A stretch of 64,000 nt of DNA from an uncultured Lachnospiraceae bacterium (lineage in GTDB: Bacteria; Bacillota; Clostridia; Lachnospirales; Lachnospiraceae). How positions within the stretch are numbered: the stretch's first letter is position 1; the number at the start of each line of letters is the position of its first letter. The translations under genes were made by a program, and so were the position numbers. Of this stretch, positions 1-64,000 are shown piece by piece. The notes beneath the pieces are model-generated. The model saw only the letters and a list, made by a program, of their open reading frames with translations. It searched no databases and was not told the origin of the DNA. The stretch spans positions 82,643 to 146,642 of the forward strand of contig CAMXQE010000003.1 in NCBI GenBank assembly GCA_947246015.1, written 5' to 3'.

Positions 1-34
1 ATTTGCTTGGCAAAAATATAATACAAATAAAAAA

Positions 35-64
35 TAGTTGTACCATTTTAAAATAGTACAACTA
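35..64 (-). terminator. Intrinsic terminator of the Mrr-like gene
   Basis: A 9-bp inverted repeat (TAGTTGTAC / GTACAACTA) overlaps the stop codon of the Mrr-like gene. Read on the minus strand it is followed by a T-rich tract, the usual layout of a Rho-independent terminator. Confidence 0.75.
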
Positions 65-523
65 CTCTTCTTCCATCATACTGTCCATATATCCCCTGTC
101 CCACAGCAGTATTTTCAATTTCTTTGCCGCCTGCACCGCCGGCGCCGTAAAATACTGATTGGTCATTACCGCCCCCACCATACAGTCATAATAATCCCTT
201 CCGGCATATACTTCCTGCACCGCTTTCACGCCTACCGCCTCACGGTAGCACTTACATTGGATTGCATAAGTAATCCCTTCCTTTTCCGCCAGTATGTCCA
301 CCCCATAATCCCCGCTGCCCTTTGTAACCTCCACTTCTTCAAATCCGCTCTTTTTTAACAGCTCTGCACAGAAAAACTCAAAGTCATGCCCCTCCATCCC
401 GTCTGTCTCATTGATGCCGTCTGCCCTCTTTCTCCTGCTACGCAGAAGACAAAGCACAATCAGAACAAACACGGCTGCCAGCACTGCTGCCACCGCTGCA
501 ATTATCCACTTCTGTTCCTGCAT
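62..523 (-). CDS. Membrane-anchored Mrr-like restriction endonuclease domain protein
   Basis: The 153-aa protein has one N-terminal hydrophobic segment (about residues 7-28) followed by a basic stretch (RSRRKR), which puts the rest in the cytoplasm. The C-terminal two thirds look like an Mrr-type PD-(D/E)XK nuclease domain: an acidic helix (EFFCAELLKKSG), the GVDI motif and the QCKCY motif that carries the catalytic lysine. The family contains restriction enzymes for modified DNA and many small membrane-linked forms of unknown role. The gene stands alone at the window edge. I infer DNA cleavage or binding from the intact motif; a defence role is possible but not shown. Confidence 0.8.
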   Translation of the reverse strand: MQEQKWIIAAVAAVLAAVFVLIVLCLLRSRRKRADGINETDGMEGHDFEFFCAELLKKSGFEEVEVTKGSGDYGVDILAEKEGITYAIQCKCYREAVGVKAVQEVYAGRDYYDCMVGAVMTNQYFTAPAVQAAKKLKILLWDRGYMDSMMEEE

Positions 524-594
524 CCTGATTCACATCCTTCCCTGTTCCGCCTTGGTATTTTATTAAAATTTTAATAATTTATTATAATTTCCAG

Positions 595-622
595 TTGCAC
601 ACAGTACCCCTGTTAGTATAAA
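595..622 (+). promoter_or_regulatory. Candidate promoter of the bacteriohemerythrin gene
   Basis: TTGCAC (595-600) and TATAAA (617-622) are separated by 16 bp and lie about 85 bp upstream of the start codon. An AT-rich palindrome sits just before them (about 560-581). Confidence 0.5.
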
Positions 623-706
623 ATAAGATAGATATCCGCTTTAAACATTACATTTATAATAAGTAGAAACACCACCATATAAAACTCGACAGGAGGCAGT
701 ACGATT

Positions 707-1159
707 ATGTTTGATTTTAAATTTGACTGGTGTAAAGAAATGGAATGTGGCATTCAAATCATTGACGAACAGCATCAGGAATTATTTCGCATTATCCGGG
801 AGATAGAACAGCTCATTATGGGCGGCTGTCAGCACGTCACCCCGAAACAATTGCTGGATATCGTCTGCGAGCTAAGGGAATACATCAACTACCACTTCTA
901 TACGGAAGAAAATCTGATGGCCAGATACCAGTATCCGAAACTCGCTATCCATATGGCAGACCATATAGACTTAAAAGACTATATCCTGAAAATTGATTTA
1001 CCGGCTCTTGCCAAAGACCCGCAAAACGTCCTTACCGGTCTGAAAGAACATATGCAGGATTATCTGTTCAACCATATACTGCAGGAAGACAGGGATTTAT
1101 GCATTTTTCTTACTCCCTATGCAGAAACCGGCGTTTTAATTGCACAGTCAATTTCTTAA
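707..1159 (+). CDS. Bacteriohemerythrin (non-haem di-iron O2-binding protein)
   Basis: This 150-aa four-helix hemerythrin has a full set of di-iron ligands: H23 (in IDEQH), H63 and E67 (in HFYTEEN), H82 and H86, H123 and D128. The length fits single-domain bacteriohemerythrins, which bind O2 reversibly and serve as oxygen sensors, scavengers or carriers; in anaerobes they are linked to oxygen avoidance or protection. The start is fixed by an AGGAGG site 8-12 bp upstream. It is monocistronic, between its own promoter and a strong terminator. No signal peptide is seen, so it is cytoplasmic. Confidence 0.93.
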   Translation: MFDFKFDWCKEMECGIQIIDEQHQELFRIIREIEQLIMGGCQHVTPKQLLDIVCELREYINYHFYTEENLMARYQYPKLAIHMADHIDLKDYILKIDLPALAKDPQNVLTGLKEHMQDYLFNHILQEDRDLCIFLTPYAETGVLIAQSIS

Positions 1160-1190
1160 CGGCTTCCCTTTTACGGGAAGCCGTTTATAT
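1158..1190 (+). terminator. Intrinsic terminator of bacteriohemerythrin
   Basis: A perfect 11-bp stem (AACGGCTTCCC / GGGAAGCCGTT) with a 6-nt loop, followed by a T-rich stretch, overlaps the stop codon. Confidence 0.85.
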
Positions 1191-1241
1191 CCAATAAGCT
1201 GGCCCGCGCAGCGTGGCAGCGTTTGATGCGTACCATATTTT

Positions 1242-3017
1242 CTATAACTTCAAATTCCGGTAACGGTTAAAGCAGGCAAATATCTCCTGCCGCCTCGGCA
1301 GCGCCAGCCCCGACGGCAGATAACTGCCCGGAACGATACTGGCAAGCCCCTTCTTTTCTATGAGATTCATAAGATTATCCACGACTTTCTGCATTGTGTC
1401 TCTTCCATTAAATAAATTGCCCTCCGCATAAGCCAGCAGATATCCTAACGTCATCACCTGCTCACTGTCCGCAATCTGCTCCACATAGCGCAAATCCACG
1501 GTTTCTTTGTTCAGGCTCACAGCCTCTTTTCCCATTCCCTTTATCTTCACACGGTCCGAACCGCGCTCACTCCCGCCGCGGTCATTCCCGCCATGTCCGC
1601 CCCGGTATCCGCCGCGCTGCGCACCGCTCCGGCCGCCCCCGGAAGAAAGTGCCGGAGCCCGCCGGTAATCCGGCCCGGCCGGTTCCTTATCCGGCAAAAG
1701 CAATACCGGATACTTTGCCGCCTCTTCCTTTGCCAACGCCGTAATTTCCTGCGGCACATAATTATCCATCTGCACAATCTGGTCCGCTATATGAAAATAC
1801 GCACCCGAACTTCCTGCCACGATTACGCAGGAAATGCCTTTCTTTTCATACAGATACCGCGCACGTTCAATAAAGGGCGTAATCGGTTCCTTATCCCTGT
1901 GCACGACCCGCTGCATCAACTCATCCCGTACCATGAAATTAGTAGCGCAGGTATCTTCATCGATTAACAAAAGAGAAGAACCGCTTTCCATAGCCTCTAT
2001 CACATTTGCCGCCTGCGATGTGCTTCCGCTGGCATCTTCCGTATAGAAACTTTCTGTCTGTTTTCCATTTGGAAGATTATTGACAAACATGGAAATGTCA
2101 TCCCTCTTCACGCATCTGCCGTCCTCCGCACGGATTTTCACCGCATCCGGAGCCGTAATCACATATTCCCTTCCGTCTCCTGCGATATGGTCATATACTC
2201 CCAGTTCCAATGCTTTCAGCAAAGTAGACTTTCCATGATATCCTCCGCCTACAATCAGGGTGATTCCCTTACGGATTCCCATTCCTTTCAATCCGCCTTT
2301 ATGCGGCAGCTGCAATTCCACTTCCATTGATTCCGGTGAAACGAAAGCCACGCTTTCCTTCATGGGTTTATCCGAAACTCCTGATTCCCTCGGCAGTACC
2401 GAACCGTTAGCAACAAAGGCCACTAACCCCAGCTCTTCCAGCTTATTCCGGATATACTTTCTGTCATCTGCCAGAAACATCGTCTCTTCCACTTCTTTAC
2501 GGTCCAGCTTTTTATAAAAAAGTACATCCTGCACGCACTTCGGCAAAAAATCAAATAATATTTTTATCAGTTCCGATGAACATATGGTTCTTCCGTTGGC
2601 CGGAAATCCCACTTCCAAACGCACGACCAAATCCCCCGAAGCCGCATCCATTTCGCAGGCAGTCCGCTCCAGCACTTCCTGCCCCGGCCGGCTGGCAGAC
2701 ATAAGCCCGCTCTTCCCGGAACCTTTTGCCTTGAAATTGTACTTGTCCACTTCTTTACGGAATAACCTCAGCAGATAATCCTGCAGGGCAATCCGTCTCT
2801 CCCTGCTGCCATAATATTCCGCCGGAAATCCCGCCTCCCTGCCGGCAATATGTATGCTGACTTTGGAAGGGGCAGCAAACGGGTCCCCCTGCACATGGTC
2901 AATGGACAGCACATAACGTCCAAAATTATAGCTTCCTTTCGTGTCCTTGTACGCAGGATATCCCCTGTGGTCTATATTTCTCAATAATGTCTGCAATTCC
3001 GTAGCTGTCTTTGCCAT
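1242..3017 (-). CDS. ABC-class P-loop ATPase of the COG3044 type
   Basis: This 591-aa protein matches the family of large soluble predicted ABC-class ATPases. It has an N-terminal domain of about 230 residues, a P-loop in GGGYHGKST (near residue 265), a Walker-B-like LLLIDED and a C-terminal helical domain. A Gly/Arg-rich linker (about residues 465-500, with RGGxRGG-like repeats) precedes the C-terminal domain and suggests RNA or other nucleic acid binding. No membrane partner is present. The ATG at 3017 is preferred over TTG at 3023 because GAGAGG lies 7 bp before it. The cellular role of this family is not settled and I do not assign one. Confidence 0.85.
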   Translation of the reverse strand: MAKTATELQTLLRNIDHRGYPAYKDTKGSYNFGRYVLSIDHVQGDPFAAPSKVSIHIAGREAGFPAEYYGSRERRIALQDYLLRLFRKEVDKYNFKAKGSGKSGLMSASRPGQEVLERTACEMDAASGDLVVRLEVGFPANGRTICSSELIKILFDFLPKCVQDVLFYKKLDRKEVEETMFLADDRKYIRNKLEELGLVAFVANGSVLPRESGVSDKPMKESVAFVSPESMEVELQLPHKGGLKGMGIRKGITLIVGGGYHGKSTLLKALELGVYDHIAGDGREYVITAPDAVKIRAEDGRCVKRDDISMFVNNLPNGKQTESFYTEDASGSTSQAANVIEAMESGSSLLLIDEDTCATNFMVRDELMQRVVHRDKEPITPFIERARYLYEKKGISCVIVAGSSGAYFHIADQIVQMDNYVPQEITALAKEEAAKYPVLLLPDKEPAGPDYRRAPALSSGGGRSGAQRGGYRGGHGGNDRGGSERGSDRVKIKGMGKEAVSLNKETVDLRYVEQIADSEQVMTLGYLLAYAEGNLFNGRDTMQKVVDNLMNLIEKKGLASIVPGSYLPSGLALPRRQEIFACFNRYRNLKL

Positions 3018-3054
3018 ATTCAACCTCTCTTCTGCGCTGCTTTTCTATCATATC

Positions 3055-5986
<2,932 letters not shown>

Positions 5987-6178
5987 TTAATTCCTTCCAT
6001 TTCCGTTCTCTCTCCCTGCATGGCAGTCCGTCAGGGCACACCTTGCCGTACACCGCCTCTAAACAGGGATACTATCCTTAATAATACCTGCATTTTTAAA
6101 AGGTAGCAATAACATTCTAAACAATTTTATCATTCGTTTTTTATCTGTCCATCATCATTATCCCTCCCGTCCTCCGTC

Positions 6179-6652
6179 TCACCCGGTAATCTGCGACGCT
6201 AAAACCACGCTGGCTGCAATCCCTGCCAAAGTCGCCAGCACGGCTCCCTTCAGGGTATACCTGGTCTTTGTCACTTTCGCTGCCAGATAGTAAACGCTCA
6301 AAGTATAAAAGATAGTTTCCGTACAACTCATCATGATGGAAGTAATCATTCCGATATAGGAATCCGGGCCGTAAGTTTTAAAAATATCCAGCACTAACCC
6401 TGTTGCTGCGGATGAGGAAAACATTTTAATGAATACCAGCGGCATCAGCTGGGAAGGAAAACCAATCCGCTCTGTCAGCCCATGAAACAGGCCGCCTAAA
6501 AACGTCAGGAATCCCGACGCGCGCAATACCCCTACAGCTACCATCAGCCCTACCAGTGTCGGCATTATCTGTATGACAGTCTGCACCCCGTCTTTTGCCC
6601 CTTTAATAAAATCTTCATACACATTCCTCTTATGAATCAATCCATAAGCCAC
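6179..6652 (-). CDS. spmB: Spore maturation protein B (SpmB), 5' end unclear
   Basis: The protein has the SpmB pattern of repeated hydrophobic segments and the motifs MPTLVGLMVAVGVLRASG and CTETIFYTLSVYY. SpmB acts with SpmA in spore core dehydration. The annotated GTG start at 6652 has no ribosome binding site. The same frame stays open upstream to a stop at 6749-6751 and encodes more SpmB-like sequence (WGDFVILNVLSNISNIIIPV) but no ATG. Either an unusual start (for example CTG at 6709) is used or the 5' end has decayed. The usual partner gene spmA is not adjacent. I am sure of the family but not of an intact gene. Confidence 0.75.
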   Translation of the reverse strand: MAYGLIHKRNVYEDFIKGAKDGVQTVIQIMPTLVGLMVAVGVLRASGFLTFLGGLFHGLTERIGFPSQLMPLVFIKMFSSSAATGLVLDIFKTYGPDSYIGMITSIMMSCTETIFYTLSVYYLAAKVTKTRYTLKGAVLATLAGIAASVVLASQITG

Positions 6653-6788
6653 TACATAAAAAATAATAACAGGAATAATAATGTTGGAAATATTAGATAA
6701 TACGTTCAGAATAACGAAGTCTCCCCATTCCGTTTCCTTAAAGCTATTTTATTATAAACGGGGGGCAGGTATTCCTGCTCATTATCAG

Positions 6789-7049
6789 TTATTTCCTTCC
6801 TAACCATTCGTTCAGAAAATTCACATTCTTTGCCCTGTTAATGATATCCGTAGCATTATCCTGAATATAAACGGTGAGCTGTTCGAGCTCTGCACCGGTG
6901 AACCCGGAAGATTTGACGATAGCGCCCCTTGGTACTATCCCTTCCGCATAATCGCTCTTTCCACGTTCAAAACAAACCCTCACCATCTTCTCACCGTCTT
7001 TTAACAACAGTCCGGAATATGTCATCCGCAGTTCTTCATCTTTTCCCAT
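6789..7049 (-). CDS. Conserved-looking small protein of unknown function
   Basis: The 86-aa soluble, slightly acidic protein has no signal peptide or membrane segment and no motif I recognise. GGAG lies about 10 bp before the ATG. It precedes spmB on the same strand (137 bp from the GTG of spmB) and diverges from the chemoreceptor gene. Confidence 0.6.
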   Translation of the reverse strand: MGKDEELRMTYSGLLLKDGEKMVRVCFERGKSDYAEGIVPRGAIVKSSGFTGAELEQLTVYIQDNATDIINRAKNVNFLNEWLGRK

Positions 7050-7221
7050 ATCTTTTCTGCTCCATCAGATTTCAGTTCATTCCATATATAGCTATTATAC
7101 CCTAATCCTTTCCAAAATACATCAAAATTATGGCAATTTATCAATAATTATGATAAAGTATATTTATACATATACAGGGGAAAAGAAAAAGCATTGAAAT
7201 CAGAAAGGGCAGGGTATACAA

Positions 7222-9327
7222 ATGGAATATAAGGAAGAAATATTCAAAAAAAGCGCAAACAGAAAAGCCATGGCTGTATGGCTGATATTAAACCTGATAC
7301 TCACTGTATTTTATGGATATGAAACGGGAAGCGGGCTGCGGACTGCCGGATATTTTATTGTTTTCCTTCTTATCTGCTGGGTTCCGTATCTGCTCGGCCT
7401 GCTTATACTCAGGATACAGGGTATGGAAACCCCTTTTTATAAAGATATCATTGCCGTCGGATACGGCATCTTCTATGCCTATATCGTCTTCACCACCTCT
7501 TCGGCACTCTGCTTCATGTACATACTGCCTCTTGCCAGCATGTTGATACTGTATAAAAACCGTAACTTCATTATCCGCTGCGGCGTTGCGGCATCAATTG
7601 TCCTCATAGCCGGAAATATATACAAATACTTAAACGGCATGAATACTTTTGCTGATATCAGCACTTTTGTGCTTCAGCTATCCTGTATTATCCTGTGCTT
7701 TGCCTGCTACGCATTATCCATCAACCATCTGAACCTTTCCGACGGAGCCCTGACAGACTCCATCCAGGGTCATCTGGAAAGGGTCGTTACTACCATAGAA
7801 AAGGTAAAAACAGCCAGCACCTCTATCGTAGACGGCGTTACCGTAGTGCGCGAACTTGCAGATGAAAACAGGCAGGGGGCCAATTCCGTTGTACGCAGCA
7901 TGGAAAAATTATCAGAAAACAATGATATGCTTCAAACTAAAACCATGTCCTCCATGGACATGACCACCGATATCAATACACAGGTACAGAACGTTGCATC
8001 ACTGATTGAGCGGATGGTTGACCTGATTAACAAATCCATGGGACATGCAAATACCAGCTCCGCCAAATTAAACGGTGTTGTGGAAACAAATAACAACATG
8101 GCCAAACTATCCTCTGAGGTAGAAACTGTATTAAATGAATTTAAACAGGAATTTAACATGGTAAAAGAAGAAACCAGCACCATTGAGGGCATCAGTTCCC
8201 AAACTAATCTGCTCGCCCTGAACGCTTCCATAGAAGCTGCCCGGGCAGGAGCCGCCGGAAAGGGCTTCGCGGTAGTCGCCGATGAAATCCGTAACCTCAG
8301 TATGGGAACACAGAATTCTTCCAGCCGTATCATGTCCGCACTCAGCCATTTGGAAGAAACCTCAGACAAAATGACGGAATCCATCATCCACACACTGGAA
8401 TTGATTCAGATTAATCTGGAACAGGTAACACAGGTAGCGCAAAGTGTTGACAGCATTACACAGGATTCCGTACAGTTAGGCGGCAATATAAAAGTCATCG
8501 ATTCCGCTATGGAAGAGGTGAAATCCTCCAACCAAAACATGGTCAATAATATGCAGCAGATTTGTGATGTTATGCAGGTCATGGCTGATTGTGTGACGGA
8601 CGCCAATACCACCACCAAGATTATGCTGAGCAAATATGAGGAAACGGCTGCCAATGTCAACAATATAGAAGATACTGTCGGCAAACTCATGGAAGAACTG
8701 GGCGAGGGAGGATTCATGAGTATTCAGGATGTAAAACCGGACATGAAGATTTCCCTCCTTGCTACCGACAACAATATCCGTACCGAATACCGCGGCGAAG
8801 TAATCGCACAGCAGGGAAATGATATTATCGTTACTTTACGCCATGACCATCAGAAACCGGTTGATATAAAGTCCAAAAACCTTACACTTCATTTACGGAT
8901 AGTTGTTGATAACGTACTTTACCATTGGGAAAATATAAAAGCTGCTGAAGATAAAGAAAGAACCGGCTGTTACCGGCTGACCGTCTCCTCTTCTGCAAAA
9001 GTTATAAACCGGAGAAAATACCACCGTATGCCGCTTTCACATTCCTGCAATATCACACTGAAAGAATCCAATCGAACCTTTTCCGGAAAGATGGTCAATT
9101 TCAGCGCCAATGGTTTCGCCTTCACTGTACGTGCCCCAGAATTTGAAAATTCCAAGGGCAAAGATGTGTCTGTCTCCATCCCCGGCTTTCCGCTTCCGGA
9201 AGCCCGTTCTTTGGAAGGGCGCATCATCCGGAATACGGACAACGACGGCGAATACATTATCGGCTGCCGTATGCCGGAGGATAACTTTGCAATTCATGAT
9301 TATGTAAACGCAAATAGTAAGGAATAA
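7222..9327 (+). CDS. Methyl-accepting chemotaxis protein fused to a C-terminal PilZ domain
   Basis: The 701-aa receptor starts with about six membrane segments (residues 15-170) and no large extracellular loop. A long coiled coil follows, with the chemoreceptor tip hairpin [19 protein letters not shown] near residues 330-350, which contacts CheA/CheW. After the signalling domain (about residue 500) comes a YcgR-like segment and then a PilZ domain (about residues 595-700) with the c-di-GMP motifs RxxxR (in RRKYHR) and NxSxxG (in NFSANG). The fusion implies that the receptor feeds c-di-GMP status into chemotaxis signalling. The gene is monocistronic and ends at a strong hairpin. Confidence 0.92.
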
Positions 9328-9397
9328 ATTCAGAAACGATCTTTGCATCACAGACCAGAAAGAACTCCAAAAAGGACTCCAAAACCAGCAAATCAAA

Positions 9398-9425
9398 TAC
9401 CCCGCTGCAAGCAGCGGGGTATAAA
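9398..9425 (+). terminator. Hairpin terminator, near-identical to the IS200-associated hairpin
   Basis: A perfect 11-bp stem (TACCCCGCTGC / GCAGCGGGGTA) separated by AA is followed by an AT-rich tract 70 bp after the chemoreceptor stop. The 24-nt sequence differs by one base from the hairpin beside the IS200 transposase at 17866-17889. It may be a domesticated insertion-sequence end now acting as a terminator. Confidence 0.7.
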
Positions 9426-9504
9426 TTTTCAGCTATTCTCTTTTTCCCTGCGGCTTCCCCTCATACGGCATTTTTTTCCACTCTGAATCTGTGAAAAGTC
9501 TTTA

Positions 9505-11550
9505 TTATATTTGATAAACTTTTACCCCGTACTTTTCTATTTCCACATTACCATTTTCCATTTCTCCTGTCAGCAGGTTACGCAAAGGTGTCTTTATCTG
9601 TACCACACTTTCTGATGGTGCATAATTAAGGAGAAAAAGATACCCGCATCCTTCCTTCCGGCGTACGGAAATCTCACAATTTTCAGACGCCTCCACTATA
9701 TTACGGTACGGTTCATCCACTCCCAGCTTTCTCAGGAAAACAGCTGCAGTATCCAAAGTGAACGCCCCTCCGAAATAATAAGCCTCGCCTTCGCCGAAAT
9801 GATTCCGGATTAAAGCCGGTTCCCCGGCGTAATAACTGGATTTGTATGTTCCCAGAACCTCAGCGCCATCCGGAATCGGAGCCAGTATATCATTAAACAC
9901 GGCAGCTTCCACACATTCTCCTTCCCAATCCACATATACCGCTCCCTCATCAGGCGCTACAAAACTATATTCCGGAATATCCGTTCCGGTAAGCTTCGAA
10001 ACCAATCCCGGCAGTTTCTCCATGATACATCTTCCATTCCTGTCTTTATATCCGGTCCGGCATCCCATAACCAGTTTTCCGCCTGCTTTCACATACTCTT
10101 CCAGAACCGCAGCACGTTCTTCTGTCATAATTGAGGCATGAGGATAGAACAGAACTTCATACCGCTGCAATTCCTCTGCCGTCATCCCTTCCCTCATATA
10201 AATAATATCCACAGGCGCATGAGCCAGCTGGGCTGCCGCATATATATTTTTCCGGCTTACTCTGTCTACTCTTTCATGCCATTTATCCAACTGAGCATCC
10301 CATATATTATCATAATCCTGCAGCATACCGATGCGGGCCTCATACACTGCTCCGGCTATTCCCTGCATTCCGGAAACCATTTTTGCTATTTCCCGTACTT
10401 CCCTGAGCCGGCGGTTTTCCCTTCCGGAATAATCCAAAATCCCATGCCAGTATATTTCTGTCCCTACCGTACATGTCCTCCAACGGAAATAGCTCACATA
10501 ATCCGCGCCATGAGCAATGCTCTGCATAGTCCAAAGCGTCATCTGGCCAGGTCTTGGTGTGGGTGCTTCCATTCTGGTATTCCATCCGTTTGCCCCGGAC
10601 TGCTGCTCCATAATACCGAATATCCGTGAAATGGAACGGGTTTCTGTAAGATTACGGCTCCATTTCCTGTCCTTCAGCGGGTCATTCTCGTCATAATCAT
10701 CCAGACAATACGCAAAATTAGGGTAGGAATCATAGGTAATAAAATCCAAACTTTCCTCCTTCATTCTATGATTGTCCAAATTTCCGAAAATACCGTTTGT
10801 AGTAACAAAGTCGTCTGCTTTCATATATTTCCGGATAATATCCGCCTGCATTTTTGCAAACCGGCAGGCACTGTCGGAAACAAACCGGATATAATCCAGC
10901 ACCCTGTGCGGATTCGTCGAGTCACTGATGGTTTTTTGCGGAACATACACTTCCTCCCAGTCCGTATAGGTCTGATTCCAAAATACCGTTCCCCAGGCTT
11001 CATTCAACTTTTCAATCGTACTATATTTTTCTCTCAGGAACTCCCTGAAAGCAACAGTATCGCTTTCAGAATAAAATTCAGCAGTTTCGCAATTCAGTTC
11101 GTTATCAATCTGCCAGCCGATAATACTTGGGTGCTGCGCATAATGAGATGCAAATTTTTCCGTAATATCCGCAGCAAACTTTTTATATACCGGAGAATTA
11201 TAATTATAGTGCCGCCTTGCACCATGGCGGTAACGTACACCTTCCTTTGTCACATTCAGGACTTCCGGATATTTTTCAGTCAGCCATGCCGGCGGCGTAG
11301 CCGTCGGTGTACAGAAAATCACCTTCATCCCCGTCCCAGCCACTTTTTCCAGAAAGGTATCAAAGAATTCAAAGGTATATTCGCCTTCCTTTGGCTCTAC
11401 CTTATTCCAGGCGAACTCTGCAATACGGATTACCCGGATTCCCGCTTCCCACATCCGCTTCAGATCCTCCTCCCATAAATCCGGGTTCCAGTGCTCCGGA
11501 TAATAGCATGTACCTAACATTACGTCTTTTCCGTTTAAAATATACCTCAT
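9505..11550 (-). CDS. Beta-galactosidase, glycoside hydrolase family 42
   Basis: The 681-aa enzyme opens with the GH42 signature GTCYYPEHW and a TIM barrel. The acid/base glutamate is in GWQIDNELNCE and the nucleophile in IMEQQSGANGW. The trimerisation and C-terminal beta domains follow. GH42 enzymes act on galacto-oligosaccharides from plants or milk. No signal peptide is seen, so it is cytoplasmic. I prefer the ATG at 11550 because the AAAGGAG and AGGG signals lie inside the longer reading frame. It is separate from the GH2 enzyme LacLM, so the strain has two beta-galactosidase families within 8 kb. Confidence 0.93.
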   Translation of the reverse strand: MRYILNGKDVMLGTCYYPEHWNPDLWEEDLKRMWEAGIRVIRIAEFAWNKVEPKEGEYTFEFFDTFLEKVAGTGMKVIFCTPTATPPAWLTEKYPEVLNVTKEGVRYRHGARRHYNYNSPVYKKFAADITEKFASHYAQHPSIIGWQIDNELNCETAEFYSESDTVAFREFLREKYSTIEKLNEAWGTVFWNQTYTDWEEVYVPQKTISDSTNPHRVLDYIRFVSDSACRFAKMQADIIRKYMKADDFVTTNGIFGNLDNHRMKEESLDFITYDSYPNFAYCLDDYDENDPLKDRKWSRNLTETRSISRIFGIMEQQSGANGWNTRMEAPTPRPGQMTLWTMQSIAHGADYVSYFRWRTCTVGTEIYWHGILDYSGRENRRLREVREIAKMVSGMQGIAGAVYEARIGMLQDYDNIWDAQLDKWHERVDRVSRKNIYAAAQLAHAPVDIIYMREGMTAEELQRYEVLFYPHASIMTEERAAVLEEYVKAGGKLVMGCRTGYKDRNGRCIMEKLPGLVSKLTGTDIPEYSFVAPDEGAVYVDWEGECVEAAVFNDILAPIPDGAEVLGTYKSSYYAGEPALIRNHFGEGEAYYFGGAFTLDTAAVFLRKLGVDEPYRNIVEASENCEISVRRKEGCGYLFLLNYAPSESVVQIKTPLRNLLTGEMENGNVEIEKYGVKVYQI

Positions 11551-11628
11551 ATGAATCCCTGGCTCCTTTCCGGCTTCCATCAAATTAATTGTCTGTTTTT
11601 ACATTTCCTTACGCACCCCTGTGCAATT

Positions 11629-11751
11629 GAGTAGGGGAAATCTTTCCCCTACTCCTGCGCCGGGCACCCGTCAGCTCTGCTGACACACTTCCTATGGGTG
11701 CCCGTGTGCATAAATATAAGTGCAGCAGAATTTTTTCCACTGCACTTATAT
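11629..11751 (-). other. Cluster of three strong hairpins between two genes
   Basis: Three inverted repeats follow one another: 11629-11654 (12-bp stem GAGTAGGGGAAA), 11662-11703 (GGGCACCC / GGGTGCCC with a nested GTCAGC / GCTGAC) and 11714-11751 (12-bp stem ATATAAGTGCAG). The rightmost is the likely terminator of the FliD-like gene. The other two lie in the leader of the GH42 gene and could be terminators or a structured leader. Confidence 0.6.
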
Positions 11752-11803
11752 CATATTTTACAATTCTTATGCCAGATACTTAAATTTTATACATCACTCT
11801 TGC

Positions 11804-13027
11804 TTAAAAAGCATCCGCATAGCGGGAACTTCCCTGTACATTATATGTTCCGGCAGCTGTATAGCCGCTGGCAGCGTTCGCCTGTGTAGTCATATAATAA
11901 TCTACAAGTGATGCGTTTGTAGCAACAGAAGAACCATACTCCTGGAAAACATCCTGTACCTTGGACATATCTGATTTCTTAAATGTGTCCTCGTCCATTT
12001 TCAATCTTCCCTTACTGTCTACGCTGATTCCTAACTGCTTAAGTGCCTCCGCATTGTTTGCCGTTTTTTCCCTGATGTATGACAGATTTGCCACTACACC
12101 GGAATTTGAACTGGATTCTGCAGCATCAAACATACTGTTATAATTGCTTACAAAACTCTTTGCAGTAGCAAAAATTTTTTCAATATCGTATTTTTCGTTG
12201 CCATCCTTATCGGTTATCATTTTATACAGCTCTTCAGATGCAAGCGCCCTGCCAGCATCTTTGACGGATGCCGCGCTGGAACCCGCTGTGTTATTTGTGT
12301 CTGTACCGCCTGTAACCGTACCCGTACTGCCCGTAGACGTAGTTGTGCCGGCTGCCGCACCTGCAAACTGGAGACGCGATGATACCATAGAGCCATAACT
12401 CATGATATCTTTAGCAGAAAACAATTCCTGTACTTTAGAGATATCCGCTTTCTTCAGTTTATCCTCACTAAGCTCAAGCAGTCCGCTTGAATTGATTGTG
12501 ACACCAATTTCCGCAAGCTTATCAGCATTTGCAGCCGTGTTGCTCATCACATTTGCCACATATGCCGTTTTGTTAGTCAGCGTGGAACCTCTTGCCGCAT
12601 TCACAACATTATTATAATCTGCCACATAAGCTTTCATCGCAGAAACTACCTTGTCTGCTGCACTCTGACCGCCCGCCGTATCTGTATACGTTTTGTCATT
12701 CTGCAAAGCCGAAACAGAAGACCTCATGTTCGACAGTCCCGTTACCAGATTGGCATTTGCCTCCTGCACCTCTTTAGAAACCTTCGGATGCATTTTCTCA
12801 TCCAATATTCTGTCAAGAACAGTGCTTGAACTGCTTTTCTTGCTGGTCCCCTCCGTATCCGAATTCTGCACTTTGTTGTAATAAGTCTTCATCAGCTTGC
12901 CATAGCTGCCGTTCTTAAGGCTGGCATAATCTGAAAGAAAATTCAGATTTCCCATTCCGCCGCTGCTAAGACTCTGGAACAAATAGGAATAATCCTTGTT
13001 TGTACCCACATCAATACCAATACCCAT
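11804..13027 (-). CDS. FliD-like repeat protein, surface or flagellum-associated
   Basis: The 407-aa protein is rich in Ala, Ser, Thr and Asn. It holds two copies of a segment resembling the C-terminal part of the flagellar cap FliD: a stretch like LAEIGVTINSSGLLELSEDKL followed by KADISKVQELF, and LKQLGISVDSKGRLKMDEDTF followed by KSDMSKVQDVF. A Thr/Gly-rich linker (near residues 220-245) joins them. The start at 13027 has GGAGTG before it; longer in-frame extensions look non-coding. No flagellar genes are adjacent, so it may be an accessory secreted or cell-surface protein related to FliD rather than the cap itself. Confidence 0.7.
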   Translation of the reverse strand: MGIGIDVGTNKDYSYLFQSLSSGGMGNLNFLSDYASLKNGSYGKLMKTYYNKVQNSDTEGTSKKSSSSTVLDRILDEKMHPKVSKEVQEANANLVTGLSNMRSSVSALQNDKTYTDTAGGQSAADKVVSAMKAYVADYNNVVNAARGSTLTNKTAYVANVMSNTAANADKLAEIGVTINSSGLLELSEDKLKKADISKVQELFSAKDIMSYGSMVSSRLQFAGAAAGTTTSTGSTGTVTGGTDTNNTAGSSAASVKDAGRALASEELYKMITDKDGNEKYDIEKIFATAKSFVSNYNSMFDAAESSSNSGVVANLSYIREKTANNAEALKQLGISVDSKGRLKMDEDTFKKSDMSKVQDVFQEYGSSVATNASLVDYYMTTQANAASGYTAAGTYNVQGSSRYADAF

Positions 13028-13195
13028 TATCATCACTCCTTTGAATAAAAATGTGGACATCCATGTCCTTACGTCTGATACATATAATATATCATCGTAA
13101 AATTCCTTATAGTTATTATTAGTATAACACCCGCATTCAAAAGTTGCAAGATAACCTGACGAAAAAATCAGGAAAACGTAACAGTTTTCTTCCAA

Positions 13196-14476
13196 TCAGG
13201 CATTCTTTCCATTCAAAAGCGCTCTACAGACAAACACGCCATTTTCCACAGAAAAATCCACATCTCCCGCATACTTCTTTACTGTATTTAAAATACTCTC
13301 CGCACCAATACCTTCATGGTCTCTGGCTCTCGGAAGACCATTCTGAAACAGAATATCAGCCCCGCAGGTATTACGGCATACAATCAGAAGCATCGTATGT
13401 TTTTGGAGCACCTTAATTTCCATGCGCCGGATTCCCTCTGATTCCATACACCCTTTTACCGCATTTTCCAACATATTAGCAAGAACAGAAACCAAATCCA
13501 CATCAGAAATGCCCGATGTCTCCCTCATCTGTATATCCGCTTTAAATTCTATGCCATTTTGTCCCGCCCTTGCCATATAGACGGAAATCAGGCTGTCCAC
13601 CGCATGATTGGAAGAAAACTTCTTGCAGACATTTTCTTCTTCCAGCCGTTCATATTCCCCGAGATAGCTGAGAATACCCTCATAATCTTTCTGGGAAGCC
13701 AGGTCCATTACCACCATATTATGATGCCGGAAGTCATGACGCATCTGTCGTGCATTCTGCTCAATTTTTTCATAGGAATCAATTTGCGACATAAGAAGTT
13801 TTTCATGAAACTGCATCTGTTTAATCTGCTGTTTCTGGTCTGCCTGAACCATAAAATAAAACAGCAGGACATACACAATCACCATAAAAACATAGGCAAA
13901 GCACATCAGAAATATGTGTGACAATTCTTGTTCTTTCCGGCTTTGATTATAAAACAGCAAAAATGTCATCATGACAAAAGTCAGGCAGGAAATGACGGTG
14001 ATTATCTCATAGCCGCTTTTCATTTCGCGGTAAATACAGACCAGCTTTTTCTTTAAAAAAACCTGATACAAAAGCAGAAAAAACAAATTAAGGAAAATAC
14101 GCAGCCCCCAAATTGCCTGATTGCCCGCGCCTGCATAACTTCCGGTAACAATAGAAATAAAACCATATATAAAGGTCCAAAGACAATAATAGGCAGAAAT
14201 CAAAAACATGGATTTCGGAAGAGAAGAAGCCGAAAGACCAAAACAAAACATTCCCCCAAAAACAAAAGCAGCAAATATATAACTTAACAGATAGGTTATA
14301 GTATCTAAAGTCCTGCCAGAATATATAAATATCATCAGTATTTGAAAAAATATTCCTGTCAAAACTGAAATCACTGCCCGTTTCCCCGGTCTGTTTTTTG
14401 GCTCCAGCACAAGATTGTAAAACCATACTACGTGAAAAATATTATTGATAATATTGGTAACCAGCGTAGCTGTCAT
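13196..14476 (-). CDS. AgrC-like sensor histidine kinase (GHKL family)
   Basis: The 426-aa protein has about six membrane segments over its first 200 residues, a coiled-coil linker, the phosphoacceptor box RHDFRHHN, the N box NMLENAVKG and the G box GIGAESI. This is the layout of AgrC/ComD-type kinases that usually sense peptides and pair with LytTR response regulators. GGAAGGAG precedes the ATG. No response regulator, AgrB or AgrD-like gene is adjacent, so it is an orphan here. It has its own promoter 170 bp upstream. Confidence 0.88.
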   Translation of the reverse strand: MTATLVTNIINNIFHVVWFYNLVLEPKNRPGKRAVISVLTGIFFQILMIFIYSGRTLDTITYLLSYIFAAFVFGGMFCFGLSASSLPKSMFLISAYYCLWTFIYGFISIVTGSYAGAGNQAIWGLRIFLNLFFLLLYQVFLKKKLVCIYREMKSGYEIITVISCLTFVMMTFLLFYNQSRKEQELSHIFLMCFAYVFMVIVYVLLFYFMVQADQKQQIKQMQFHEKLLMSQIDSYEKIEQNARQMRHDFRHHNMVVMDLASQKDYEGILSYLGEYERLEEENVCKKFSSNHAVDSLISVYMARAGQNGIEFKADIQMRETSGISDVDLVSVLANMLENAVKGCMESEGIRRMEIKVLQKHTMLLIVCRNTCGADILFQNGLPRARDHEGIGAESILNTVKKYAGDVDFSVENGVFVCRALLNGKNA

Positions 14477-14645
14477 ATTCTGACTCCTTCCAGATTTACA
14501 TAAAACAGAAGGTCTAAATTGTCCCTCTAAAATAGTAATTATGACGTTGCTCTCTTAATTCCGGATAAGAATTTCCTGCCTTCACAGCATGAAGTTCCCT
14601 TTCCAACATCTATGCTAAAACTTATGAATTGAATATTAGTAAATT

Positions 14646-14674
14646 ATTCTAACAATCATTTCAACCTATGTCAA
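14646..14674 (-). promoter_or_regulatory. Strong sigma-A promoter of the sensor kinase gene
   Basis: On the minus strand TTGACA (14669-14674) is followed after exactly 17 bp by TAGAAT (14646-14651). It predicts a leader of about 160 nt before the kinase start. Apart from this and the next terminator I see no gene in the 350-bp gap at 14477-14826. Confidence 0.7.
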
Positions 14675-14751
14675 CATCGCGAATTTTTTGATATTTTCAG
14701 CTATATTAAATAATCTTATATCATAATCTATTCATGTCAATGTTTCGGACA

Positions 14752-14796
14752 TAAAAGGAGCTGTTGCTCAAACAGCTTTAACCACTTTGCAACAGC
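14752..14796 (-). terminator. Terminator of the Cys-rich N-terminus protein gene
   Basis: An 8-bp stem (GCTGTTGC / GCAACAGC, 14760-14796) is followed on the minus strand by TCCTTTTAT, 30 bp after the stop codon. Confidence 0.65.
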
Positions 14797-14826
14797 CCCA
14801 CGATTTCATCTTTTTATTTTAGTCAA

Positions 14827-15819
14827 TCAGCTTTCTGTATTTTCCGTACTGCCAGTGTTTCCGGTGACTGCCGCAGCTCCGGCGCCGATGCCGGGAAGAA
14901 CGGTCGTGTCATCGCCCGCTCCGGCTCCCGCACCGCACCATGAATTGCACGGAACGGCACAGTTTTCCTTATACTGCTCCTCGCAAAGCGGGGGACCAAG
15001 CTCCAGGGGCTTGATTGCCAAATCCAGCAAATCACCTGCAACAAAGCGCAAACAACTACTGTTATCCGGCGTAATCAGACTTCCTTTCGGCGTGTTGATT
15101 TTACCTGCGCTCTCCACATGGTATCCTGCAAAATACAAACTCTGCAGAACAAGTGTCAAGCCGACCGTAACCGTATCATCATCCGTATCGAATCCCAGAA
15201 CCTTTGCCATCGCATAAAGATTCAGACCCTGTCTGATATAATTATTGCTTTCCAAAAAACCAACATAATTGATATTCGGAGTCGGATCCGCGTCAGCAGT
15301 TGCTCCTAAATCATAGCTGATTCCATATGGGGCAAAAATCTCCAGTTCCACGGAAGTTGGATTCGTATCTTCATCATAGGTTGCCGCTGTCGTTTCCGGC
15401 GGCAGATAAACAGCCGTAGGATAAAGCGTAGCCAACAATCGGCAGTTTTCATCATAAAGATTGACAGCAAACTCGATTGACAGATTCGACAAGGTGACAA
15501 CATAACAATTTGGCCTGCCTGTAATCGCCTCAATCACAACGTCTCCATCACCATAGGTATAACCGATATTCAGCACATGCGCCGTTGCAGACACTGCTGT
15601 CGGATAAGTTGTTGAAATATCCGTTCCCAGCGTAAAAGACGCACAGAGATTAATTCCGATTTCATCATAAATCAACGGTGCCATAAGGCTCAGTACCTTG
15701 GGCGGCTCACAGATTGGGTTGGCACATACGTCTATGCAGTTATTTCCCTGCATATTCTGAACCACATTGCTGACGATCCTTGCCTTGCATCCACATTTCC
15801 CTGATTTACATTTCGCCAT
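14827..15819 (-). CDS. Unknown protein with Cys/Lys-rich N-terminus, possible spore or surface protein
   Basis: The 330-aa protein starts with a short Cys/Lys-rich segment (KCKSGKCGCK) and has scattered cysteines (CIDVC, NPICEPP). The body is beta-rich, Thr/Asp-rich and without membrane segments. The C-terminal 40 residues are a low-complexity Gly/Ala/Thr tail after CNSWCGAGAG. No signal peptide is visible. The composition recalls spore coat or exosporium proteins of Clostridia, which is an inference only. It is divergently transcribed from the next unknown gene, 111 bp away. Confidence 0.65.
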   Translation of the reverse strand: MAKCKSGKCGCKARIVSNVVQNMQGNNCIDVCANPICEPPKVLSLMAPLIYDEIGINLCASFTLGTDISTTYPTAVSATAHVLNIGYTYGDGDVVIEAITGRPNCYVVTLSNLSIEFAVNLYDENCRLLATLYPTAVYLPPETTAATYDEDTNPTSVELEIFAPYGISYDLGATADADPTPNINYVGFLESNNYIRQGLNLYAMAKVLGFDTDDDTVTVGLTLVLQSLYFAGYHVESAGKINTPKGSLITPDNSSCLRFVAGDLLDLAIKPLELGPPLCEEQYKENCAVPCNSWCGAGAGAGDDTTVLPGIGAGAAAVTGNTGSTENTES

Positions 15820-15930
15820 AAGCCATTTACTCTTCTTTCCAGTTATTTTACTTTATAATATGTCATTTTTTCTTATCATGTGCCATATAATGGTAAGAAA
15901 AAGAAATATTATGCAAAATGGGGGAGCCCT

Positions 15931-16716
15931 ATGGGAAATGTATATGCAGTTGACGCGGAACAAAATCTAATCTTATACAGTACCGGAAATTATATCTGTT
16001 TAAGAACCTCGGTCAAAGAAAATCTGACCAGGCCAATCGTTCTTTGCAATGACTATGCTTCGAATCTTTCCGATTTGGTTTATAATAACACCATCTACTA
16101 CGTTTATCAAAACACAAACCGGGATATCATACTCCGAAGTGTTATCGAACAGAACGATTTATATAAAATAAGCAGCCGCAACACACCAGACTGCTTTTAT
16201 CCGCAAATCGCAGCAATACAAAAATCGCTGATTCTGTTCTATTTCGTCAAAAACCCGGTTAATAACAGTTACTGCCTGAAATCCCTCCTTCCGTTACAGC
16301 CGGAACAAAAGTTTTCACTGCCGGGAACTCTTTTCTCATCAAAAGAGACGCCTGCCTCCCCCGGCGAAGCGGTATTCAGCTCGCTGCCTGCACTTCACAT
16401 TCTATCTGTCGGCGAAGCGCTCCTTGTACATCTGTCCCACGATACGGAAGAATTTATTTTTTCCATCAATGAATCCCTCCAATGCGACAAGCTGGGCAAA
16501 AATCAGGAAATACCCTCTCTTACGCAGGCTGAACTGGACAAAAACAAAGAACTTCTTGCAGAAACACAAAAGCAAATCTCTGAACTACGGTCAGAGCTTT
16601 TGGGCCGTGACCAGTTAATCCAAAGTATCCGCAGACAATATGAAGAACTTATGGACACCGCCATGAAATACCGCGACGAAGCCGTCAAATGGCACAATAA
16701 ATTTTATGGAAAATAA
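15931..16716 (+). CDS. Unknown protein with C-terminal coiled coil
   Basis: The 261-aa protein starts at the ATG preceded by GGGGGAG. The N-terminal 190 residues are beta-rich with repeated Tyr/Asn/Ser strands (NTIYYVYQNTNRD, KSLILFYFVKNPVN), resembling a partial beta-propeller. The last 70 residues form a charged coiled coil (ELDKNKELLAETQKQISELRSELL). No signal peptide or membrane segment is seen. It diverges from the Cys-rich protein gene and may share its regulation. Confidence 0.6.
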   Translation: MGNVYAVDAEQNLILYSTGNYICLRTSVKENLTRPIVLCNDYASNLSDLVYNNTIYYVYQNTNRDIILRSVIEQNDLYKISSRNTPDCFYPQIAAIQKSLILFYFVKNPVNNSYCLKSLLPLQPEQKFSLPGTLFSSKETPASPGEAVFSSLPALHILSVGEALLVHLSHDTEEFIFSINESLQCDKLGKNQEIPSLTQAELDKNKELLAETQKQISELRSELLGRDQLIQSIRRQYEELMDTAMKYRDEAVKWHNKFYGK

Positions 16717-16808
16717 TGAAATAAAAACGGGCTGGTATTTTCTGCTAAAGGCTTCTCATCTTCAACCATCAGACAATCATATGTCAACTACATCATATCC
16801 TTTCCTAT

Positions 16809-16939
16809 TTTCACACTAACCCACATGCCGCCTTCCGGCGGCACAAATCATCAATGGGAAGAATGCCGTGTTTTAGGCGTTCTTCAGCATTTCTTAGCGA
16901 AACAACCCTTGCTGTGAGCTTTAGAAATACTTCTCACGC
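16809..16939. repeat. Dispersed palindromic repeat, copy 1
   Basis: About 131 nt matching the copy at 39266-39407. Shared blocks include the hairpin TGCCGCC / GGCGGCA, the arm GAAGAATGCCG, GCGAAACA, CCTTGCTGTGAGC and the end CTTCTCACGC. Compared with copy 2 it has lost about 12 nt, so its outer stem is broken. It lies between two convergent genes, and its GCGTGAG end supplies the TGA stop of the 113-aa membrane protein. Confidence 0.75.
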
Positions 16940-17275
16940 AAGTCTTGAAGACCCCGGTTCAATAGCCGTCATAACCTTACGCACCTCCGGTTTATCCAAC
17001 CTGCTTGCTATATCCCTTGTTTCCTCTGGTATCATCGCCTGAATATTTACGGAATACACCTCTGCACCGACAATCTGCAGCAGTCCGTCATCATCTTTTA
17101 CCAGCCTTGCATATAAAATAACGGCAAAACCAGCCACACACATGATTACAGCTATCGTAAGACTTATAAATACACTTTCTATCCTCTCAAAATCCATCAT
17201 CTTTAGCGAAATGGATAAATTGACAGGAAATGGCATCTTTTCCACTGTCAGCCCGCTTTTTTTACAGCGTGACAT
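16934..17275 (-). CDS. Small single-span membrane protein, 3' end formed by the repeat
   Basis: The 113-aa protein has one membrane segment (about residues 34-56) and a soluble C-terminal part. AAAGGA lies 8 bp before the ATG. Its last codons run into the dispersed repeat, which provides the TGA stop, so the original protein may have been longer. No family is recognised. Confidence 0.5.
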   Translation of the reverse strand: MSRCKKSGLTVEKMPFPVNLSISLKMMDFERIESVFISLTIAVIMCVAGFAVILYARLVKDDDGLLQIVGAEVYSVNIQAMIPEETRDIASRLDKPEVRKVMTAIEPGSSRLA

Positions 17276-17423
17276 ACCCGTCCTTTCCTGAAAATGCCGT
17301 ATTTCCTATGTTTGGCCGGTCTGCCCCTTTTGCCCGTAGGCCACTTTACAAGTTTTTCATAAAAAAGTGTCGTACAGAACTTTCTGATGTATAATGAGTT
17401 TGCGACAACCATTACAAAGGAAA

Positions 17424-17502
17424 GTGACCCTGTACGACAAATTTATTATACAACAAAGACAACCTGATTGGTAGACTTCATCAATACTTGTATAGTTACT
17501 AA
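17424..17502 (+). pseudogene. Remnant of a transposase N-terminus
   Basis: A GTG start with AAAGG upstream encodes VTLYDKFIIQQRQPDW and then a stop. Shifting the frame by one restores a plausible continuation (IGRLHQYLYSY). I read it as the decayed first 25 codons of an insertion-sequence transposase; the family is not certain. Confidence 0.4.
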
Positions 17503-17506
17503 AAGC

Positions 17507-17668
17507 TTAAAATATCCATATTCCTGTAATAGTTTTCTTACAACCACTTAGCTTATTTTCATAAATATTAATCATTTCATCATGCCCAAAAGCATCTTCC
17601 AGATTTTTAGTGTCCAAAACATCTTTATAATTCTGCTTAAGCCTATGATAACGGTCAACAAAGTTCCC
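17507..17668 (-). pseudogene. C-terminal gene fragment of unknown origin
   Basis: About 53 codons are open on the minus strand up to a TAA at 17507-17509, with coding-like content (VDRYHRLKQNYKDVL, EDAFGHDEMINIYENKL) but no start or ribosome binding site. It is debris in the 630-bp gap at 17276-17907. Confidence 0.4.
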
Positions 17669-17865
17669 ATTTAGTATTTACCTAAATAAATCCGATTCTT
17701 ATTTGCTGCTCACATTAAGTATACCCTTAAAAACAGCATCTCTCAATATTCTTCCAAAATCAAGACACGGGAAACGCATGACAGCATTCCATCTATACTT
17801 TATCGACTTCCTTTATTTCAAAAATTTATCCAAAAATAACTTTTTCCAAATACTTTTCAATGAAT

Positions 17866-18372
17866 TACCCCGCCGCAAGCAGCGGGGTATCGCTACACTG
17901 TCCTCCACTATATGTAATCTCCTATCACATAGTGTCCCTCTACTTGTTTTCCTCTATACATCTTCCGATACTCGTCCCCCTGATTCCTTACATAATTTGA
18001 TATTACTTCTTCGTTTCCATGCTCACTGACCGTAGCTACATAATATCCATCCGACCAGAATTCTCCTCCCCACAGTTTTTTCTTTACCTGTGGGCACTTT
18101 GCAAAGACTTCCCTGGCTGTTATACCTTTCACTATGGTCACTATCTTTGTTGGACTGTATGTTGGCACTGATTGTATCAGAAAATGCACATGGTCTTTAT
18201 CCGTTCCTATCTCTATAAAATGGATTGGATATCTTTTTGCTATTTCCAAACATGTGTCCTTAATTGTCTTTTCTACTTCTTCGTCTATTACTACTCTTCT
18301 GTATTTTGCTGGTAAAACGAAATGATACATAAGCTTTGATACATTGTGTGATTTGTGTATATTCTCACTCAT
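17866..18372 (-). mobile_element. Solo IS200-type insertion sequence
   Basis: The element contains a TnpA gene and, just past its 3' end, the subterminal hairpin TACCCCGC / GCGGGGTA (17866-17889) typical of IS200/IS605 ends. No TnpB gene is present. The exact outer ends cannot be fixed from one copy; the other end should lie somewhere in 18373-18510. Confidence 0.75.
17908..18372 (-). CDS. tnpA: IS200/IS605 family transposase TnpA
   Basis: The 154-aa Y1 HUH transposase is full length for the family. The HUH motif is in DHVHFLIQ and the catalytic tyrosine lies in the GYYVATVSEHG region, followed by the C-terminal helix VISNYVRNQGDEYRK. It cuts and joins single-stranded DNA at the element's hairpin ends. 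GGGAGAAG precedes the ATG. It seems intact and could be active. Confidence 0.92.
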   Translation of the reverse strand: MSENIHKSHNVSKLMYHFVLPAKYRRVVIDEEVEKTIKDTCLEIAKRYPIHFIEIGTDKDHVHFLIQSVPTYSPTKIVTIVKGITAREVFAKCPQVKKKLWGGEFWSDGYYVATVSEHGNEEVISNYVRNQGDEYRKMYRGKQVEGHYVIGDYI

Positions 18373-18515
18373 CTACACTTCTCCCTTCAGCACTATTGTT
18401 CATAATATCATAAAATCCGACAATCATCTGATACCTCAGCAATGTAAAGACCAGATTCAGTATAGCTTACTGCTTATTCCGCACGTCTTATATCAGCAAT
18501 ACCTCGTTCTTTAAT

Positions 18516-19580
18516 TTACAATATATTGACCAATAGACCTGTCACCAGCGAAAATACCATCACAAAAGACAAATAAAGTAAAAACCGTTTCAATCCAAGC
18601 ACAATTTTTAATGCTCCAAGATTGGTAATTTTTGTAGATGGTCCCGTAATCATAAATGCCGCTGCACTTCCCATACTCATTCCGTCTGCAAGCCACTGAA
18701 TGAGCAGCGGAATCGTCCCACCTCCGCAGGCATAAAGGGGAACGCCAATCGTTGCCGCCATCAATACGCCGAATCCTTCATTTTCCCCAAACAGGCCGCT
18801 CACCACTTCTGCCGGAACATATCTCTGAAAGACCGCCGACAAAACTATTCCAAGTAAAAACCATAACCCCGTTGCCCTTATATTCCTGCCAATATTCTTG
18901 ACCAGCCGTAAGAGCAGGTCAGGATCGGTATCATGGCTTTTCGGTTCATCAAAACCGGTAAAGTTAAAAAAAGGCCTGTCCTGGTAAAACCACCGCACCA
19001 GCAGCCCTGCCATAATACCACATACAAAACTGGAAACAATGCGGATTGTCAATGCTGCACTGCCTAATGCCGTACTATAAACAATAAGCTGAGGATTAAG
19101 CAGAATTGAACTCATCATAAATGCCGCCAGCCAGTCATCCTTCATACCGCTTTTTGAAAAAGAAGCTGCTACAGGAATGGTGCCGTACATACAAAGCGGA
19201 GAAGCAATCCCAAGGATACTCGCAATTGGAATCCCCAGGATACCGGGCTTTTTATTCCCAATAGAACGAAACACCCCATGGATATGGTCTTTGGCAAAAA
19301 CTGAAACCACTGACCCAAGGACAATTCCCAATGCCCAATATGGCAGAATCTGCCGAAGCTGAATTTCAAAATAATACCAAAGGTAAACTGTTTCCCTCTG
19401 TAATATCTCTGGCATAGACACCAGCTCCTTCCAAATAGTTTTATGTTTCAAAAAGTAAATCACAGCGCCCCATAACCCATATGCCGCAAAACACTGTTCT
19501 TCAAGCAGAATCCAGCGGTTTTGAAACTGCCGGATACTCTCCTTTCCGTTGTTTATAGCAATCATAAAGATAATAAGCAA
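18516..19580 (-). CDS. Permease of the YraQ/ArsP (DUF318) family
   Basis: The 354-aa protein has about eight to ten membrane segments and the family pattern: two similar halves, each with a PLxxxG-type loop (ASPLCMYGTIPVAASF near residues 130-150; PLYACGGGTIPLLIQW near 280). Members include methylarsenite efflux proteins and uncharacterised permeases. No arsenic genes lie nearby, so the substrate is unknown. The start is weak (TTG or ATG without a clear ribosome binding site). It begins 30 bp after the DUF362 gene, so the two probably form one transcript. Confidence 0.82.
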   Translation of the reverse strand: MLIIFMIAINNGKESIRQFQNRWILLEEQCFAAYGLWGAVIYFLKHKTIWKELVSMPEILQRETVYLWYYFEIQLRQILPYWALGIVLGSVVSVFAKDHIHGVFRSIGNKKPGILGIPIASILGIASPLCMYGTIPVAASFSKSGMKDDWLAAFMMSSILLNPQLIVYSTALGSAALTIRIVSSFVCGIMAGLLVRWFYQDRPFFNFTGFDEPKSHDTDPDLLLRLVKNIGRNIRATGLWFLLGIVLSAVFQRYVPAEVVSGLFGENEGFGVLMAATIGVPLYACGGGTIPLLIQWLADGMSMGSAAAFMITGPSTKITNLGALKIVLGLKRFLLYLSFVMVFSLVTGLLVNIL

Positions 19581-19610
19581 TTTCTGTCACACTTTTTCCA
19601 ATGGTATCTC

Positions 19611-20711
19611 TCATTCATTAATAGATTTTAATTCATAGATGCGGCTGCCAAGACCAATTTCTTCCGCATGTTCCAACGTATGCAGCCCATTGCGTGATTC
19701 AATACGATTTACAAGCGAAGCCCCATCACCATCCCTCTGCTCATAAATCAAATCTACACAAGCCTGATCCAGCGCCACAGGATCAGTGGATGCAAGAATA
19801 CCAATATCGTGCATATCCGGCTCGGCAGGGTTCCCGTCACAATCACAGTCTACTGACAGCCGGTTCATCACATTGATATAAACAATCTGTTCGCCGTTCC
19901 CAAGATAGTCCGAAACAGATTTACCTGCCTCTGCCATTGATTCCAAAAAGGCATCCTGATTGCCTCCCCAGGGATTTGTAAGACTGGTACCGCCGGAATG
20001 AATCCAGTATTTTCCTTCGCTTGAACCCAGACCAATGGAAATATTTTTAATCGCGCCACCAAATCCTGCCATAGCATGACCTTTAAAATGGGACAAAACA
20101 AGATAGGAATCATAATCTGCAAATGCTGCGCCTACATAATTCTCTGTCAGTTGTGTGCCGCCCGTAACGGGAAGTATCATGGAGCCATCTTCGTCTAAGA
20201 TCTGGAAATCCGCAATGGCGGTAAAACCATGATCCTCCGCCACCTGATAGTGCATGGCTGTTTCTGCACGGGAACCCCCATAAGCAGTATTGCACTCTAC
20301 AATGGTTCCATTCACTGACTGAACCAGTTCTCCGATAAGCTCCGGTCTGAGATAGTTGCTGGCCGGCGGTTCTCCTGTGGATAATTTTACCGCCACATTT
20401 TCACCTGGTTCCCAATTCAGATCCTCATAAACAGCCATAAGACCCTCCGGTGAAATATCCGTTGTCATATAAACAACAGGAATCTCTGAAGGAGTATCAT
20501 CCTTTGCAGGATTATTTATTCCTGTCATTTGATTATCTTCCTGTGCCTGCTCGTCGGCATTTGTTTCTTCATCCTCTTCAGATACTGATTGCACAATGTC
20601 CTGTGTAGTCTGACTTCCCCTGTCGGATGGATTCTCCGTCTGCCCGCAGCCGGAAAAAACCATGGATATCAGAGATACAGTCAATAATGCTGATAATAGT
20701 CGTTTTCTCAT
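19611..20711 (-). CDS. DUF362 lipoprotein
   Basis: The 366-aa protein has a lipoprotein signal (lipobox VFSGC) and an acidic linker. It then has a DUF362 domain with YGGSRAETAMHY, LSHFKGHAMAGFGGAIKN and ILASTDPVALDQACVDLI. DUF362 proteins are often linked to iron-sulfur proteins; the 2x[4Fe-4S] ferredoxin-type part seen in some members is missing. It should be anchored outside the membrane. The ATG at 20711 is best placed relative to AAAGGA. Confidence 0.85.
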   Translation of the reverse strand: MRKRLLSALLTVSLISMVFSGCGQTENPSDRGSQTTQDIVQSVSEEDEETNADEQAQEDNQMTGINNPAKDDTPSEIPVVYMTTDISPEGLMAVYEDLNWEPGENVAVKLSTGEPPASNYLRPELIGELVQSVNGTIVECNTAYGGSRAETAMHYQVAEDHGFTAIADFQILDEDGSMILPVTGGTQLTENYVGAAFADYDSYLVLSHFKGHAMAGFGGAIKNISIGLGSSEGKYWIHSGGTSLTNPWGGNQDAFLESMAEAGKSVSDYLGNGEQIVYINVMNRLSVDCDCDGNPAEPDMHDIGILASTDPVALDQACVDLIYEQRDGDGASLVNRIESRNGLHTLEHAEEIGLGSRIYELKSINE

Positions 20712-20844
20712 GATCATCATCCTTTCCCATTTACCTGATGTATGTTTTTCTTTTTACAGGCACCATTTTCTACTCTCTATAAAAAGCAAATGTACTATTA
20801 TTCTTCTGTGATTGGCAAAGCTGTTTCTTTGGTCTGGCTTTCTT

Positions 20845-21492
<648 letters not shown>

Positions 21493-21526
21493 GAGCATCC
21501 TCCTTGCATGTTCTATATGCACTCCA

Positions 21527-22405
21527 CTATTCCGAAATCTTCAGGTCGCTCAGCCACGCTTCCACATCCGCCTGCGCACTGCCCGCACTGGAACCCCTTA
21601 TCGCAAGCCCTTCCGCCAGTTCTGCATCCGGGACAAGCTTCGCAATGTCACTTTCACTTCGCCCTAATCTGCTTCCCTCATGGGTGCACAGCGGCCAGAT
21701 TGTTTTCCCTGAAAAATCGTATTCCTCAAGAAAAGTAAAAACGGGCTGTGGGAGCGCTCCCCACCAGTTCGGATAAATGAGGATAACCGTATCATAGGAA
21801 TCCATATTCTCCACGTGGGAAGCAAGTTCCGGACGGGCATCATTATCCTGCTCCTCCTTTGCCTGGTCAGTAGTCCCACGATATGCTGCAGGATATTTCT
21901 CCACAGTTTCTATAAAAAACAGATCCCCGCCTGTTACTTCCTGCGCCATCTGCGCAAGGAGCTGGGCATTACCGGAAACATCATCATCCTCCATGTTCAC
22001 ACTGGCAGAAGTGACAGCATCCACACCTGCATCAAAATCTATGTTTCCTACCCGTGAAAAGTATGCGATCAGGATACTACTTCCTTCTGGCTGCTCAGAA
22101 TTATTTTCTTCGGCTACTGTCTCCTCTCTGGAATCTACCGTTACGGCTTCTGTTTCATCCGATGTTATTTCTTCCTCTGAGACCGTCAGCGGAGATTCTA
22201 TTTCTTCCGGTATCGTTTCTTCCTCTGAATCTACCACCGAAGATTCCGTTTCCTCCGGTGTCTCTTCTCTCATTTCACCCTCAGCCTCTGTTTCTGTCGG
22301 ACGGACAGATACCTGATTATTGCCTGCACTTCCATTACTGTTACCGCAGGCTGTCATTACAGACAGCAAAACAAAGGAAATCATAACAGCCAAAACTTTT
22401 TTCAT
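21527..22405 (-). CDS. Flavodoxin-domain lipoprotein
   Basis: The 292-aa protein has a lipoprotein signal (VMTAC, Cys20), an acidic tract (about residues 35-105) made of Glu/Thr/Ser repeats such as EEETIPEEIESP, then a flavodoxin domain with the FMN phosphate loop in LIAYFSRVGN and the motif YPNWWGALPQPVFTFLEEYDF. It would be an extracytoplasmic membrane-anchored electron carrier or quinone/nitro-reducing flavoprotein. It is co-transcribed with MATE and cupin genes and sits 13 bp after the MATE stop. Confidence 0.88.
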   Translation of the reverse strand: MKKVLAVMISFVLLSVMTACGNSNGSAGNNQVSVRPTETEAEGEMREETPEETESSVVDSEEETIPEEIESPLTVSEEEITSDETEAVTVDSREETVAEENNSEQPEGSSILIAYFSRVGNIDFDAGVDAVTSASVNMEDDDVSGNAQLLAQMAQEVTGGDLFFIETVEKYPAAYRGTTDQAKEEQDNDARPELASHVENMDSYDTVILIYPNWWGALPQPVFTFLEEYDFSGKTIWPLCTHEGSRLGRSESDIAKLVPDAELAEGLAIRGSSAGSAQADVEAWLSDLKISE

Positions 22406-22417
22406 AATAATCCTCCT

Positions 22418-23830
22418 TCAGATCACTTTATAATTTTTCCATTTCCCGCCCATATAGCGGATACCAATCAGCACAGCATGGATGCCCCAGTCGGCAACCA
22501 TCGCCAGTGTGATGCCTATCACACCAAGATTCAGCACAATACCAAACAGAACCGATAAAATCACTCTGCATACCACCGTCGAGATAATAGATGCATACAT
22601 GGTATATTTTACGTCTCCTGCTGCCCGCATACCGCTGGATACAGAATAGGAAACAGGACAGAAGACCGCATTGAAAGTATTGTGGAGAAGTACAAGAATC
22701 ATAATCAGCCACACTGCCTCCGCACTTAAACTGTAGAGTTTCAGTATCAACGGAGTCAGCATAAAGAAAACCGCATTCCAGATGGCTCCTCCCAGCCAGG
22801 TCAGCCGCAGGAGCTTTTTCATGTAATACTCCGCACCCTCCGAATCTCCGGCACCCATATACTGCCCAATGACCGTAATAAATGCCGGACCCATAGCAAG
22901 GCAGAACAGCGCGGCCATTGACCAGAAACTCTGTGCCACGCCATTAGCTGCAATCTGTACCGTGCCAAACATGGCAACAATGGAACTGAGCGCAACCTTT
23001 GAGATCTGAAACAGACCATTTTCCACACTGTTCGGGATTGCAACTTTAAAAATACGTCCAATCATTTCCCCCTTCCATGCAAAGACCTCGCGGATATGGA
23101 CACTGAGCGGATTTTCCTTACTGACTGCCAGCCAAAACATGACGGCTGCGGCAAATGCCCTGGAAACCAGAGAAGGATATGCAACACCGGCGGCGCCTGC
23201 ATGAAAATAAAATATGCCTATGGCATTGCCTACAACATTCATCACATTCATGATAATGGAAACATTCATCAGCGATTTTGTCTTTCCCATGCTGCGGAAC
23301 AGCCCTGCACATCCGTTATAAACAGCCAGAAAGGGAAAAGACCATGCCGATATCCGCAGGTAGACCAGACCTGATTCAAGAACATCCTCTTCTACGCTGC
23401 CGAATAAAAGTCCGAAAATCTGCCGTCCAAACAGTAGAAGCATGGCCATCATGCAAAATGCGATCAGGCTGGTAATCATAACTAACTGACTGGCCGCAAG
23501 ATCTCCGTTTTCTTTATCCCTGCTTCCGATATACTGGCTGGCGACCACGGCGCCGCCGGAAGCAAGCGCCGTAAAGACCAAAATAAAGATATTGTTAAGC
23601 TGATTGACTAAAGATACCGCTGAAACGGCCGCCTCACCTGCATAGCTGACCATCAATGTGTCGGCAATGCCCACAAGCAAAGCCAGGAACTGTTCGACAA
23701 TGATCGGTATGATCAGCACTTTCAGTGCCTGATTGGTAAAACGTTTTCGTTCTTCCGGAATCTGTCTGCGCGGTTCGATCAGACGGTCTATCAGCAGTCT
23801 TGTTTTAACAGAGCTTACCGTATTCTTCAT
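22418..23830 (-). CDS. MATE family efflux transporter
   Basis: The 470-aa protein has twelve predicted membrane segments and the MATE pattern of two homologous halves (PIIVEQFLALLVGIADTLMVS at the start; AIPNSVENGLFQISKV in the middle). MATE proteins export cationic drugs or metabolites with Na+ or H+. GGAGG lies upstream of the ATG at 23830; the longer frame to 23863 is less likely. It overlaps the cupin gene by 26 bp, so the two are translationally coupled. Confidence 0.92.
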   Translation of the reverse strand: MKNTVSSVKTRLLIDRLIEPRRQIPEERKRFTNQALKVLIIPIIVEQFLALLVGIADTLMVSYAGEAAVSAVSLVNQLNNIFILVFTALASGGAVVASQYIGSRDKENGDLAASQLVMITSLIAFCMMAMLLLFGRQIFGLLFGSVEEDVLESGLVYLRISAWSFPFLAVYNGCAGLFRSMGKTKSLMNVSIIMNVMNVVGNAIGIFYFHAGAAGVAYPSLVSRAFAAAVMFWLAVSKENPLSVHIREVFAWKGEMIGRIFKVAIPNSVENGLFQISKVALSSIVAMFGTVQIAANGVAQSFWSMAALFCLAMGPAFITVIGQYMGAGDSEGAEYYMKKLLRLTWLGGAIWNAVFFMLTPLILKLYSLSAEAVWLIMILVLLHNTFNAVFCPVSYSVSSGMRAAGDVKYTMYASIISTVVCRVILSVLFGIVLNLGVIGITLAMVADWGIHAVLIGIRYMGGKWKNYKVI

Positions 23831-24212
23831 CGGTGACCGCCTCCAGCCATTCATTGGATGCACCCTCTGCCGGAACCTCTACGGCAAAGTGGGAGAACCA
23901 GCTGTCAGCAGCGGCCCCATGCCAGTGCTTTACCTCCGGGGGAATATTGACCACATCACCGGGATGCAGCTCCTGTGGAGCCTCTCCCCATGCCTGATAC
24001 CATCCTTTACCACCTGTCACAAGGAGAATCTGACCTCCCTTGTGATGGATGTGCCAGTTATTCCGACAGCCGGGTTCAAAGGTGACATTTGAGATTGGCC
24101 CTCCTTTTTCCGTCAGGGGCTGCAGATAAGCCTGCCCGATAAAATATTTACTAAATTTCTCCGGCAGCGGATTCCCCATAGGAAATGCGCTTGGATTATC
24201 TTCTCTTTTCAT
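23805..24212 (-). CDS. Cupin domain protein
   Basis: The 135-aa single cupin has the metal-binding motif pair: NWHIHHKGGQILLV (two His plus Gln/Glu position) and PPEVKHWHGA. Such cupins are often encoded beside carboxymuconolactone decarboxylase-like or AKR genes in redox-stress clusters; the reaction is unknown. AGGAGG is placed 10 bp before the ATG. It is the first gene of the operon with the shared operator 103 bp upstream. Confidence 0.88.
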   Translation of the reverse strand: MKREDNPSAFPMGNPLPEKFSKYFIGQAYLQPLTEKGGPISNVTFEPGCRNNWHIHHKGGQILLVTGGKGWYQAWGEAPQELHPGDVVNIPPEVKHWHGAAADSWFSHFAVEVPAEGASNEWLEAVTDEEYGKLC

Positions 24213-24314
24213 TATGATCTACCTCCTACATCCGCTTTTATCAATTGTTTTATATACATCTCTCATTATATTTTGTTCCGTTACTCTGAACAATTTTATT
24301 TTGGCAGATATTAT

Positions 24315-24329
24315 ATAAGAAAATCTAAT
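24315..24329 (-). promoter_or_regulatory. Shared regulon operator, site 1 (cupin operon)
   Basis: ATAAGAAAATCTAAT, identical in 15 of 15 bases to the site upstream of the aldo/keto reductase gene. It lies 103 bp before the cupin start inside the 361-bp gap 24213-24573. I see no gene in the rest of that gap. Confidence 0.6.
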
Positions 24330-24573
24330 ATGAATTGTCTCTCCATGGAAAATATATTTTCATATATTAAATCCGCATGGCCATTTGATGTTATCAGCCA
24401 ACATAGCATCACTACGCTGTCTTCTTCCTCAATAGCTATGCGGATCTATCCTGCACTGTCTGCACACGCTCTTATTCCAATAATCTTTTTCTTCAGAATA
24501 TAATCTGGTTTTTTTTAATCCCATATTTCCATATCAGGTAATATATAAATACATTTCTATATCTGGCAAAACC

Positions 24574-25443
24574 TCATGCACATTCTGTTTTTTTCACAGG
24601 CATCCCACAAATAATTTTGGTATCTGCAGGGTTGATCCTGTCTTCTTCCAAAATCAATTCACCAATAGCATCCGCACGTATTTCACCGCTAAGGGGATTC
24701 TTAACGCTGTCAATCCTGCCGGACACTGCCGCATGCACCTCACTGTTCTCAAATGCCAGATCCGTCTGTTCCATCGTACAATCCTCTAAAACAAGCCCCT
24801 TACAATAGCAGAACGGCTGTGTTCCGATAATATGGCAGCGGATAAGCTTTAAGTTTTCTGAGTACCAACCCAGATACTCTCCACGTACAACAGAATCCAC
24901 AACCGTGACATTTCTGCTGTGCCAGAAGGCATCCTTCGTATCAAGATGGGACCTGCGTATCACTGCGTTTACAACATACTGGAAGGAATACTTGCCGGTC
25001 ATAGTCAGATTATCAATCTCCATGTCCCTACACTCAAAGAACGGATACTCCGACTCCAAATGACAGTCCCGGATTTGCAAGTCACTGCACCGCCACGAAA
25101 ACTCGGGGGAATGAATTTCACAATTGTCTAAAACAAGCCTCCCGTGGCACTCCCTCAATGCTTTAATGCCATGCATTCTGCAGTCTTTCAATGTAATATT
25201 TTCATCATACCACAGAGCTGCCCGACATCCTTCTGTCATTGTTATATCGCGAATTACCGCGCCTTTCGTATGCCAGAACGGATAACGCAGGTTAAAGTAA
25301 CAGCGCTCCACAGTAATATCGGATGTCTCCTTCAAAGCAGACTCTCCATCCGCCGGACCATCAAATGTGCAGTCTGCAATTTTTGCCCCGTTAATGCCAT
25401 ACAAAGCCCGTTCTTCGTCATAAGTTTGATGTATAAATTCCAT
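24574..25443 (-). CDS. DUF3737 protein (right-handed beta-helix)
   Basis: The 289-aa protein consists of short repeats of the kind DCxxxSEYPFFECRDMEIDN with regular Cys, Trp and Phe spacing, as in the DUF3737 family of pentapeptide-like or beta-helix proteins. The function is unknown. GGAG precedes the ATG. No signal peptide is seen. Confidence 0.88.
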   Translation of the reverse strand: MEFIHQTYDEERALYGINGAKIADCTFDGPADGESALKETSDITVERCYFNLRYPFWHTKGAVIRDITMTEGCRAALWYDENITLKDCRMHGIKALRECHGRLVLDNCEIHSPEFSWRCSDLQIRDCHLESEYPFFECRDMEIDNLTMTGKYSFQYVVNAVIRRSHLDTKDAFWHSRNVTVVDSVVRGEYLGWYSENLKLIRCHIIGTQPFCYCKGLVLEDCTMEQTDLAFENSEVHAAVSGRIDSVKNPLSGEIRADAIGELILEEDRINPADTKIICGMPVKKTECA

Positions 25444-25508
25444 AATGATTCTCCTCTACTTATATTTAACATTCATTAACAACAACGCAACTTTAAAAAC
25501 CTCTACAG

Positions 25509-26129
25509 CTATAATACACAAGTCCTGATAAATACAATAACCGCAAATCCGACCAGCAGGCATCCCAATAACAGATTCATCCGTGAATAGATTTTATTTG
25601 TAATTTTGGATTTAAACTTATATACAATGCCGCTTAACACTGCCCACCAGGTTCCTGTACCAAGCAGAATTCCTAATACGATCTGCAATCCTTCCTCTAT
25701 GGAATATTCGCCAATCAGGCCAACTGTTTCAAAGGCAACCAGAAATGACAGGACAGTAGCCGGATTCATAATGGCGATCATAAATGCTGACAGAAAACCT
25801 GACATATAGGTTGTTCCCTTTATCGTTCCGTTCCGATCCATTTCCGCTTTCCTCCTGCAGATTATAACGCCATAAACCGCAATCAGTACCGCGCCGCAGG
25901 CACTGCATACTTTTTCATATCTATTCAGGAAGTCTGTTATCATGGTAATTCCCAGCAGCCCTATCATTGCGTAAAGAATATCTGCTGCCGAAGACCCAAG
26001 CCCGGTAAGGAACCCATAAAGGAATCCCTTTTCCAATGTCCTCTGGATGGCAAGCGCACCAATGGCACCGGCAGGCACGCCAAAAATAAGCCCCGTCAGT
26101 AATCCTTTTCCAATCAGTTCAAACGCCAT
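25509..26129 (-). CDS. LysE-type amino acid/metabolite exporter
   Basis: The 206-aa protein has six membrane segments and the LysE/RhtB start GKGLLTGLIFGVPAGAIGALAIQRTL, together with the helix-five motif NPATVLSFLVAF. It exports amino acids or related small molecules. AAGGGG precedes the ATG. It lies 73 bp after the Ntn hydrolase gene with two hairpins between, so expression may be separately tuned. Confidence 0.85.
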   Translation of the reverse strand: MAFELIGKGLLTGLIFGVPAGAIGALAIQRTLEKGFLYGFLTGLGSSAADILYAMIGLLGITMITDFLNRYEKVCSACGAVLIAVYGVIICRRKAEMDRNGTIKGTTYMSGFLSAFMIAIMNPATVLSFLVAFETVGLIGEYSIEEGLQIVLGILLGTGTWWAVLSGIVYKFKSKITNKIYSRMNLLLGCLLVGFAVIVFIRTCVL

Positions 26130-26142
26130 GTTTATACCCCTT

Positions 26143-26190
26143 GCCCGCTTCAGCGGGCATCAATTCAATATTTGGAAGTTTACTTCCAAA
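26143..26190 (-). terminator. Two adjacent hairpins between the Ntn hydrolase and LysE genes
   Basis: GCCCGC-TTCA-GCGGGC (26143-26158) and the palindrome TTTGGAAGT-TT-ACTTCCAAA (26171-26190) fill the gap. Neither has a long T-run, so partial termination or mRNA processing is as likely as full termination. Confidence 0.45.
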
Positions 26191-26202
26191 CTTCCCACCT
26201 CT

Positions 26203-27381
26203 TTACATCTGAATCCGATACGCCTGCGTATAATCTTCCCTGTGGAAATAGACCGCTTCTTTGGTCGTCTGATGATAGATGATACTCCATTCCGTAGTCT
26301 CCCCATCGTTATAATTATGTTTGCTGACACGCTCCAGCGCATCCTTTACATCATCCTCAGACAATGTTTCCTGGCCTTCCAATATTCCCATGAGGATTTC
26401 ATATCTTTCATGGGACTGGCTTGTTCCCATACCGTGCTTCTCTCCCTCCGCCATGTAAAAATTTGTGACAACCGGCGTCTGTGTGACCACCATTTCATTG
26501 TCTACATATTCCACCGCCACATGGTTTCCTTTTGCGTCTGACAGGGCAAAATGCACCATATATCCAAAGGACGCATGCAGGTCATAAGCTTCCAAAAGCT
26601 CCACTGCCTCATCCACATCCGCAGCATTGTTCAGGATCAGCCGCACCGCCGTAGTTGTAGTAATATCAGGTTTTTCCGTATTCTGTTCAATCGTGTCGGA
26701 GTCTTCTATCATGTTGACCGAAACACATAAGCCCTGCTTGTTCATACCGTCCAACGGAGCGTACAGTGCTGCAGCCGTCAAAATGCTTTCATTTCCTGAT
26801 AGCGCTGCTCCCATTCCCGCCCCCTGCGTAATGAAGTTGGTATTGACAGTAGAAATCGATGCAAAGGCATCCTCCGGATAAGAGACAACGATCAGCGCAT
26901 CACAATGATACCAGTCAAAATTTCTTCCAAACAAAAATTCACCATTTTCATTCATTACCGAAACCGTACTGCATCCAAAGGGATTCCCCTCCATCTGAAT
27001 GCTGCCCACACTGTTAAGCATTCTTTCTGTCAGATATTCCATGACTCCCGCATCTGAGGAAGCCCCTCCGTTTTCAAGAAATGAGGATAATCCGTCATCT
27101 CCTTCAAACCGCACAATGGAAAGACCATCTTCTATTTCCGTTACAGCCGTCTGCGGTGTTATTATTCTGGTGTTGTCGGCGATACCTTCCTCCTGCATTT
27201 CATACTGCTGCCCCTCCGGGACATCTTCCCGTTGCCCCTCCGAAAGTATTCTCTGTGTCTCTTTCTGCTGCGCGCCCTGAGATACAGGATCATCCTGCTG
27301 TGCATGCCTACCTACGCAACCAGTAAGCAGGCATACAAGCACCACAAACACTCCTAATCTTTTTCTATATTCTCGCTTCAT
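26203..27381 (-). CDS. Lipoprotein of the linear-amide C-N hydrolase / choloylglycine hydrolase (Ntn) family
   Basis: The 392-aa protein has a lipobox (LLTGC, Cys22) and a Gln/Glu-rich linker, then an Ntn-hydrolase domain. Cys137 in GNPFGCSTVSV is the likely nucleophile, followed by FGRNFDW and the NKQGLCVSVNMI strand, as in bile salt hydrolases and penicillin V acylases. Here the cysteine is internal, so activation would need cleavage before it unless the protein belongs to a non-processed group. Being anchored outside the cell it would act on host or dietary amides, for example conjugated bile acids or N-acyl amino acids; substrate unproven. Confidence 0.82.
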   Translation of the reverse strand: MKREYRKRLGVFVVLVCLLTGCVGRHAQQDDPVSQGAQQKETQRILSEGQREDVPEGQQYEMQEEGIADNTRIITPQTAVTEIEDGLSIVRFEGDDGLSSFLENGGASSDAGVMEYLTERMLNSVGSIQMEGNPFGCSTVSVMNENGEFLFGRNFDWYHCDALIVVSYPEDAFASISTVNTNFITQGAGMGAALSGNESILTAAALYAPLDGMNKQGLCVSVNMIEDSDTIEQNTEKPDITTTTAVRLILNNAADVDEAVELLEAYDLHASFGYMVHFALSDAKGNHVAVEYVDNEMVVTQTPVVTNFYMAEGEKHGMGTSQSHERYEILMGILEGQETLSEDDVKDALERVSKHNYNDGETTEWSIIYHQTTKEAVYFHREDYTQAYRIQM

Positions 27382-27429
27382 ATCTATCCGCCGATTTTAT
27401 TTTTGATTTATACCGCAAAGCGGCACCTT

Positions 27430-28116
27430 CTAACGTGAAAATGCAACGCCGAGACGATGCACAGGAATTACCTTGCACTCCCAGTATTCCAGCACTTCAC
27501 TGTCTTCCATTTCCTGTGCAAATTTTTCCGGATCATCAATCTCCACTTTACCGATGGGTACATACTCTCCCTCTAACGTTGTATCCCTGTAAACCAGAAT
27601 AATGCGGTTAGGATCAGAATAATACACCTCACCCGCTTTTACTTCTCCCACTTCCTGCGCATCTTCAACCGTATAGCTATATCTTGTCGGCAGGTCATAA
27701 TACTGAATAACATCTGCCTGCTCAAAATCATTATAATGATAAATCGGAAGATTATAGTGAGTCTCACCGATATCCCTGTATAACTCCTGCGCCGTTACGT
27801 TATCATAAAGCTGCATCCGGTATACGGTTTGCCCGTTATACCCAAGCTGTATTTCCATGATCATATCTTCCGTATCAGAATCCTCCGCAGAACTTTCTTC
27901 TGCCGCCTGCCCAGATGCCTCCTGATCCGATAATGTCTGATCTGACGTTTCCTGAACAGATGTTAAGTCATCTGTGTTTGTTTCGCCTGACGCTGCAACG
28001 CTTTCTGCTGCCAATGTGTCCGTTCTCTGTTCTGAGGCATTGTCACCACAACCGGATAAAATGACACCTGTCACTACAAGACAGCCAATTAAATTTCTCA
28101 CTCTTCTTTTTTTCAT
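27430..28116 (-). CDS. Lipoprotein with C-terminal cyclophilin-like domain
   Basis: The 228-aa protein has a lipobox (VILSGC), a Ser/Glu/Asp/Thr-rich linker (about residues 25-90) and a cyclophilin-like fold (VYRMQLYDNVTAQEL, VIQYYDLPTRYSY, AGEVYYSDPNRIILVYRD). This domain type recurs in the flavodoxin lipoprotein at 35368-36420 and is typical of this kind of redox cluster; its activity is unknown. GGAGG precedes the ATG at 28116. Confidence 0.8.
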   Translation of the reverse strand: MKKRRVRNLIGCLVVTGVILSGCGDNASEQRTDTLAAESVAASGETNTDDLTSVQETSDQTLSDQEASGQAAEESSAEDSDTEDMIMEIQLGYNGQTVYRMQLYDNVTAQELYRDIGETHYNLPIYHYNDFEQADVIQYYDLPTRYSYTVEDAQEVGEVKAGEVYYSDPNRIILVYRDTTLEGEYVPIGKVEIDDPEKFAQEMEDSEVLEYWECKVIPVHRLGVAFSR

Positions 28117-28167
28117 AGATTTTTCCTCCATTTTAATATTTGCATCACAACTAAATTACTTTTTATT

Positions 28168-28204
28168 AACAACGGATGTCTTGCGAAGCGCGGCATCCGT
28201 TGTT
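28168..28204 (-). terminator. Terminator after the PaaK-like ligase gene
   Basis: An 11-bp stem (AACAACGGATG / CATCCGTTGTT) enclosing a GC-rich loop lies just past the stop codon, with AT-rich DNA on both sides. It splits the ligase and the downstream lipoprotein into separately adjustable transcripts. Confidence 0.7.
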
Positions 28205-28207
28205 TTT

Positions 28208-29575
28208 TCATGCAGACAGGGCCTTTGAAATTCTGTCTGCAAGAATTAACGGTTTCTTTCCTGTCTTTGGATTCGGCTTTATCTGATTCACATACCGGAT
28301 CCGGTAACGGACAAATTCTAATTTTCTCTCCAGTATGGAATCCATCAGTTCCGCCAATTCGCTGCTTACCTTTTCCAGATCCGCATCCGGTTCCGTCTCT
28401 ACGGACAGCTCAAAAGCATCCTTTGCCGTCTGCCTGAACTGGTAATCGATAATACCCTCAATGCAGATCCCCTCGATTGCCAGCGGGTGCAGAAATTCAT
28501 GGTTTCCATTACGGTCTTCAAACCACATCATATCCTCATCCCGCCCAAGGATGGAAAAAGTCTTCGTAAAATGACAGTTTCCTGTGTCAGTATCCTCTTT
28601 TAAGGATAACTTATCGCTTAACCGATACCGGATCAGCGGCTGTACCCTATTGTATAGAGAGGTGACATACATCTGCCCGTCTATGACCTCTATATAGTTC
28701 AGATCATCAAAGAGAATCATCCCTTCTGCCGGATCAGTTTCTACCCCCAGCGCCAGAGATTCACTTGCTCCATAAAAATTCACGATCTTCACCCCGAATA
28801 CACTCTCCAGATATGTCCGCAGACCATGTGACAACGGTTCGCCGCAGGTAATGATCCTTGAAAACTTCACATTGATTTTTCCCTGTTCTACCAATCCCGC
28901 AAGGATTTTAAGGGCGGAAGGATACCCGATCACAATATTGGGTTTAAACTTCCCAATGGCGCTGCACCATTCCTGTAAGGAGGCATTGATATCCAGATGA
29001 AGCTGTTCCGCCTTTAATCCTTCTATCCCATCCCCCACGGCCATCACACCGCCATACCTGCCGTCCGTGGCTGCTATATAAAGCATACGCGGCCTGCATA
29101 ACAGCAGTTTCACGACCTGAAGGAACGACATACCCCACAGTGCCCCTCTGATGATTCCCACCAGCATCTGCTCCCATGCCTCATCGTCATACACATAGAA
29201 CCTCGGTTTTCCCGTACTTCCGGAGGAATGCACCAGATGATAATTTCCGTGGTATGTCTTTTTCATATCCTCACAGCCGGCGGCAAATTCAGCCAGTTCT
29301 TCCTGATTCAGCTTTTCTTTACATACGATATCTTCATAATTTTCAATCAAAATCTTTTTATCTACAGGCGGAAGCTTTTCCACCGGAAAGGATTCTATGT
29401 TATCCCTTGTCACTCCTGCCGCGCTGTAGATCCGGCGGTAGTATTCCGAGTTTTCAAAGGCATAGCGGATCATATCCCTCAATTTCTTTTGCTGCAGCTT
29501 TTCTACCTGTTTTCTGCTTTTCCCAGCATTTTTCCTCAGCCTGAAAAGATTCCACAATAACTGTCCATATCCCAT
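28208..29575 (-). CDS. PaaK/CapK-like AMP-forming acyl-CoA ligase family protein
   Basis: The 455-aa protein is an adenylate-forming enzyme with the P-loop-like HSSGSTGKPRFYVYDD (near residue 130), the FYGASESLALG motif and RYRLSDKLSL, ending in a CapK-like C-terminal domain. Members activate phenylacetate or other acids, or act in polysaccharide/siderophore-type pathways. The ATG at 29575 has AGGAGG 6 bp upstream; the frame reaching 29692 overlaps the ABC permease and is not used. It follows the ABC transporter pair, so it may modify a cell-envelope product exported by it. Confidence 0.85.
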   Translation of the reverse strand: MGYGQLLWNLFRLRKNAGKSRKQVEKLQQKKLRDMIRYAFENSEYYRRIYSAAGVTRDNIESFPVEKLPPVDKKILIENYEDIVCKEKLNQEELAEFAAGCEDMKKTYHGNYHLVHSSGSTGKPRFYVYDDEAWEQMLVGIIRGALWGMSFLQVVKLLLCRPRMLYIAATDGRYGGVMAVGDGIEGLKAEQLHLDINASLQEWCSAIGKFKPNIVIGYPSALKILAGLVEQGKINVKFSRIITCGEPLSHGLRTYLESVFGVKIVNFYGASESLALGVETDPAEGMILFDDLNYIEVIDGQMYVTSLYNRVQPLIRYRLSDKLSLKEDTDTGNCHFTKTFSILGRDEDMMWFEDRNGNHEFLHPLAIEGICIEGIIDYQFRQTAKDAFELSVETEPDADLEKVSSELAELMDSILERKLEFVRYRIRYVNQIKPNPKTGKKPLILADRISKALSA

Positions 29576-29589
29576 AACCATCCTCCTGT

Positions 29590-31944
29590 CTATTCTCCTT
29601 GCAGCAGCTCTTTTACCGAAATATGCCTGATCTTCCCGGAAGCAAGAACAGCAAACAAAAAGACAAATAAAATGATGATCCCTGCTGTCCACGCCATCTG
29701 GCCGATCCGCACCGCCACATGGATATCACCAATCCCAAAGTTTCCAAGCAGTGCGGACAGTAAACTGTCCGCAGCAAACGCACTTATCACAGTTCCAAGC
29801 GCAGTGCCCACTATTGCCACCATCCCATACCGGATTCCGAAGGATACCCTTAAGGCTCCTGACGTGTAGCCAATGCTTTTATAAATGGCAAGATTCTTCT
29901 GTTCAAAACCCAAGACCTTACTGCCGGACAAAACGATGACAATACCAATGATGAATAAGGCAATGGCATACATAAAGAAAATCAGTATGTGCAAAGTACG
30001 CACGATTCCATCCAGCCCTGACCAGCTGTTGGTATGGATATCAGCGCTGACACGGTACCGCGCCATCAGCTCCTCCATGATTATGTCGTTTCTGGAACTG
30101 TCCTCCAGAATATAGTGGGTACACCAGATACTGGCTCCTGTGTCCGCAATCCTTGCATAGCCCGCTATGCTCATGCCCACATTTGCTCCCATCTCATTTG
30201 CGCATTCATAGATTCCTCTTACTGTGTAAACTGCTGTTCCTCCGCCAGAGGATACGGTCACTTCATCCCCGATATCCAGACCTAAATCCTGTGCCACCGT
30301 TTCCGTCACCAGAACATCATTTTCATCTGCCGCGGTGTTTCCGCTTATCACATGAAACCACTCCGGCTCATCCAGCACATTGACGGTAAGGTCCGTTCCA
30401 TTTACCGTGCCGCTTCGCATTGCGAGCCTGTAGGTGTCCGTAATCGCGCTGTAACTGCCGATTAATTCTGCAACCTCCTGCATATCCACATCGGAACTCA
30501 TGGGCTGTACCCCCAGGTCATGTTCCGCAACTGAGAAAGCATTCATAAGCCCTTCCCCGTTCCTGCCAACCCAGTCGCTCATTTTATCTACAACAGATAA
30601 AAAAACCGTGAGTATGCTCATGATTAAGAACACTCCCATATACCGTTTCCATCCGGTCAGCAGCTGCCTGCAGGCCAGTGACAATCCCACACATTCCGGA
30701 TAAATGTTGTTCCTTTTTCTATTTCCGGGCATTTCATTTATACGCCCTAGGATTGCCTGAATCGGTCTTATGTCTGTAACCTCTCTTGTCTGCCGGGCTA
30801 CAAAAAGCATCAGCAGACCAATAAGCGCCAGAAAGATAACACATAAAATTCCTGATGGAAGCCCCAATGGGATAAGCACTCCCGTAGATGTAACAGTCAA
30901 TCCCTTTACTGCCCGAAGGATGGGGAGCGCCGCCAGAACTCCTGTGATGATTCCGATAAAAACAGGCAGACAGTATTCCAAAATCTTCCCCATCCATATG
31001 CTGAATGAGGTACAGCCGATGGTTTTCAGGATTCCGATATCTTTGTATTCCTGTATCATTGCATTCCGGATGCCGTTCTGGATAACGATCAGGATTACCA
31101 CCAGAAGCAGCACCGAAAAACCAATCAAAAATCCCGTTTCGATATTCTGCAACACCAGCATAAAGCCGTGAATGGTTTCTTCCGAATATGTCATTTCAGA
31201 ATACATGCCAAGCCTTGTAGCATTGTTTAATGCCCGGTTCAGCTCCGTCATACTCACTTCTTCCGGATCTTTTGCATGAATATGGAGCATTGCCCCCTCC
31301 CTGCCGATCCGGTTGAATTCCGAAACGGTATTCAAGACCTGAAGCGTTTCCTCATAATCCTCCCTGTTTACCAGAAAACTTTTCATATCAATCATAGAGC
31401 TTCCCATAAACGGGTCTTCAAAAAAACCTGCTACCTTAAAAAACTGCTTTGCCCCGTTCCGTCCAAGCATAAACTGAATCTCATCCCCGATGGATGCGCC
31501 AAAACCTTCTGCCATGGACGGAGACAGATATATTTCTCCTGACTCTATTCCCTGGATATCTGCATAAGCATCCAAACTATCCGCAAAAAAATGATAATCA
31601 TACTGCTCCGGTCCATAGGGAATCAGCTGCCCTTCATTATCCGAATGTATCCCATTGATGGAATATCCCGAAAATATAAGGGGCTGCACCTCCACACGGC
31701 TTACCATATCCTGCCCCTGTATCTCACTTTGGATATCTGTTATATCCGTATATCCGCTGACCCATGCCGTAAACGTTCCATACCCGACCCGCTCCATCTC
31801 CTGCTCTATATAGGCTCCGGAATTATGGAAAACTGTAACCGCAACCGTCAACGAGACCGCCGCAAAAAACACTAACAGAAAAATTCCGGTTATACTTCCT
31901 TTTTGTCTTTTCAAATCTGCCAACAGCCGAATCTTTAATGCCAT
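29590..31944 (-). CDS. FtsX-type ABC transporter permease
   Basis: The 784-aa protein has an N-terminal membrane segment, a large extracytoplasmic domain (about residues 40-255), three segments, a second N-terminal-type segment, another extracellular domain and three C-terminal segments: two FtsX/MacB-like units in tandem. Such permeases with a LolD-like ATPase act in lipoprotein trafficking, antimicrobial peptide resistance or peptidoglycan hydrolase control. The gene is 4 bp from the ATPase gene, so they form one transporter. Confidence 0.9.
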   Translation of the reverse strand: MALKIRLLADLKRQKGSITGIFLLVFFAAVSLTVAVTVFHNSGAYIEQEMERVGYGTFTAWVSGYTDITDIQSEIQGQDMVSRVEVQPLIFSGYSINGIHSDNEGQLIPYGPEQYDYHFFADSLDAYADIQGIESGEIYLSPSMAEGFGASIGDEIQFMLGRNGAKQFFKVAGFFEDPFMGSSMIDMKSFLVNREDYEETLQVLNTVSEFNRIGREGAMLHIHAKDPEEVSMTELNRALNNATRLGMYSEMTYSEETIHGFMLVLQNIETGFLIGFSVLLLVVILIVIQNGIRNAMIQEYKDIGILKTIGCTSFSIWMGKILEYCLPVFIGIITGVLAALPILRAVKGLTVTSTGVLIPLGLPSGILCVIFLALIGLLMLFVARQTREVTDIRPIQAILGRINEMPGNRKRNNIYPECVGLSLACRQLLTGWKRYMGVFLIMSILTVFLSVVDKMSDWVGRNGEGLMNAFSVAEHDLGVQPMSSDVDMQEVAELIGSYSAITDTYRLAMRSGTVNGTDLTVNVLDEPEWFHVISGNTAADENDVLVTETVAQDLGLDIGDEVTVSSGGGTAVYTVRGIYECANEMGANVGMSIAGYARIADTGASIWCTHYILEDSSRNDIIMEELMARYRVSADIHTNSWSGLDGIVRTLHILIFFMYAIALFIIGIVIVLSGSKVLGFEQKNLAIYKSIGYTSGALRVSFGIRYGMVAIVGTALGTVISAFAADSLLSALLGNFGIGDIHVAVRIGQMAWTAGIIILFVFLFAVLASGKIRHISVKELLQGE

Positions 31945-31948
31945 ACTT

Positions 31949-32716
31949 CTACCACTCCAATTCTTTCAGCCACACACTGATCTGCTCTTCGCGTGACATT
32001 TCATCCTGTTTCCGGTATTTAGGGAGTTTCAGCTCCCCTGTAACCTTTCCATCCGAAAGATATAAAATGCGGTTTCCCCGGATAGCCGCTTTCATATCAT
32101 GGGTAACCATAAGGATGCTCTGCCCGTTTGCATGTACGACATTTAATATGTCCAGAATGTTCATCGTGTTGGCCCGGTTAAGGGAACCGGTGGGTTCATC
32201 CGCAAACAGGATATCCGGTTCATTGATCAGCGCCCTTGCGATGGCCGCCCTCTGTGCCTCGCCGCCGGAAACCTGCCCCGGAAGCTGGTCACGGATTCTT
32301 TCAATGGATAGCTGTTGCAAGAGACTGTCCGCTCTGGCTTTTATGTCAGAGGGCTTCTTTTCCTTTTTGTTATATCCTGCCACAAGTACATTTTCTTCAA
32401 TGGTCAGGTTGCTCACTAAATTCATCTGCTGGAACACAAACCCAAACCGCTCAGAGCGTATTGCCGCCATCTCTTTTTCTGACATGCGATGAAGTTCCTT
32501 GGCGCTTCCAGACAGCTTTACACTTCCGCCGGAAATGCTGTCCATGCCGCTGAGCGCATAAAGCAGTGTTGATTTTCCAGCCCCGGAAGGCCCCATGATA
32601 ACCGTGAAATCATTTCGGTAGATTTCCACGTTGATCTGATCCAAAACGATGCTTTCTTTCTCCTGCACCTTAAATACCTTACTTAAATTTTCTGCCGATA
32701 GGATGCTCTCCTGCAT
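31949..32716 (-). CDS. LolD/MacB-type ABC transporter ATPase
   Basis: The 255-aa ATPase has Walker A GPSGAGKST, signature VSGGEAQRAAIARALI, Walker B DILFADEPTGSL and the H-loop VTHD. It powers the adjacent FtsX-like permease. The ATG at 32716 has GAGG at 5 bp; a longer frame to 32734 is less likely. Confidence 0.92.
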   Translation of the reverse strand: MQESILSAENLSKVFKVQEKESIVLDQINVEIYRNDFTVIMGPSGAGKSTLLYALSGMDSISGGSVKLSGSAKELHRMSEKEMAAIRSERFGFVFQQMNLVSNLTIEENVLVAGYNKKEKKPSDIKARADSLLQQLSIERIRDQLPGQVSGGEAQRAAIARALINEPDILFADEPTGSLNRANTMNILDILNVVHANGQSILMVTHDMKAAIRGNRILYLSDGKVTGELKLPKYRKQDEMSREEQISVWLKELEW

Positions 32717-32768
32717 ATTTACCTCTTCCCGCATATCGCCGGCTTAGCCTGCGATATTGCAAATTATC

Positions 32769-33806
<1,038 letters not shown>

Positions 33807-33924
33807 TCACAAGTAAATCCCTCTTTCTGCCTGCTTTCCTGTATCTGTCCGGAATCAACTGCTTTATATTTATCATTTTAGTCAGCCTGACGCTTTTCAT
33901 CAATTTTGATTCCGAATCTCATAG

Positions 33925-33939
33925 ATAAGAAAATCTAAT
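33925..33939 (-). promoter_or_regulatory. Shared regulon operator, site 2 (aldo/keto reductase operon)
   Basis: ATAAGAAAATCTAAT, identical to site 1. A second box, AATTTTGATTCCGAA, lies next to it (33902-33916) and resembles the one beside site 4. Confidence 0.6.
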
Positions 33940-33980
33940 GAAAAACGGATTTTACAGTTGTTTTCTCCCCATGAAAATAG

Positions 33981-34027
33981 TACCTCCAAAGTAGATTTTG
34001 CTTATTACCTTGTCTACTTTGGAGGTA
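33981..34027. repeat. 15-bp perfect inverted repeat between two operons
   Basis: TACCTCCAAAGTAGA and its exact reverse complement are separated by 17 bp, 70 bp after the alcohol dehydrogenase stop. There is no long T-run, so it may be a weak bidirectional terminator or a protein-binding palindrome. Confidence 0.6.
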
Positions 34028-34097
34028 TCATCTCATTGATGAGTGCCGTTTCTGATTCCTTATTCAATTTTACGACAAATATCAGCACCGGCGCGCC

Positions 34098-35264
34098 TTA
34101 TGCCCTACATTCCATCAGAATTTCATAAATATCGTCATGAGTCAGAGGCTTAAAACAGCCGTTTGTAATGATATTAGAAGAATCTGCCACGCTGCGGTAG
34201 TCCGTATCTTCTGAAAGCCCCATCCCGGCAAATGTAGTCGGGAGACCCATCTCCCTGATGAAGGCAGCCAGGCACGCAACACCTTCCTTTGCGGTCTCGG
34301 TTTCCGTCTTGCCTTCCGCACATACGCCAAATACATTGACCGCAAATCGGGCAAATTTCGTCGGCGCTCCTTCACAGAGTCTGCGATACAGAGCCGGATG
34401 AATCACCGCCAGACCCTGTCCGTGGTTGCAGTCTGTGTAAGCCCCCAACTGGTGCTCAATCTGGTGTGCCTGAAAAGAAGAAGTCTTGCCGATTTTCAAA
34501 ATACCATTCTCTGCCATGGCAGACGCCCATTCCAGTTCACTGCGGGCATCCAGATTTTCCGGGTCGTCTTTCACGATCCGCATATTGCGGATCACGCTCC
34601 TCATAACCGCCTCACAGATATCATCGGACAGGTTATTATCTTCCGGGCTGCCAAAGTAAGTCTCCATGCTGTGGCTCAGTGTGTCGAAAGCTCCGGACAT
34701 TACCTGCATCATCGGCAGCGACAGTGTGTAAGAGGGGTCAAGGAATGCAGCGCCAGCGTATGCACCCAGCACACCGGCTTTGATCTTCTTTTCCTCATGA
34801 GTGATCACTGCACCGTTATTCTGTTCCGCCCCTGTACCGGAAGCTGTTACAACAGCGATCATGGGGACATACTCCGAAGGATACTTATGCTCGGTGAATT
34901 CCATTTCCCAGATATCCTGTGTAAGCTTTGCCTGGGCGGAAACAATCTTACAGCAGTCGATCACAGAGCCGCCTCCTACCGCAACGATCAGATCAATCTT
35001 GTTTTCCTTTACCAGAGCCGCACCTTCCTGCACTTTTGCATAAGTGGGATTAGGCATAATGCCTGTAAACTCGGTAATGCTCTTACCGGCACCTTTAAGA
35101 ATACCTGTGATTTCCTCATAAACCCCATTTTTCTGAATGGAACCACCGCCAAAAGCCAGCAGCACATTTCCTCCATAGGAACTTAAAACTTCAGGTAAAT
35201 TCTCTTTCACGCAGCCAATGCCAAAATAATTCTTTGTTGGATAAGAATAAGTAAAACTGTTCAT
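34098..35264 (-). CDS. Iron-containing alcohol dehydrogenase (BdhA/YqhD-like)
   Basis: The 388-aa enzyme has the NAD(P)-binding GGGS motif (VAVGGGSVIDCCK) and all four usual metal ligands: Asp and His in AFDTLSHSMETYF, and two His in QAHQIEHQLGAYTDCNHG. It reduces aldehydes such as butyraldehyde with NADPH. AGAAGGAG lies 8 bp before the ATG at 35264. It is a single-gene unit with an operator 82 bp upstream, suggesting aldehyde-responsive control. Confidence 0.93.
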   Translation of the reverse strand: MNSFTYSYPTKNYFGIGCVKENLPEVLSSYGGNVLLAFGGGSIQKNGVYEEITGILKGAGKSITEFTGIMPNPTYAKVQEGAALVKENKIDLIVAVGGGSVIDCCKIVSAQAKLTQDIWEMEFTEHKYPSEYVPMIAVVTASGTGAEQNNGAVITHEEKKIKAGVLGAYAGAAFLDPSYTLSLPMMQVMSGAFDTLSHSMETYFGSPEDNNLSDDICEAVMRSVIRNMRIVKDDPENLDARSELEWASAMAENGILKIGKTSSFQAHQIEHQLGAYTDCNHGQGLAVIHPALYRRLCEGAPTKFARFAVNVFGVCAEGKTETETAKEGVACLAAFIREMGLPTTFAGMGLSEDTDYRSVADSSNIITNGCFKPLTHDDIYEILMECRA

Positions 35265-35345
35265 TTGATTATCTCCTTCTGTTGATTCTGTGTATATCAT
35301 ATAAATCTCAATTTAAAATAGCAATTCAAGTTTTCAGTCCATTCC

Positions 35346-35360
35346 ATAAGAAAAACTTAT
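35346..35360 (-). promoter_or_regulatory. Shared regulon operator, site 3 (alcohol dehydrogenase)
   Basis: ATAAGAAAAACTTAT, here a perfect dyad ATAAG-N5-CTTAT preceded by TTCC. It lies 82 bp before the alcohol dehydrogenase start, in the short gap after the flavodoxin-cyclophilin gene. Confidence 0.6.
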
Positions 35361-35367
35361 TTTTTTA

Positions 35368-36420
35368 TCATTGGGCTATTTCAATTACTACATCCAAATA
35401 ATCATCCAGATCAAAAAAGCCTGACAGATCCGAAGTGATTTTCCCAAAAACAATGATTCCTGCCGAAATTTCGGGGTTCTCCACCTGATTATTATACAGC
35501 AGACATAAACCATCCCCACCCAGCCAGAACGCAATATCACCGTTTTCAAAAGCTGTCTGTGCATCAGCGCTGTCATAAGGAAGCGCGCTCTCCATACCAC
35601 CATAGAACTCCCGGTCTCCGCCGACACGCTGCATGGAAAGGGTCATGGGAAGCATCTCTGCGAATGCGGCCGCCGTTTCACTGCCATCCAGAACAGCCTC
35701 AAATACCTGCCCGCCTGCTGTAATCGTGATCGGTATTTCCTCAGAAACAACAGAAACCTCATAACCAAGCTGCTGCAGCCATGGAGCAATCTCCTCTGTG
35801 TCATTGGCGGTCAAACCATCAGCGATCACCGCATCCGGGCAAAGTTCTCCAAAAATATGCAGGCTGTTCTCAATGGTGTCGCTGGCGCTGGTACAGAATG
35901 GCACAATCGTCTTTCCGGAAAAATCGCTGCTCTCCAAAAATGTGGCAATCATAGCCGGCGCTTCATCCCACCAGATAGGATAGCCCACAAAAATCGTGTC
36001 ATAAGCAGAAATATCAGTAATGTCCGCTGTGATTTCGGGACGGATACCATCATCGATATCAACCTTTGCTTCCTCTCTCAGGTTCTCGTATGGAACAGCA
36101 CGCCGGATTTCATTTAAATCCCCGCCCGTATACTCTGCGATCAGTTCAGCCACTCCCTTTGTATTTCCGGTATTAGAAAAAAAGGTGACCAATGTATGAT
36201 TTACTGTCCCTGCCGGTTCCTCTGAACTTGATTCTTCTGGCGCCGATTCCTCCAACGCTGCTTCTTCCGGCTCGCTTTCTTCTTCCTGCTCCTGCACGGA
36301 AGATACCATTTCATCTTCCGACGGCTCATTGGCTGTCTGTGCCGTATTTTTGCCACAGGCAGCCAATGTCAGCACCTGCATTGCCAATATAGCTAAAATA
36401 ACCAATAATCTCTTTTTCAT
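35368..36420 (-). CDS. Lipoprotein fusing flavodoxin and cyclophilin-like domains
   Basis: The 350-aa protein has a lipobox (TLAAC, Cys22), an acidic Glu/Ser repeat tract (about residues 35-72), a flavodoxin domain (VTFFSNTGNTKG phosphate loop; YPIWWDEAPAMIATFLESSDF) and a C-terminal cyclophilin-like domain (about residues 230-350; MLPMTLSMQRVGGDREFYG). It unites in one chain the two domains found separately at 21527-22405 and 27430-28116. It would act outside the membrane in reduction of small molecules. Confidence 0.87.
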   Translation of the reverse strand: MKKRLLVILAILAMQVLTLAACGKNTAQTANEPSEDEMVSSVQEQEEESEPEEAALEESAPEESSSEEPAGTVNHTLVTFFSNTGNTKGVAELIAEYTGGDLNEIRRAVPYENLREEAKVDIDDGIRPEITADITDISAYDTIFVGYPIWWDEAPAMIATFLESSDFSGKTIVPFCTSASDTIENSLHIFGELCPDAVIADGLTANDTEEIAPWLQQLGYEVSVVSEEIPITITAGGQVFEAVLDGSETAAAFAEMLPMTLSMQRVGGDREFYGGMESALPYDSADAQTAFENGDIAFWLGGDGLCLLYNNQVENPEISAGIIVFGKITSDLSGFFDLDDYLDVVIEIAQ

Positions 36421-36447
36421 CTCGTTCCATTTCCTTAAAATATATTT

Positions 36448-36825
36448 TTAATATGTGGATGTGACCGCCCTTGTCATAAACCAGTTCTCATCCCTGTTTA
36501 TCAAATTGATTTTGAGTTTCAGCCACCATGTGCTGCGGCTGCCACCAAATACGGCCGCCTCCACAAGACTCTCTCCAATAAGTAAGGCATTATCTCCGTC
36601 TATTGTAATTTGAACCGATTCATGAATGGCAAAATAATAATTTAATGTTCCATCCTCAATAGCATGGATATATGCCTCTTTGGACTGCTGCATCCCCGTC
36701 ATATGAACAAGCACAAAAGTATCATGCAGAACGCTTTCAAGTCTGGTTCTATCCTTTTGGCTCATTCCCCAATACATTTTACGGTAGTTATCTGCTATCT
36801 GGGATTTATCATCCATGGGTAACAA
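36448..36825 (-). CDS. NTF2-like (SnoaL/DUF4440-type) protein
   Basis: The 125-aa protein has the NTF2-like cone fold pattern (a helix with IADNYRKMYWGMSQKDRTRLESVL, then strands including TFVLVHMTG). These domains bind small hydrophobic ligands or act as isomerases/cyclases. It sits between the alcohol dehydrogenase-like gene and the flavodoxin-cyclophilin gene on the same strand. An internal ATG at residue 4 is also possible. Confidence 0.75.
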   Translation of the reverse strand: MLPMDDKSQIADNYRKMYWGMSQKDRTRLESVLHDTFVLVHMTGMQQSKEAYIHAIEDGTLNYYFAIHESVQITIDGDNALLIGESLVEAAVFGGSRSTWWLKLKINLINRDENWFMTRAVTSTY

Positions 36826-36897
36826 ACTCCTTTGCTATTCTGGTAAACAAATAGTTTCCAGAATCCAATCTGCATATCATGCATCTATTTTCTGTAA

Positions 36898-37998
36898 TTA
36901 CCGCATTGCATTTATAATAATGTCCGATATCTCATTCTGATCCAGCATAGACTCAATAGGAACCTGGCTGATACGTTCTTTGGAAACCTCACCGTCAAAA
37001 TACATATCCACACCCAGCCCTGAGAACAGATCTGTCATTTTCTGCACTGACTCCGCAATCTCTCCGTGATACCCAAAAGCATCCGCAAAATATGCACGGA
37101 TATCTTCTTCGTGGTATCCGGCCATTACCTTGAGGAAACGGGGGAATAACGTGGTCAGGCTTTTGCGGTAAGATGAGCCAAACAACACTTCCGGTATAAA
37201 TTCCAATTCATATATATCATAAGCGTAGTTCTCAGTTTTTCCCAGCCCCAGCCTGCCTGATGTGGATATGGAAGCACCATAAAGTATCACTCCCCTGGCA
37301 TCTGTGTCATTGGGGTTATCCCGAAGCTGCTCTGCCGCCTTCAACACATTGCGGATAACGGAAATGCCTGCATCATATGAGACAGGATTCCTGTCCCCGA
37401 TGGTAGACGCTGACAACTGTACCAGAGTGACAAGACCGGTATAGGCCGTCATCTCAGGGCTGAGTGATAAGGAATACTTAGGGGTAAGGATTGCCGTATC
37501 CGCAGCAATTCCATATGCCGTACCGAAGTCATTGGTACGGCTGTCAGCCGAAACAGCCCCCAGTCCGTACTCCGAACCGCTGGAAGGATATGTGGGCATC
37601 AGAATAAGCGGCAGCTTTTCAAGGCCGTAAGGGTTCTTTCTCCCTTTTACATAATCCCACAGATCATCTCCATGAAAGGCTCCAAAGGCAATCAGCTTTG
37701 CTGAATCCATGATGCTTGCGCCGCCTGCGCCGATGATAAGTTCAAGCCCTTTCTCTTTCACAAGCTGAATCCCTTTTTCAATGACTGCAAATTCACGGGA
37801 GGAATTACCAAATTCATAAAATTCCCCGCTACCGGACGAAACAGCCTTTTTTACATCTTCATAGCAACCGTTTTTATGGACGGAACCCCCGCCATAAACA
37901 AACAAAACCTTTTTCCCTTTTGTAAGGTTCTCCAGGTCCCCGGACGGGTCATCTCTAAATAAAAGCCTGGTATCGTTCCTTAACTGAAAATCTTTCAT
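36898..37998 (-). CDS. Alcohol dehydrogenase-like protein lacking metal ligands
   Basis: The 366-aa protein aligns along its length with iron-dependent alcohol dehydrogenases (GGGSVHKNGCYED, GAGGASIMDSAKLIAFGA). However, where the relative at 34098-35264 has AFDTLSH it has GLVTLVQ, and where that has HQIEHQLGAYTDCNHG it has YDIYELEFIPEVLFGS. Thus the Asp and three His ligands are replaced. Loss of metal-dependent hydride transfer is likely, and a regulatory or binding role is possible. The frame is intact and the ribosome binding site good (AAGGAGG), so it is not simple decay. Confidence 0.85.
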   Translation of the reverse strand: MKDFQLRNDTRLLFRDDPSGDLENLTKGKKVLFVYGGGSVHKNGCYEDVKKAVSSGSGEFYEFGNSSREFAVIEKGIQLVKEKGLELIIGAGGASIMDSAKLIAFGAFHGDDLWDYVKGRKNPYGLEKLPLILMPTYPSSGSEYGLGAVSADSRTNDFGTAYGIAADTAILTPKYSLSLSPEMTAYTGLVTLVQLSASTIGDRNPVSYDAGISVIRNVLKAAEQLRDNPNDTDARGVILYGASISTSGRLGLGKTENYAYDIYELEFIPEVLFGSSYRKSLTTLFPRFLKVMAGYHEEDIRAYFADAFGYHGEIAESVQKMTDLFSGLGVDMYFDGEVSKERISQVPIESMLDQNEISDIIINAMR

Positions 37999-38085
37999 GC
38001 TCGTTTACTCCTCCTTATTTCAAATTTCTATATTATATTTTACCTTTTTATATCCTTACATCAATTCTGATTTCTGAACTGTTCC

Positions 38086-38100
38086 ATAAGAAAAACTAAT
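38086..38100 (-). promoter_or_regulatory. Shared regulon operator, site 4 (alcohol dehydrogenase-like operon)
   Basis: ATAAGAAAAACTAAT preceded by TTCC as at site 3, 88 bp before the start. A second box CAATTCTGATTTCTGAA lies at 38062-38078. Confidence 0.6.
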
Positions 38101-38136
38101 GTTACCGGTCACGGAGTGGGCAGTAACAACCGAATG

Positions 38137-38161
38137 CAAAAAAGCACCCTGTCAGGATGCT
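38137..38161 (-). terminator. Terminator of the LysR regulator gene
   Basis: On the minus strand a 7-bp stem (AGCATCC / GGGTGCT, one G-U pair) is followed by six T residues, 18 bp after the stop codon of the regulator. Confidence 0.75.
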
Positions 38162-38178
38162 TTTTCAAAACCGCACAT

Positions 38179-39093
38179 TCAATTTTCTTTCATAAACCGC
38201 TTATAGAACATAGAGGCGAACTCTTCTATATAATAATTACTCCTGTCTTTTTTCCAGAAAGCACAGTAATTAAACTGTATCGGCTTATGATCCTGTCTGT
38301 AAAGGGGGAGCCGTTTAATGGTTCTTCCTGTTTCCGGTAAATTTCCGGAGTCTGCCACGGGCAGGAAGCCTCTGTTCCCAATCACTGCCAGCCGGGCGTC
38401 ATCCACGCTTTCCACAAAATAAAACCGGCTTCCTATTCCCAGCACATTTTGATAAAAACTCTGTTCCAGCTCCTGCTGTTCTTTCTTTGCGATCAGGATA
38501 CAAGTCATGTCCTTCAGTGATTCCGTAGAAACCTCTTCCTCCCGGGCCACTTTACTTCTTCCCGGAAGTTCCACCAGACAGGGAATATAGCGTAAATGAA
38601 AACTCTCATACTCCTCTAAAAAAGCACGGCGCTGATAGCTGAGTACCAGATCTATCTCATTGTTACTGATTTTCTTAAATAAATCCTCGTGACTGTATTT
38701 CGCCACACTTAATAACACCTCTGGGTATTCTTCCGTAAATTCATAAATCGTATCCTGCAGTTCCTTTCCTTCGTATCCGATCAAATATCCAATGCGTAGC
38801 TGCAACTCATCATCCTGACCGATCCGTCTTGTTTCTTTCCGCAGTTCTTCCGCCTGTTCCAGCAGCGCAGACCCGTTTTGATATAGATACTCCCCTGCAG
38901 CAGTGAGAGAAAATTTTCGTTTTTCCCGCTTGATAAGCTGAACGCCCAGATCTTCTTCCAAGGCACTGATCTGCTGCGAGATAGCCGACTGGGATATAAA
39001 ACACTGTTCAGCAGCTTCCGTAAAACTATTGCAGCTGACTACCGCTAAAAAATATTTTATCTGCTTTAGCATTTTACCTTCCTCCCCTCTCAC
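38179..39093 (-). CDS. LysR family transcriptional regulator
   Basis: The 304-aa regulator has the N-terminal winged helix-turn-helix (SFTEAAEQCFISQSAISQQISALEEDLGVQLI) and a type 2 periplasmic-binding-like effector domain (about residues 90-290). LysR proteins usually bind two boxes near their target promoters and respond to a small molecule. It lies at the upstream side of the redox genes, next to operator site 4; I infer that it binds the four shared motifs. GAGGGGAGGAAGG precedes the ATG. Confidence 0.9.
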   Translation of the reverse strand: MRGEEGKMLKQIKYFLAVVSCNSFTEAAEQCFISQSAISQQISALEEDLGVQLIKREKRKFSLTAAGEYLYQNGSALLEQAEELRKETRRIGQDDELQLRIGYLIGYEGKELQDTIYEFTEEYPEVLLSVAKYSHEDLFKKISNNEIDLVLSYQRRAFLEEYESFHLRYIPCLVELPGRSKVAREEEVSTESLKDMTCILIAKKEQQELEQSFYQNVLGIGSRFYFVESVDDARLAVIGNRGFLPVADSGNLPETGRTIKRLPLYRQDHKPIQFNYCAFWKKDRSNYYIEEFASMFYKRFMKEN

Positions 39094-39194
39094 CAGATTT
39101 CGTTTCCACTAAAAATCATCCGTCTACTTTTCACCTTTTCTTTCATCGAATTAAAATCAGGCATACAAGCCGCCAAATTTTCCATAATGCATGT

Positions 39195-39224
39195 ATTATA
39201 ACTTGTAAATCGAACAAAACGCAA
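39195..39224 (-). promoter_or_regulatory. Candidate promoter of the LysR gene
   Basis: TATAAT (39195-39200) on the minus strand with TTGCGT 18 bp upstream (39219-39224). The -10 is perfect and the -35 moderate. Confidence 0.45.
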
Positions 39225-39265
39225 GGCTGTATCTATGAATCTTTTGTGAACAGTAACGTAAAAGT

Positions 39266-39407
39266 TTTCACCCTAACCCCATGCCGCCTGCGGCGGCACA
39301 AATCTTTCATGAGAAGAATGCCGCATTTCAGGCATTCTTCAGCGTGAGACTTAGAGTTTCTCCGCGAAACAGCCCTTGCTGTGAGCGGTTAGAAACTCTT
39401 CTCACGC
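39266..39407. repeat. Dispersed palindromic repeat, copy 2
   Basis: This 142-nt copy is better preserved than the one at 16809-16939. On the minus strand it folds as an outer stem AGCGTGAGA / TCTCACGCT holding AGAGTTTCT / AGAAACTCT, then GAAGAATGCC / GGCATTCTTC, then TGCCGCC / GGCGGCA. It begins exactly at the stop codon of the SDR gene. Confidence 0.78.
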
Positions 39408-40240
39408 TATTTTCCTGCCGGGAAATCTGTGGATGCCGCAAGTTCCGTCTGTGTCTCATAGTCTGCCACCCGTTCTTTCAGCCTCGTAAGGGTTGCAGAC
39501 AGCGCCTGCGAACCAAGTACCATGCGCAAAGGTGCAGGTTCTTTGTCCACACTCTCAATAATACGGGATGCCATACGCACCGGATCGCCAGGGGCAAGGC
39601 CTTTGGATGCATCCAGCATATTGAGGAATCCGTGGCAGGATTCGTATTCCGGCATCAGCTTTGCAACCTTTGCACTTCCATAACGGAACTCCGTCCTTGC
39701 TCCGCCGGGTTCCACCATTGTCACACCGATATTAAACTGTGCGACTTCCTGTGCCACTGCCTCACAGAATCCCTCAATGCCGAATTTAGTGGCATGGTAC
39801 ATAGAATTGGCGGCAAATGCCACCTGCGCGCCATAAGTGGACATCTGGATGATCCTGCCGCCTCCCTGCCTGCGCAGATACGGCAGGGTGGACTTGATCA
39901 GATGGATGGAACCCACCAGATTTGTTGCGATAATATGGTCTATTTCTTCATCTGACAACTCTTCCGCACAGCCGAACAATCCATAACCTGCATTGCTGAC
40001 TACTACATCAATCCGCTCATATTTCGCAAAGGAAGAATCCACCAGCTTTTTAAGCGCCGGAATATCTGTCACATCCAGAATCTCACAGTCAAATGTTTCC
40101 GGATACTTTTTAACCAAGTCCTGAACCTTATCTTTATTTCGGACAGTACCGATTACCCAGTCTCCTCTTTCCAGAAGCTGTTTTGTCATTTCGTAACCAA
40201 ATCCACTGGATACACCAGTAATAAGCCATGTTCTGCTCAT
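39407..40240 (-). CDS. Short-chain dehydrogenase/reductase (classical SDR)
   Basis: The 277-aa oxidoreductase has the cofactor loop TGVSSGFG, NAGYG, and the active site tyrosine-lysine pair in YHATK. It reduces or oxidises a small carbonyl/alcohol substrate with NAD(P)H. It starts 12 bp after the methyltransferase gene and its stop codon abuts the dispersed repeat. Confidence 0.9.
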   Translation of the reverse strand: MSRTWLITGVSSGFGYEMTKQLLERGDWVIGTVRNKDKVQDLVKKYPETFDCEILDVTDIPALKKLVDSSFAKYERIDVVVSNAGYGLFGCAEELSDEEIDHIIATNLVGSIHLIKSTLPYLRRQGGGRIIQMSTYGAQVAFAANSMYHATKFGIEGFCEAVAQEVAQFNIGVTMVEPGGARTEFRYGSAKVAKLMPEYESCHGFLNMLDASKGLAPGDPVRMASRIIESVDKEPAPLRMVLGSQALSATLTRLKERVADYETQTELAASTDFPAGK

Positions 40241-40252
40241 TTCATTTTCCTC

Positions 40253-40918
40253 CTAACTTTTTGTATAATCTCTCGTCATCTTTAAGCCAGTAAAACATAC
40301 TCGCAAAATGCAGGTATCGTAATCCTTTAATGCATCATGCAGTGTTTCCTTTTTCAATATCTGCGTCTTTTGTTCAAAAACAGAAAGAAATCTTGGATTA
40401 TGATAAATGACCGTAACCATACTGTTCATTTCATTTCTGCTTTCAGCTATTTTATCTACTACCCTTTGTAAAACGTTCTTGGAAAACGGGTTAAAAAAGA
40501 AAAATACATTGAAATCTTCATATCTGTCAAAATCCATTGCATCAGCCTGCAAACATTCAATTCTATCTTCTCTCCCTAAAATCTTAAAATTTCTGTTGGC
40601 AACCTGTACCAGCTCCTGTTGGATTTCTATACCCGCTATCCTCTGGAAAGGAAATCCTGTCGCCTCTTTTAAAACGACCCCTTTTTCGCATCCAACGCCT
40701 AACAGCTTTGCATCCTCAAAAGACAGTCTTTGAAAAATCTCCCTAATATGCTTTTCGTTAGTTTTACTATAACCATGAAATGAATGACCGCTTTTTTCAT
40801 AAAGTCTGATGTCTCTCATTGTAAAATCCAATCCATGCGGTTTTTCATATAAGATATACTGTACAAAAAATAAAATATATCTTCTTATTCTGATAACTAT
40901 ATTTTTTACTTCATCCAC
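40253..40918 (-). CDS. SAM-dependent methyltransferase-like protein
   Basis: The 221-aa protein has a Rossmann methyltransferase core: KLLGVGCEKGVVLKEA (SAM-binding glycine loop), IAGIEIQQELVQVA (acidic end of strand 2), IECLQADAMDF and NVFFFFNPF. The first 35 residues may be overcalled because the GTG start abuts AGGAG; an internal ATG (MRDIRLYEKSG) could be the true start. Substrate unknown. Confidence 0.75.
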   Translation of the reverse strand: MDEVKNIVIRIRRYILFFVQYILYEKPHGLDFTMRDIRLYEKSGHSFHGYSKTNEKHIREIFQRLSFEDAKLLGVGCEKGVVLKEATGFPFQRIAGIEIQQELVQVANRNFKILGREDRIECLQADAMDFDRYEDFNVFFFFNPFSKNVLQRVVDKIAESRNEMNSMVTVIYHNPRFLSVFEQKTQILKKETLHDALKDYDTCILRVCFTGLKMTRDYTKS

Positions 40919-40956
40919 CTCCTGACTATCTCACTATCATTCCTTTTTCAAAGCTC

Positions 40957-41087
40957 CTACGATTTCGTTTCAAAGAACCTTTCTCCTAGTCCTACCCGGC
41001 ATTGCTGATCCACCTTCGTAGTGATAAAAAGCTCTTCCCTCGGCACACCGCAGTCCTTGAGAGCTGCCCCTACTGCCTCCTCAGAGA
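40957..41087 (-). pseudogene. Fragment of an aldo/keto reductase
   Basis: About 43 codons on the minus strand read EEAVGAALKDCGVPREELFITTKV, which matches the catalytic-lysine strand region of DkgA-type aldo/keto reductases. The frame then runs into unrelated sequence and a TAG. No start is present. Confidence 0.65.
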
Positions 41088-41233
41088 CGTGTTGTCAAGT
41101 GTTACTGTATAATTGTTTATAGGTTAAACTTATAGAATGCTATTGCATGAGAAATCAGCTATTGCTGATTTAAAAAACTATAAAGACATGGTTTTATTTT
41201 TGAGAAAATCTTCTGTTTAATTCTATTAGCTTT

Positions 41234-41375
41234 TTATACTATCAATGTATATAGGGAAAGCATTTTTTCTATCCCGTTTTTAAAATCCATGAACAGGTCA
41301 TACCGTATCCGCTTCATGTTAATCTTATAGCTGTCCCTGACCAGACGCAGGATAGACAGCGCCACTTTTTTTCAT
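41234..41375 (-). pseudogene. C-terminal remnant of a transposase-like gene
   Basis: About 46 codons end at TAA (41234-41236) and read VALSILRLVRDSYKINMKRI followed by RYDLFMDFKNGIEKML. The pattern resembles the C-terminus of DDE transposases of the ISAs1/H-repeat kind; the family call is tentative. Confidence 0.45.
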
Positions 41376-41450
41376 AATCTGCAGATTCTTTGCACATGTT
41401 TTTGCCATGCTCGTGTTTTAGTCGCCTCCAAATGTGAAATCCAGCTGCCA

Positions 41451-41933
41451 GTGCAGGCTGTGGAAATGCTGGGGGCTGTATCCAAAACTGTAAAATTCCT
41501 ACGCTTGAAAATGAGCAAAACCACTTCTTCTCTGCCAGAATATCCTGCTGTCATGGAAATGAACGATGTCGGTTCTACCCTCGACCTACAGCTTATGGCT
41601 GAAATTGGGGACGTGACACGCTTCACATACTGTGGGGCACTGACTGCTTTTACCGATGTTGATCCTAGAAAGAACGATTCCAGGCAACACGTCCCAAAAA
41701 GCATACATACGACAAAAAAAGATTCGCAAAATCTGCGCAAAACCCTTTTTCAGATCATGGACAGCCTTATCAAACATTCCCCTGCTGACGATGCTGTTTA
41801 TACTTTCATGGACAGAAAACGGGCACAAGGCGAGCCTTATTACGTCTATATGACCGCCAAGGCGAATAAGTTTCTACGCATTTACTATGGACGAGTGAAA
41901 GAATACATGGCATCGCTAGAAGTGGAACAGTAA
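41451..41933 (+). pseudogene. IS110 family transposase, C-terminal remnant
   Basis: The 160 codons contain the transposase_20 (IS110 C-terminal) pattern: PAVMEMNDVGSTLDLQLMAE, IGDVTRFTYCGALTAF and the end YYVYMTAKANKFLRIYYGRV. The N-terminal DEDD catalytic half is missing, so it cannot transpose. Confidence 0.8.
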
Positions 41934-42034
41934 AACTCTCCATCTGTTGACATCCAAGCTTTCACAGATGATCAGCCTGCAACTGTCATGGCACATTATC
42001 AATAGGTATATACCTATCATGAAGCTGTAACCAC

Positions 42035-42319
42035 ATGAAGGACTTGATAAATTCAATACAGACCCATACCAATGCACAGGCGAAATATGACAAAGGCAAC
42101 ACTATCGACCTTTATATGAAGCTGAACATCCACACAAAGGCGGATATCATCCACTGGACCCAGAGCCAGTGCTCAAAACAAGGTGCGGTCAAAAAGCCTA
42201 TCGGGGAAGAAATCTCCAAGAAAGGCGCTCCCCCGCCTAAACCTTCCTATAACATTTATATTGTCCACAGGCCAGCGTGTTATGGTGGTCTTTTTTCTGA
42301 TACCTTTGATTCAATCTAA
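42035..42319 (+). CDS. Small accessory protein, possibly a fragment
   Basis: The 94-aa reading frame contains NSIQTHTNAQAKYDKGNTID and a helix with LYMKLNIHTKADIIHWTQSQ. It looks like a small plasmid or element protein with a degenerate C-terminus. There is no ribosome binding site before the ATG, so it may be a fragment in the debris zone. Confidence 0.4.
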   Translation: MKDLINSIQTHTNAQAKYDKGNTIDLYMKLNIHTKADIIHWTQSQCSKQGAVKKPIGEEISKKGAPPPKPSYNIYIVHRPACYGGLFSDTFDSI

Positions 42320-42430
42320 ATAAGATTTTCAAAGTCCACAAATTCCTGCCTGACTTTTTACTTACAGAATACTACTTTTTAAAATAAAAATATATTCTCG
42401 ACAGAGAATTAGTACGAGTTATTTTTCCTT

Positions 42431-45400
42431 TCAAGACTGACTATATTTATCTAATCCAGAAGATACAATTGCCTCTCTATTTTCAACGTAACCTAGTTCT
42501 ACTAAAAAACGAGAAGGAGGACACAAAAATTGTTCTTTAACAAGCTTCAGCCGAATTTGCACATCTTCCCTCGACAATAAATGAGTTAAGATTCCTAGAT
42601 ACAATGCTGCATATAGGTCATACTCATTTTCTTGATTTTTTAAATGCAATTCAATTGCATCATTTGTTATAAAACAATTATTGATCTTGAGTTCCGGCAT
42701 ACAAACACTTGCAATTCCCCATGAAAAAATACGTCTCAAGTTATGTGGAAGATTTCTTTGGGACCATAGCACGAGTAGCTTTTCTGTTATTTTAGGGACA
42801 AGTTCATGTGGAATAATATCACGTTCATTATATCCCGACCACGCAACACACCAAGTAGCAACATAAACACTGAGGATATCATCTACTTCCAACAAATTAA
42901 GAATTGCAGAATAAATATTCAGCAACAATTGTTTATTTTCTAAACTCCAAAAGCTAGATTTCTCCTGCGATTTTTCAAATGCAACTGCAAATTGAAGCAT
43001 TAATAATGTGCCAGTTATATATTCTTGTCGTTGATTACTATTTAGTAGTTTCATTATATTTTTTAAAGAAGAAAATCCATTATCTTCTATATGTATTTTA
43101 AGCCATGCATCGGAGAATTCATAGATAAAATTTATATCCAGTTCATAAAATAGTATCTGCTTTATAATTTCACGATATTTTACTCCATATTTTCCATTAT
43201 GTATGGTCTTATGCATATTAATTGATATCTCAGACCCAACATGATTCTTTAATCCAATAGAACGTTCATTTTTCACAACAATTTCTATTGCCCGCTTGAG
43301 AATCTCTGGATTCATGGGAACTTCATTGGCAATACAATTTGCCAAACAAAGTGCAGCTATATTATTCTGTGAAATAGTACCTTCTGAATTAAAAGTATTT
43401 TCTTCGCTTTTTTTAAGTAAATAATCTATAACTTTTTCAGCATCGCGCCCTAAAAGGACGGCTATTAGAGGAATAACTTCTATCCACTGTTGTTCATCTA
43501 TATGATTCTCAATAACAGAAAGAATATCACTATCTTGGTCACTAATGATAGGAATCCATCGTTTAAAAATCGCCTTTGCAGTTAAATATTCTTGAAAACT
43601 AAGATGTGAGAATTCATAAAAGGGAACCAATTGACCATTTTCATCCTTTTCCATGCCACGATAAACTAGTAGATTACTCCTCTCCTCCACAAGATTGATA
43701 AATTGGGAAGGGCTAATGATCGTATAGCCTAATAAGTCGGGCAAAGCTTTACGAGCTTCAATAATACACTTATTTAGGCATTCCTTGGAAATCTTTTTCT
43801 GATCACATAATGTCATATGGTGTGCCACATAGGCTAATTGAGGTTCTGCCTCATCTAGATCTAACTTAGCGTGAGCAGCCGCATTCCAAGTAATTAGCAA
43901 TAGCCTAATCATTTCCTCATAAAGTTGGCACTTTTTAGTCGGAAGATAACCAATCCAACGATTTACACAGAGTAGCGTAGTTAAAAGTAACGGAGTCTTT
44001 GCTAAGGCCATAAACCGTGGTTCGCTGAGAATAATTCTGCTAATGTTATCAGAATAAGTTCGAGTTTGCACAGAATCTCCTTGAATTGCTTGATGCCACT
44101 TCAAGCAAAAGTTTCGAATTTGCTCTCGATTCAAATCAACAATCGAATACAGCTCACAATAGCTAGCTAGATTTTCGGCTATTGCACGAAATCCGGTTTC
44201 ACGAGATGTAATAATTAAATGAGTCGAGGGATAAGCTTTTATAAAGGTTTTAAGCTGATCAATAAATGCAATTCTTTGTTGTTCCTTAGTTATTTCATCT
44301 AAGCCATCAACTAATAACAATAGTTGTCCGGCCTGCAATTTATTCTCAACTAAGGCTTTAAATGAATCTTTGTATTTCGAAATTTCTGCACGGTCAACTC
44401 TTGAAATGATAATCTCAAATACACTTGTTGGTAAATAACCATCAAGATCACGGCAACGGATATATATTGGAAACAAATTATAATCAGGAATCTTATCATT
44501 CACTAAATTCCTGCGTTCGGGATATGCAAAAGCCAACGCCAGGCGGCATATCAAGGTTGACTTTCCGCCGCCTGGCGTTGCCAAAATTGCAGATCTTTTT
44601 GCTTGAGTAAGGATTTCATCAATGCCAAGTTCTGGATTTCCGTATTTTTGAATATCTTCATCAGTATGCCTGAATAAAAGTGGGATAAATATGTGCTCCA
44701 AATTCACCTTGATTGCACTTACTCTTTTGTCTGCTGGCATGCCCTCAAATTTAATCTCACCAAGCTCAGAAGACAGATATTGAAAATAAGCTTCTTTAGC
44801 AAGCGATTGTTCCAGAATACTACACGAATTAGGCTTAAGATATATTAAATTTGAATAAGCAGTTGACTGCGACTTTAGTATCGATAAAAAAGGCTTAGCA
44901 ATATCATCGTTTAGATGATTTCCATCTGCATGAATCAGTGCAAAATGTGTTGGAACTTGACAAGGGTATGGTGAATAATATAAAACCCATATCCAACCAT
45001 ATTCGCTAGCAAGTAAGTCAACATATTTGCATAATAAGAGATTCATTTTTTCTGACTTCCGCACTGCACTAACAGCTTGCATAATCGAGCAAATGATGTT
45101 GCCTTGGAGCAACTCGCGGACAATTTCATGTGGTCCCAAAAGAACCAACTCACCATTATTATTACTGTAACAATGTGCGTTCAAACGTTCTTTTTCTTGT
45201 TCTAGAGCAGATTCCGTAAATCCAGACATTGAAACAAAATAGCCTACTACATCTAACCCATCTTGTTCGTATTTGTTTCGCTCTAAATCAAGAACTCCTA
45301 CAAACTTATTGATATCCGTTCCTCCAATTGGTTTTTTCGTTGCCTTACTCTCTATTATAGCAATGCGCTTTTCTGTACGGTGCTGTAAAATCATATCGAT

Positions 45401-45565
45401 TTCACGCCCTACCCGTTGAATATTAGAAGCAACGATGGTGCTAAATCCCAATGCGCAAAAAGCATCATATACTAATTGATTGAAAAGATCCCCTTTTTTG
45501 TTACAATCAGTTTCAGCTATAATAATATTTCGAAGTTCAGAAGCTATTCCATCAGTATGAACCAT
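42431..45565 (-). CDS. NACHT-domain NLR-like protein with N-terminal nuclease-like domain
   Basis: The 1044-aa protein has three parts. Residues 1-110 look like a PD-(D/E)XK nuclease (GREID with D57, then ESK with E72/K74). The middle is a NACHT STAND NTPase with Walker A TPGGGKST (near residue 330), Walker B LLLLVDGLDEI (near 417) and downstream ITSRETGFR and LLCVNRW-type helical segments. The C-terminal 350 residues are helical, as in short NACHT C-terminal helical domains, and would be the sensor. Bacterial NACHT proteins are known anti-phage systems in which sensing triggers an N-terminal effector. GAGGAG precedes the ATG. The gene is AT-rich compared with the core. Confidence 0.88.
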   Translation of the reverse strand: MVHTDGIASELRNIIIAETDCNKKGDLFNQLVYDAFCALGFSTIVASNIQRVGREIDMILQHRTEKRIAIIESKATKKPIGGTDINKFVGVLDLERNKYEQDGLDVVGYFVSMSGFTESALEQEKERLNAHCYSNNNGELVLLGPHEIVRELLQGNIICSIMQAVSAVRKSEKMNLLLCKYVDLLASEYGWIWVLYYSPYPCQVPTHFALIHADGNHLNDDIAKPFLSILKSQSTAYSNLIYLKPNSCSILEQSLAKEAYFQYLSSELGEIKFEGMPADKRVSAIKVNLEHIFIPLLFRHTDEDIQKYGNPELGIDEILTQAKRSAILATPGGGKSTLICRLALAFAYPERRNLVNDKIPDYNLFPIYIRCRDLDGYLPTSVFEIIISRVDRAEISKYKDSFKALVENKLQAGQLLLLVDGLDEITKEQQRIAFIDQLKTFIKAYPSTHLIITSRETGFRAIAENLASYCELYSIVDLNREQIRNFCLKWHQAIQGDSVQTRTYSDNISRIILSEPRFMALAKTPLLLTTLLCVNRWIGYLPTKKCQLYEEMIRLLLITWNAAAHAKLDLDEAEPQLAYVAHHMTLCDQKKISKECLNKCIIEARKALPDLLGYTIISPSQFINLVEERSNLLVYRGMEKDENGQLVPFYEFSHLSFQEYLTAKAIFKRWIPIISDQDSDILSVIENHIDEQQWIEVIPLIAVLLGRDAEKVIDYLLKKSEENTFNSEGTISQNNIAALCLANCIANEVPMNPEILKRAIEIVVKNERSIGLKNHVGSEISINMHKTIHNGKYGVKYREIIKQILFYELDINFIYEFSDAWLKIHIEDNGFSSLKNIMKLLNSNQRQEYITGTLLMLQFAVAFEKSQEKSSFWSLENKQLLLNIYSAILNLLEVDDILSVYVATWCVAWSGYNERDIIPHELVPKITEKLLVLWSQRNLPHNLRRIFSWGIASVCMPELKINNCFITNDAIELHLKNQENEYDLYAALYLGILTHLLSREDVQIRLKLVKEQFLCPPSRFLVELGYVENREAIVSSGLDKYSQS

Positions 45566-45705
45566 AAAATTTGCTCCTCATATAATAAGTTAATAGTCAA
45601 CCAAAACAAGCTATATAATCAATTTCTGTAAAAGAAAGTGTTTTTAAAACTCTGTAATATTTTATATAGAGATTACTTTTGAAATTCATATGCAAAAATA
45701 GTATA

Positions 45706-45879
45706 TCAATTATATTCCCAATAATCATATTCTCTATGTAAATCATACCAATTATCATATAACTCAAAATAAGAATGAAATGTCATGCGATACCCTGAGT
45801 CATCATATATTGTATCACCAGATACATATTCATCACTTGGAAACAATTTCTTCAAGAAAAGCCTTAATAATCTAAACAT
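45706..45879 (-). CDS. 57-aa aromatic, acidic protein at the end of the RiPP operon
   Basis: TTTGGAG lies 10 bp before an ATG at 45879, just after the overlapping upstream gene. The product starts basic (FRLLRLFLKKLF) and ends very rich in Tyr, Trp and Asp (YDNWYDLHREYDYWEYN). No family is recognised. It may be a second small substrate peptide, a chaperone or a structural accessory of the operon. Confidence 0.5.
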   Translation of the reverse strand: MFRLLRLFLKKLFPSDEYVSGDTIYDDSGYRMTFHSYFELYDNWYDLHREYDYWEYN

Positions 45880-45883
45880 AGCA

Positions 45884-46552
45884 CTATAACTCCAAATCAA
45901 ATTTTTTGAGCTGAATGTAATTCTGACAATATGTTATGAGATTAGAAAGTAACTCCTCATTGCCTTTTCTTACCGAATTAATTGGATTTACGATATGACG
46001 CATCATGTTTCCTTTTTCTTCCTTAAAGGGATTAAATCTATATACCGTAGGCAAAAAATCAACAATGACCTTATTAGATACCAAAGCAACATACTTTTCA
46101 TCATACTTATCTGCCAATGTTTTTTCTACACGGACAGATATTTCATTCACGTCAATTTCTTCGTCCGTTCCCCAAATGATACCTTCTTTGGAAATAATTA
46201 GAGTTCTTTCACATACATTGCCTGTAAGATAAATATTTTCATCAATAAATACCATTTGAAATATCGAAATTGCAGTCATAAATTCTTCATATTCTTTTTC
46301 TGTCGGTTCCTTACCAGATACTTTTTTATACACAAGAAATCTTGAAGGTGTCAACGAAACTGAATAATCAAATTTTCCGGAAAATCCATTAGATTCATTT
46401 CTAGCTATAACATCAAACAATTCAACCACATAACGGTATAATCCCTCAATATTTTGTGCCTGTTTCATAGCATCATCATTCTGCATCAACATAACTGGTT
46501 TAAATGATGCTACCAGACACTTTACTTCTTTTAACGCACTTTTTCTTGGCAT
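45884..46552 (-). CDS. Unknown protein in RiPP operon
   Basis: The 222-aa soluble protein follows a strong AAGGAGG site. An N-terminal helical part (EGLYRYVVELFDVIARNESN) leads into beta-rich segments (KFDYSVSLTPSRFLVYKK, NIYLTGNVCERTLIISKEGI). The strand-helix order faintly recalls nucleotidyl-cyclase-like folds, but no catalytic residues are evident. It lies 16 bp after the PHP gene. Confidence 0.75.
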   Translation of the reverse strand: MPRKSALKEVKCLVASFKPVMLMQNDDAMKQAQNIEGLYRYVVELFDVIARNESNGFSGKFDYSVSLTPSRFLVYKKVSGKEPTEKEYEEFMTAISIFQMVFIDENIYLTGNVCERTLIISKEGIIWGTDEEIDVNEISVRVEKTLADKYDEKYVALVSNKVIVDFLPTVYRFNPFKEEKGNMMRHIVNPINSVRKGNEELLSNLITYCQNYIQLKKFDLEL

Positions 46553-46568
46553 AAATTTCCTCCTTCCA

Positions 46569-47465
46569 TTAAATCCAGTTTACCATTTTATCTTTAATTA
46601 TTTCGCAATTTTCAGACAGCCATTCAACTGCTTTGTCGTAATTTAGCAAGGTATGAGAATCGGATCCAATTGTGAGCGAAAAATCATAATTATTAGCTTT
46701 ATCAGTCACAATTTTTCTTATCTCAGTAATCTCATCCATTGATAATCCATACCTATCAAGATGTTCTTCACTGAAAAATTCCCACTCAACTGTCATTCCC
46801 CCCATATCATAGAAAGAATCAATGAGTGCAAGTAATTTCTGCAAAACCGTTGACTTATTTGTATCATCCTTATGACATCTCTTTATTGCAGTATGAATAG
46901 GATGAGCAAGAACAATCACACCATTAAACTTTTTTGCAATTTCAAAAGCATAATCCTCAGGAATAGGATTGCCTTCGTTTTCAGCAAATGCCCAACGTTC
47001 CTTTCTTGCTACCTTCAAATCGCTAAAATCAAACTTTCCATCGTCATATGCTATACCATTTTTATACAGATGAATAATTGCTGCTAAATCTCTTGTTCTT
47101 GCATTATTCACTTTCTGATTTTGAGGAAATGCTCTTTTTATATCATTTTCCCAATCAGTATAGCCTAACTTATAATAACATGCTTTTATGACTTCTTCTT
47201 CCGAAAGTCTAATTTTTTCAAGAGCTTCTTCGATTTTATCAGAATAATCCATCTTCGGAAAATAAACGAGATAATCAGGCGCTCTATCAACAGTCACTTC
47301 ACATCCGACAATCAATTTGGAATCCTGGGTTTTGTCAGCATAGCATTTACAAGCTTGTATTGAATTATGATCTGTGATTGAAAATACTTCACAGTGATTT
47401 ACAACGGTACTAATATCGGTAATTTGTCCATCAGAAAACACTGTATGCATATGCAAATCTATCAT
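46569..47465 (-). CDS. PHP-domain phosphoesterase in RiPP operon
   Basis: The 298-aa protein has the PHP metal motifs: DLHMHTVFSDG (I), SITDHNS (II), HPIH (III) and GSDSHT (IV), giving a tri-metal phosphoesterase site. PHP proteins hydrolyse phosphate esters of sugars, nucleotides or histidinol. Its ATG overlaps the kinase stop codon (ATGA), so synthesis is coupled; a kinase/phosphatase pair suggests a phosphorylated intermediate. Confidence 0.88.
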   Translation of the reverse strand: MIDLHMHTVFSDGQITDISTVVNHCEVFSITDHNSIQACKCYADKTQDSKLIVGCEVTVDRAPDYLVYFPKMDYSDKIEEALEKIRLSEEEVIKACYYKLGYTDWENDIKRAFPQNQKVNNARTRDLAAIIHLYKNGIAYDDGKFDFSDLKVARKERWAFAENEGNPIPEDYAFEIAKKFNGVIVLAHPIHTAIKRCHKDDTNKSTVLQKLLALIDSFYDMGGMTVEWEFFSEEHLDRYGLSMDEITEIRKIVTDKANNYDFSLTIGSDSHTLLNYDKAVEWLSENCEIIKDKMVNWI

Positions 47466-48100
47466 TCATCTTCCTCCAATGCTCGTGCAAGATCTTTTTC
47501 TGGTAGTAAAACTGTTTCAAGCACTTGATCATTTTTATATGCCTCACGATTAGACAAGATGACTTTAGCACACTGTTTCGCACTGTATTTTGTTGTATCA
47601 ATTATTACTTCGTGCTCAATTGATCCTTTAGTTTCTGATGTCTTGGCATATAACTTTCTTAACAACGGTACATTCATATACTCGCCACGTTTGCCACTTC
47701 TTGACTGATTACGTTTTACAATCTTTTCAATAGGCGCATCTAAATAGAACTGTTGAACATAGATTGTATCAAGTTTTCCAAGCTGAGCACCAAAAATAAA
47801 ATCCATAAATAATTTCTGGTCTGTAGGCTCATCAAAAACATAATCCACAACTACATCAAATCCTTCGAGTAAGAAGTTTTTTGAAAGCAAAGCTGCATTT
47901 CTAATAGCAAGCTTTTCTCGGTCTTTACTCATAGGTCTTAAATCATACAACTGAAAATTATCTACAGCTATATGTGTTTTCTTTTTAGCTGAATTAAGTG
48001 ATGCAACTTTCGAAGCTATAGTTGATTTTCCTACAGCTGGTGATCCTCTTAAAATTATCAATCTAGGAACTTCTACTCCTTCACTCATTATTACCGGCAT
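47462..48100 (-). CDS. P-loop kinase (zeta-toxin/polynucleotide-kinase type) in RiPP operon
   Basis: The 212-aa protein has Walker A RGSPAVGKST near the start, a DNFQLYD acceptor-side motif, VVVDYVFDEP and the lid arginines in KRNQSRSGKRGEY. Such kinases phosphorylate small molecules, nucleosides or sugars with ATP. It overlaps the radical SAM gene by 20 bp and has GGAGG before its ATG. Confidence 0.82.
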   Translation of the reverse strand: MPVIMSEGVEVPRLIILRGSPAVGKSTIASKVASLNSAKKKTHIAVDNFQLYDLRPMSKDREKLAIRNAALLSKNFLLEGFDVVVDYVFDEPTDQKLFMDFIFGAQLGKLDTIYVQQFYLDAPIEKIVKRNQSRSGKRGEYMNVPLLRKLYAKTSETKGSIEHEVIIDTTKYSAKQCAKVILSNREAYKNDQVLETVLLPEKDLARALEEDE

Positions 48101-49145
48101 TATGCATTCCTCCTTCTAATATGTATTTATCAGGCGCAGGATATTTACCTCGACATGTCATTTTACATGCTCCTACACAAAATACAAAGTCTTCACATTC
48201 TAGGCATTCTTCTTTTTGCCAATAAAACTGTTGAAATTCAGTTATTGCAATACTGCTATTCCACAAGTCTTTAATTCCTGTTTCAAAAATATTTCCAGCA
48301 ACCGATCCGCCCGTAGGACACATTCTTATATTTCCAAATATATCAATACTAACCTGCCCTACCCAAGCATAACAGGGACGTACACTATATTTCATTTTAT
48401 TATAATCCAAATTTCTTTCATAAGCAATCTTTTTAAGCCAACATCTTGGGAATGCCTCTATACGAACAGGAATTGTCTCAATATCTAATTTACATATCTG
48501 TTCAAATACTTGTTTATACTCATTTTCATTCAAAAATTGAAGATACGTTGTTCCATTTTCAACCATTCTGCTCAGATCCATTCTCACTGGCGTTCCAATC
48601 CTACTAAGAAAGCTGTGCATTTCTTCTATTTCAAGATAGTTTTCTCTTATCAGTGAGGTTTGCGAATACCATCTTATTCCATTCTGTTCCAAATAGTGTA
48701 TTGCTTTAAGAATTCTACTATATGATTGCGGCGATTTTGCAATATTATTTTGCACTTCTTCTCTTATTGAATGAAAGGAAATACCCACCTCAATATCCTT
48801 GTATTTCATGAGTTTTTTAGTAAACTCCTCATCAATGATTTGACCATTTGTCACAAAACATTGCATATATCCCAAAGAATCTGCATAATCTATCGTTTCC
48901 CAAAAATACTTGTATATTGTAGGCTCACCACCAAGATATGTAACTTCTTCACATCCAGCTTGTCTCATTTCGTCCAAAATCTGTTTTACTTTTTCAAAAT
49001 CTGCATCAACCCGTTCTTTACTTGGCTCATTGTAGCAAAACCAACACCTCAAATTACATCGTTGGGTAAGATCCAAGAAAAACATAAGGGGATGGTCAGG
49101 AATAATCAACTTTCCATTTTCATCCATCATTTCATACAAATTCAT
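48081..49145 (-). CDS. Radical SAM/SPASM-type enzyme 4 of the RiPP operon
   Basis: The 354-aa protein has the [4Fe-4S] motif C30-x3-C34-x2-C37 (RCNLRCWFC), the GGEPT motif and a Cys-rich SPASM-type C-terminus (MCPTGGSVAGN; CLECEDFVFCVGACKMTC). SPASM enzymes modify ribosomal peptides by forming thioether or C-C bonds. It lies 3 bp from the B12-type enzyme gene. Confidence 0.88.
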   Translation of the reverse strand: MNLYEMMDENGKLIIPDHPLMFFLDLTQRCNLRCWFCYNEPSKERVDADFEKVKQILDEMRQAGCEEVTYLGGEPTIYKYFWETIDYADSLGYMQCFVTNGQIIDEEFTKKLMKYKDIEVGISFHSIREEVQNNIAKSPQSYSRILKAIHYLEQNGIRWYSQTSLIRENYLEIEEMHSFLSRIGTPVRMDLSRMVENGTTYLQFLNENEYKQVFEQICKLDIETIPVRIEAFPRCWLKKIAYERNLDYNKMKYSVRPCYAWVGQVSIDIFGNIRMCPTGGSVAGNIFETGIKDLWNSSIAITEFQQFYWQKEECLECEDFVFCVGACKMTCRGKYPAPDKYILEGGMHNAGNNE

Positions 49146-49148
49146 ACC

Positions 49149-50621
49149 TCAAGACCCCCTTTTCTTTGCGAAACGATTTGTTAAGCCATTATCAAAAACA
49201 TAGTATTTCATTTCTATGGCTACATCCATTGGAACAAAATGATATGTACCAGAACAGTTTGAATAAAACTGCTCAACAATAGGATTCCCTTGTTCGTAGT
49301 AAAACAATCCCATTTCTCGCTCTATTATGTTTTTATCATATGATGGTTCATAAAACTCTGGAAGCACACCATATTTCTTTGCCATCATTGTTTCTGGCCA
49401 AATCGCCGTAATGGAATAGAATGCATTCCTCTCTATTTTATTCTTGAATATCCAATCTATACTTTTTTTGATATCCTCGACCGTTTCATTCGGCAAACCT
49501 ATCTGATATGACGCATCACAATGAATGTTCCTTTTTTTACATTCTCTAATGAGTTCCAAGCATCTTTGTATGTTTTGCATCTTATGAAAATCTTTTAAAT
49601 TTCCCTCTTTATAATTTTCTAATCCAAAATAGGTATACGAAAAGCCTATTCTTTGTAGTCTGTCTAATATTTCTGTATCTACCTCGCTACTACAAATTGG
49701 CGCTCCCCAATTGAACACAAGCTTTCTACTCAGTATTTCTTTTTCTAATTCGTCAAAGAACTTTTTATCACTTTTTATTGGAAATGTAGGATCATCAAAA
49801 TATATAGCACCTACTCCATCATGTATTAAAAGTTCTATTTCATCAGCAATGCTCTTTGCTGATCTTATTCTTCGACATGGCTTTCCAGATATCTGATCTC
49901 TCCAATACATTCCAGGTGAACAAAACGTACAATTATTATAGCAACCACGAGACGCTACAATTCGCGCATGCCCATTGTCAAATCCCGGCAAATGAGAATA
50001 AAACACACGTGTATAGTTTTCCTCAGCAATAGCTCTTTCTTCGATATTATATATAGCAAAAAATGCCTCTCTGTCTGGAAATTCCAAACAGTTTATATCA
50101 ACCATTTTTCTAGGAATAACAGATAATTCATTTGATGAATATATTATTCCTGGAATTGGAGTATTTCTTTCCCCTTGACTAATGCTTTGTAGGAGGTCAC
50201 ATATAGCATCCTCTCCCTCTCCTACTATAGCAGCGTCAAACAAATCTCTATGCCATCTCCTAAACTGTTCTGAACAAGCCGATATATGCGGCCCACCAAC
50301 AACCGTATATGCTTCTGGAAACGTATGTCTTACATAAGATAACATTCTAAGTCCATTCTTAAGATTTGTTGTATTCAGTGACATGCACAAAACATCAGGC
50401 GCATATTTTCTAATTTCTTCTTTAACCCGTCCTTCTGCTTTTTCCAATGAAGTACTCTCATCTTTCTTAGCATAAATCCATCTAATTGCATCTTCATCCA
50501 ATACAATCGACTGATTTCCTTGCTTCTTTACCGCCGACGAAAGATACGCCACTCCCAAAAACAGACTGTGATTGCTTCCCATATAAGCCGGGAGCATAAA
50601 TGCTACTTTTAACATTTTCAA
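49149..50621 (-). CDS. B12-binding-type radical SAM enzyme of the RiPP operon
   Basis: The 490-aa protein has an N-terminal cobalamin-binding-like Rossmann domain (residues 1-140; VVGGPHIS) and a radical SAM barrel with CYNNCTFC near residue 230 and DDPTF. Class B enzymes of this type add methyl groups to unactivated carbons or rearrange carbon skeletons. The start is TTG (50619-50621) with AAGGAG 8 bp upstream, and it shares TTGA with the glycosyltransferase stop. Confidence 0.87.
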   Translation of the reverse strand: MKMLKVAFMLPAYMGSNHSLFLGVAYLSSAVKKQGNQSIVLDEDAIRWIYAKKDESTSLEKAEGRVKEEIRKYAPDVLCMSLNTTNLKNGLRMLSYVRHTFPEAYTVVGGPHISACSEQFRRWHRDLFDAAIVGEGEDAICDLLQSISQGERNTPIPGIIYSSNELSVIPRKMVDINCLEFPDREAFFAIYNIEERAIAEENYTRVFYSHLPGFDNGHARIVASRGCYNNCTFCSPGMYWRDQISGKPCRRIRSAKSIADEIELLIHDGVGAIYFDDPTFPIKSDKKFFDELEKEILSRKLVFNWGAPICSSEVDTEILDRLQRIGFSYTYFGLENYKEGNLKDFHKMQNIQRCLELIRECKKRNIHCDASYQIGLPNETVEDIKKSIDWIFKNKIERNAFYSITAIWPETMMAKKYGVLPEFYEPSYDKNIIEREMGLFYYEQGNPIVEQFYSNCSGTYHFVPMDVAIEMKYYVFDNGLTNRFAKKRGS

Positions 50622-51580
50622 CTTACAGTCTCCTTATATATCTTTATTTGTTGTTGAATATATTCATCATAAGCAATCTTCGGCATATGATGTTTACCGG
50701 CACATATCACTTCGCATCCACATTTTACTGCTTCAGAAAACAGATTTGACTCTTCTAGTATCCCAGACGGAATTTCTGATAATAAAACATACTTTGCATT
50801 TTTCAATACACTCGGCACATCTTCCGGATCAATAAATGAATAAGGTTTTACTATAAATCCTTGCTTCTCAAAATAATCCTTAAACGCACTTACCGTATAA
50901 TTATTCGAATATACTCTTATCGCACCATAATATTTGCGTTCTTTTAATCCTGACAGAAAATAGTCAAACTGATTTCTATTCCATTTTTCTGTGATTTTTC
51001 CCAAAAATACTGCATTTTGACCTTTTCCATCATCATAAAAAAATGAAGCATTAGGGACGTATCGTTCTGTGAAATATAGTCTCGCATTCTTATCTATTCT
51101 TCTCCATACATCTTCGCAATCTCTGTATGTCACAATTACTTTTGCATTACTTGTCATTTCCCTTACAACATCATCAAACTGCCCTGCCGAAATTATCCTA
51201 TGCAAATCACTTCCTGCATGACGTAATATCAAAGGTTTAACCAATATTTTAGCCACAACAAAAGCTGCAAAACCATATGGAAAAAGATAAGATCCCTCAA
51301 CAGCATCAAACTCTTTATTCTTAGCAATTTTTAATGCCAAAGAAATAAGTTGCTCTGCATATAACTGCGAATATGGTATATGCCATGATATTCTTTCAGA
51401 AAGCACATGAACATTTTCGTTATTATTATACTTTGGAATGCAATAATCACTATCATTCAAAATACAAGTAACAATCTCAAAATTGATGCCATGTTTGAGA
51501 AGTTCCTTATGCCTCCAGTATGCTGCCGATGCAGTACCACCTTCTATTGGTGGATACTTACCAATGAATAAAATATTCAT
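50618..51580 (-). CDS. Glycosyltransferase (GT4-like) in RiPP operon
   Basis: The 320-aa protein has a GT-B start (FIGKYPPIEGGTASAAYWRH), a linker helix with LILRHAGSDL and a C-terminal nucleotide-sugar domain (SFIDPEDVPSVLKNAKYVLL, then EESNLFSEAVKCGCEVI). GT4 enzymes transfer sugars from NDP- or GDP-sugars. Its start overlaps the asparagine-synthetase-like gene by 23 bp. In this setting a glycosylated peptide or cofactor is the obvious reading. Confidence 0.82.
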   Translation of the reverse strand: MNILFIGKYPPIEGGTASAAYWRHKELLKHGINFEIVTCILNDSDYCIPKYNNNENVHVLSERISWHIPYSQLYAEQLISLALKIAKNKEFDAVEGSYLFPYGFAAFVVAKILVKPLILRHAGSDLHRIISAGQFDDVVREMTSNAKVIVTYRDCEDVWRRIDKNARLYFTERYVPNASFFYDDGKGQNAVFLGKITEKWNRNQFDYFLSGLKERKYYGAIRVYSNNYTVSAFKDYFEKQGFIVKPYSFIDPEDVPSVLKNAKYVLLSEIPSGILEESNLFSEAVKCGCEVICAGKHHMPKIAYDEYIQQQIKIYKETVS

Positions 51581-53153
51581 TCCTTTTTATCCTTTCAACA
51601 TCGTCTCGCCATTCATCCAAATCAATCTTCTCCAATGGACGCAAAGTATAATATTTATGAAAAATATCTAACATTAAAATACTGGCCTTATTCCCCTTCA
51701 AAATATCAGAATATGGATTCTTTGATAGCTCAGCTCCCATCAAAGCCAATGCATTGATTTGCCTGTTAAATGAATTCGGAACAACCGATGGCATAGCCTG
51801 TTTTTTTCTTGTAACCAATTCAGCCAAACCAATATCACTCAGATATGAAAGCAAGAAGCATCTTAATAAAAGTTTCGTTTTATCTCCATCGCACAGCCAT
51901 TCCATCGGAACGTCTTTTATCACCTTATAAAGAGAACCTGACATAAATGTTGGATAATTCAACATATCAAACGCCTTAGCTGAATGCTCCACGCAACTCA
52001 AATGATAATTTGTAAGAGCAGTCCCCTGAAGGAAGTAGTATGCCATTTCCCGGTAAAATGACCGTTCTTCAGTATCTGGGAACATTGTATTAATAACAGT
52101 CTGTACGTTTGTATGTTTAGTCAATGATTTTAATCTGTCTACAAACCCAAACGTATGCGTCAATTGCCAATAATAACCGCCAAGAATTTCATCCGCGCCT
52201 TCTCCCGGAAAGATTATTTCGTATCCCATCTTTTTAACTTCATCACATAACAAATAATAGGCAAAACCTCCTAACGGAGAAAAAATGCCTTCAAGTTCAA
52301 GATTTTCAATGCTATTAAGAAACTCTGGCAACTTATATAAAGCCTTCGTCTCATCAAACCTAATAATAGTATGATTGCTCTTAATGCACGTCGCCAGCTG
52401 TTTTGCAAAATATACATCTTCTGTATTATTCTCAGAAGCAAAAGATATAGTATCTATTTTTCCTATACTTTCACTTGCAGCAATAGCTAAAGCAGATGAA
52501 TCCATTCCACCCGATAATAAAAATGCCTTTGCACCTTTAATACCTGCTGCAGATGCCACCACTTCTTTAAATGTTGCAGAAAACGCTTCATACGCGTCAT
52601 CAAAAGAATTAAAACGATCCTTATCTCCAGATAAAATCGTATCTCGGTCTATATTAAAATTGCCATCTTTCCAAGACATTCTAAAATTTCTTGGAATCTG
52701 TTTAATATGAGCAAATAAAGTCTTCTCCTGCGACAAAATATAACCTAATGTTGCCGATTCAATTAGCGCGTTCTCATCATAGCGTTCAACTCCTTCAATT
52801 GGAAGGGATAATATAAACCGAATATCTGACGAAAAGTAAAAGCCATTATTTACCAAACAATAATATAGGGTTCTTGTTCCCCAATGATCTCTTTTCGCAA
52901 AAAACTCCTGCTTGTTCATTTTTATGATTGTCATCATCGAATAGGCTTCTGAGCTATCGCACTTGCCGATTTCTATCTCTGTTGAGTCTTCGGATATTTC
53001 ACTCAAAAAGTCCTTAGAAACAACAATGGTGTACCTCTCGTTGTCGATAGATACACCGTTAGTAATAGTCTCTTTATAAGCATCACCCATTGTCTTTGCA
53101 GTTGGTTTTGTACCAGAAAACGACCAAAACCCTATAAAACCCTTTATGGACAT
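51558..53153 (-). CDS. Asparagine-synthetase-like ATP-dependent amide-bond enzyme
   Basis: The 531-aa protein has an N-terminal glutaminase-like domain without the catalytic Cys2 (it begins SIKGFIGFWSF), so it cannot use glutamine in the usual way. The C-terminal synthetase domain has the PP-loop SGGMDSSALA and GEGADEILGGY. In lasso peptides, homologues (McjC) adenylate a side chain and close a macrolactam. AGGAG is 9 bp before the ATG. It follows the PqqD-like gene by 12 bp. Confidence 0.86.
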   Translation of the reverse strand: MSIKGFIGFWSFSGTKPTAKTMGDAYKETITNGVSIDNERYTIVVSKDFLSEISEDSTEIEIGKCDSSEAYSMMTIIKMNKQEFFAKRDHWGTRTLYYCLVNNGFYFSSDIRFILSLPIEGVERYDENALIESATLGYILSQEKTLFAHIKQIPRNFRMSWKDGNFNIDRDTILSGDKDRFNSFDDAYEAFSATFKEVVASAAGIKGAKAFLLSGGMDSSALAIAASESIGKIDTISFASENNTEDVYFAKQLATCIKSNHTIIRFDETKALYKLPEFLNSIENLELEGIFSPLGGFAYYLLCDEVKKMGYEIIFPGEGADEILGGYYWQLTHTFGFVDRLKSLTKHTNVQTVINTMFPDTEERSFYREMAYYFLQGTALTNYHLSCVEHSAKAFDMLNYPTFMSGSLYKVIKDVPMEWLCDGDKTKLLLRCFLLSYLSDIGLAELVTRKKQAMPSVVPNSFNRQINALALMGAELSKNPYSDILKGNKASILMLDIFHKYYTLRPLEKIDLDEWRDDVERIKRNEYFIHW

Positions 53154-53165
53154 TGTTTTTAACTC

Positions 53166-53450
53166 CTATTTTACAATAATCAATCCTGCTTCATACAAAG
53201 AAATCACATACTCCGCTAAATCTGCTGAAATTTGTTCCTTCTCGGCATTATATTCTGATGCTATTTTATCAACGGTTTCATCAAATTTATATCCCTTTTT
53301 GATCATATCAACAATCTCATATTCCATTTCTGAGAGATTATACTGTTTTCCTGATTCACTATCTAAAATAAAAAAAGTCTCACCTAAAATATTTCTTACA
53401 GATGCATTTTTCTTCATCTCAAATATACTATCTTCTCTTATTTCCAACAT
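53166..53450 (-). CDS. PqqD-like leader-peptide recognition protein
   Basis: The 94-aa protein fits the RRE/PqqD fold: RNILGETFFILDSESGKQYN, then LSEMEYEIVDMIKKG and a helical end. Such proteins bind the leader of the precursor and hand it to modifying enzymes. It overlaps the radical SAM/SPASM gene by 13 bp and lies directly before the asparagine-synthetase-like gene, as B1 and C genes do in lasso clusters. Confidence 0.85.
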   Translation of the reverse strand: MLEIREDSIFEMKKNASVRNILGETFFILDSESGKQYNLSEMEYEIVDMIKKGYKFDETVDKIASEYNAEKEQISADLAEYVISLYEAGLIIVK

Positions 53451-54445
53451 TGTGGATCCTCCTGCATAAAATCTCCAGTAGCTAAATAGGCCATTGATCT
53501 ACATCCCCTACACTCAAGAAAATGTTTGCATCCATTACATTTACCCTTATAGTTACTGTAATCTCTCAACTGCCATAGCACTTCTGAATTAAACCAAGTA
53601 TTCACAATGCCATCTTTCAATACATTTCCGATAGGAATAGGTAGTCTTCTACAAGGTAAAATGGTTGCATCTGGCAAAATCGTAAGTGCGCTAACGCCTG
53701 CTGAACACATCGCACCAACAGTATTATCATCACTACATAAACAATAAAGTGTTCTGTATAATAACAAATGTGGAACCTTAATCTTGAAGGCTTGCTCAGT
53801 CATGTAATCAAAAATCTTCTTTGTTTCCTCTTTTGAAAGAATCCAACTTGTATTACTTTCACCCTGACCTTCAGGCATAAAACGTTCTAAGGCAAAATAA
53901 TCCACTTCAAGAATACCTAAAAGTTCAATCAAATCAGGAATCAAATCCATATTATTTCTTGTTAATGTAGTCATTACACTCATTACAAAACCATTTGCTT
54001 TTAGCTTCTTAATGGCATTTGTAACTCTCTCAAAATCTCCGTCACCTCTGACTGCATCATGAGATTCCGGTGTAGGTCCTTCCATAGAAACCTGAATTCG
54101 TCGAAGTTTTGTATATTTCTTTAATCTAACAATATCATCATCATTAATTAGTGTACCATTTGTGAGAATATCATAATGAGCTACTCTCTCACATTTTTCT
54201 TCCACATAATCCAATAAGTAGAATAAATCTTCTTTACGAGTAAATGGTTCTCCGCCAGTAATTGACATGCTACTGTGAAAATTCCACTTTTCAAGAGCCT
54301 CCTCAATCTGATTAGCAATTTGAAGTAATTGCTCAGTTGTCATTTCATTTTTTTTGTCATAATCAGCATGATAACAATGTTTGCATCTGTTATTACATAC
54401 ATTTGTTATATGCCACTGAAAATAAAAATCAGTATTTTCAATCAT
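53438..54445 (-). CDS. Radical SAM/SPASM enzyme 2 of the RiPP operon
   Basis: The 335-aa protein has C17-x3-C21-x2-C24 (VCNNRCKHC), GGEPFT and a SPASM domain with cysteines at CSAG, CRRLPIP, CNGCKHFLECRGC and the final DPQC. It resembles PqqE- and sactipeptide-type maturases that install bonds on a RRE-bound precursor. It follows the first radical SAM gene by 9 bp. Confidence 0.9.
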   Translation of the reverse strand: MIENTDFYFQWHITNVCNNRCKHCYHADYDKKNEMTTEQLLQIANQIEEALEKWNFHSSMSITGGEPFTRKEDLFYLLDYVEEKCERVAHYDILTNGTLINDDDIVRLKKYTKLRRIQVSMEGPTPESHDAVRGDGDFERVTNAIKKLKANGFVMSVMTTLTRNNMDLIPDLIELLGILEVDYFALERFMPEGQGESNTSWILSKEETKKIFDYMTEQAFKIKVPHLLLYRTLYCLCSDDNTVGAMCSAGVSALTILPDATILPCRRLPIPIGNVLKDGIVNTWFNSEVLWQLRDYSNYKGKCNGCKHFLECRGCRSMAYLATGDFMQEDPQCWK

Positions 54446-54454
54446 AATATAAAT

Positions 54455-55354
54455 TTAAGCCTCCGTATAATTTGCCATCAAATACTTTGGACATTCACCC
54501 ACAAGACTACATTGATGACATTTTTCTTTTAGCAATGCTGGTGCTTTCTCACCAATTGCAATTATTCCTTTTGTGTTCAAGCAGATAATATTGATTTCTT
54601 CGACTACTTCCTGATGTTCGGCAAGTCTTTCTTCAAGGCACAACGGAAAATCTCTAAATGTAATCTCATATGATGCGCTATCACAGCTATTTATTACTTC
54701 AGACAGTACATTTTTATATTCATCAACCTTAAACTTCAATTCATCATGATAGTAAGCATTCCCATGATGAATATAATGTGTAAATGTCAGTTTATCGATA
54801 GGAATTCCATTCTTTGAAAACATCTGTGCAATTTGTGGCATATCATCAATATTTAACGCACACACAACCGAATTAATAGTAACTTTCAAGCCTCTATTCG
54901 ACAACTGTCTTATTGCCCCTAATGTATTGTCCAAACTCCCCTGAACACCTGTTAGCCTATCATGCACTTCCTTCGTCGAACCATGAATCGAAGTCGCAAC
55001 ACTTTTAATTCCTAGATCGCAAATCATATTGATTGTTTTGCAACTATCTTTGTAATCACAGCAAGTAGAAAGAACAATACTATCGCAATAATTTTGTGCT
55101 AACCTAACAATATCAGAGAAATCTTTTCTAAGTGTAGGTTCCCCTCCAGCAATATACAATTTTGTTATGTCGCCATACTCAGTAATGTATTGCAATATTG
55201 CCGACTTTATATCGGAAAGAACAGGCAATGATTCATTACTGTCACCTGGTTCCATTCGTTCCATACAAAACATACAGTTATGATCACAAAGCCTATCGTA
55301 TCCATCAAGATATTTTGCAACATGAATCACAGCGACATTTTCTCTGCTACTCAT
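54455..55354 (-). CDS. Radical SAM enzyme 1 of the RiPP operon
   Basis: The 299-aa protein has C23-x3-C27-x2-C30 (CDHNCMFC) and AGGEPT. Its C-terminal half has a short Cys pair region (EKCHQCSLVGECPKY) that may bind one auxiliary cluster. It is the first enzyme gene after the attenuator hairpin; GAGGAG precedes the ATG. Confidence 0.88.
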   Translation of the reverse strand: MSSRENVAVIHVAKYLDGYDRLCDHNCMFCMERMEPGDSNESLPVLSDIKSAILQYITEYGDITKLYIAGGEPTLRKDFSDIVRLAQNYCDSIVLSTCCDYKDSCKTINMICDLGIKSVATSIHGSTKEVHDRLTGVQGSLDNTLGAIRQLSNRGLKVTINSVVCALNIDDMPQIAQMFSKNGIPIDKLTFTHYIHHGNAYYHDELKFKVDEYKNVLSEVINSCDSASYEITFRDFPLCLEERLAEHQEVVEEINIICLNTKGIIAIGEKAPALLKEKCHQCSLVGECPKYLMANYTEA

Positions 55355-55373
55355 ATGTCACAACTCTCCTCTT

Positions 55374-55416
55374 AAAAAATAATGCAGGACGACTTGACAG
55401 CGTCAGCCCCCTGCAT
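55374..55416 (-). terminator. Attenuator-like terminator between precursor gene and enzyme genes
   Basis: On the minus strand a stem ATGCAGG / CCTGCAT with inner GACG / CGTC is followed by TATTTTTTAAG. It lies 31 bp after the precursor stop and before the radical SAM operon. Partial read-through would give much more precursor than enzyme, the usual logic of RiPP clusters. Confidence 0.75.
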
Positions 55417-55446
55417 CCTCTCGCCCAATAATTGAAATTGTAAACA

Positions 55447-55578
55447 TTAGCCTCTGCATCCATGACATGATGAACACTGGTTGCATGTTACCGCACCCTT
55501 AACATGAACCTTTACAACATCAAAAACAAAACTGCTTTTCTCCTGAGCCTTTAATACTGGTTTTTTGTATTCTTTCAT
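55447..55578 (-). CDS. Candidate RiPP precursor peptide (43 aa, CX2CX2CX2C core)
   Basis: An AAAGGAG site lies 8 bp before the ATG at 55578. The 43-aa peptide has a charged leader (residues 1-14, with Y4-x2-P7 as in leaders read by PqqD-like proteins), a hydrophobic middle (S15-V30, FVFDVVKVHV) and a C-terminal core with cysteines at 32, 35, 38 and 41 in CNQCSSCHGC followed by RG. It is too short for ordinary gene calling. It precedes two radical SAM enzymes and a PqqD-like protein, so I read it as their substrate. A small Fe-S or zinc peptide is the main alternative. Confidence 0.8.
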   Translation of the reverse strand: MKEYKKPVLKAQEKSSFVFDVVKVHVKGAVTCNQCSSCHGCRG

Positions 55579-55628
55579 TTTTAATCTCCTTTCACAAAAC
55601 ATTTACCGTGTGCAACTCAATTTATAAA

Positions 55629-55657
55629 ACGATATCACTTTTTTTTAAAATTGTCAA
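55629..55657 (-). promoter_or_regulatory. Promoter of the RiPP operon
   Basis: On the minus strand TTGACA (55652-55657) is followed after 17 bp by TATCGT (55629-55634), about 50 bp before the precursor start. The rest of the 345-bp gap up to the relaxase gene is AT-rich and shows no gene. Confidence 0.65.
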
Positions 55658-55923
55658 GGAAAAATTTACAAAAAATATTAGATAACTTTATTTTTTAAAT
55701 CCGTAAATCCCTTATAAATTCAAGCTTTATTGGTATAATTTTTGCTGATAAATTTTCATTTATAATTTCATAATTTAGCACATTTTAAGTACCATTCATA
55801 AACAAAAATACAGAACTTCTGAAAGATTCCAATTTTGCTTGAAGAAAAAATCATACCATAAAATATAATCCGTTCCATAATTTTGAATCAATATTGTGTA
55901 ATAAAATTATTGGAGCAAGTATT

Positions 55924-57612
55924 CTACCTCGCTCCTTTATCTTTCTGTCTTGCCTGATACACCCTGCCTGCTTTTCTTTCTTTTATAACCTGCTCTTTTT
56001 GCCTGAGCCTGTTCCTGACACTCCATGTATCCACAGCCCTTTCTCCGTAAGTTTTCTCGTACTCCGCACAAGCCACTTCATAATCATGATTCTCTTTCTT
56101 TGCCGCATTGAGTTCCTTATAAAATGCCTGCACAGAGTCGAAGTTATATTCCCTGACAATAGAGGAAAGCCTCCTTTTCATATTGGAAATCTGGAAGTCA
56201 AGACTGTCAATCTCCTGTTGTAACTCCTTGCGTCTGCCGCCTTTGAAAATACCCATACATTCAGACAATTCTTTTTTCAGCATATCCCTTTCTTTCTCTC
56301 GCCCGAAAATTGCCTTGTTCTGGTCTTTCAGCCTTCCCTCAATCTCTTTCAGGCGGGGATATTTACTCGCAAGTACAGACATTTTGGGCTGCGATGGTCT
56401 TTCTGCTGTCTTCCCAGTTTTAACCGAAACAGGCTCTTGTTCTGCCGTTATCTGCTTGATGATGCTTTCTTTTTTTATGGGATTAGCCGCTGAATGTTCT
56501 CCATTCTTTTTCATATCCAATCCCCGATATGGATTCACGGGAAACGGTATCTTTTTTCTTCCCAGCTGGAATGTCAGATTATCCCCTGCATGAATACGGC
56601 TGTCCATTTCCTTTGATTTTTCCTTAGCGGCACTAACATCAATATCAATCACTTTCTCCGCTATATCCAACACTTTCCGCACTGTTTTCGCAATCAGAAG
56701 TTCTAATAACAGAATCGCTGCCCTGACAATCTCCCCGAACAGCTCCGGCTTTTGTCCGTTCTGCTCCACGGATTCCTTTACTTTGTCCGTTATCTCCGCT
56801 TTTTTAAGTTCCACAATCTCCGCATCCGATACGCCGCTTACAATCGCACGGTCAACGGTTCTGTTCTATTCCATGCGGATTTCATTGTCTGTTTTGATTT
56901 CCTCCGCTTTTGAGTTATTTTTGCCAACCTTCTTTGTCGCAAGATATGGGCCGTTTTTATCGAAAATACTGAGCCTGTCCTTATCATCAAGCACCATCTT
57001 ATTGATTAAATCCGTATAAAACACTTTTACCCCGTCTAAAAAGGATTCCTGCTTAAAGCGTTCATCTTTAGTAGTGAAAATCTTACGCTCATAAACTTCG
57101 CCTTTTTTAATGATTTTACAGCCTTTGCGGATATTTCCATCCCCATCAAGAATCTCTTTCTTTGTCCTCACATGACACCCACGCTCATCATAGAACATAT
57201 TCCGTGTAGCTGTTTTTTCTGTCGGCTGTTCCAGCCGCTTTCTCTCCGCAAATATCATATGGATATGCAGGTTTGTTTTCCGCTTGTTGTGATGAAGCGC
57301 AGCAAAGCACTCCACGCCGTACTTTTCTTTAAATTCGTCTACCATTTTTTTCAAAAGATAATCATGGTCATAATTGATAAAACTCTCCGGCAGCGCAACC
57401 ATCAGCTCCCTTGCCTCAATGCACTTCCCATTCGTGCCGCTTTTTTCAAATTCTTCCTGATTACATTTGGCAAGTTCCTGCCAAAATACCCTGTCCGGCT
57501 CCGTTGCATAAACTTCATAAAGATACTCCTGCTTGGCGTGGCTTGAAATATAAGTGATGCGCCCTGACAAGTCATGCAGCTTTGCCATTTCTATAAATGA
57601 ATTTCTTCTCAT
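55924..57612 (-). pseudogene. MobA/MobL relaxase interrupted by an in-frame amber codon
   Basis: From an ATG at 57612 (AAAGGAA upstream) the frame encodes a relaxase N-terminus with the His motif LHIHMIFAERK. It stops at TAG (56866-56868) after RME, then stays open in the same frame (NRTVDRAIVSG...) to 55924. One CAG-to-TAG change explains it. The C-terminal part has a coiled coil. Either the relaxase is inactive, a suppressor reads through, or the second part restarts at GTG (56814). The reading frame upstream of 57612 (to 57900) is not coding. Confidence 0.82.
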
Positions 57613-58368
57613 AAACGTTGTTCCTTTCCTTTGGTGGATACTCCTGCCGCCATAACTTTCTTTGAGAGCAGCCCTTATAGGGCGGCTGGCTGTGAACCGA
57701 TGCCCGTATCCGGGCAGTTTACGGCTGTTGCTTTCTGACAGCCGCAGGGGGCTTCGTTCTGCGAAGTTCCCCCTGCGATGCTGCACATCTGCCCTGAAAT
57801 GTAGCCGTAAGCAGCAGAGCCGTCCATGCGCCCGTCCTCTGGGCGGCATGGAGAAATACAGTCCGGCTTTTTCGGACTGTATAAATTTGCACCTGCGCAA
57901 ATTTGCCCCCGGCAGGGCGAAATCCCCGGAGCATAAACCGAAGGTTTGTGCGTAGGGTGTATTTCGCTCTCAAACGCCGAGGGCTTAGGGGAGAGCTTGC
58001 GCTCTCCCCGGAAATCAGCTTCTGACACTCCCCGAACCACTCCAAAGCAGTTCGTAGGGCAGATACTTCACGGACATCAAAAAACCGCCTGCCTGAAAAC
58101 TGGTATTCCAGCTTCAAAACAGACGGCTACATTTGCACCTTTATTTGCGGCCTTCCGGCTGCTTTCTGCCCTTATTTTACGGGCTTAAATGCCCGCCCTT
58201 TATCATGCAGCCTTTAACGGCTGCCCTTTGTCTTTGTTTTGTAGCCTTTCGGCTACCCTTTGTCGGTCTTTTATGAAAATATGGATACATTTATGCTCTG
58301 ATGTAAAAAAATCCACAAAAATAAGGCTACAGTAAGCCTGATTACCATAGCCCTACTCTGCAAATATA
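57613..58368. other. oriT-like region rich in inverted repeats
   Basis: This 756-bp gap upstream of the relaxase holds nested repeats: GCAGGGGG / CCCCCTGC around CTTCG / CGAAG (near 57740-57775), AGTCCG / CGGACT (near 57860), AAATTTGC / GCAAATTT (near 57885), GGGGAGAGC / GCTCTCCCC (near 57990-58010). Toward its right end are tandem short hairpins of the kind GCAGCCTTT-CGGCTGC (58206-58262). The open frames here look non-coding. The nic site is not identified. Confidence 0.5.
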
Positions 58369-58896
58369 TTAAAATGCATCAAAATCAATCAAATCATTGT
58401 CCGGCGGCTCTGTGGCATTCTTCGATACAGCTTCTTCCTGCATATCCCCTGCATTCTGCATATCTGCCGGATTGGAAACAATGAGGGAAATTACCCCACT
58501 CATTACTGCATTTTCATTATTAGTACCGTTTGCCAATGCCTGACCGTACACCATGCCGCCCTGCGTCGCTGGGTATGCACTCATAGGAACGGATAAGGGA
58601 AAAAGCTGCATCTGTGCCATATACATCCCAAAAAGTGCCGGGAGATTGGACATCACTTTCTTTTCCACCGTTTCCACAATACGCTCCGCAAAAGCGTCCT
58701 CTTTCTCCCTTGTTTCTAGATAGGGATCACGCTTTACCGCCACACAGCGGTCATAATAATCATTGACCGCTTCTATCACAAATTTATTCTGTGACTTGAA
58801 CATCTGCCGTATCTGTGGGGAGTGCAGGAGTTCCCACGCCCTGCACTCGTCCCCTTTTTCCATGTTAAAGCGGATATTGTGGTTTTTGTTTTTCAT
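58369..58896 (-). CDS. ParR-like partner of the ParM-like ATPase
   Basis: The 175-aa protein has a basic N-terminus (NKNHNIRFNMEKGDECRAWELL) with a helix-rich region like ribbon-helix-helix adaptors, followed by a long Met/Asn-rich tail ending in acidic residues (DNDLIDFDAF). It lies 14 bp after the ParM-like gene. ParR adaptors link centromere-like DNA to ParM filaments through an acidic C-terminal tail. Confidence 0.65.
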   Translation of the reverse strand: MKNKNHNIRFNMEKGDECRAWELLHSPQIRQMFKSQNKFVIEAVNDYYDRCVAVKRDPYLETREKEDAFAERIVETVEKKVMSNLPALFGMYMAQMQLFPLSVPMSAYPATQGGMVYGQALANGTNNENAVMSGVISLIVSNPADMQNAGDMQEEAVSKNATEPPDNDLIDFDAF

Positions 58897-58910
58897 TTGG
58901 ATGCACCCCC

Positions 58911-59861
58911 TTATCCGGCTGAAGCCATTGCTTTCTGCCTGCGCAGTTTCATATAGCAGAAATATTCGTAGCCTTTGGCATTCGCCCGTATATCGTGGTT
59001 GAAAGTGACATTGCTGCTGTCGTAATCCCCGGCAAGTTCCACAACCTTTGCGCCGCCGCCCATGACATACAGTTTCATAAGGTTAGGGTTGTAGCCGTGC
59101 GCTTTCAGTTCCGCAAATATCTTATCCACATAGGATTTTGCCGCTTCTTCCATGAGCTGCCGGTATTCCCCGCCTGTCCCAGTATCGCCGTAACGCAGAT
59201 AATTCTCGATGATCTCTGCCGGAAGTTCCTCCGCTTTCTTATCCAGAACATAGTCACGGATCGCCTTAAAACACTCACACACGCCAAGCCTTACCGTCCA
59301 CGATCTGCTCTCGCTCGCCTTTCCGTTATTGAGTATCATCACGTTCATTGTCCCATTGCCAATATCCGCTACCATGTGCATCCCCTTAAAATCCGGCAGG
59401 CTCTCCGCTATCGCCGCATAACACTGCGGCATGACCGTACAGTCCACAATGTCAATCACATAACGCTTTCCGGCATATCTGTAATCTACATGACGGTTCT
59501 GCATCATATATTCCCGGAACGAATCCCGCTGCGTTTGCACCCATTTAAGCGGAAGCCCCACCGCAAGGTGGATCTTCGCAGTATCAAGCCCCCTTGCTTT
59601 CAATTCCTTTGCGATGGCGGCAAGTGTGAGGATGTAATTATCATCATCCATGCTCTTTTCCGCCACGAAATCTTTATGCCCTTCGCCTATGGTGTAATAA
59701 CTGCCGTCATATTCCAGAAAGTTTCTTGTAAAAATGGGCGGCTGGTCACTCCTGCTCACGGAAGTCGGAAAACAGCACCTCGCCGTCTTATAGTTCCCAT
59801 ATCCCGCATCCACGCCTAAAATAATTGTCCCGTTCATGTTGTAATCCCTGATCTTTGTCAT
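58911..59861 (-). CDS. parM: ParM/StbA-like actin-family ATPase
   Basis: The 316-aa protein has the actin-fold motifs LGVDAGYGNYK (phosphate 1), VADIGNGTMNV (phosphate 2) and YVMGGGAKVV (adenosine). It forms filaments that separate plasmid copies. GAGGAC lies 8 bp before the ATG at 59861. Finding it in an integrated element implies an extrachromosomal phase. Confidence 0.88.
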   Translation of the reverse strand: MTKIRDYNMNGTIILGVDAGYGNYKTARCCFPTSVSRSDQPPIFTRNFLEYDGSYYTIGEGHKDFVAEKSMDDDNYILTLAAIAKELKARGLDTAKIHLAVGLPLKWVQTQRDSFREYMMQNRHVDYRYAGKRYVIDIVDCTVMPQCYAAIAESLPDFKGMHMVADIGNGTMNVMILNNGKASESRSWTVRLGVCECFKAIRDYVLDKKAEELPAEIIENYLRYGDTGTGGEYRQLMEEAAKSYVDKIFAELKAHGYNPNLMKLYVMGGGAKVVELAGDYDSSNVTFNHDIRANAKGYEYFCYMKLRRQKAMASAG

Positions 59862-59891
59862 ATAAAAAGTCCTCTCTTTCACATTATTTTG

Positions 59892-61868
59892 TTAAATTTT
59901 ATACTTGGCTTTGACGTCTTCCTTTGTAGGGAAGATGCCGCTTTCCACCATGATTTTATTCTCCCCGGCAACCACGGAAGCGATATGCCTTGTGTCATCC
60001 GCTTTTAAGCGTTCTTCCGCCTGTGACTGCGCCTCTGCAAAAAGCCTTTCTTTTTCCTCCCCGTCCGCTTTTTCTAAAATGGCTTTCGTCTTTGGCATAA
60101 ATTTTGCCCTGCGCCGCCTCTGGTACATTGCATTCCGTTCCCGGATTCTCTGCCTCTCTTTCATCTCAGCCAGCTCCTTTTCAGAAAGCTCCTGCACCGG
60201 AAGTTCCACTTTCCCAATAAAATTCAGATAGACTTCAATCTCCTGAACACGCTCACCGCCATTCCGCTCTGCTTTATGAACCAGCACCTTGTCTACAAAT
60301 TCATTGATGATCGGCGCTGTCAGCTCCCGGATGTCAGTGCATTTATGCACCAGTGACAGAAATTCTTCCGTCCTGTCCGTATCTTCTTCAAACTGCATGA
60401 GTTTTTCCCGGATCTCCTTCATGGAAATTTCAATATCCTGCTGTTCCTTTTCATAATCAGAAGAAAGCATTTCATAGCGTCTGTCCGGCAGCCTCCCCAT
60501 TGCGTTGTCCTCATACACTTTTTTAATCAGCAGGTCAAGGTCGGCAAATCGTTTCTCTTTTCTGGCAAGGTCTGCATTCAGTTTTTTTACCTCGCCCTTA
60601 TCCCTGACCTCCGATGCGCTCCGCATAGCTTCCATGAATGCCTCCTCGTCCATGCGCACACTGTCACAGGCATAACGGATCGTTTCAAGAAGGAGCTGTT
60701 TCACGGCATCCTCCTGAATACAATGAGAGCTGCACTTTTTATCATTCTGTTTTCGGCTGCTGTTATAAGTACCGCAGTTAAAACACGCAGGCGTTTTTCT
60801 GACCTCCCCATTGGGCAGCCCACGCCAGTCCCTTCCGGCGCGTTCCCCTGCCCTGCGGTAATACATCTTGCTGCCACAGTCGGCGCAGAACAGCTTCCCG
60901 GTCAGCGGGCTGCTTTCCCCATCGGTGTTTATCCTCCTTACGGTTTTTCTGAGTTCCTGCACCAGATACCAAGTCCTGCGGTCTATGATCGGTTCATGAG
61001 TATCACGGAAGATAAGGATTTCGCTGCTGTCATTCCTGACCGCCTTCTTATCCTTATAAGATTCCTTATGGCTGCAGAAATTTACCGTGTCGCCCATATA
61101 TTCCGGCTTTTCCAGCATCCGCACAATACTCACGCCCATCCACGCATAAGGATGTTCAAAATCGCACTGGTTCTTATAGCATCCCCTTCCCCTGACTGCC
61201 TGATAGTAAGATGGTTTTTCCACCTTTTCATCAGACAATATCTTTGCGATTCGGTACGGTCCCATGCCTTCCACCGTCATGGAAAATATTCTGCGCACGA
61301 CTGCCGCCGCTTCCTCGTCAATAATCCAGCGGTTTTTATCTTCCTCATCTTTCATGTACCCATAAGGTGGGTTATTCGTAAGGGGTTTTCCCTCTTTCCC
61401 CTTTGCCCGCAAAACAGCGGTAATCTTCCTGCTGCAGTCACGCAGATACCATTCATTCATGATATTCAAAAAAGGGGCGAATTCGCTGCTGGTGTTGTTG
61501 TCACTGTCAACACCATTGGAAACAGCAATAAAACGGACACCTTTTTCACGGAAGAATACCTCGGTATAAAATCCTACCTGAAGGTAATCCCTCCCGACAC
61601 GGCTCATGTCTTTTACTATGACTGTGCTGACGTCCCCGTTTTCAATCCGGCTTAACATCTGCTTCCATCTCGGTCTTTCAAAACTGCCGCCGGAAAATCC
61701 GTCATCCGTAAAATGTACCGTGTTCGTGTACCCATTGTTTTTTGCGTAGTCCTCCAGCATCTTTTTCTGGTTGACTATGCTGTTGCTGTCCCCCGCAAGC
61801 TCATCGTCCCTTGAGAGGCGCTCATAAAGAGCAGTTATTCTGTTGTCACCAGCCGTCCTGTTGTTCAT
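59892..61868 (-). CDS. Large serine recombinase (TnpX/TndX type)
   Basis: The 658-aa protein has the resolvase domain with catalytic Ser19 (YERLSRDDE), the VIVKDMSRVGRDYLQVG region, a recombinase domain (PPYGYM; VRRIFSMTVEGMG), a zinc ribbon (CADCGSKMYYRR; CFNCGT; KKCSSHC) and a coiled coil. It would integrate and excise the element at short sites with a dinucleotide core. Its start overlaps the tnpW stop (ATGA). Confidence 0.92.
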   Translation of the reverse strand: MNNRTAGDNRITALYERLSRDDELAGDSNSIVNQKKMLEDYAKNNGYTNTVHFTDDGFSGGSFERPRWKQMLSRIENGDVSTVIVKDMSRVGRDYLQVGFYTEVFFREKGVRFIAVSNGVDSDNNTSSEFAPFLNIMNEWYLRDCSRKITAVLRAKGKEGKPLTNNPPYGYMKDEEDKNRWIIDEEAAAVVRRIFSMTVEGMGPYRIAKILSDEKVEKPSYYQAVRGRGCYKNQCDFEHPYAWMGVSIVRMLEKPEYMGDTVNFCSHKESYKDKKAVRNDSSEILIFRDTHEPIIDRRTWYLVQELRKTVRRINTDGESSPLTGKLFCADCGSKMYYRRAGERAGRDWRGLPNGEVRKTPACFNCGTYNSSRKQNDKKCSSHCIQEDAVKQLLLETIRYACDSVRMDEEAFMEAMRSASEVRDKGEVKKLNADLARKEKRFADLDLLIKKVYEDNAMGRLPDRRYEMLSSDYEKEQQDIEISMKEIREKLMQFEEDTDRTEEFLSLVHKCTDIRELTAPIINEFVDKVLVHKAERNGGERVQEIEVYLNFIGKVELPVQELSEKELAEMKERQRIRERNAMYQRRRRAKFMPKTKAILEKADGEEKERLFAEAQSQAEERLKADDTRHIASVVAGENKIMVESGIFPTKEDVKAKYKI

Positions 61869-62113
61869 GTTGAACTCCTTTCCAGCGGCTGGCTCATCTG
61901 TGGTGAATCCATCTTAACATAAATTTCCGTGCCTGTCACCATTTCATTCAAAATTAAACGAGGAATTTTTTTGTCCAGCGTGTCGGCATATCCCGAACCC
62001 GTATACACCCTGACCTTAAAAAGCGTCCCACCGATTCTTCTGTAAAAAAATCCAGCCTCATGCGGGCTGGTTTCCATCATACTGTCATTATTATTTGTTT
62101 TTACTGTTTCCAT
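61865..62113 (-). CDS. tnpW: TnpW-type transposon protein
   Basis: The 82-aa protein matches the TnpW family found beside TnpX in Tn4451-like elements: GFFYRRIGGTLFKVRVYTG and KIPRLILNEM. The role is unknown. GGGAGG lies 5 bp before the ATG at 62113. Confidence 0.85.
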   Translation of the reverse strand: METVKTNNNDSMMETSPHEAGFFYRRIGGTLFKVRVYTGSGYADTLDKKIPRLILNEMVTGTEIYVKMDSPQMSQPLERSST

Positions 62114-62350
62114 GCATCCTCCCTTGCGCATCCGGCGCACTGCCGTTATAATGTTTCCTGTACTTCCGTATTCCGTAATTGGTTTTTCATTTTATCCGTA
62201 TCCCATAAGCTCGTTCTCCTTTCTTGTAACTGATTTGTAGATAAAAAAAATTACTTCTTTCACCAATGGGAGAAAAACGGCTATAAAAACGGAAGTGTTT
62301 TTGAAAAAAATGCTATAAAATTTTATTTTTTTGCAAAGGACTGACCATAA

Positions 62351-63031
62351 ATGCCGAAATACGCTGAGTTCCAAGCATTCAGGGAACAAAATTTCATAAC
62401 CGAAGCTGACGGGGATATGCTGCACCGTGAAGCCCGTGCGCTTGCCCTCCGGCGCATTGAGGAAAGCGCACGGACAGAGGAAGATTTCAGGGAAGTCATT
62501 AAATGGTGGGACAAACTGGATGCCAACAGGGAACGGAAAGAAAGGGATCACGAAAAAGGGCGTTCCATTGTTCCCCTTGAATGGGGAGCAGATGAAACGT
62601 GTCTACCCGACAAGCCTTCCTATGATATGGTCTTAAGAAGGCTCATGCTTGCAGGCGATTTCCTTGATTTTATATTTGACCGCCCGGAAACGCTGCACGA
62701 ACTTGTCACGGATGCGGATTTATCGAAAATTATGAAGGAACTGAAGCCGCACCTAAAAAATATGCTCTATTACCTGTTCCTGCATGATTATTCCGCTGCG
62801 GAGTATGCGGAAAGCATCAGGCAGTCAGACCGGAATATCCGTGGAATCAGGGAAACAGCACTAAAAAGAATACGCAGGCTCTATGGCAAAGCGCTTACAT
62901 ATAGAAAAGAAAACGGTCTGCCGATGACGATTGATGAAAAGAATTTCCTTGAGAATGGCGTCCAGAAGAAAAGGACAGAAAGCAGAGCGGACGAAAAAGA
63001 AATGCCAAACAGCTTGACCGATAACAGGTAA
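62351..63031 (+). CDS. Sigma-factor-like / helix-turn-helix protein
   Basis: The 226-aa soluble protein has a charged N-terminus and a C-terminal region (about residues 130-180; LKPHLKNMLYYLFLHDYSAA, then SIRQSDRNIRGIRETALKRI) that resembles sigma region 4. AAAGGAC precedes the ATG. It is divergent from tnpW and may regulate the element. Confidence 0.65.
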   Translation: MPKYAEFQAFREQNFITEADGDMLHREARALALRRIEESARTEEDFREVIKWWDKLDANRERKERDHEKGRSIVPLEWGADETCLPDKPSYDMVLRRLMLAGDFLDFIFDRPETLHELVTDADLSKIMKELKPHLKNMLYYLFLHDYSAAEYAESIRQSDRNIRGIRETALKRIRRLYGKALTYRKENGLPMTIDEKNFLENGVQKKRTESRADEKEMPNSLTDNR

Positions 63032-63099
63032 CTGCTTATAATATAGGAAGTATTACATCAGATGATGTGGTAGGATTGATGGATTGGAGCAGATTTTCT

Positions 63100-64000
63100 A
63101 TGAAGAATTTATTTGAACATACCAGCGCACCGTGGATCAGGTACAGCGGCTATGAATATAGGACAGATAATGACGGCAATCTTTACATAACCGTTTCCAA
63201 AGATGCCAAGCCGGAGATGTACCGCCCCATGCAGGAAGCAGGGCAGCTTGTTATTGATGTGATAAATATCGGGCTTGCCGCCATGCACAAGGCTCCAGAA
63301 GAAGAATTGAAAGAATCTGTCCTCGGTTTTGTGCAGAAGTATGGTTTTCTCGGCTTTATGACCGCCCTGCCGACAACAGCGGATTTTATAACTTATGAAT
63401 CCGTGTATCTGCCTAAAAACCACTTTATAAAGACAGAAATACTGTCTACAAAGGACTACCTTTCTTATTTCTATCCTTTTGACAGGCTGGATTTTAAAAA
63501 GAATGGCATAGAATCAGGCTGGTCTGTGACTGACCGTGAGGGCATTGCAATCGCAATGGCTATGGGAAATGTGCCTCAGGCTGTGACGATGGGATTCCAG
63601 AAAGAATATGCGGAAATGTACGACTGGATCGTGAAAGAGTTTACTGACTTTGCATTTACTTTTATGACAAGTTTCCTTTATTACCTCGACTACGATTCGA
63701 TTGATGAGGATACCCGCAGCCTGTACCGTCAGGGCATTTCCGCTTTCGGCGGCATAGCGCCGACTTATCGGATCGCTCTTGAAAAAGATGCGCCCGTCAT
63801 TGTATGGGATTTCCATTCCCTGCTTATCATGGTTCAGATGTGCTTTTCCTTCATGCTCACGGATAGAGACAGTGATATGCGTTTGTGCAAACACTGTAAA
63901 AAAGCCTTTATCGTAAGCCGGAAAGGGAACGAATTTTGCAGCCCACAATGTAAAAACCAATATAATGTATACAAATCAAGAGAAAAGAAAAAGGGGAACA
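63100..64000 (+). CDS. DUF6076-like protein with C-terminal zinc finger, partial
   Basis: The gene starts at ATG 63100 (GGAG 10 bp upstream; an in-frame ATG at 63079 is also possible) and is cut by the window end after 300 codons. It is soluble and ends here with CKHCKK...FCSPQCKNQY, a CxxC-CxxxC zinc ribbon, as in uncharacterised accessory proteins of Clostridia elements. Function unknown. Confidence 0.75.
   Translation, partial: MKNLFEHTSAPWIRYSGYEYRTDNDGNLYITVSKDAKPEMYRPMQEAGQLVIDVINIGLAAMHKAPEEELKESVLGFVQKYGFLGFMTALPTTADFITYESVYLPKNHFIKTEILSTKDYLSYFYPFDRLDFKKNGIESGWSVTDREGIAIAMAMGNVPQAVTMGFQKEYAEMYDWIVKEFTDFAFTFMTSFLYYLDYDSIDEDTRSLYRQGISAFGGIAPTYRIALEKDAPVIVWDFHSLLIMVQMCFSFMLTDRDSDMRLCKHCKKAFIVSRKGNEFCSPQCKNQYNVYKSREKKKGN

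What the first reader, a model, noticed from the sequence alone, without database searches (positions are those of the whole stretch)
45706..55578. Undescribed-looking RiPP operon with four radical SAM enzymes, PqqD-like protein and asparagine-synthetase-like enzyme
Eleven genes in one direction, most overlapping or within 20 bp, start with a 43-aa Cys-periodic peptide. The set of two SPASM-type enzymes, one further radical SAM enzyme, a B12-type one, a RRE protein, an ATP-dependent amide enzyme, a glycosyltransferase, a kinase and a PHP phosphoesterase does not match any RiPP class I can name (not lasso, sactipeptide, PQQ, mycofactocin, SCIFF or streptide as such).
Basis: partly seen in the sequence, partly recalled or inferred. 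Interest (0 to 1): 0.95.

Follow-up and report, generated by a model that had tools for sequence, protein, structure and literature searches.

The report
Peptide defence operon mimicked by phages
A bacterium carries twelve linked genes predicted to chemically modify a tiny four-cysteine peptide, and bacterial viruses carry genes for the same kind of peptide without its conserved modifying enzyme, so the system is likely a new kind of antiviral defence that viruses would evade by copying its peptide.

Summary
In detail: twelve same-strand ORFs (55578 to 45706) begin with a 43-aa peptide ending CNQCSSCHGCRG, followed by four radical SAM enzymes (two SPASM, one B12), a PqqD/RRE protein, an asparagine-synthetase-like enzyme, a glycosyltransferase-like protein, a P-loop kinase, a PHP phosphoesterase and two orphans. 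The operon is not isolated. Peptide, SPASM enzyme, RRE, AsnB-like enzyme and GT recur in MAGs assigned to at least seven phyla. The core C[RK]QCSSCHGCR is nearly invariant, and 20 of 20 host genomes tested have exactly one copy. Alternative hydrolase-type genes (MBL, dGTPase-like, possible HD, PHP) sit in these operons, and some flanks carry restriction or STAND-type genes. Forty-one IMG/VR virus records carry the peptide gene, several beside terminase, portal or adaptor genes. Forty of 41 show no radical SAM domain at all; the one exception is unlike the operon's enzymes. Viral leaders keep the RRE-type YxxP motif and come in the same types as host leaders, which track operon type; one phage lineage carries two types. 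I read this as a RiPP-based anti-phage system with phage-borne substrate mimics. The chemistry, the defence role and the mimicry are inferred; the shared peptide and its orphan state in phage records are shown.

The parts
55447..55578 (-). precursor peptide, 43 aa, core CNQCSSCHGCRG, leader YKKP...FVFD (alternative ATG at 55602)
   Evidence: near-identical metagenome copies
55629..55657 (-). promoter-like site TTGACA-17-TATCGT with TG, about 50 bp upstream of the peptide
   Evidence: not above shuffles
54455..55354 (-). rS1, radical SAM enzyme (no SPASM match)
   Evidence: PF04055 1.3e-15; CDHNCMFC
53438..54445 (-). rS2, radical SAM/SPASM; the conserved enzyme of the family (44-50% identity to distant loci, 71% to Schwartzia)
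   Evidence: solved relatives 6efn (SkfB) and 5wgg
53166..53450 (-). RRE, PqqD-like, predicted leader-binding protein
   Evidence: PF05402 7.1e-10; recognised in 20 of 21 loci with the peptide
51558..53153 (-). ASN, asparagine-synthetase/lasso-cyclase-like ligase without the N-terminal Cys
50618..51580 (-). GT, glycosyltransferase-like (below the Pfam cut-off, conserved in synteny)
49149..50621 (-). B12-type radical SAM enzyme
   Evidence: PF02310 + PF04055; relatives beside L012 and L028
48081..49145 (-). rS3, radical SAM/SPASM
   Evidence: relatives in L012, L019, L020, L096
47462..48100 (-). KIN, P-loop kinase (AAA_33/PSTK-like)
   Evidence: L002 63%, L012/L019/L020 33-36%
46569..47465 (-). 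PHP phosphoesterase, candidate effector
   Evidence: L002 45%, PHP beside KIN in L012
45884..46552 (-). U222, no family found
   Evidence: no relative in the loci
45706..45900 (-). U64, not scanned against families; no relative in the loci

Best explanation
The twelve same-strand genes encode a peptide with a C..C..CH.C core plus a set of enzymes predicted to modify it, and they likely form an anti-phage defence in which the modified peptide would hold a hydrolase-type effector in check while phage-borne copies of the peptide gene would act as antitoxin mimics. Steps. (1) The RRE would bind the YxxP leader (inferred from motif and domain). (2) rS2, a SPASM enzyme related by sequence to SkfB and to 5wgg (CteB, name recalled), would make thioether links from the four Cys (inferred). 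(3) ASN would form an amide, with GT and in this subtype rS1/rS3/B12/KIN adding further groups (inferred). (4) The product would stay in the cell: the operon shows no transporter, peptidase or membrane protein (sequence shown, fate inferred). (5) It would restrain an effector that differs between subtypes: MBL (c5), dGTPase-like (c8), a possible HD hydrolase (c11), or PHP here (domains of c5, c8 and PHP shown; c11's hinted; role inferred). (6) When a phage shuts off host gene expression, peptide supply would fall and the effector would fire (inferred). (7) Phages carry their own precursor (shown), which host enzymes would mature, keeping the effector silent (inferred).
For: Peptide plus core enzymes in loci assigned to at least seven phyla. 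One precursor per genome in 20 of 20. 910 precursor clusters in the protein database. Alternative large genes beside the core: c5 in 14 loci, c11 in 5, c8 in 6, near-duplicate contigs counted, with MBL and dGTPase/HD matches for c5 and c8 and HD-like motifs in c11. PADLOC: c8 dGTPase 1.8e-53, c5 weakly LmuA 2e-4; neighbouring genes 'Effector, endonuclease' 4.8e-21 and Upx 1e-24. Mrr-NACHT protein 140 bp downstream in the window. Type I restriction genes, HmaC and PLD-helicase among 77 flank proteins. Precursors in 41 virus records (30, 11 more), beside terminase, portal or adaptor genes where scanned. No radical SAM domain in 40 of 41 (14 of 14 control genomes positive). No c3 in viral contigs. 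Purifying selection: 33 distinct phage precursors have 33 different core DNA sequences but 10 core peptides. Leader type tracks operon type in hosts and one phage lineage carries two types; for 30 of 33 phage leaders the closest host leader is of the same type, including an odd third type (L157 with L016). Tyrosine integrase in 1 of 21 records.
Confidence: 0.42

Rival explanations
1. The operon makes a cofactor- or signal-like intracellular RiPP, as PQQ and mycofactocin do, and phages carry the precursor as an auxiliary gene because the product helps their replication; there is no defence role.
For: Core nearly invariant over phyla; no export genes; one precursor per genome; the glycosyltransferase recalls mycofactocin glycosylation (recalled).
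Against: Very sporadic distribution (1 of 394 other genomes of the phylum of L015; 0 of 15 congeners; 0 of 298 family genomes), alternative hydrolases and defence-type neighbours; a phage lineage with two leader types is more than an auxiliary gene needs.
Confidence: 0.22
2. Defence in the other direction: the host enzymes modify the phage's peptide and that product triggers the effector, so the phage gene is the sensed signal.
For: Same shared-peptide facts.
Against: Hosts encode their own precursor beside the enzymes, which would trigger constantly; phages should lose a gene that only betrays them, yet it is under purifying selection.
Confidence: 0.1
3. A secreted antibacterial RiPP (bacteriocin); phages carry precursors as morons that help the lysogen.
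For: Many characterised RiPPs with Cys-rich precursors are antibacterial (recalled).
Against: No transporter, peptidase or membrane protein recognised in the operon; nearly invariant core; integrase in only 1 of 21 phage records tested.
Confidence: 0.08
4. The CSSCH stretch is a c-type haem site or an iron-sulphur mini-protein, not a RiPP core.
For: CxxCH motif; a source names two of the listed peptides cytochrome c; weak cytochrome matches.
Against: No hydrophobic signal stretch; an RRE gene accompanies the peptide in 20 of 21 bacterial loci examined, the last being cut; no cytochrome gene in the operon.
Confidence: 0.03

Closest known systems
Sactipeptides/ranthipeptides (SkfB 6efn; 5wgg, CteB by recall)
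   Same: Cys-rich precursor, SPASM radical SAM enzyme (6efn 2.7e-11, 5wgg 3.9e-9), RRE
   Different: AsnB-like ligase, GT and hydrolase genes; nearly invariant core; no exporter; no NCBIfam cut-off reached among the families shown
NCBIfam ACGX system (TIGR04340)
   Same: best-scoring model for rS2 (184 bits; L010 relative 194 bits)
   Different: cut-off 400 bits not reached; no ACGX repeats in the precursor
Lasso peptides
   Same: AsnB-like ligase and discrete PqqD-type RRE (NF033536 7.3e-10)
   Different: no transglutaminase-like leader peptidase found, four radical SAM enzymes, C-terminal Cys core
Mycofactocin/PQQ pathways
   Same: PqqD-type RRE + SPASM enzyme + conserved core peptide (mycofactocin glycosylation recalled)
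   Different: other precursor, far below equivalog cut-offs, phage-borne precursors
Phage-borne antitoxin mimics: pseudo-ToxI of phage PhiTE (PMC3475682) and the DarTG antitoxin mimic (PMC11481870)
   Same: phage supplies its own copy of the element that silences a host suicide system (titles and abstract starts seen in the listing; details recalled)
   Different: here the copied element is a RiPP precursor that would need host enzymes

Membership tests
RiPP biosynthetic locus | short precursor gene beside RRE and modifying enzymes | tested here: met
RiPP biosynthetic locus | peptide is post-translationally modified | not testable with these tools
   needs mass spectrometry
Sacti/ranthipeptides | SPASM radical SAM enzyme with Cys-rich precursor | tested here: met
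Sacti/ranthipeptides | score above a named maturase equivalog model | tested here: not met
   all families shown are below curated cut-offs (25 best of 40, 83 and 75 shown for rS1, rS2, rS3)
Sacti/ranthipeptides | Cys-to-carbon thioether links | not testable with these tools
   -
Lasso peptide | transglutaminase-like leader peptidase (B protein) | tested here: not met
   no such domain among the 10 proteins scanned (U64 not scanned)
Lasso peptide | AsnB-like macrolactam cyclase at curated cut-off | tested here: not met
   NF033535 56.6 of 525 bits
ACGX system | TIGR04340 at cut-off and ACGX-repeat peptide | tested here: not met
   183.9 of 400 bits; precursors
PQQ or mycofactocin | PqqE/MftC equivalog score | tested here: not met
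   rS2: TIGR02109 88.3 of 381; TIGR03962 120 of 265
Toxin-antitoxin/abortive-infection defence | toxic effector neutralised by a co-encoded element | not testable with these tools
   needs expression; candidate effectors by domain only
Toxin-antitoxin/abortive-infection defence | phage-borne mimic of the neutralising element | tested here: inconclusive
   precursors in 41 virus records, no radical SAM domain in 40 of 41; that they neutralise is unknown
Known PADLOC defence system | operon genes match PADLOC models | tested here: inconclusive
   window PHP none, KIN weak (VakA 5e-4); c8 matches dGTPase, c5 weakly LmuA, c11 none; the other window enzymes were not scanned against PADLOC

The most novel reading that the evidence does not exclude
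A new class of bacterial immunity: a radical-SAM-made peptide of nearly fixed sequence, spread over many phyla, guards cells by restraining interchangeable nucleases or nucleotide hydrolases, and phages escape by carrying the unmodified peptide gene and letting the host's own enzymes finish it, with separate mimics for separate enzyme subtypes.
Probability: 0.4. Interest if true: 0.97.

Novelty: categorically new. Interest (0 to 1): 0.92.

Why it matters
No RiPP is known to me to work as the switch of an anti-phage system, and I know of no case of phages carrying an orphan RiPP precursor that matches enzymes found in hosts (recalled; the PMC searches listed none in that library, which lacks preprints and most subscription papers). 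It would tie radical SAM natural-product chemistry to bacterial immunity. It also gives a testable handle on hundreds of unnamed small Cys peptides, and would explain why so conserved a peptide has so patchy a distribution.
Full report
WHAT IS THERE. On the minus strand, 55578 down to 45706, twelve ORFs run head to tail. The first is a 43-aa peptide whose last 12 residues are CNQCSSCHGCRG. Then follow a radical SAM enzyme (rS1), a radical SAM/SPASM enzyme (rS2), a PqqD-type RRE, an asparagine-synthetase-like ligase (ASN), a glycosyltransferase-like protein (GT), a B12 radical SAM enzyme, a second SPASM enzyme (rS3), a P-loop kinase (KIN), a PHP phosphoesterase and two proteins without a known family (U222, U64). 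ASN in this lineage lacks the N-terminal Cys of glutaminases, while most of its distant syntenic relatives start MCG. No transporter, peptidase or membrane protein was recognised in the operon. It lies next to a mobile backbone (MobA/MobL, actin-like protein, serine recombinase). ASN is absent from 298 other genomes of the family and rS2 from 15 congeners.

A WIDESPREAD PEPTIDE. Close ASN relatives are few: 47 besides the window's own cluster, at 33-77% identity (only the 7996 candidates sharing most words were scored). A profile scan of 84,980 species genomes found 38 loci. The peptide is seen in loci of MAGs assigned to Bacillota, Actinomycetota, Thermodesulfobacteriota and other 'Deltaproteobacteria', Calditrichota, KSB1, Chloroflexota and Acidulodesulfobacteriota; a Wallbacteria contig (L028) is too short to show it. 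MAG binning errors occur: L020 and L021 are near-identical contigs filed under two phyla. Gene order is rS2 - RRE - peptide - large hydrolase-type gene - c3 - ASN - GT, or rS2 - RRE - peptide - c3 - GT - rS3 - KIN - PHP - dGTPase-like - ASN. An RRE relative is found in 20 of 21 loci with the peptide; the last (L014) is cut. rS2 is 44-50% identical between the window and the distant loci, 71% to Schwartzia. The peptide keeps Y, P, four Cys, Ser and His in all 17 aligned copies. In 20 of 20 genomes tested (the window's and those of 19 loci) there is exactly one copy. A profile of the peptide finds 910 clusters among 5.8 billion proteins; none of 17 tested copies matches an NCBIfam model convincingly.

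PHAGES CARRY THE PEPTIDE ALONE. Two profile scans of viral contigs found 41 records with the peptide: 30 and 11 further among the 33, where 33 of 33 stretches matching QCSSCHGC were confirmed by tblastn. Scanned or read neighbours include terminase large subunit (L047, L059, L064, L069, L162), Mu-type portal (L052), SU10-type adaptor (L047, L058) and internal virion protein (L058). Of the 41 records, 40 show no radical SAM domain (0 of 29; 1 of 12), while the search rings in 14 of 14 control genomes and 49 times in the L010 host. The exception, L162, has a 257-aa radical SAM protein about 3 kb upstream of the peptide, beside a SpeD-like gene and the terminase; it has no blastp match to rS1, rS2, rS3 or B12 at 1e-3 and looks to me like a spore-photoproduct-lyase/Rv2578c-type phage gene (recalled). 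rS2 itself is in 0 of 29 records searched whole. Among the fetched viral stretches, the operon and neighbour proteins find only one weak partial ASN match (L059, 5e-4). c3 finds no viral relative, and an rS2 profile finds one 29% match in a record without the peptide. Records may be fragments, so absence is not proof for any one phage. The phage peptides are under purifying selection: 33 distinct copies have 33 different DNA sequences for the 11-residue core but only 10 core peptides. YxxP lies within 30 residues before the core in 30 of 33 and further upstream in L049; 20 of 20 host copies have it. It is within the W/Y/LxxP/L/I recognition sequence reported for many RRE groups, PqqD's among them (PMC12710340, passages seen). 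A tyrosine integrase was found in 1 of 21 records tested.

LEADER TYPES. Host leaders fall mainly into M.FP and F.F[DET] types. The 12 distinct FP-type operons all have c5 or c11 and none shows KIN or PHP in the fetched stretch; the 5 F.F types (window, L002, L012, L019/L116, L020) all have KIN and PHP and none has c5 or c11. Two hosts are neither (L016, L096), and L115 shows no operon genes; kinship is not corrected for. Phages carry the types too: 20 FP, 12 F.F (L160 doubtful) and one like L016 (L157). For 30 of 33 phage leaders the closest host leader is of the same type; exceptions are L046, L049 and L161. The only lineage with two precursors (L057/L058/L062) has one FP and one F.F. That is what one expects if the phage gene is addressed to host enzymes.

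READING. Shown: the operon, its relatives, the one-copy rule in the genomes tested, the alternative genes, the phage genes without the conserved enzyme, their selection and their leader types. Inferred: thioether and amide chemistry, restraint of the effector by the matured peptide, release on infection, and mimicry by the phage. The precedent for the logic is pseudo-ToxI of phage PhiTE and the phage antitoxin mimic against DarTG (PMC3475682, PMC11481870; titles and abstract starts seen in the listing, details recalled). Literature searches for the motif and for RiPP-linked phage defence listed five papers and no such system; one, on co-location of lanthipeptide genes with defence systems (PMC12715929), was seen in the listing only. 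Two papers were opened for passages; the RiPP hit in the Asgard paper was part of an author's name.

Noticed in passing
window 42431-45565 (-): 1044-aa protein with Mrr-type nuclease and NACHT domains, a defence-like gene, 140 bp downstream of U64 on the same strand; no PADLOC match.
   Followed up: partly
window about 39265-39411: A ~145-bp repeat with 18-25 listed matches each in four congeners and a few in the own genome (mostly 70-87% identity): a short interspersed element.
   Followed up: no
window 55924-61868 (-): Mobile backbone: MobA/MobL relaxase, actin-like partition-type protein, serine recombinase with DUF4368; part of 61.9-64 kb is 80-89% alike in two congeners without rS2.
   Followed up: partly
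L058 5828-6001 and 9995-10123 (also L057, L062): One phage lineage carries two precursors of the two main leader types among its head genes.
   Followed up: yes
L162 2144-2917 and 5968-6117: The only peptide-bearing virus record with a radical SAM protein; it sits beside SpeD-like and terminase genes and is unlike the operon's enzymes.
   Followed up: partly
L157 near 6001-6150: A phage precursor whose unusual leader (RLAQETIEEATGKL) matches the unusual host leader of L016 at 60%.
   Followed up: partly
L011 4527-5240, L013, L014/L015: A DNA methylase (N6_N4_Mtase) sits directly behind the peptide in these loci.
   Followed up: partly
L017 8343-12218: 1291-aa calcineurin-phosphoesterase + STAND/NACHT-like + TPR protein directly behind the GT gene of the system.
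   Followed up: partly
L011 12154-12669, L009, L013, L017, L023: A conserved ~170-aa P-loop protein (c10) near the GT gene, in L009 and L017 together with c11.
   Followed up: no
L020 and L021: Near-identical contigs filed under Ignavibacteriales and Syntrophaceae: one MAG is misbinned.
   Followed up: no
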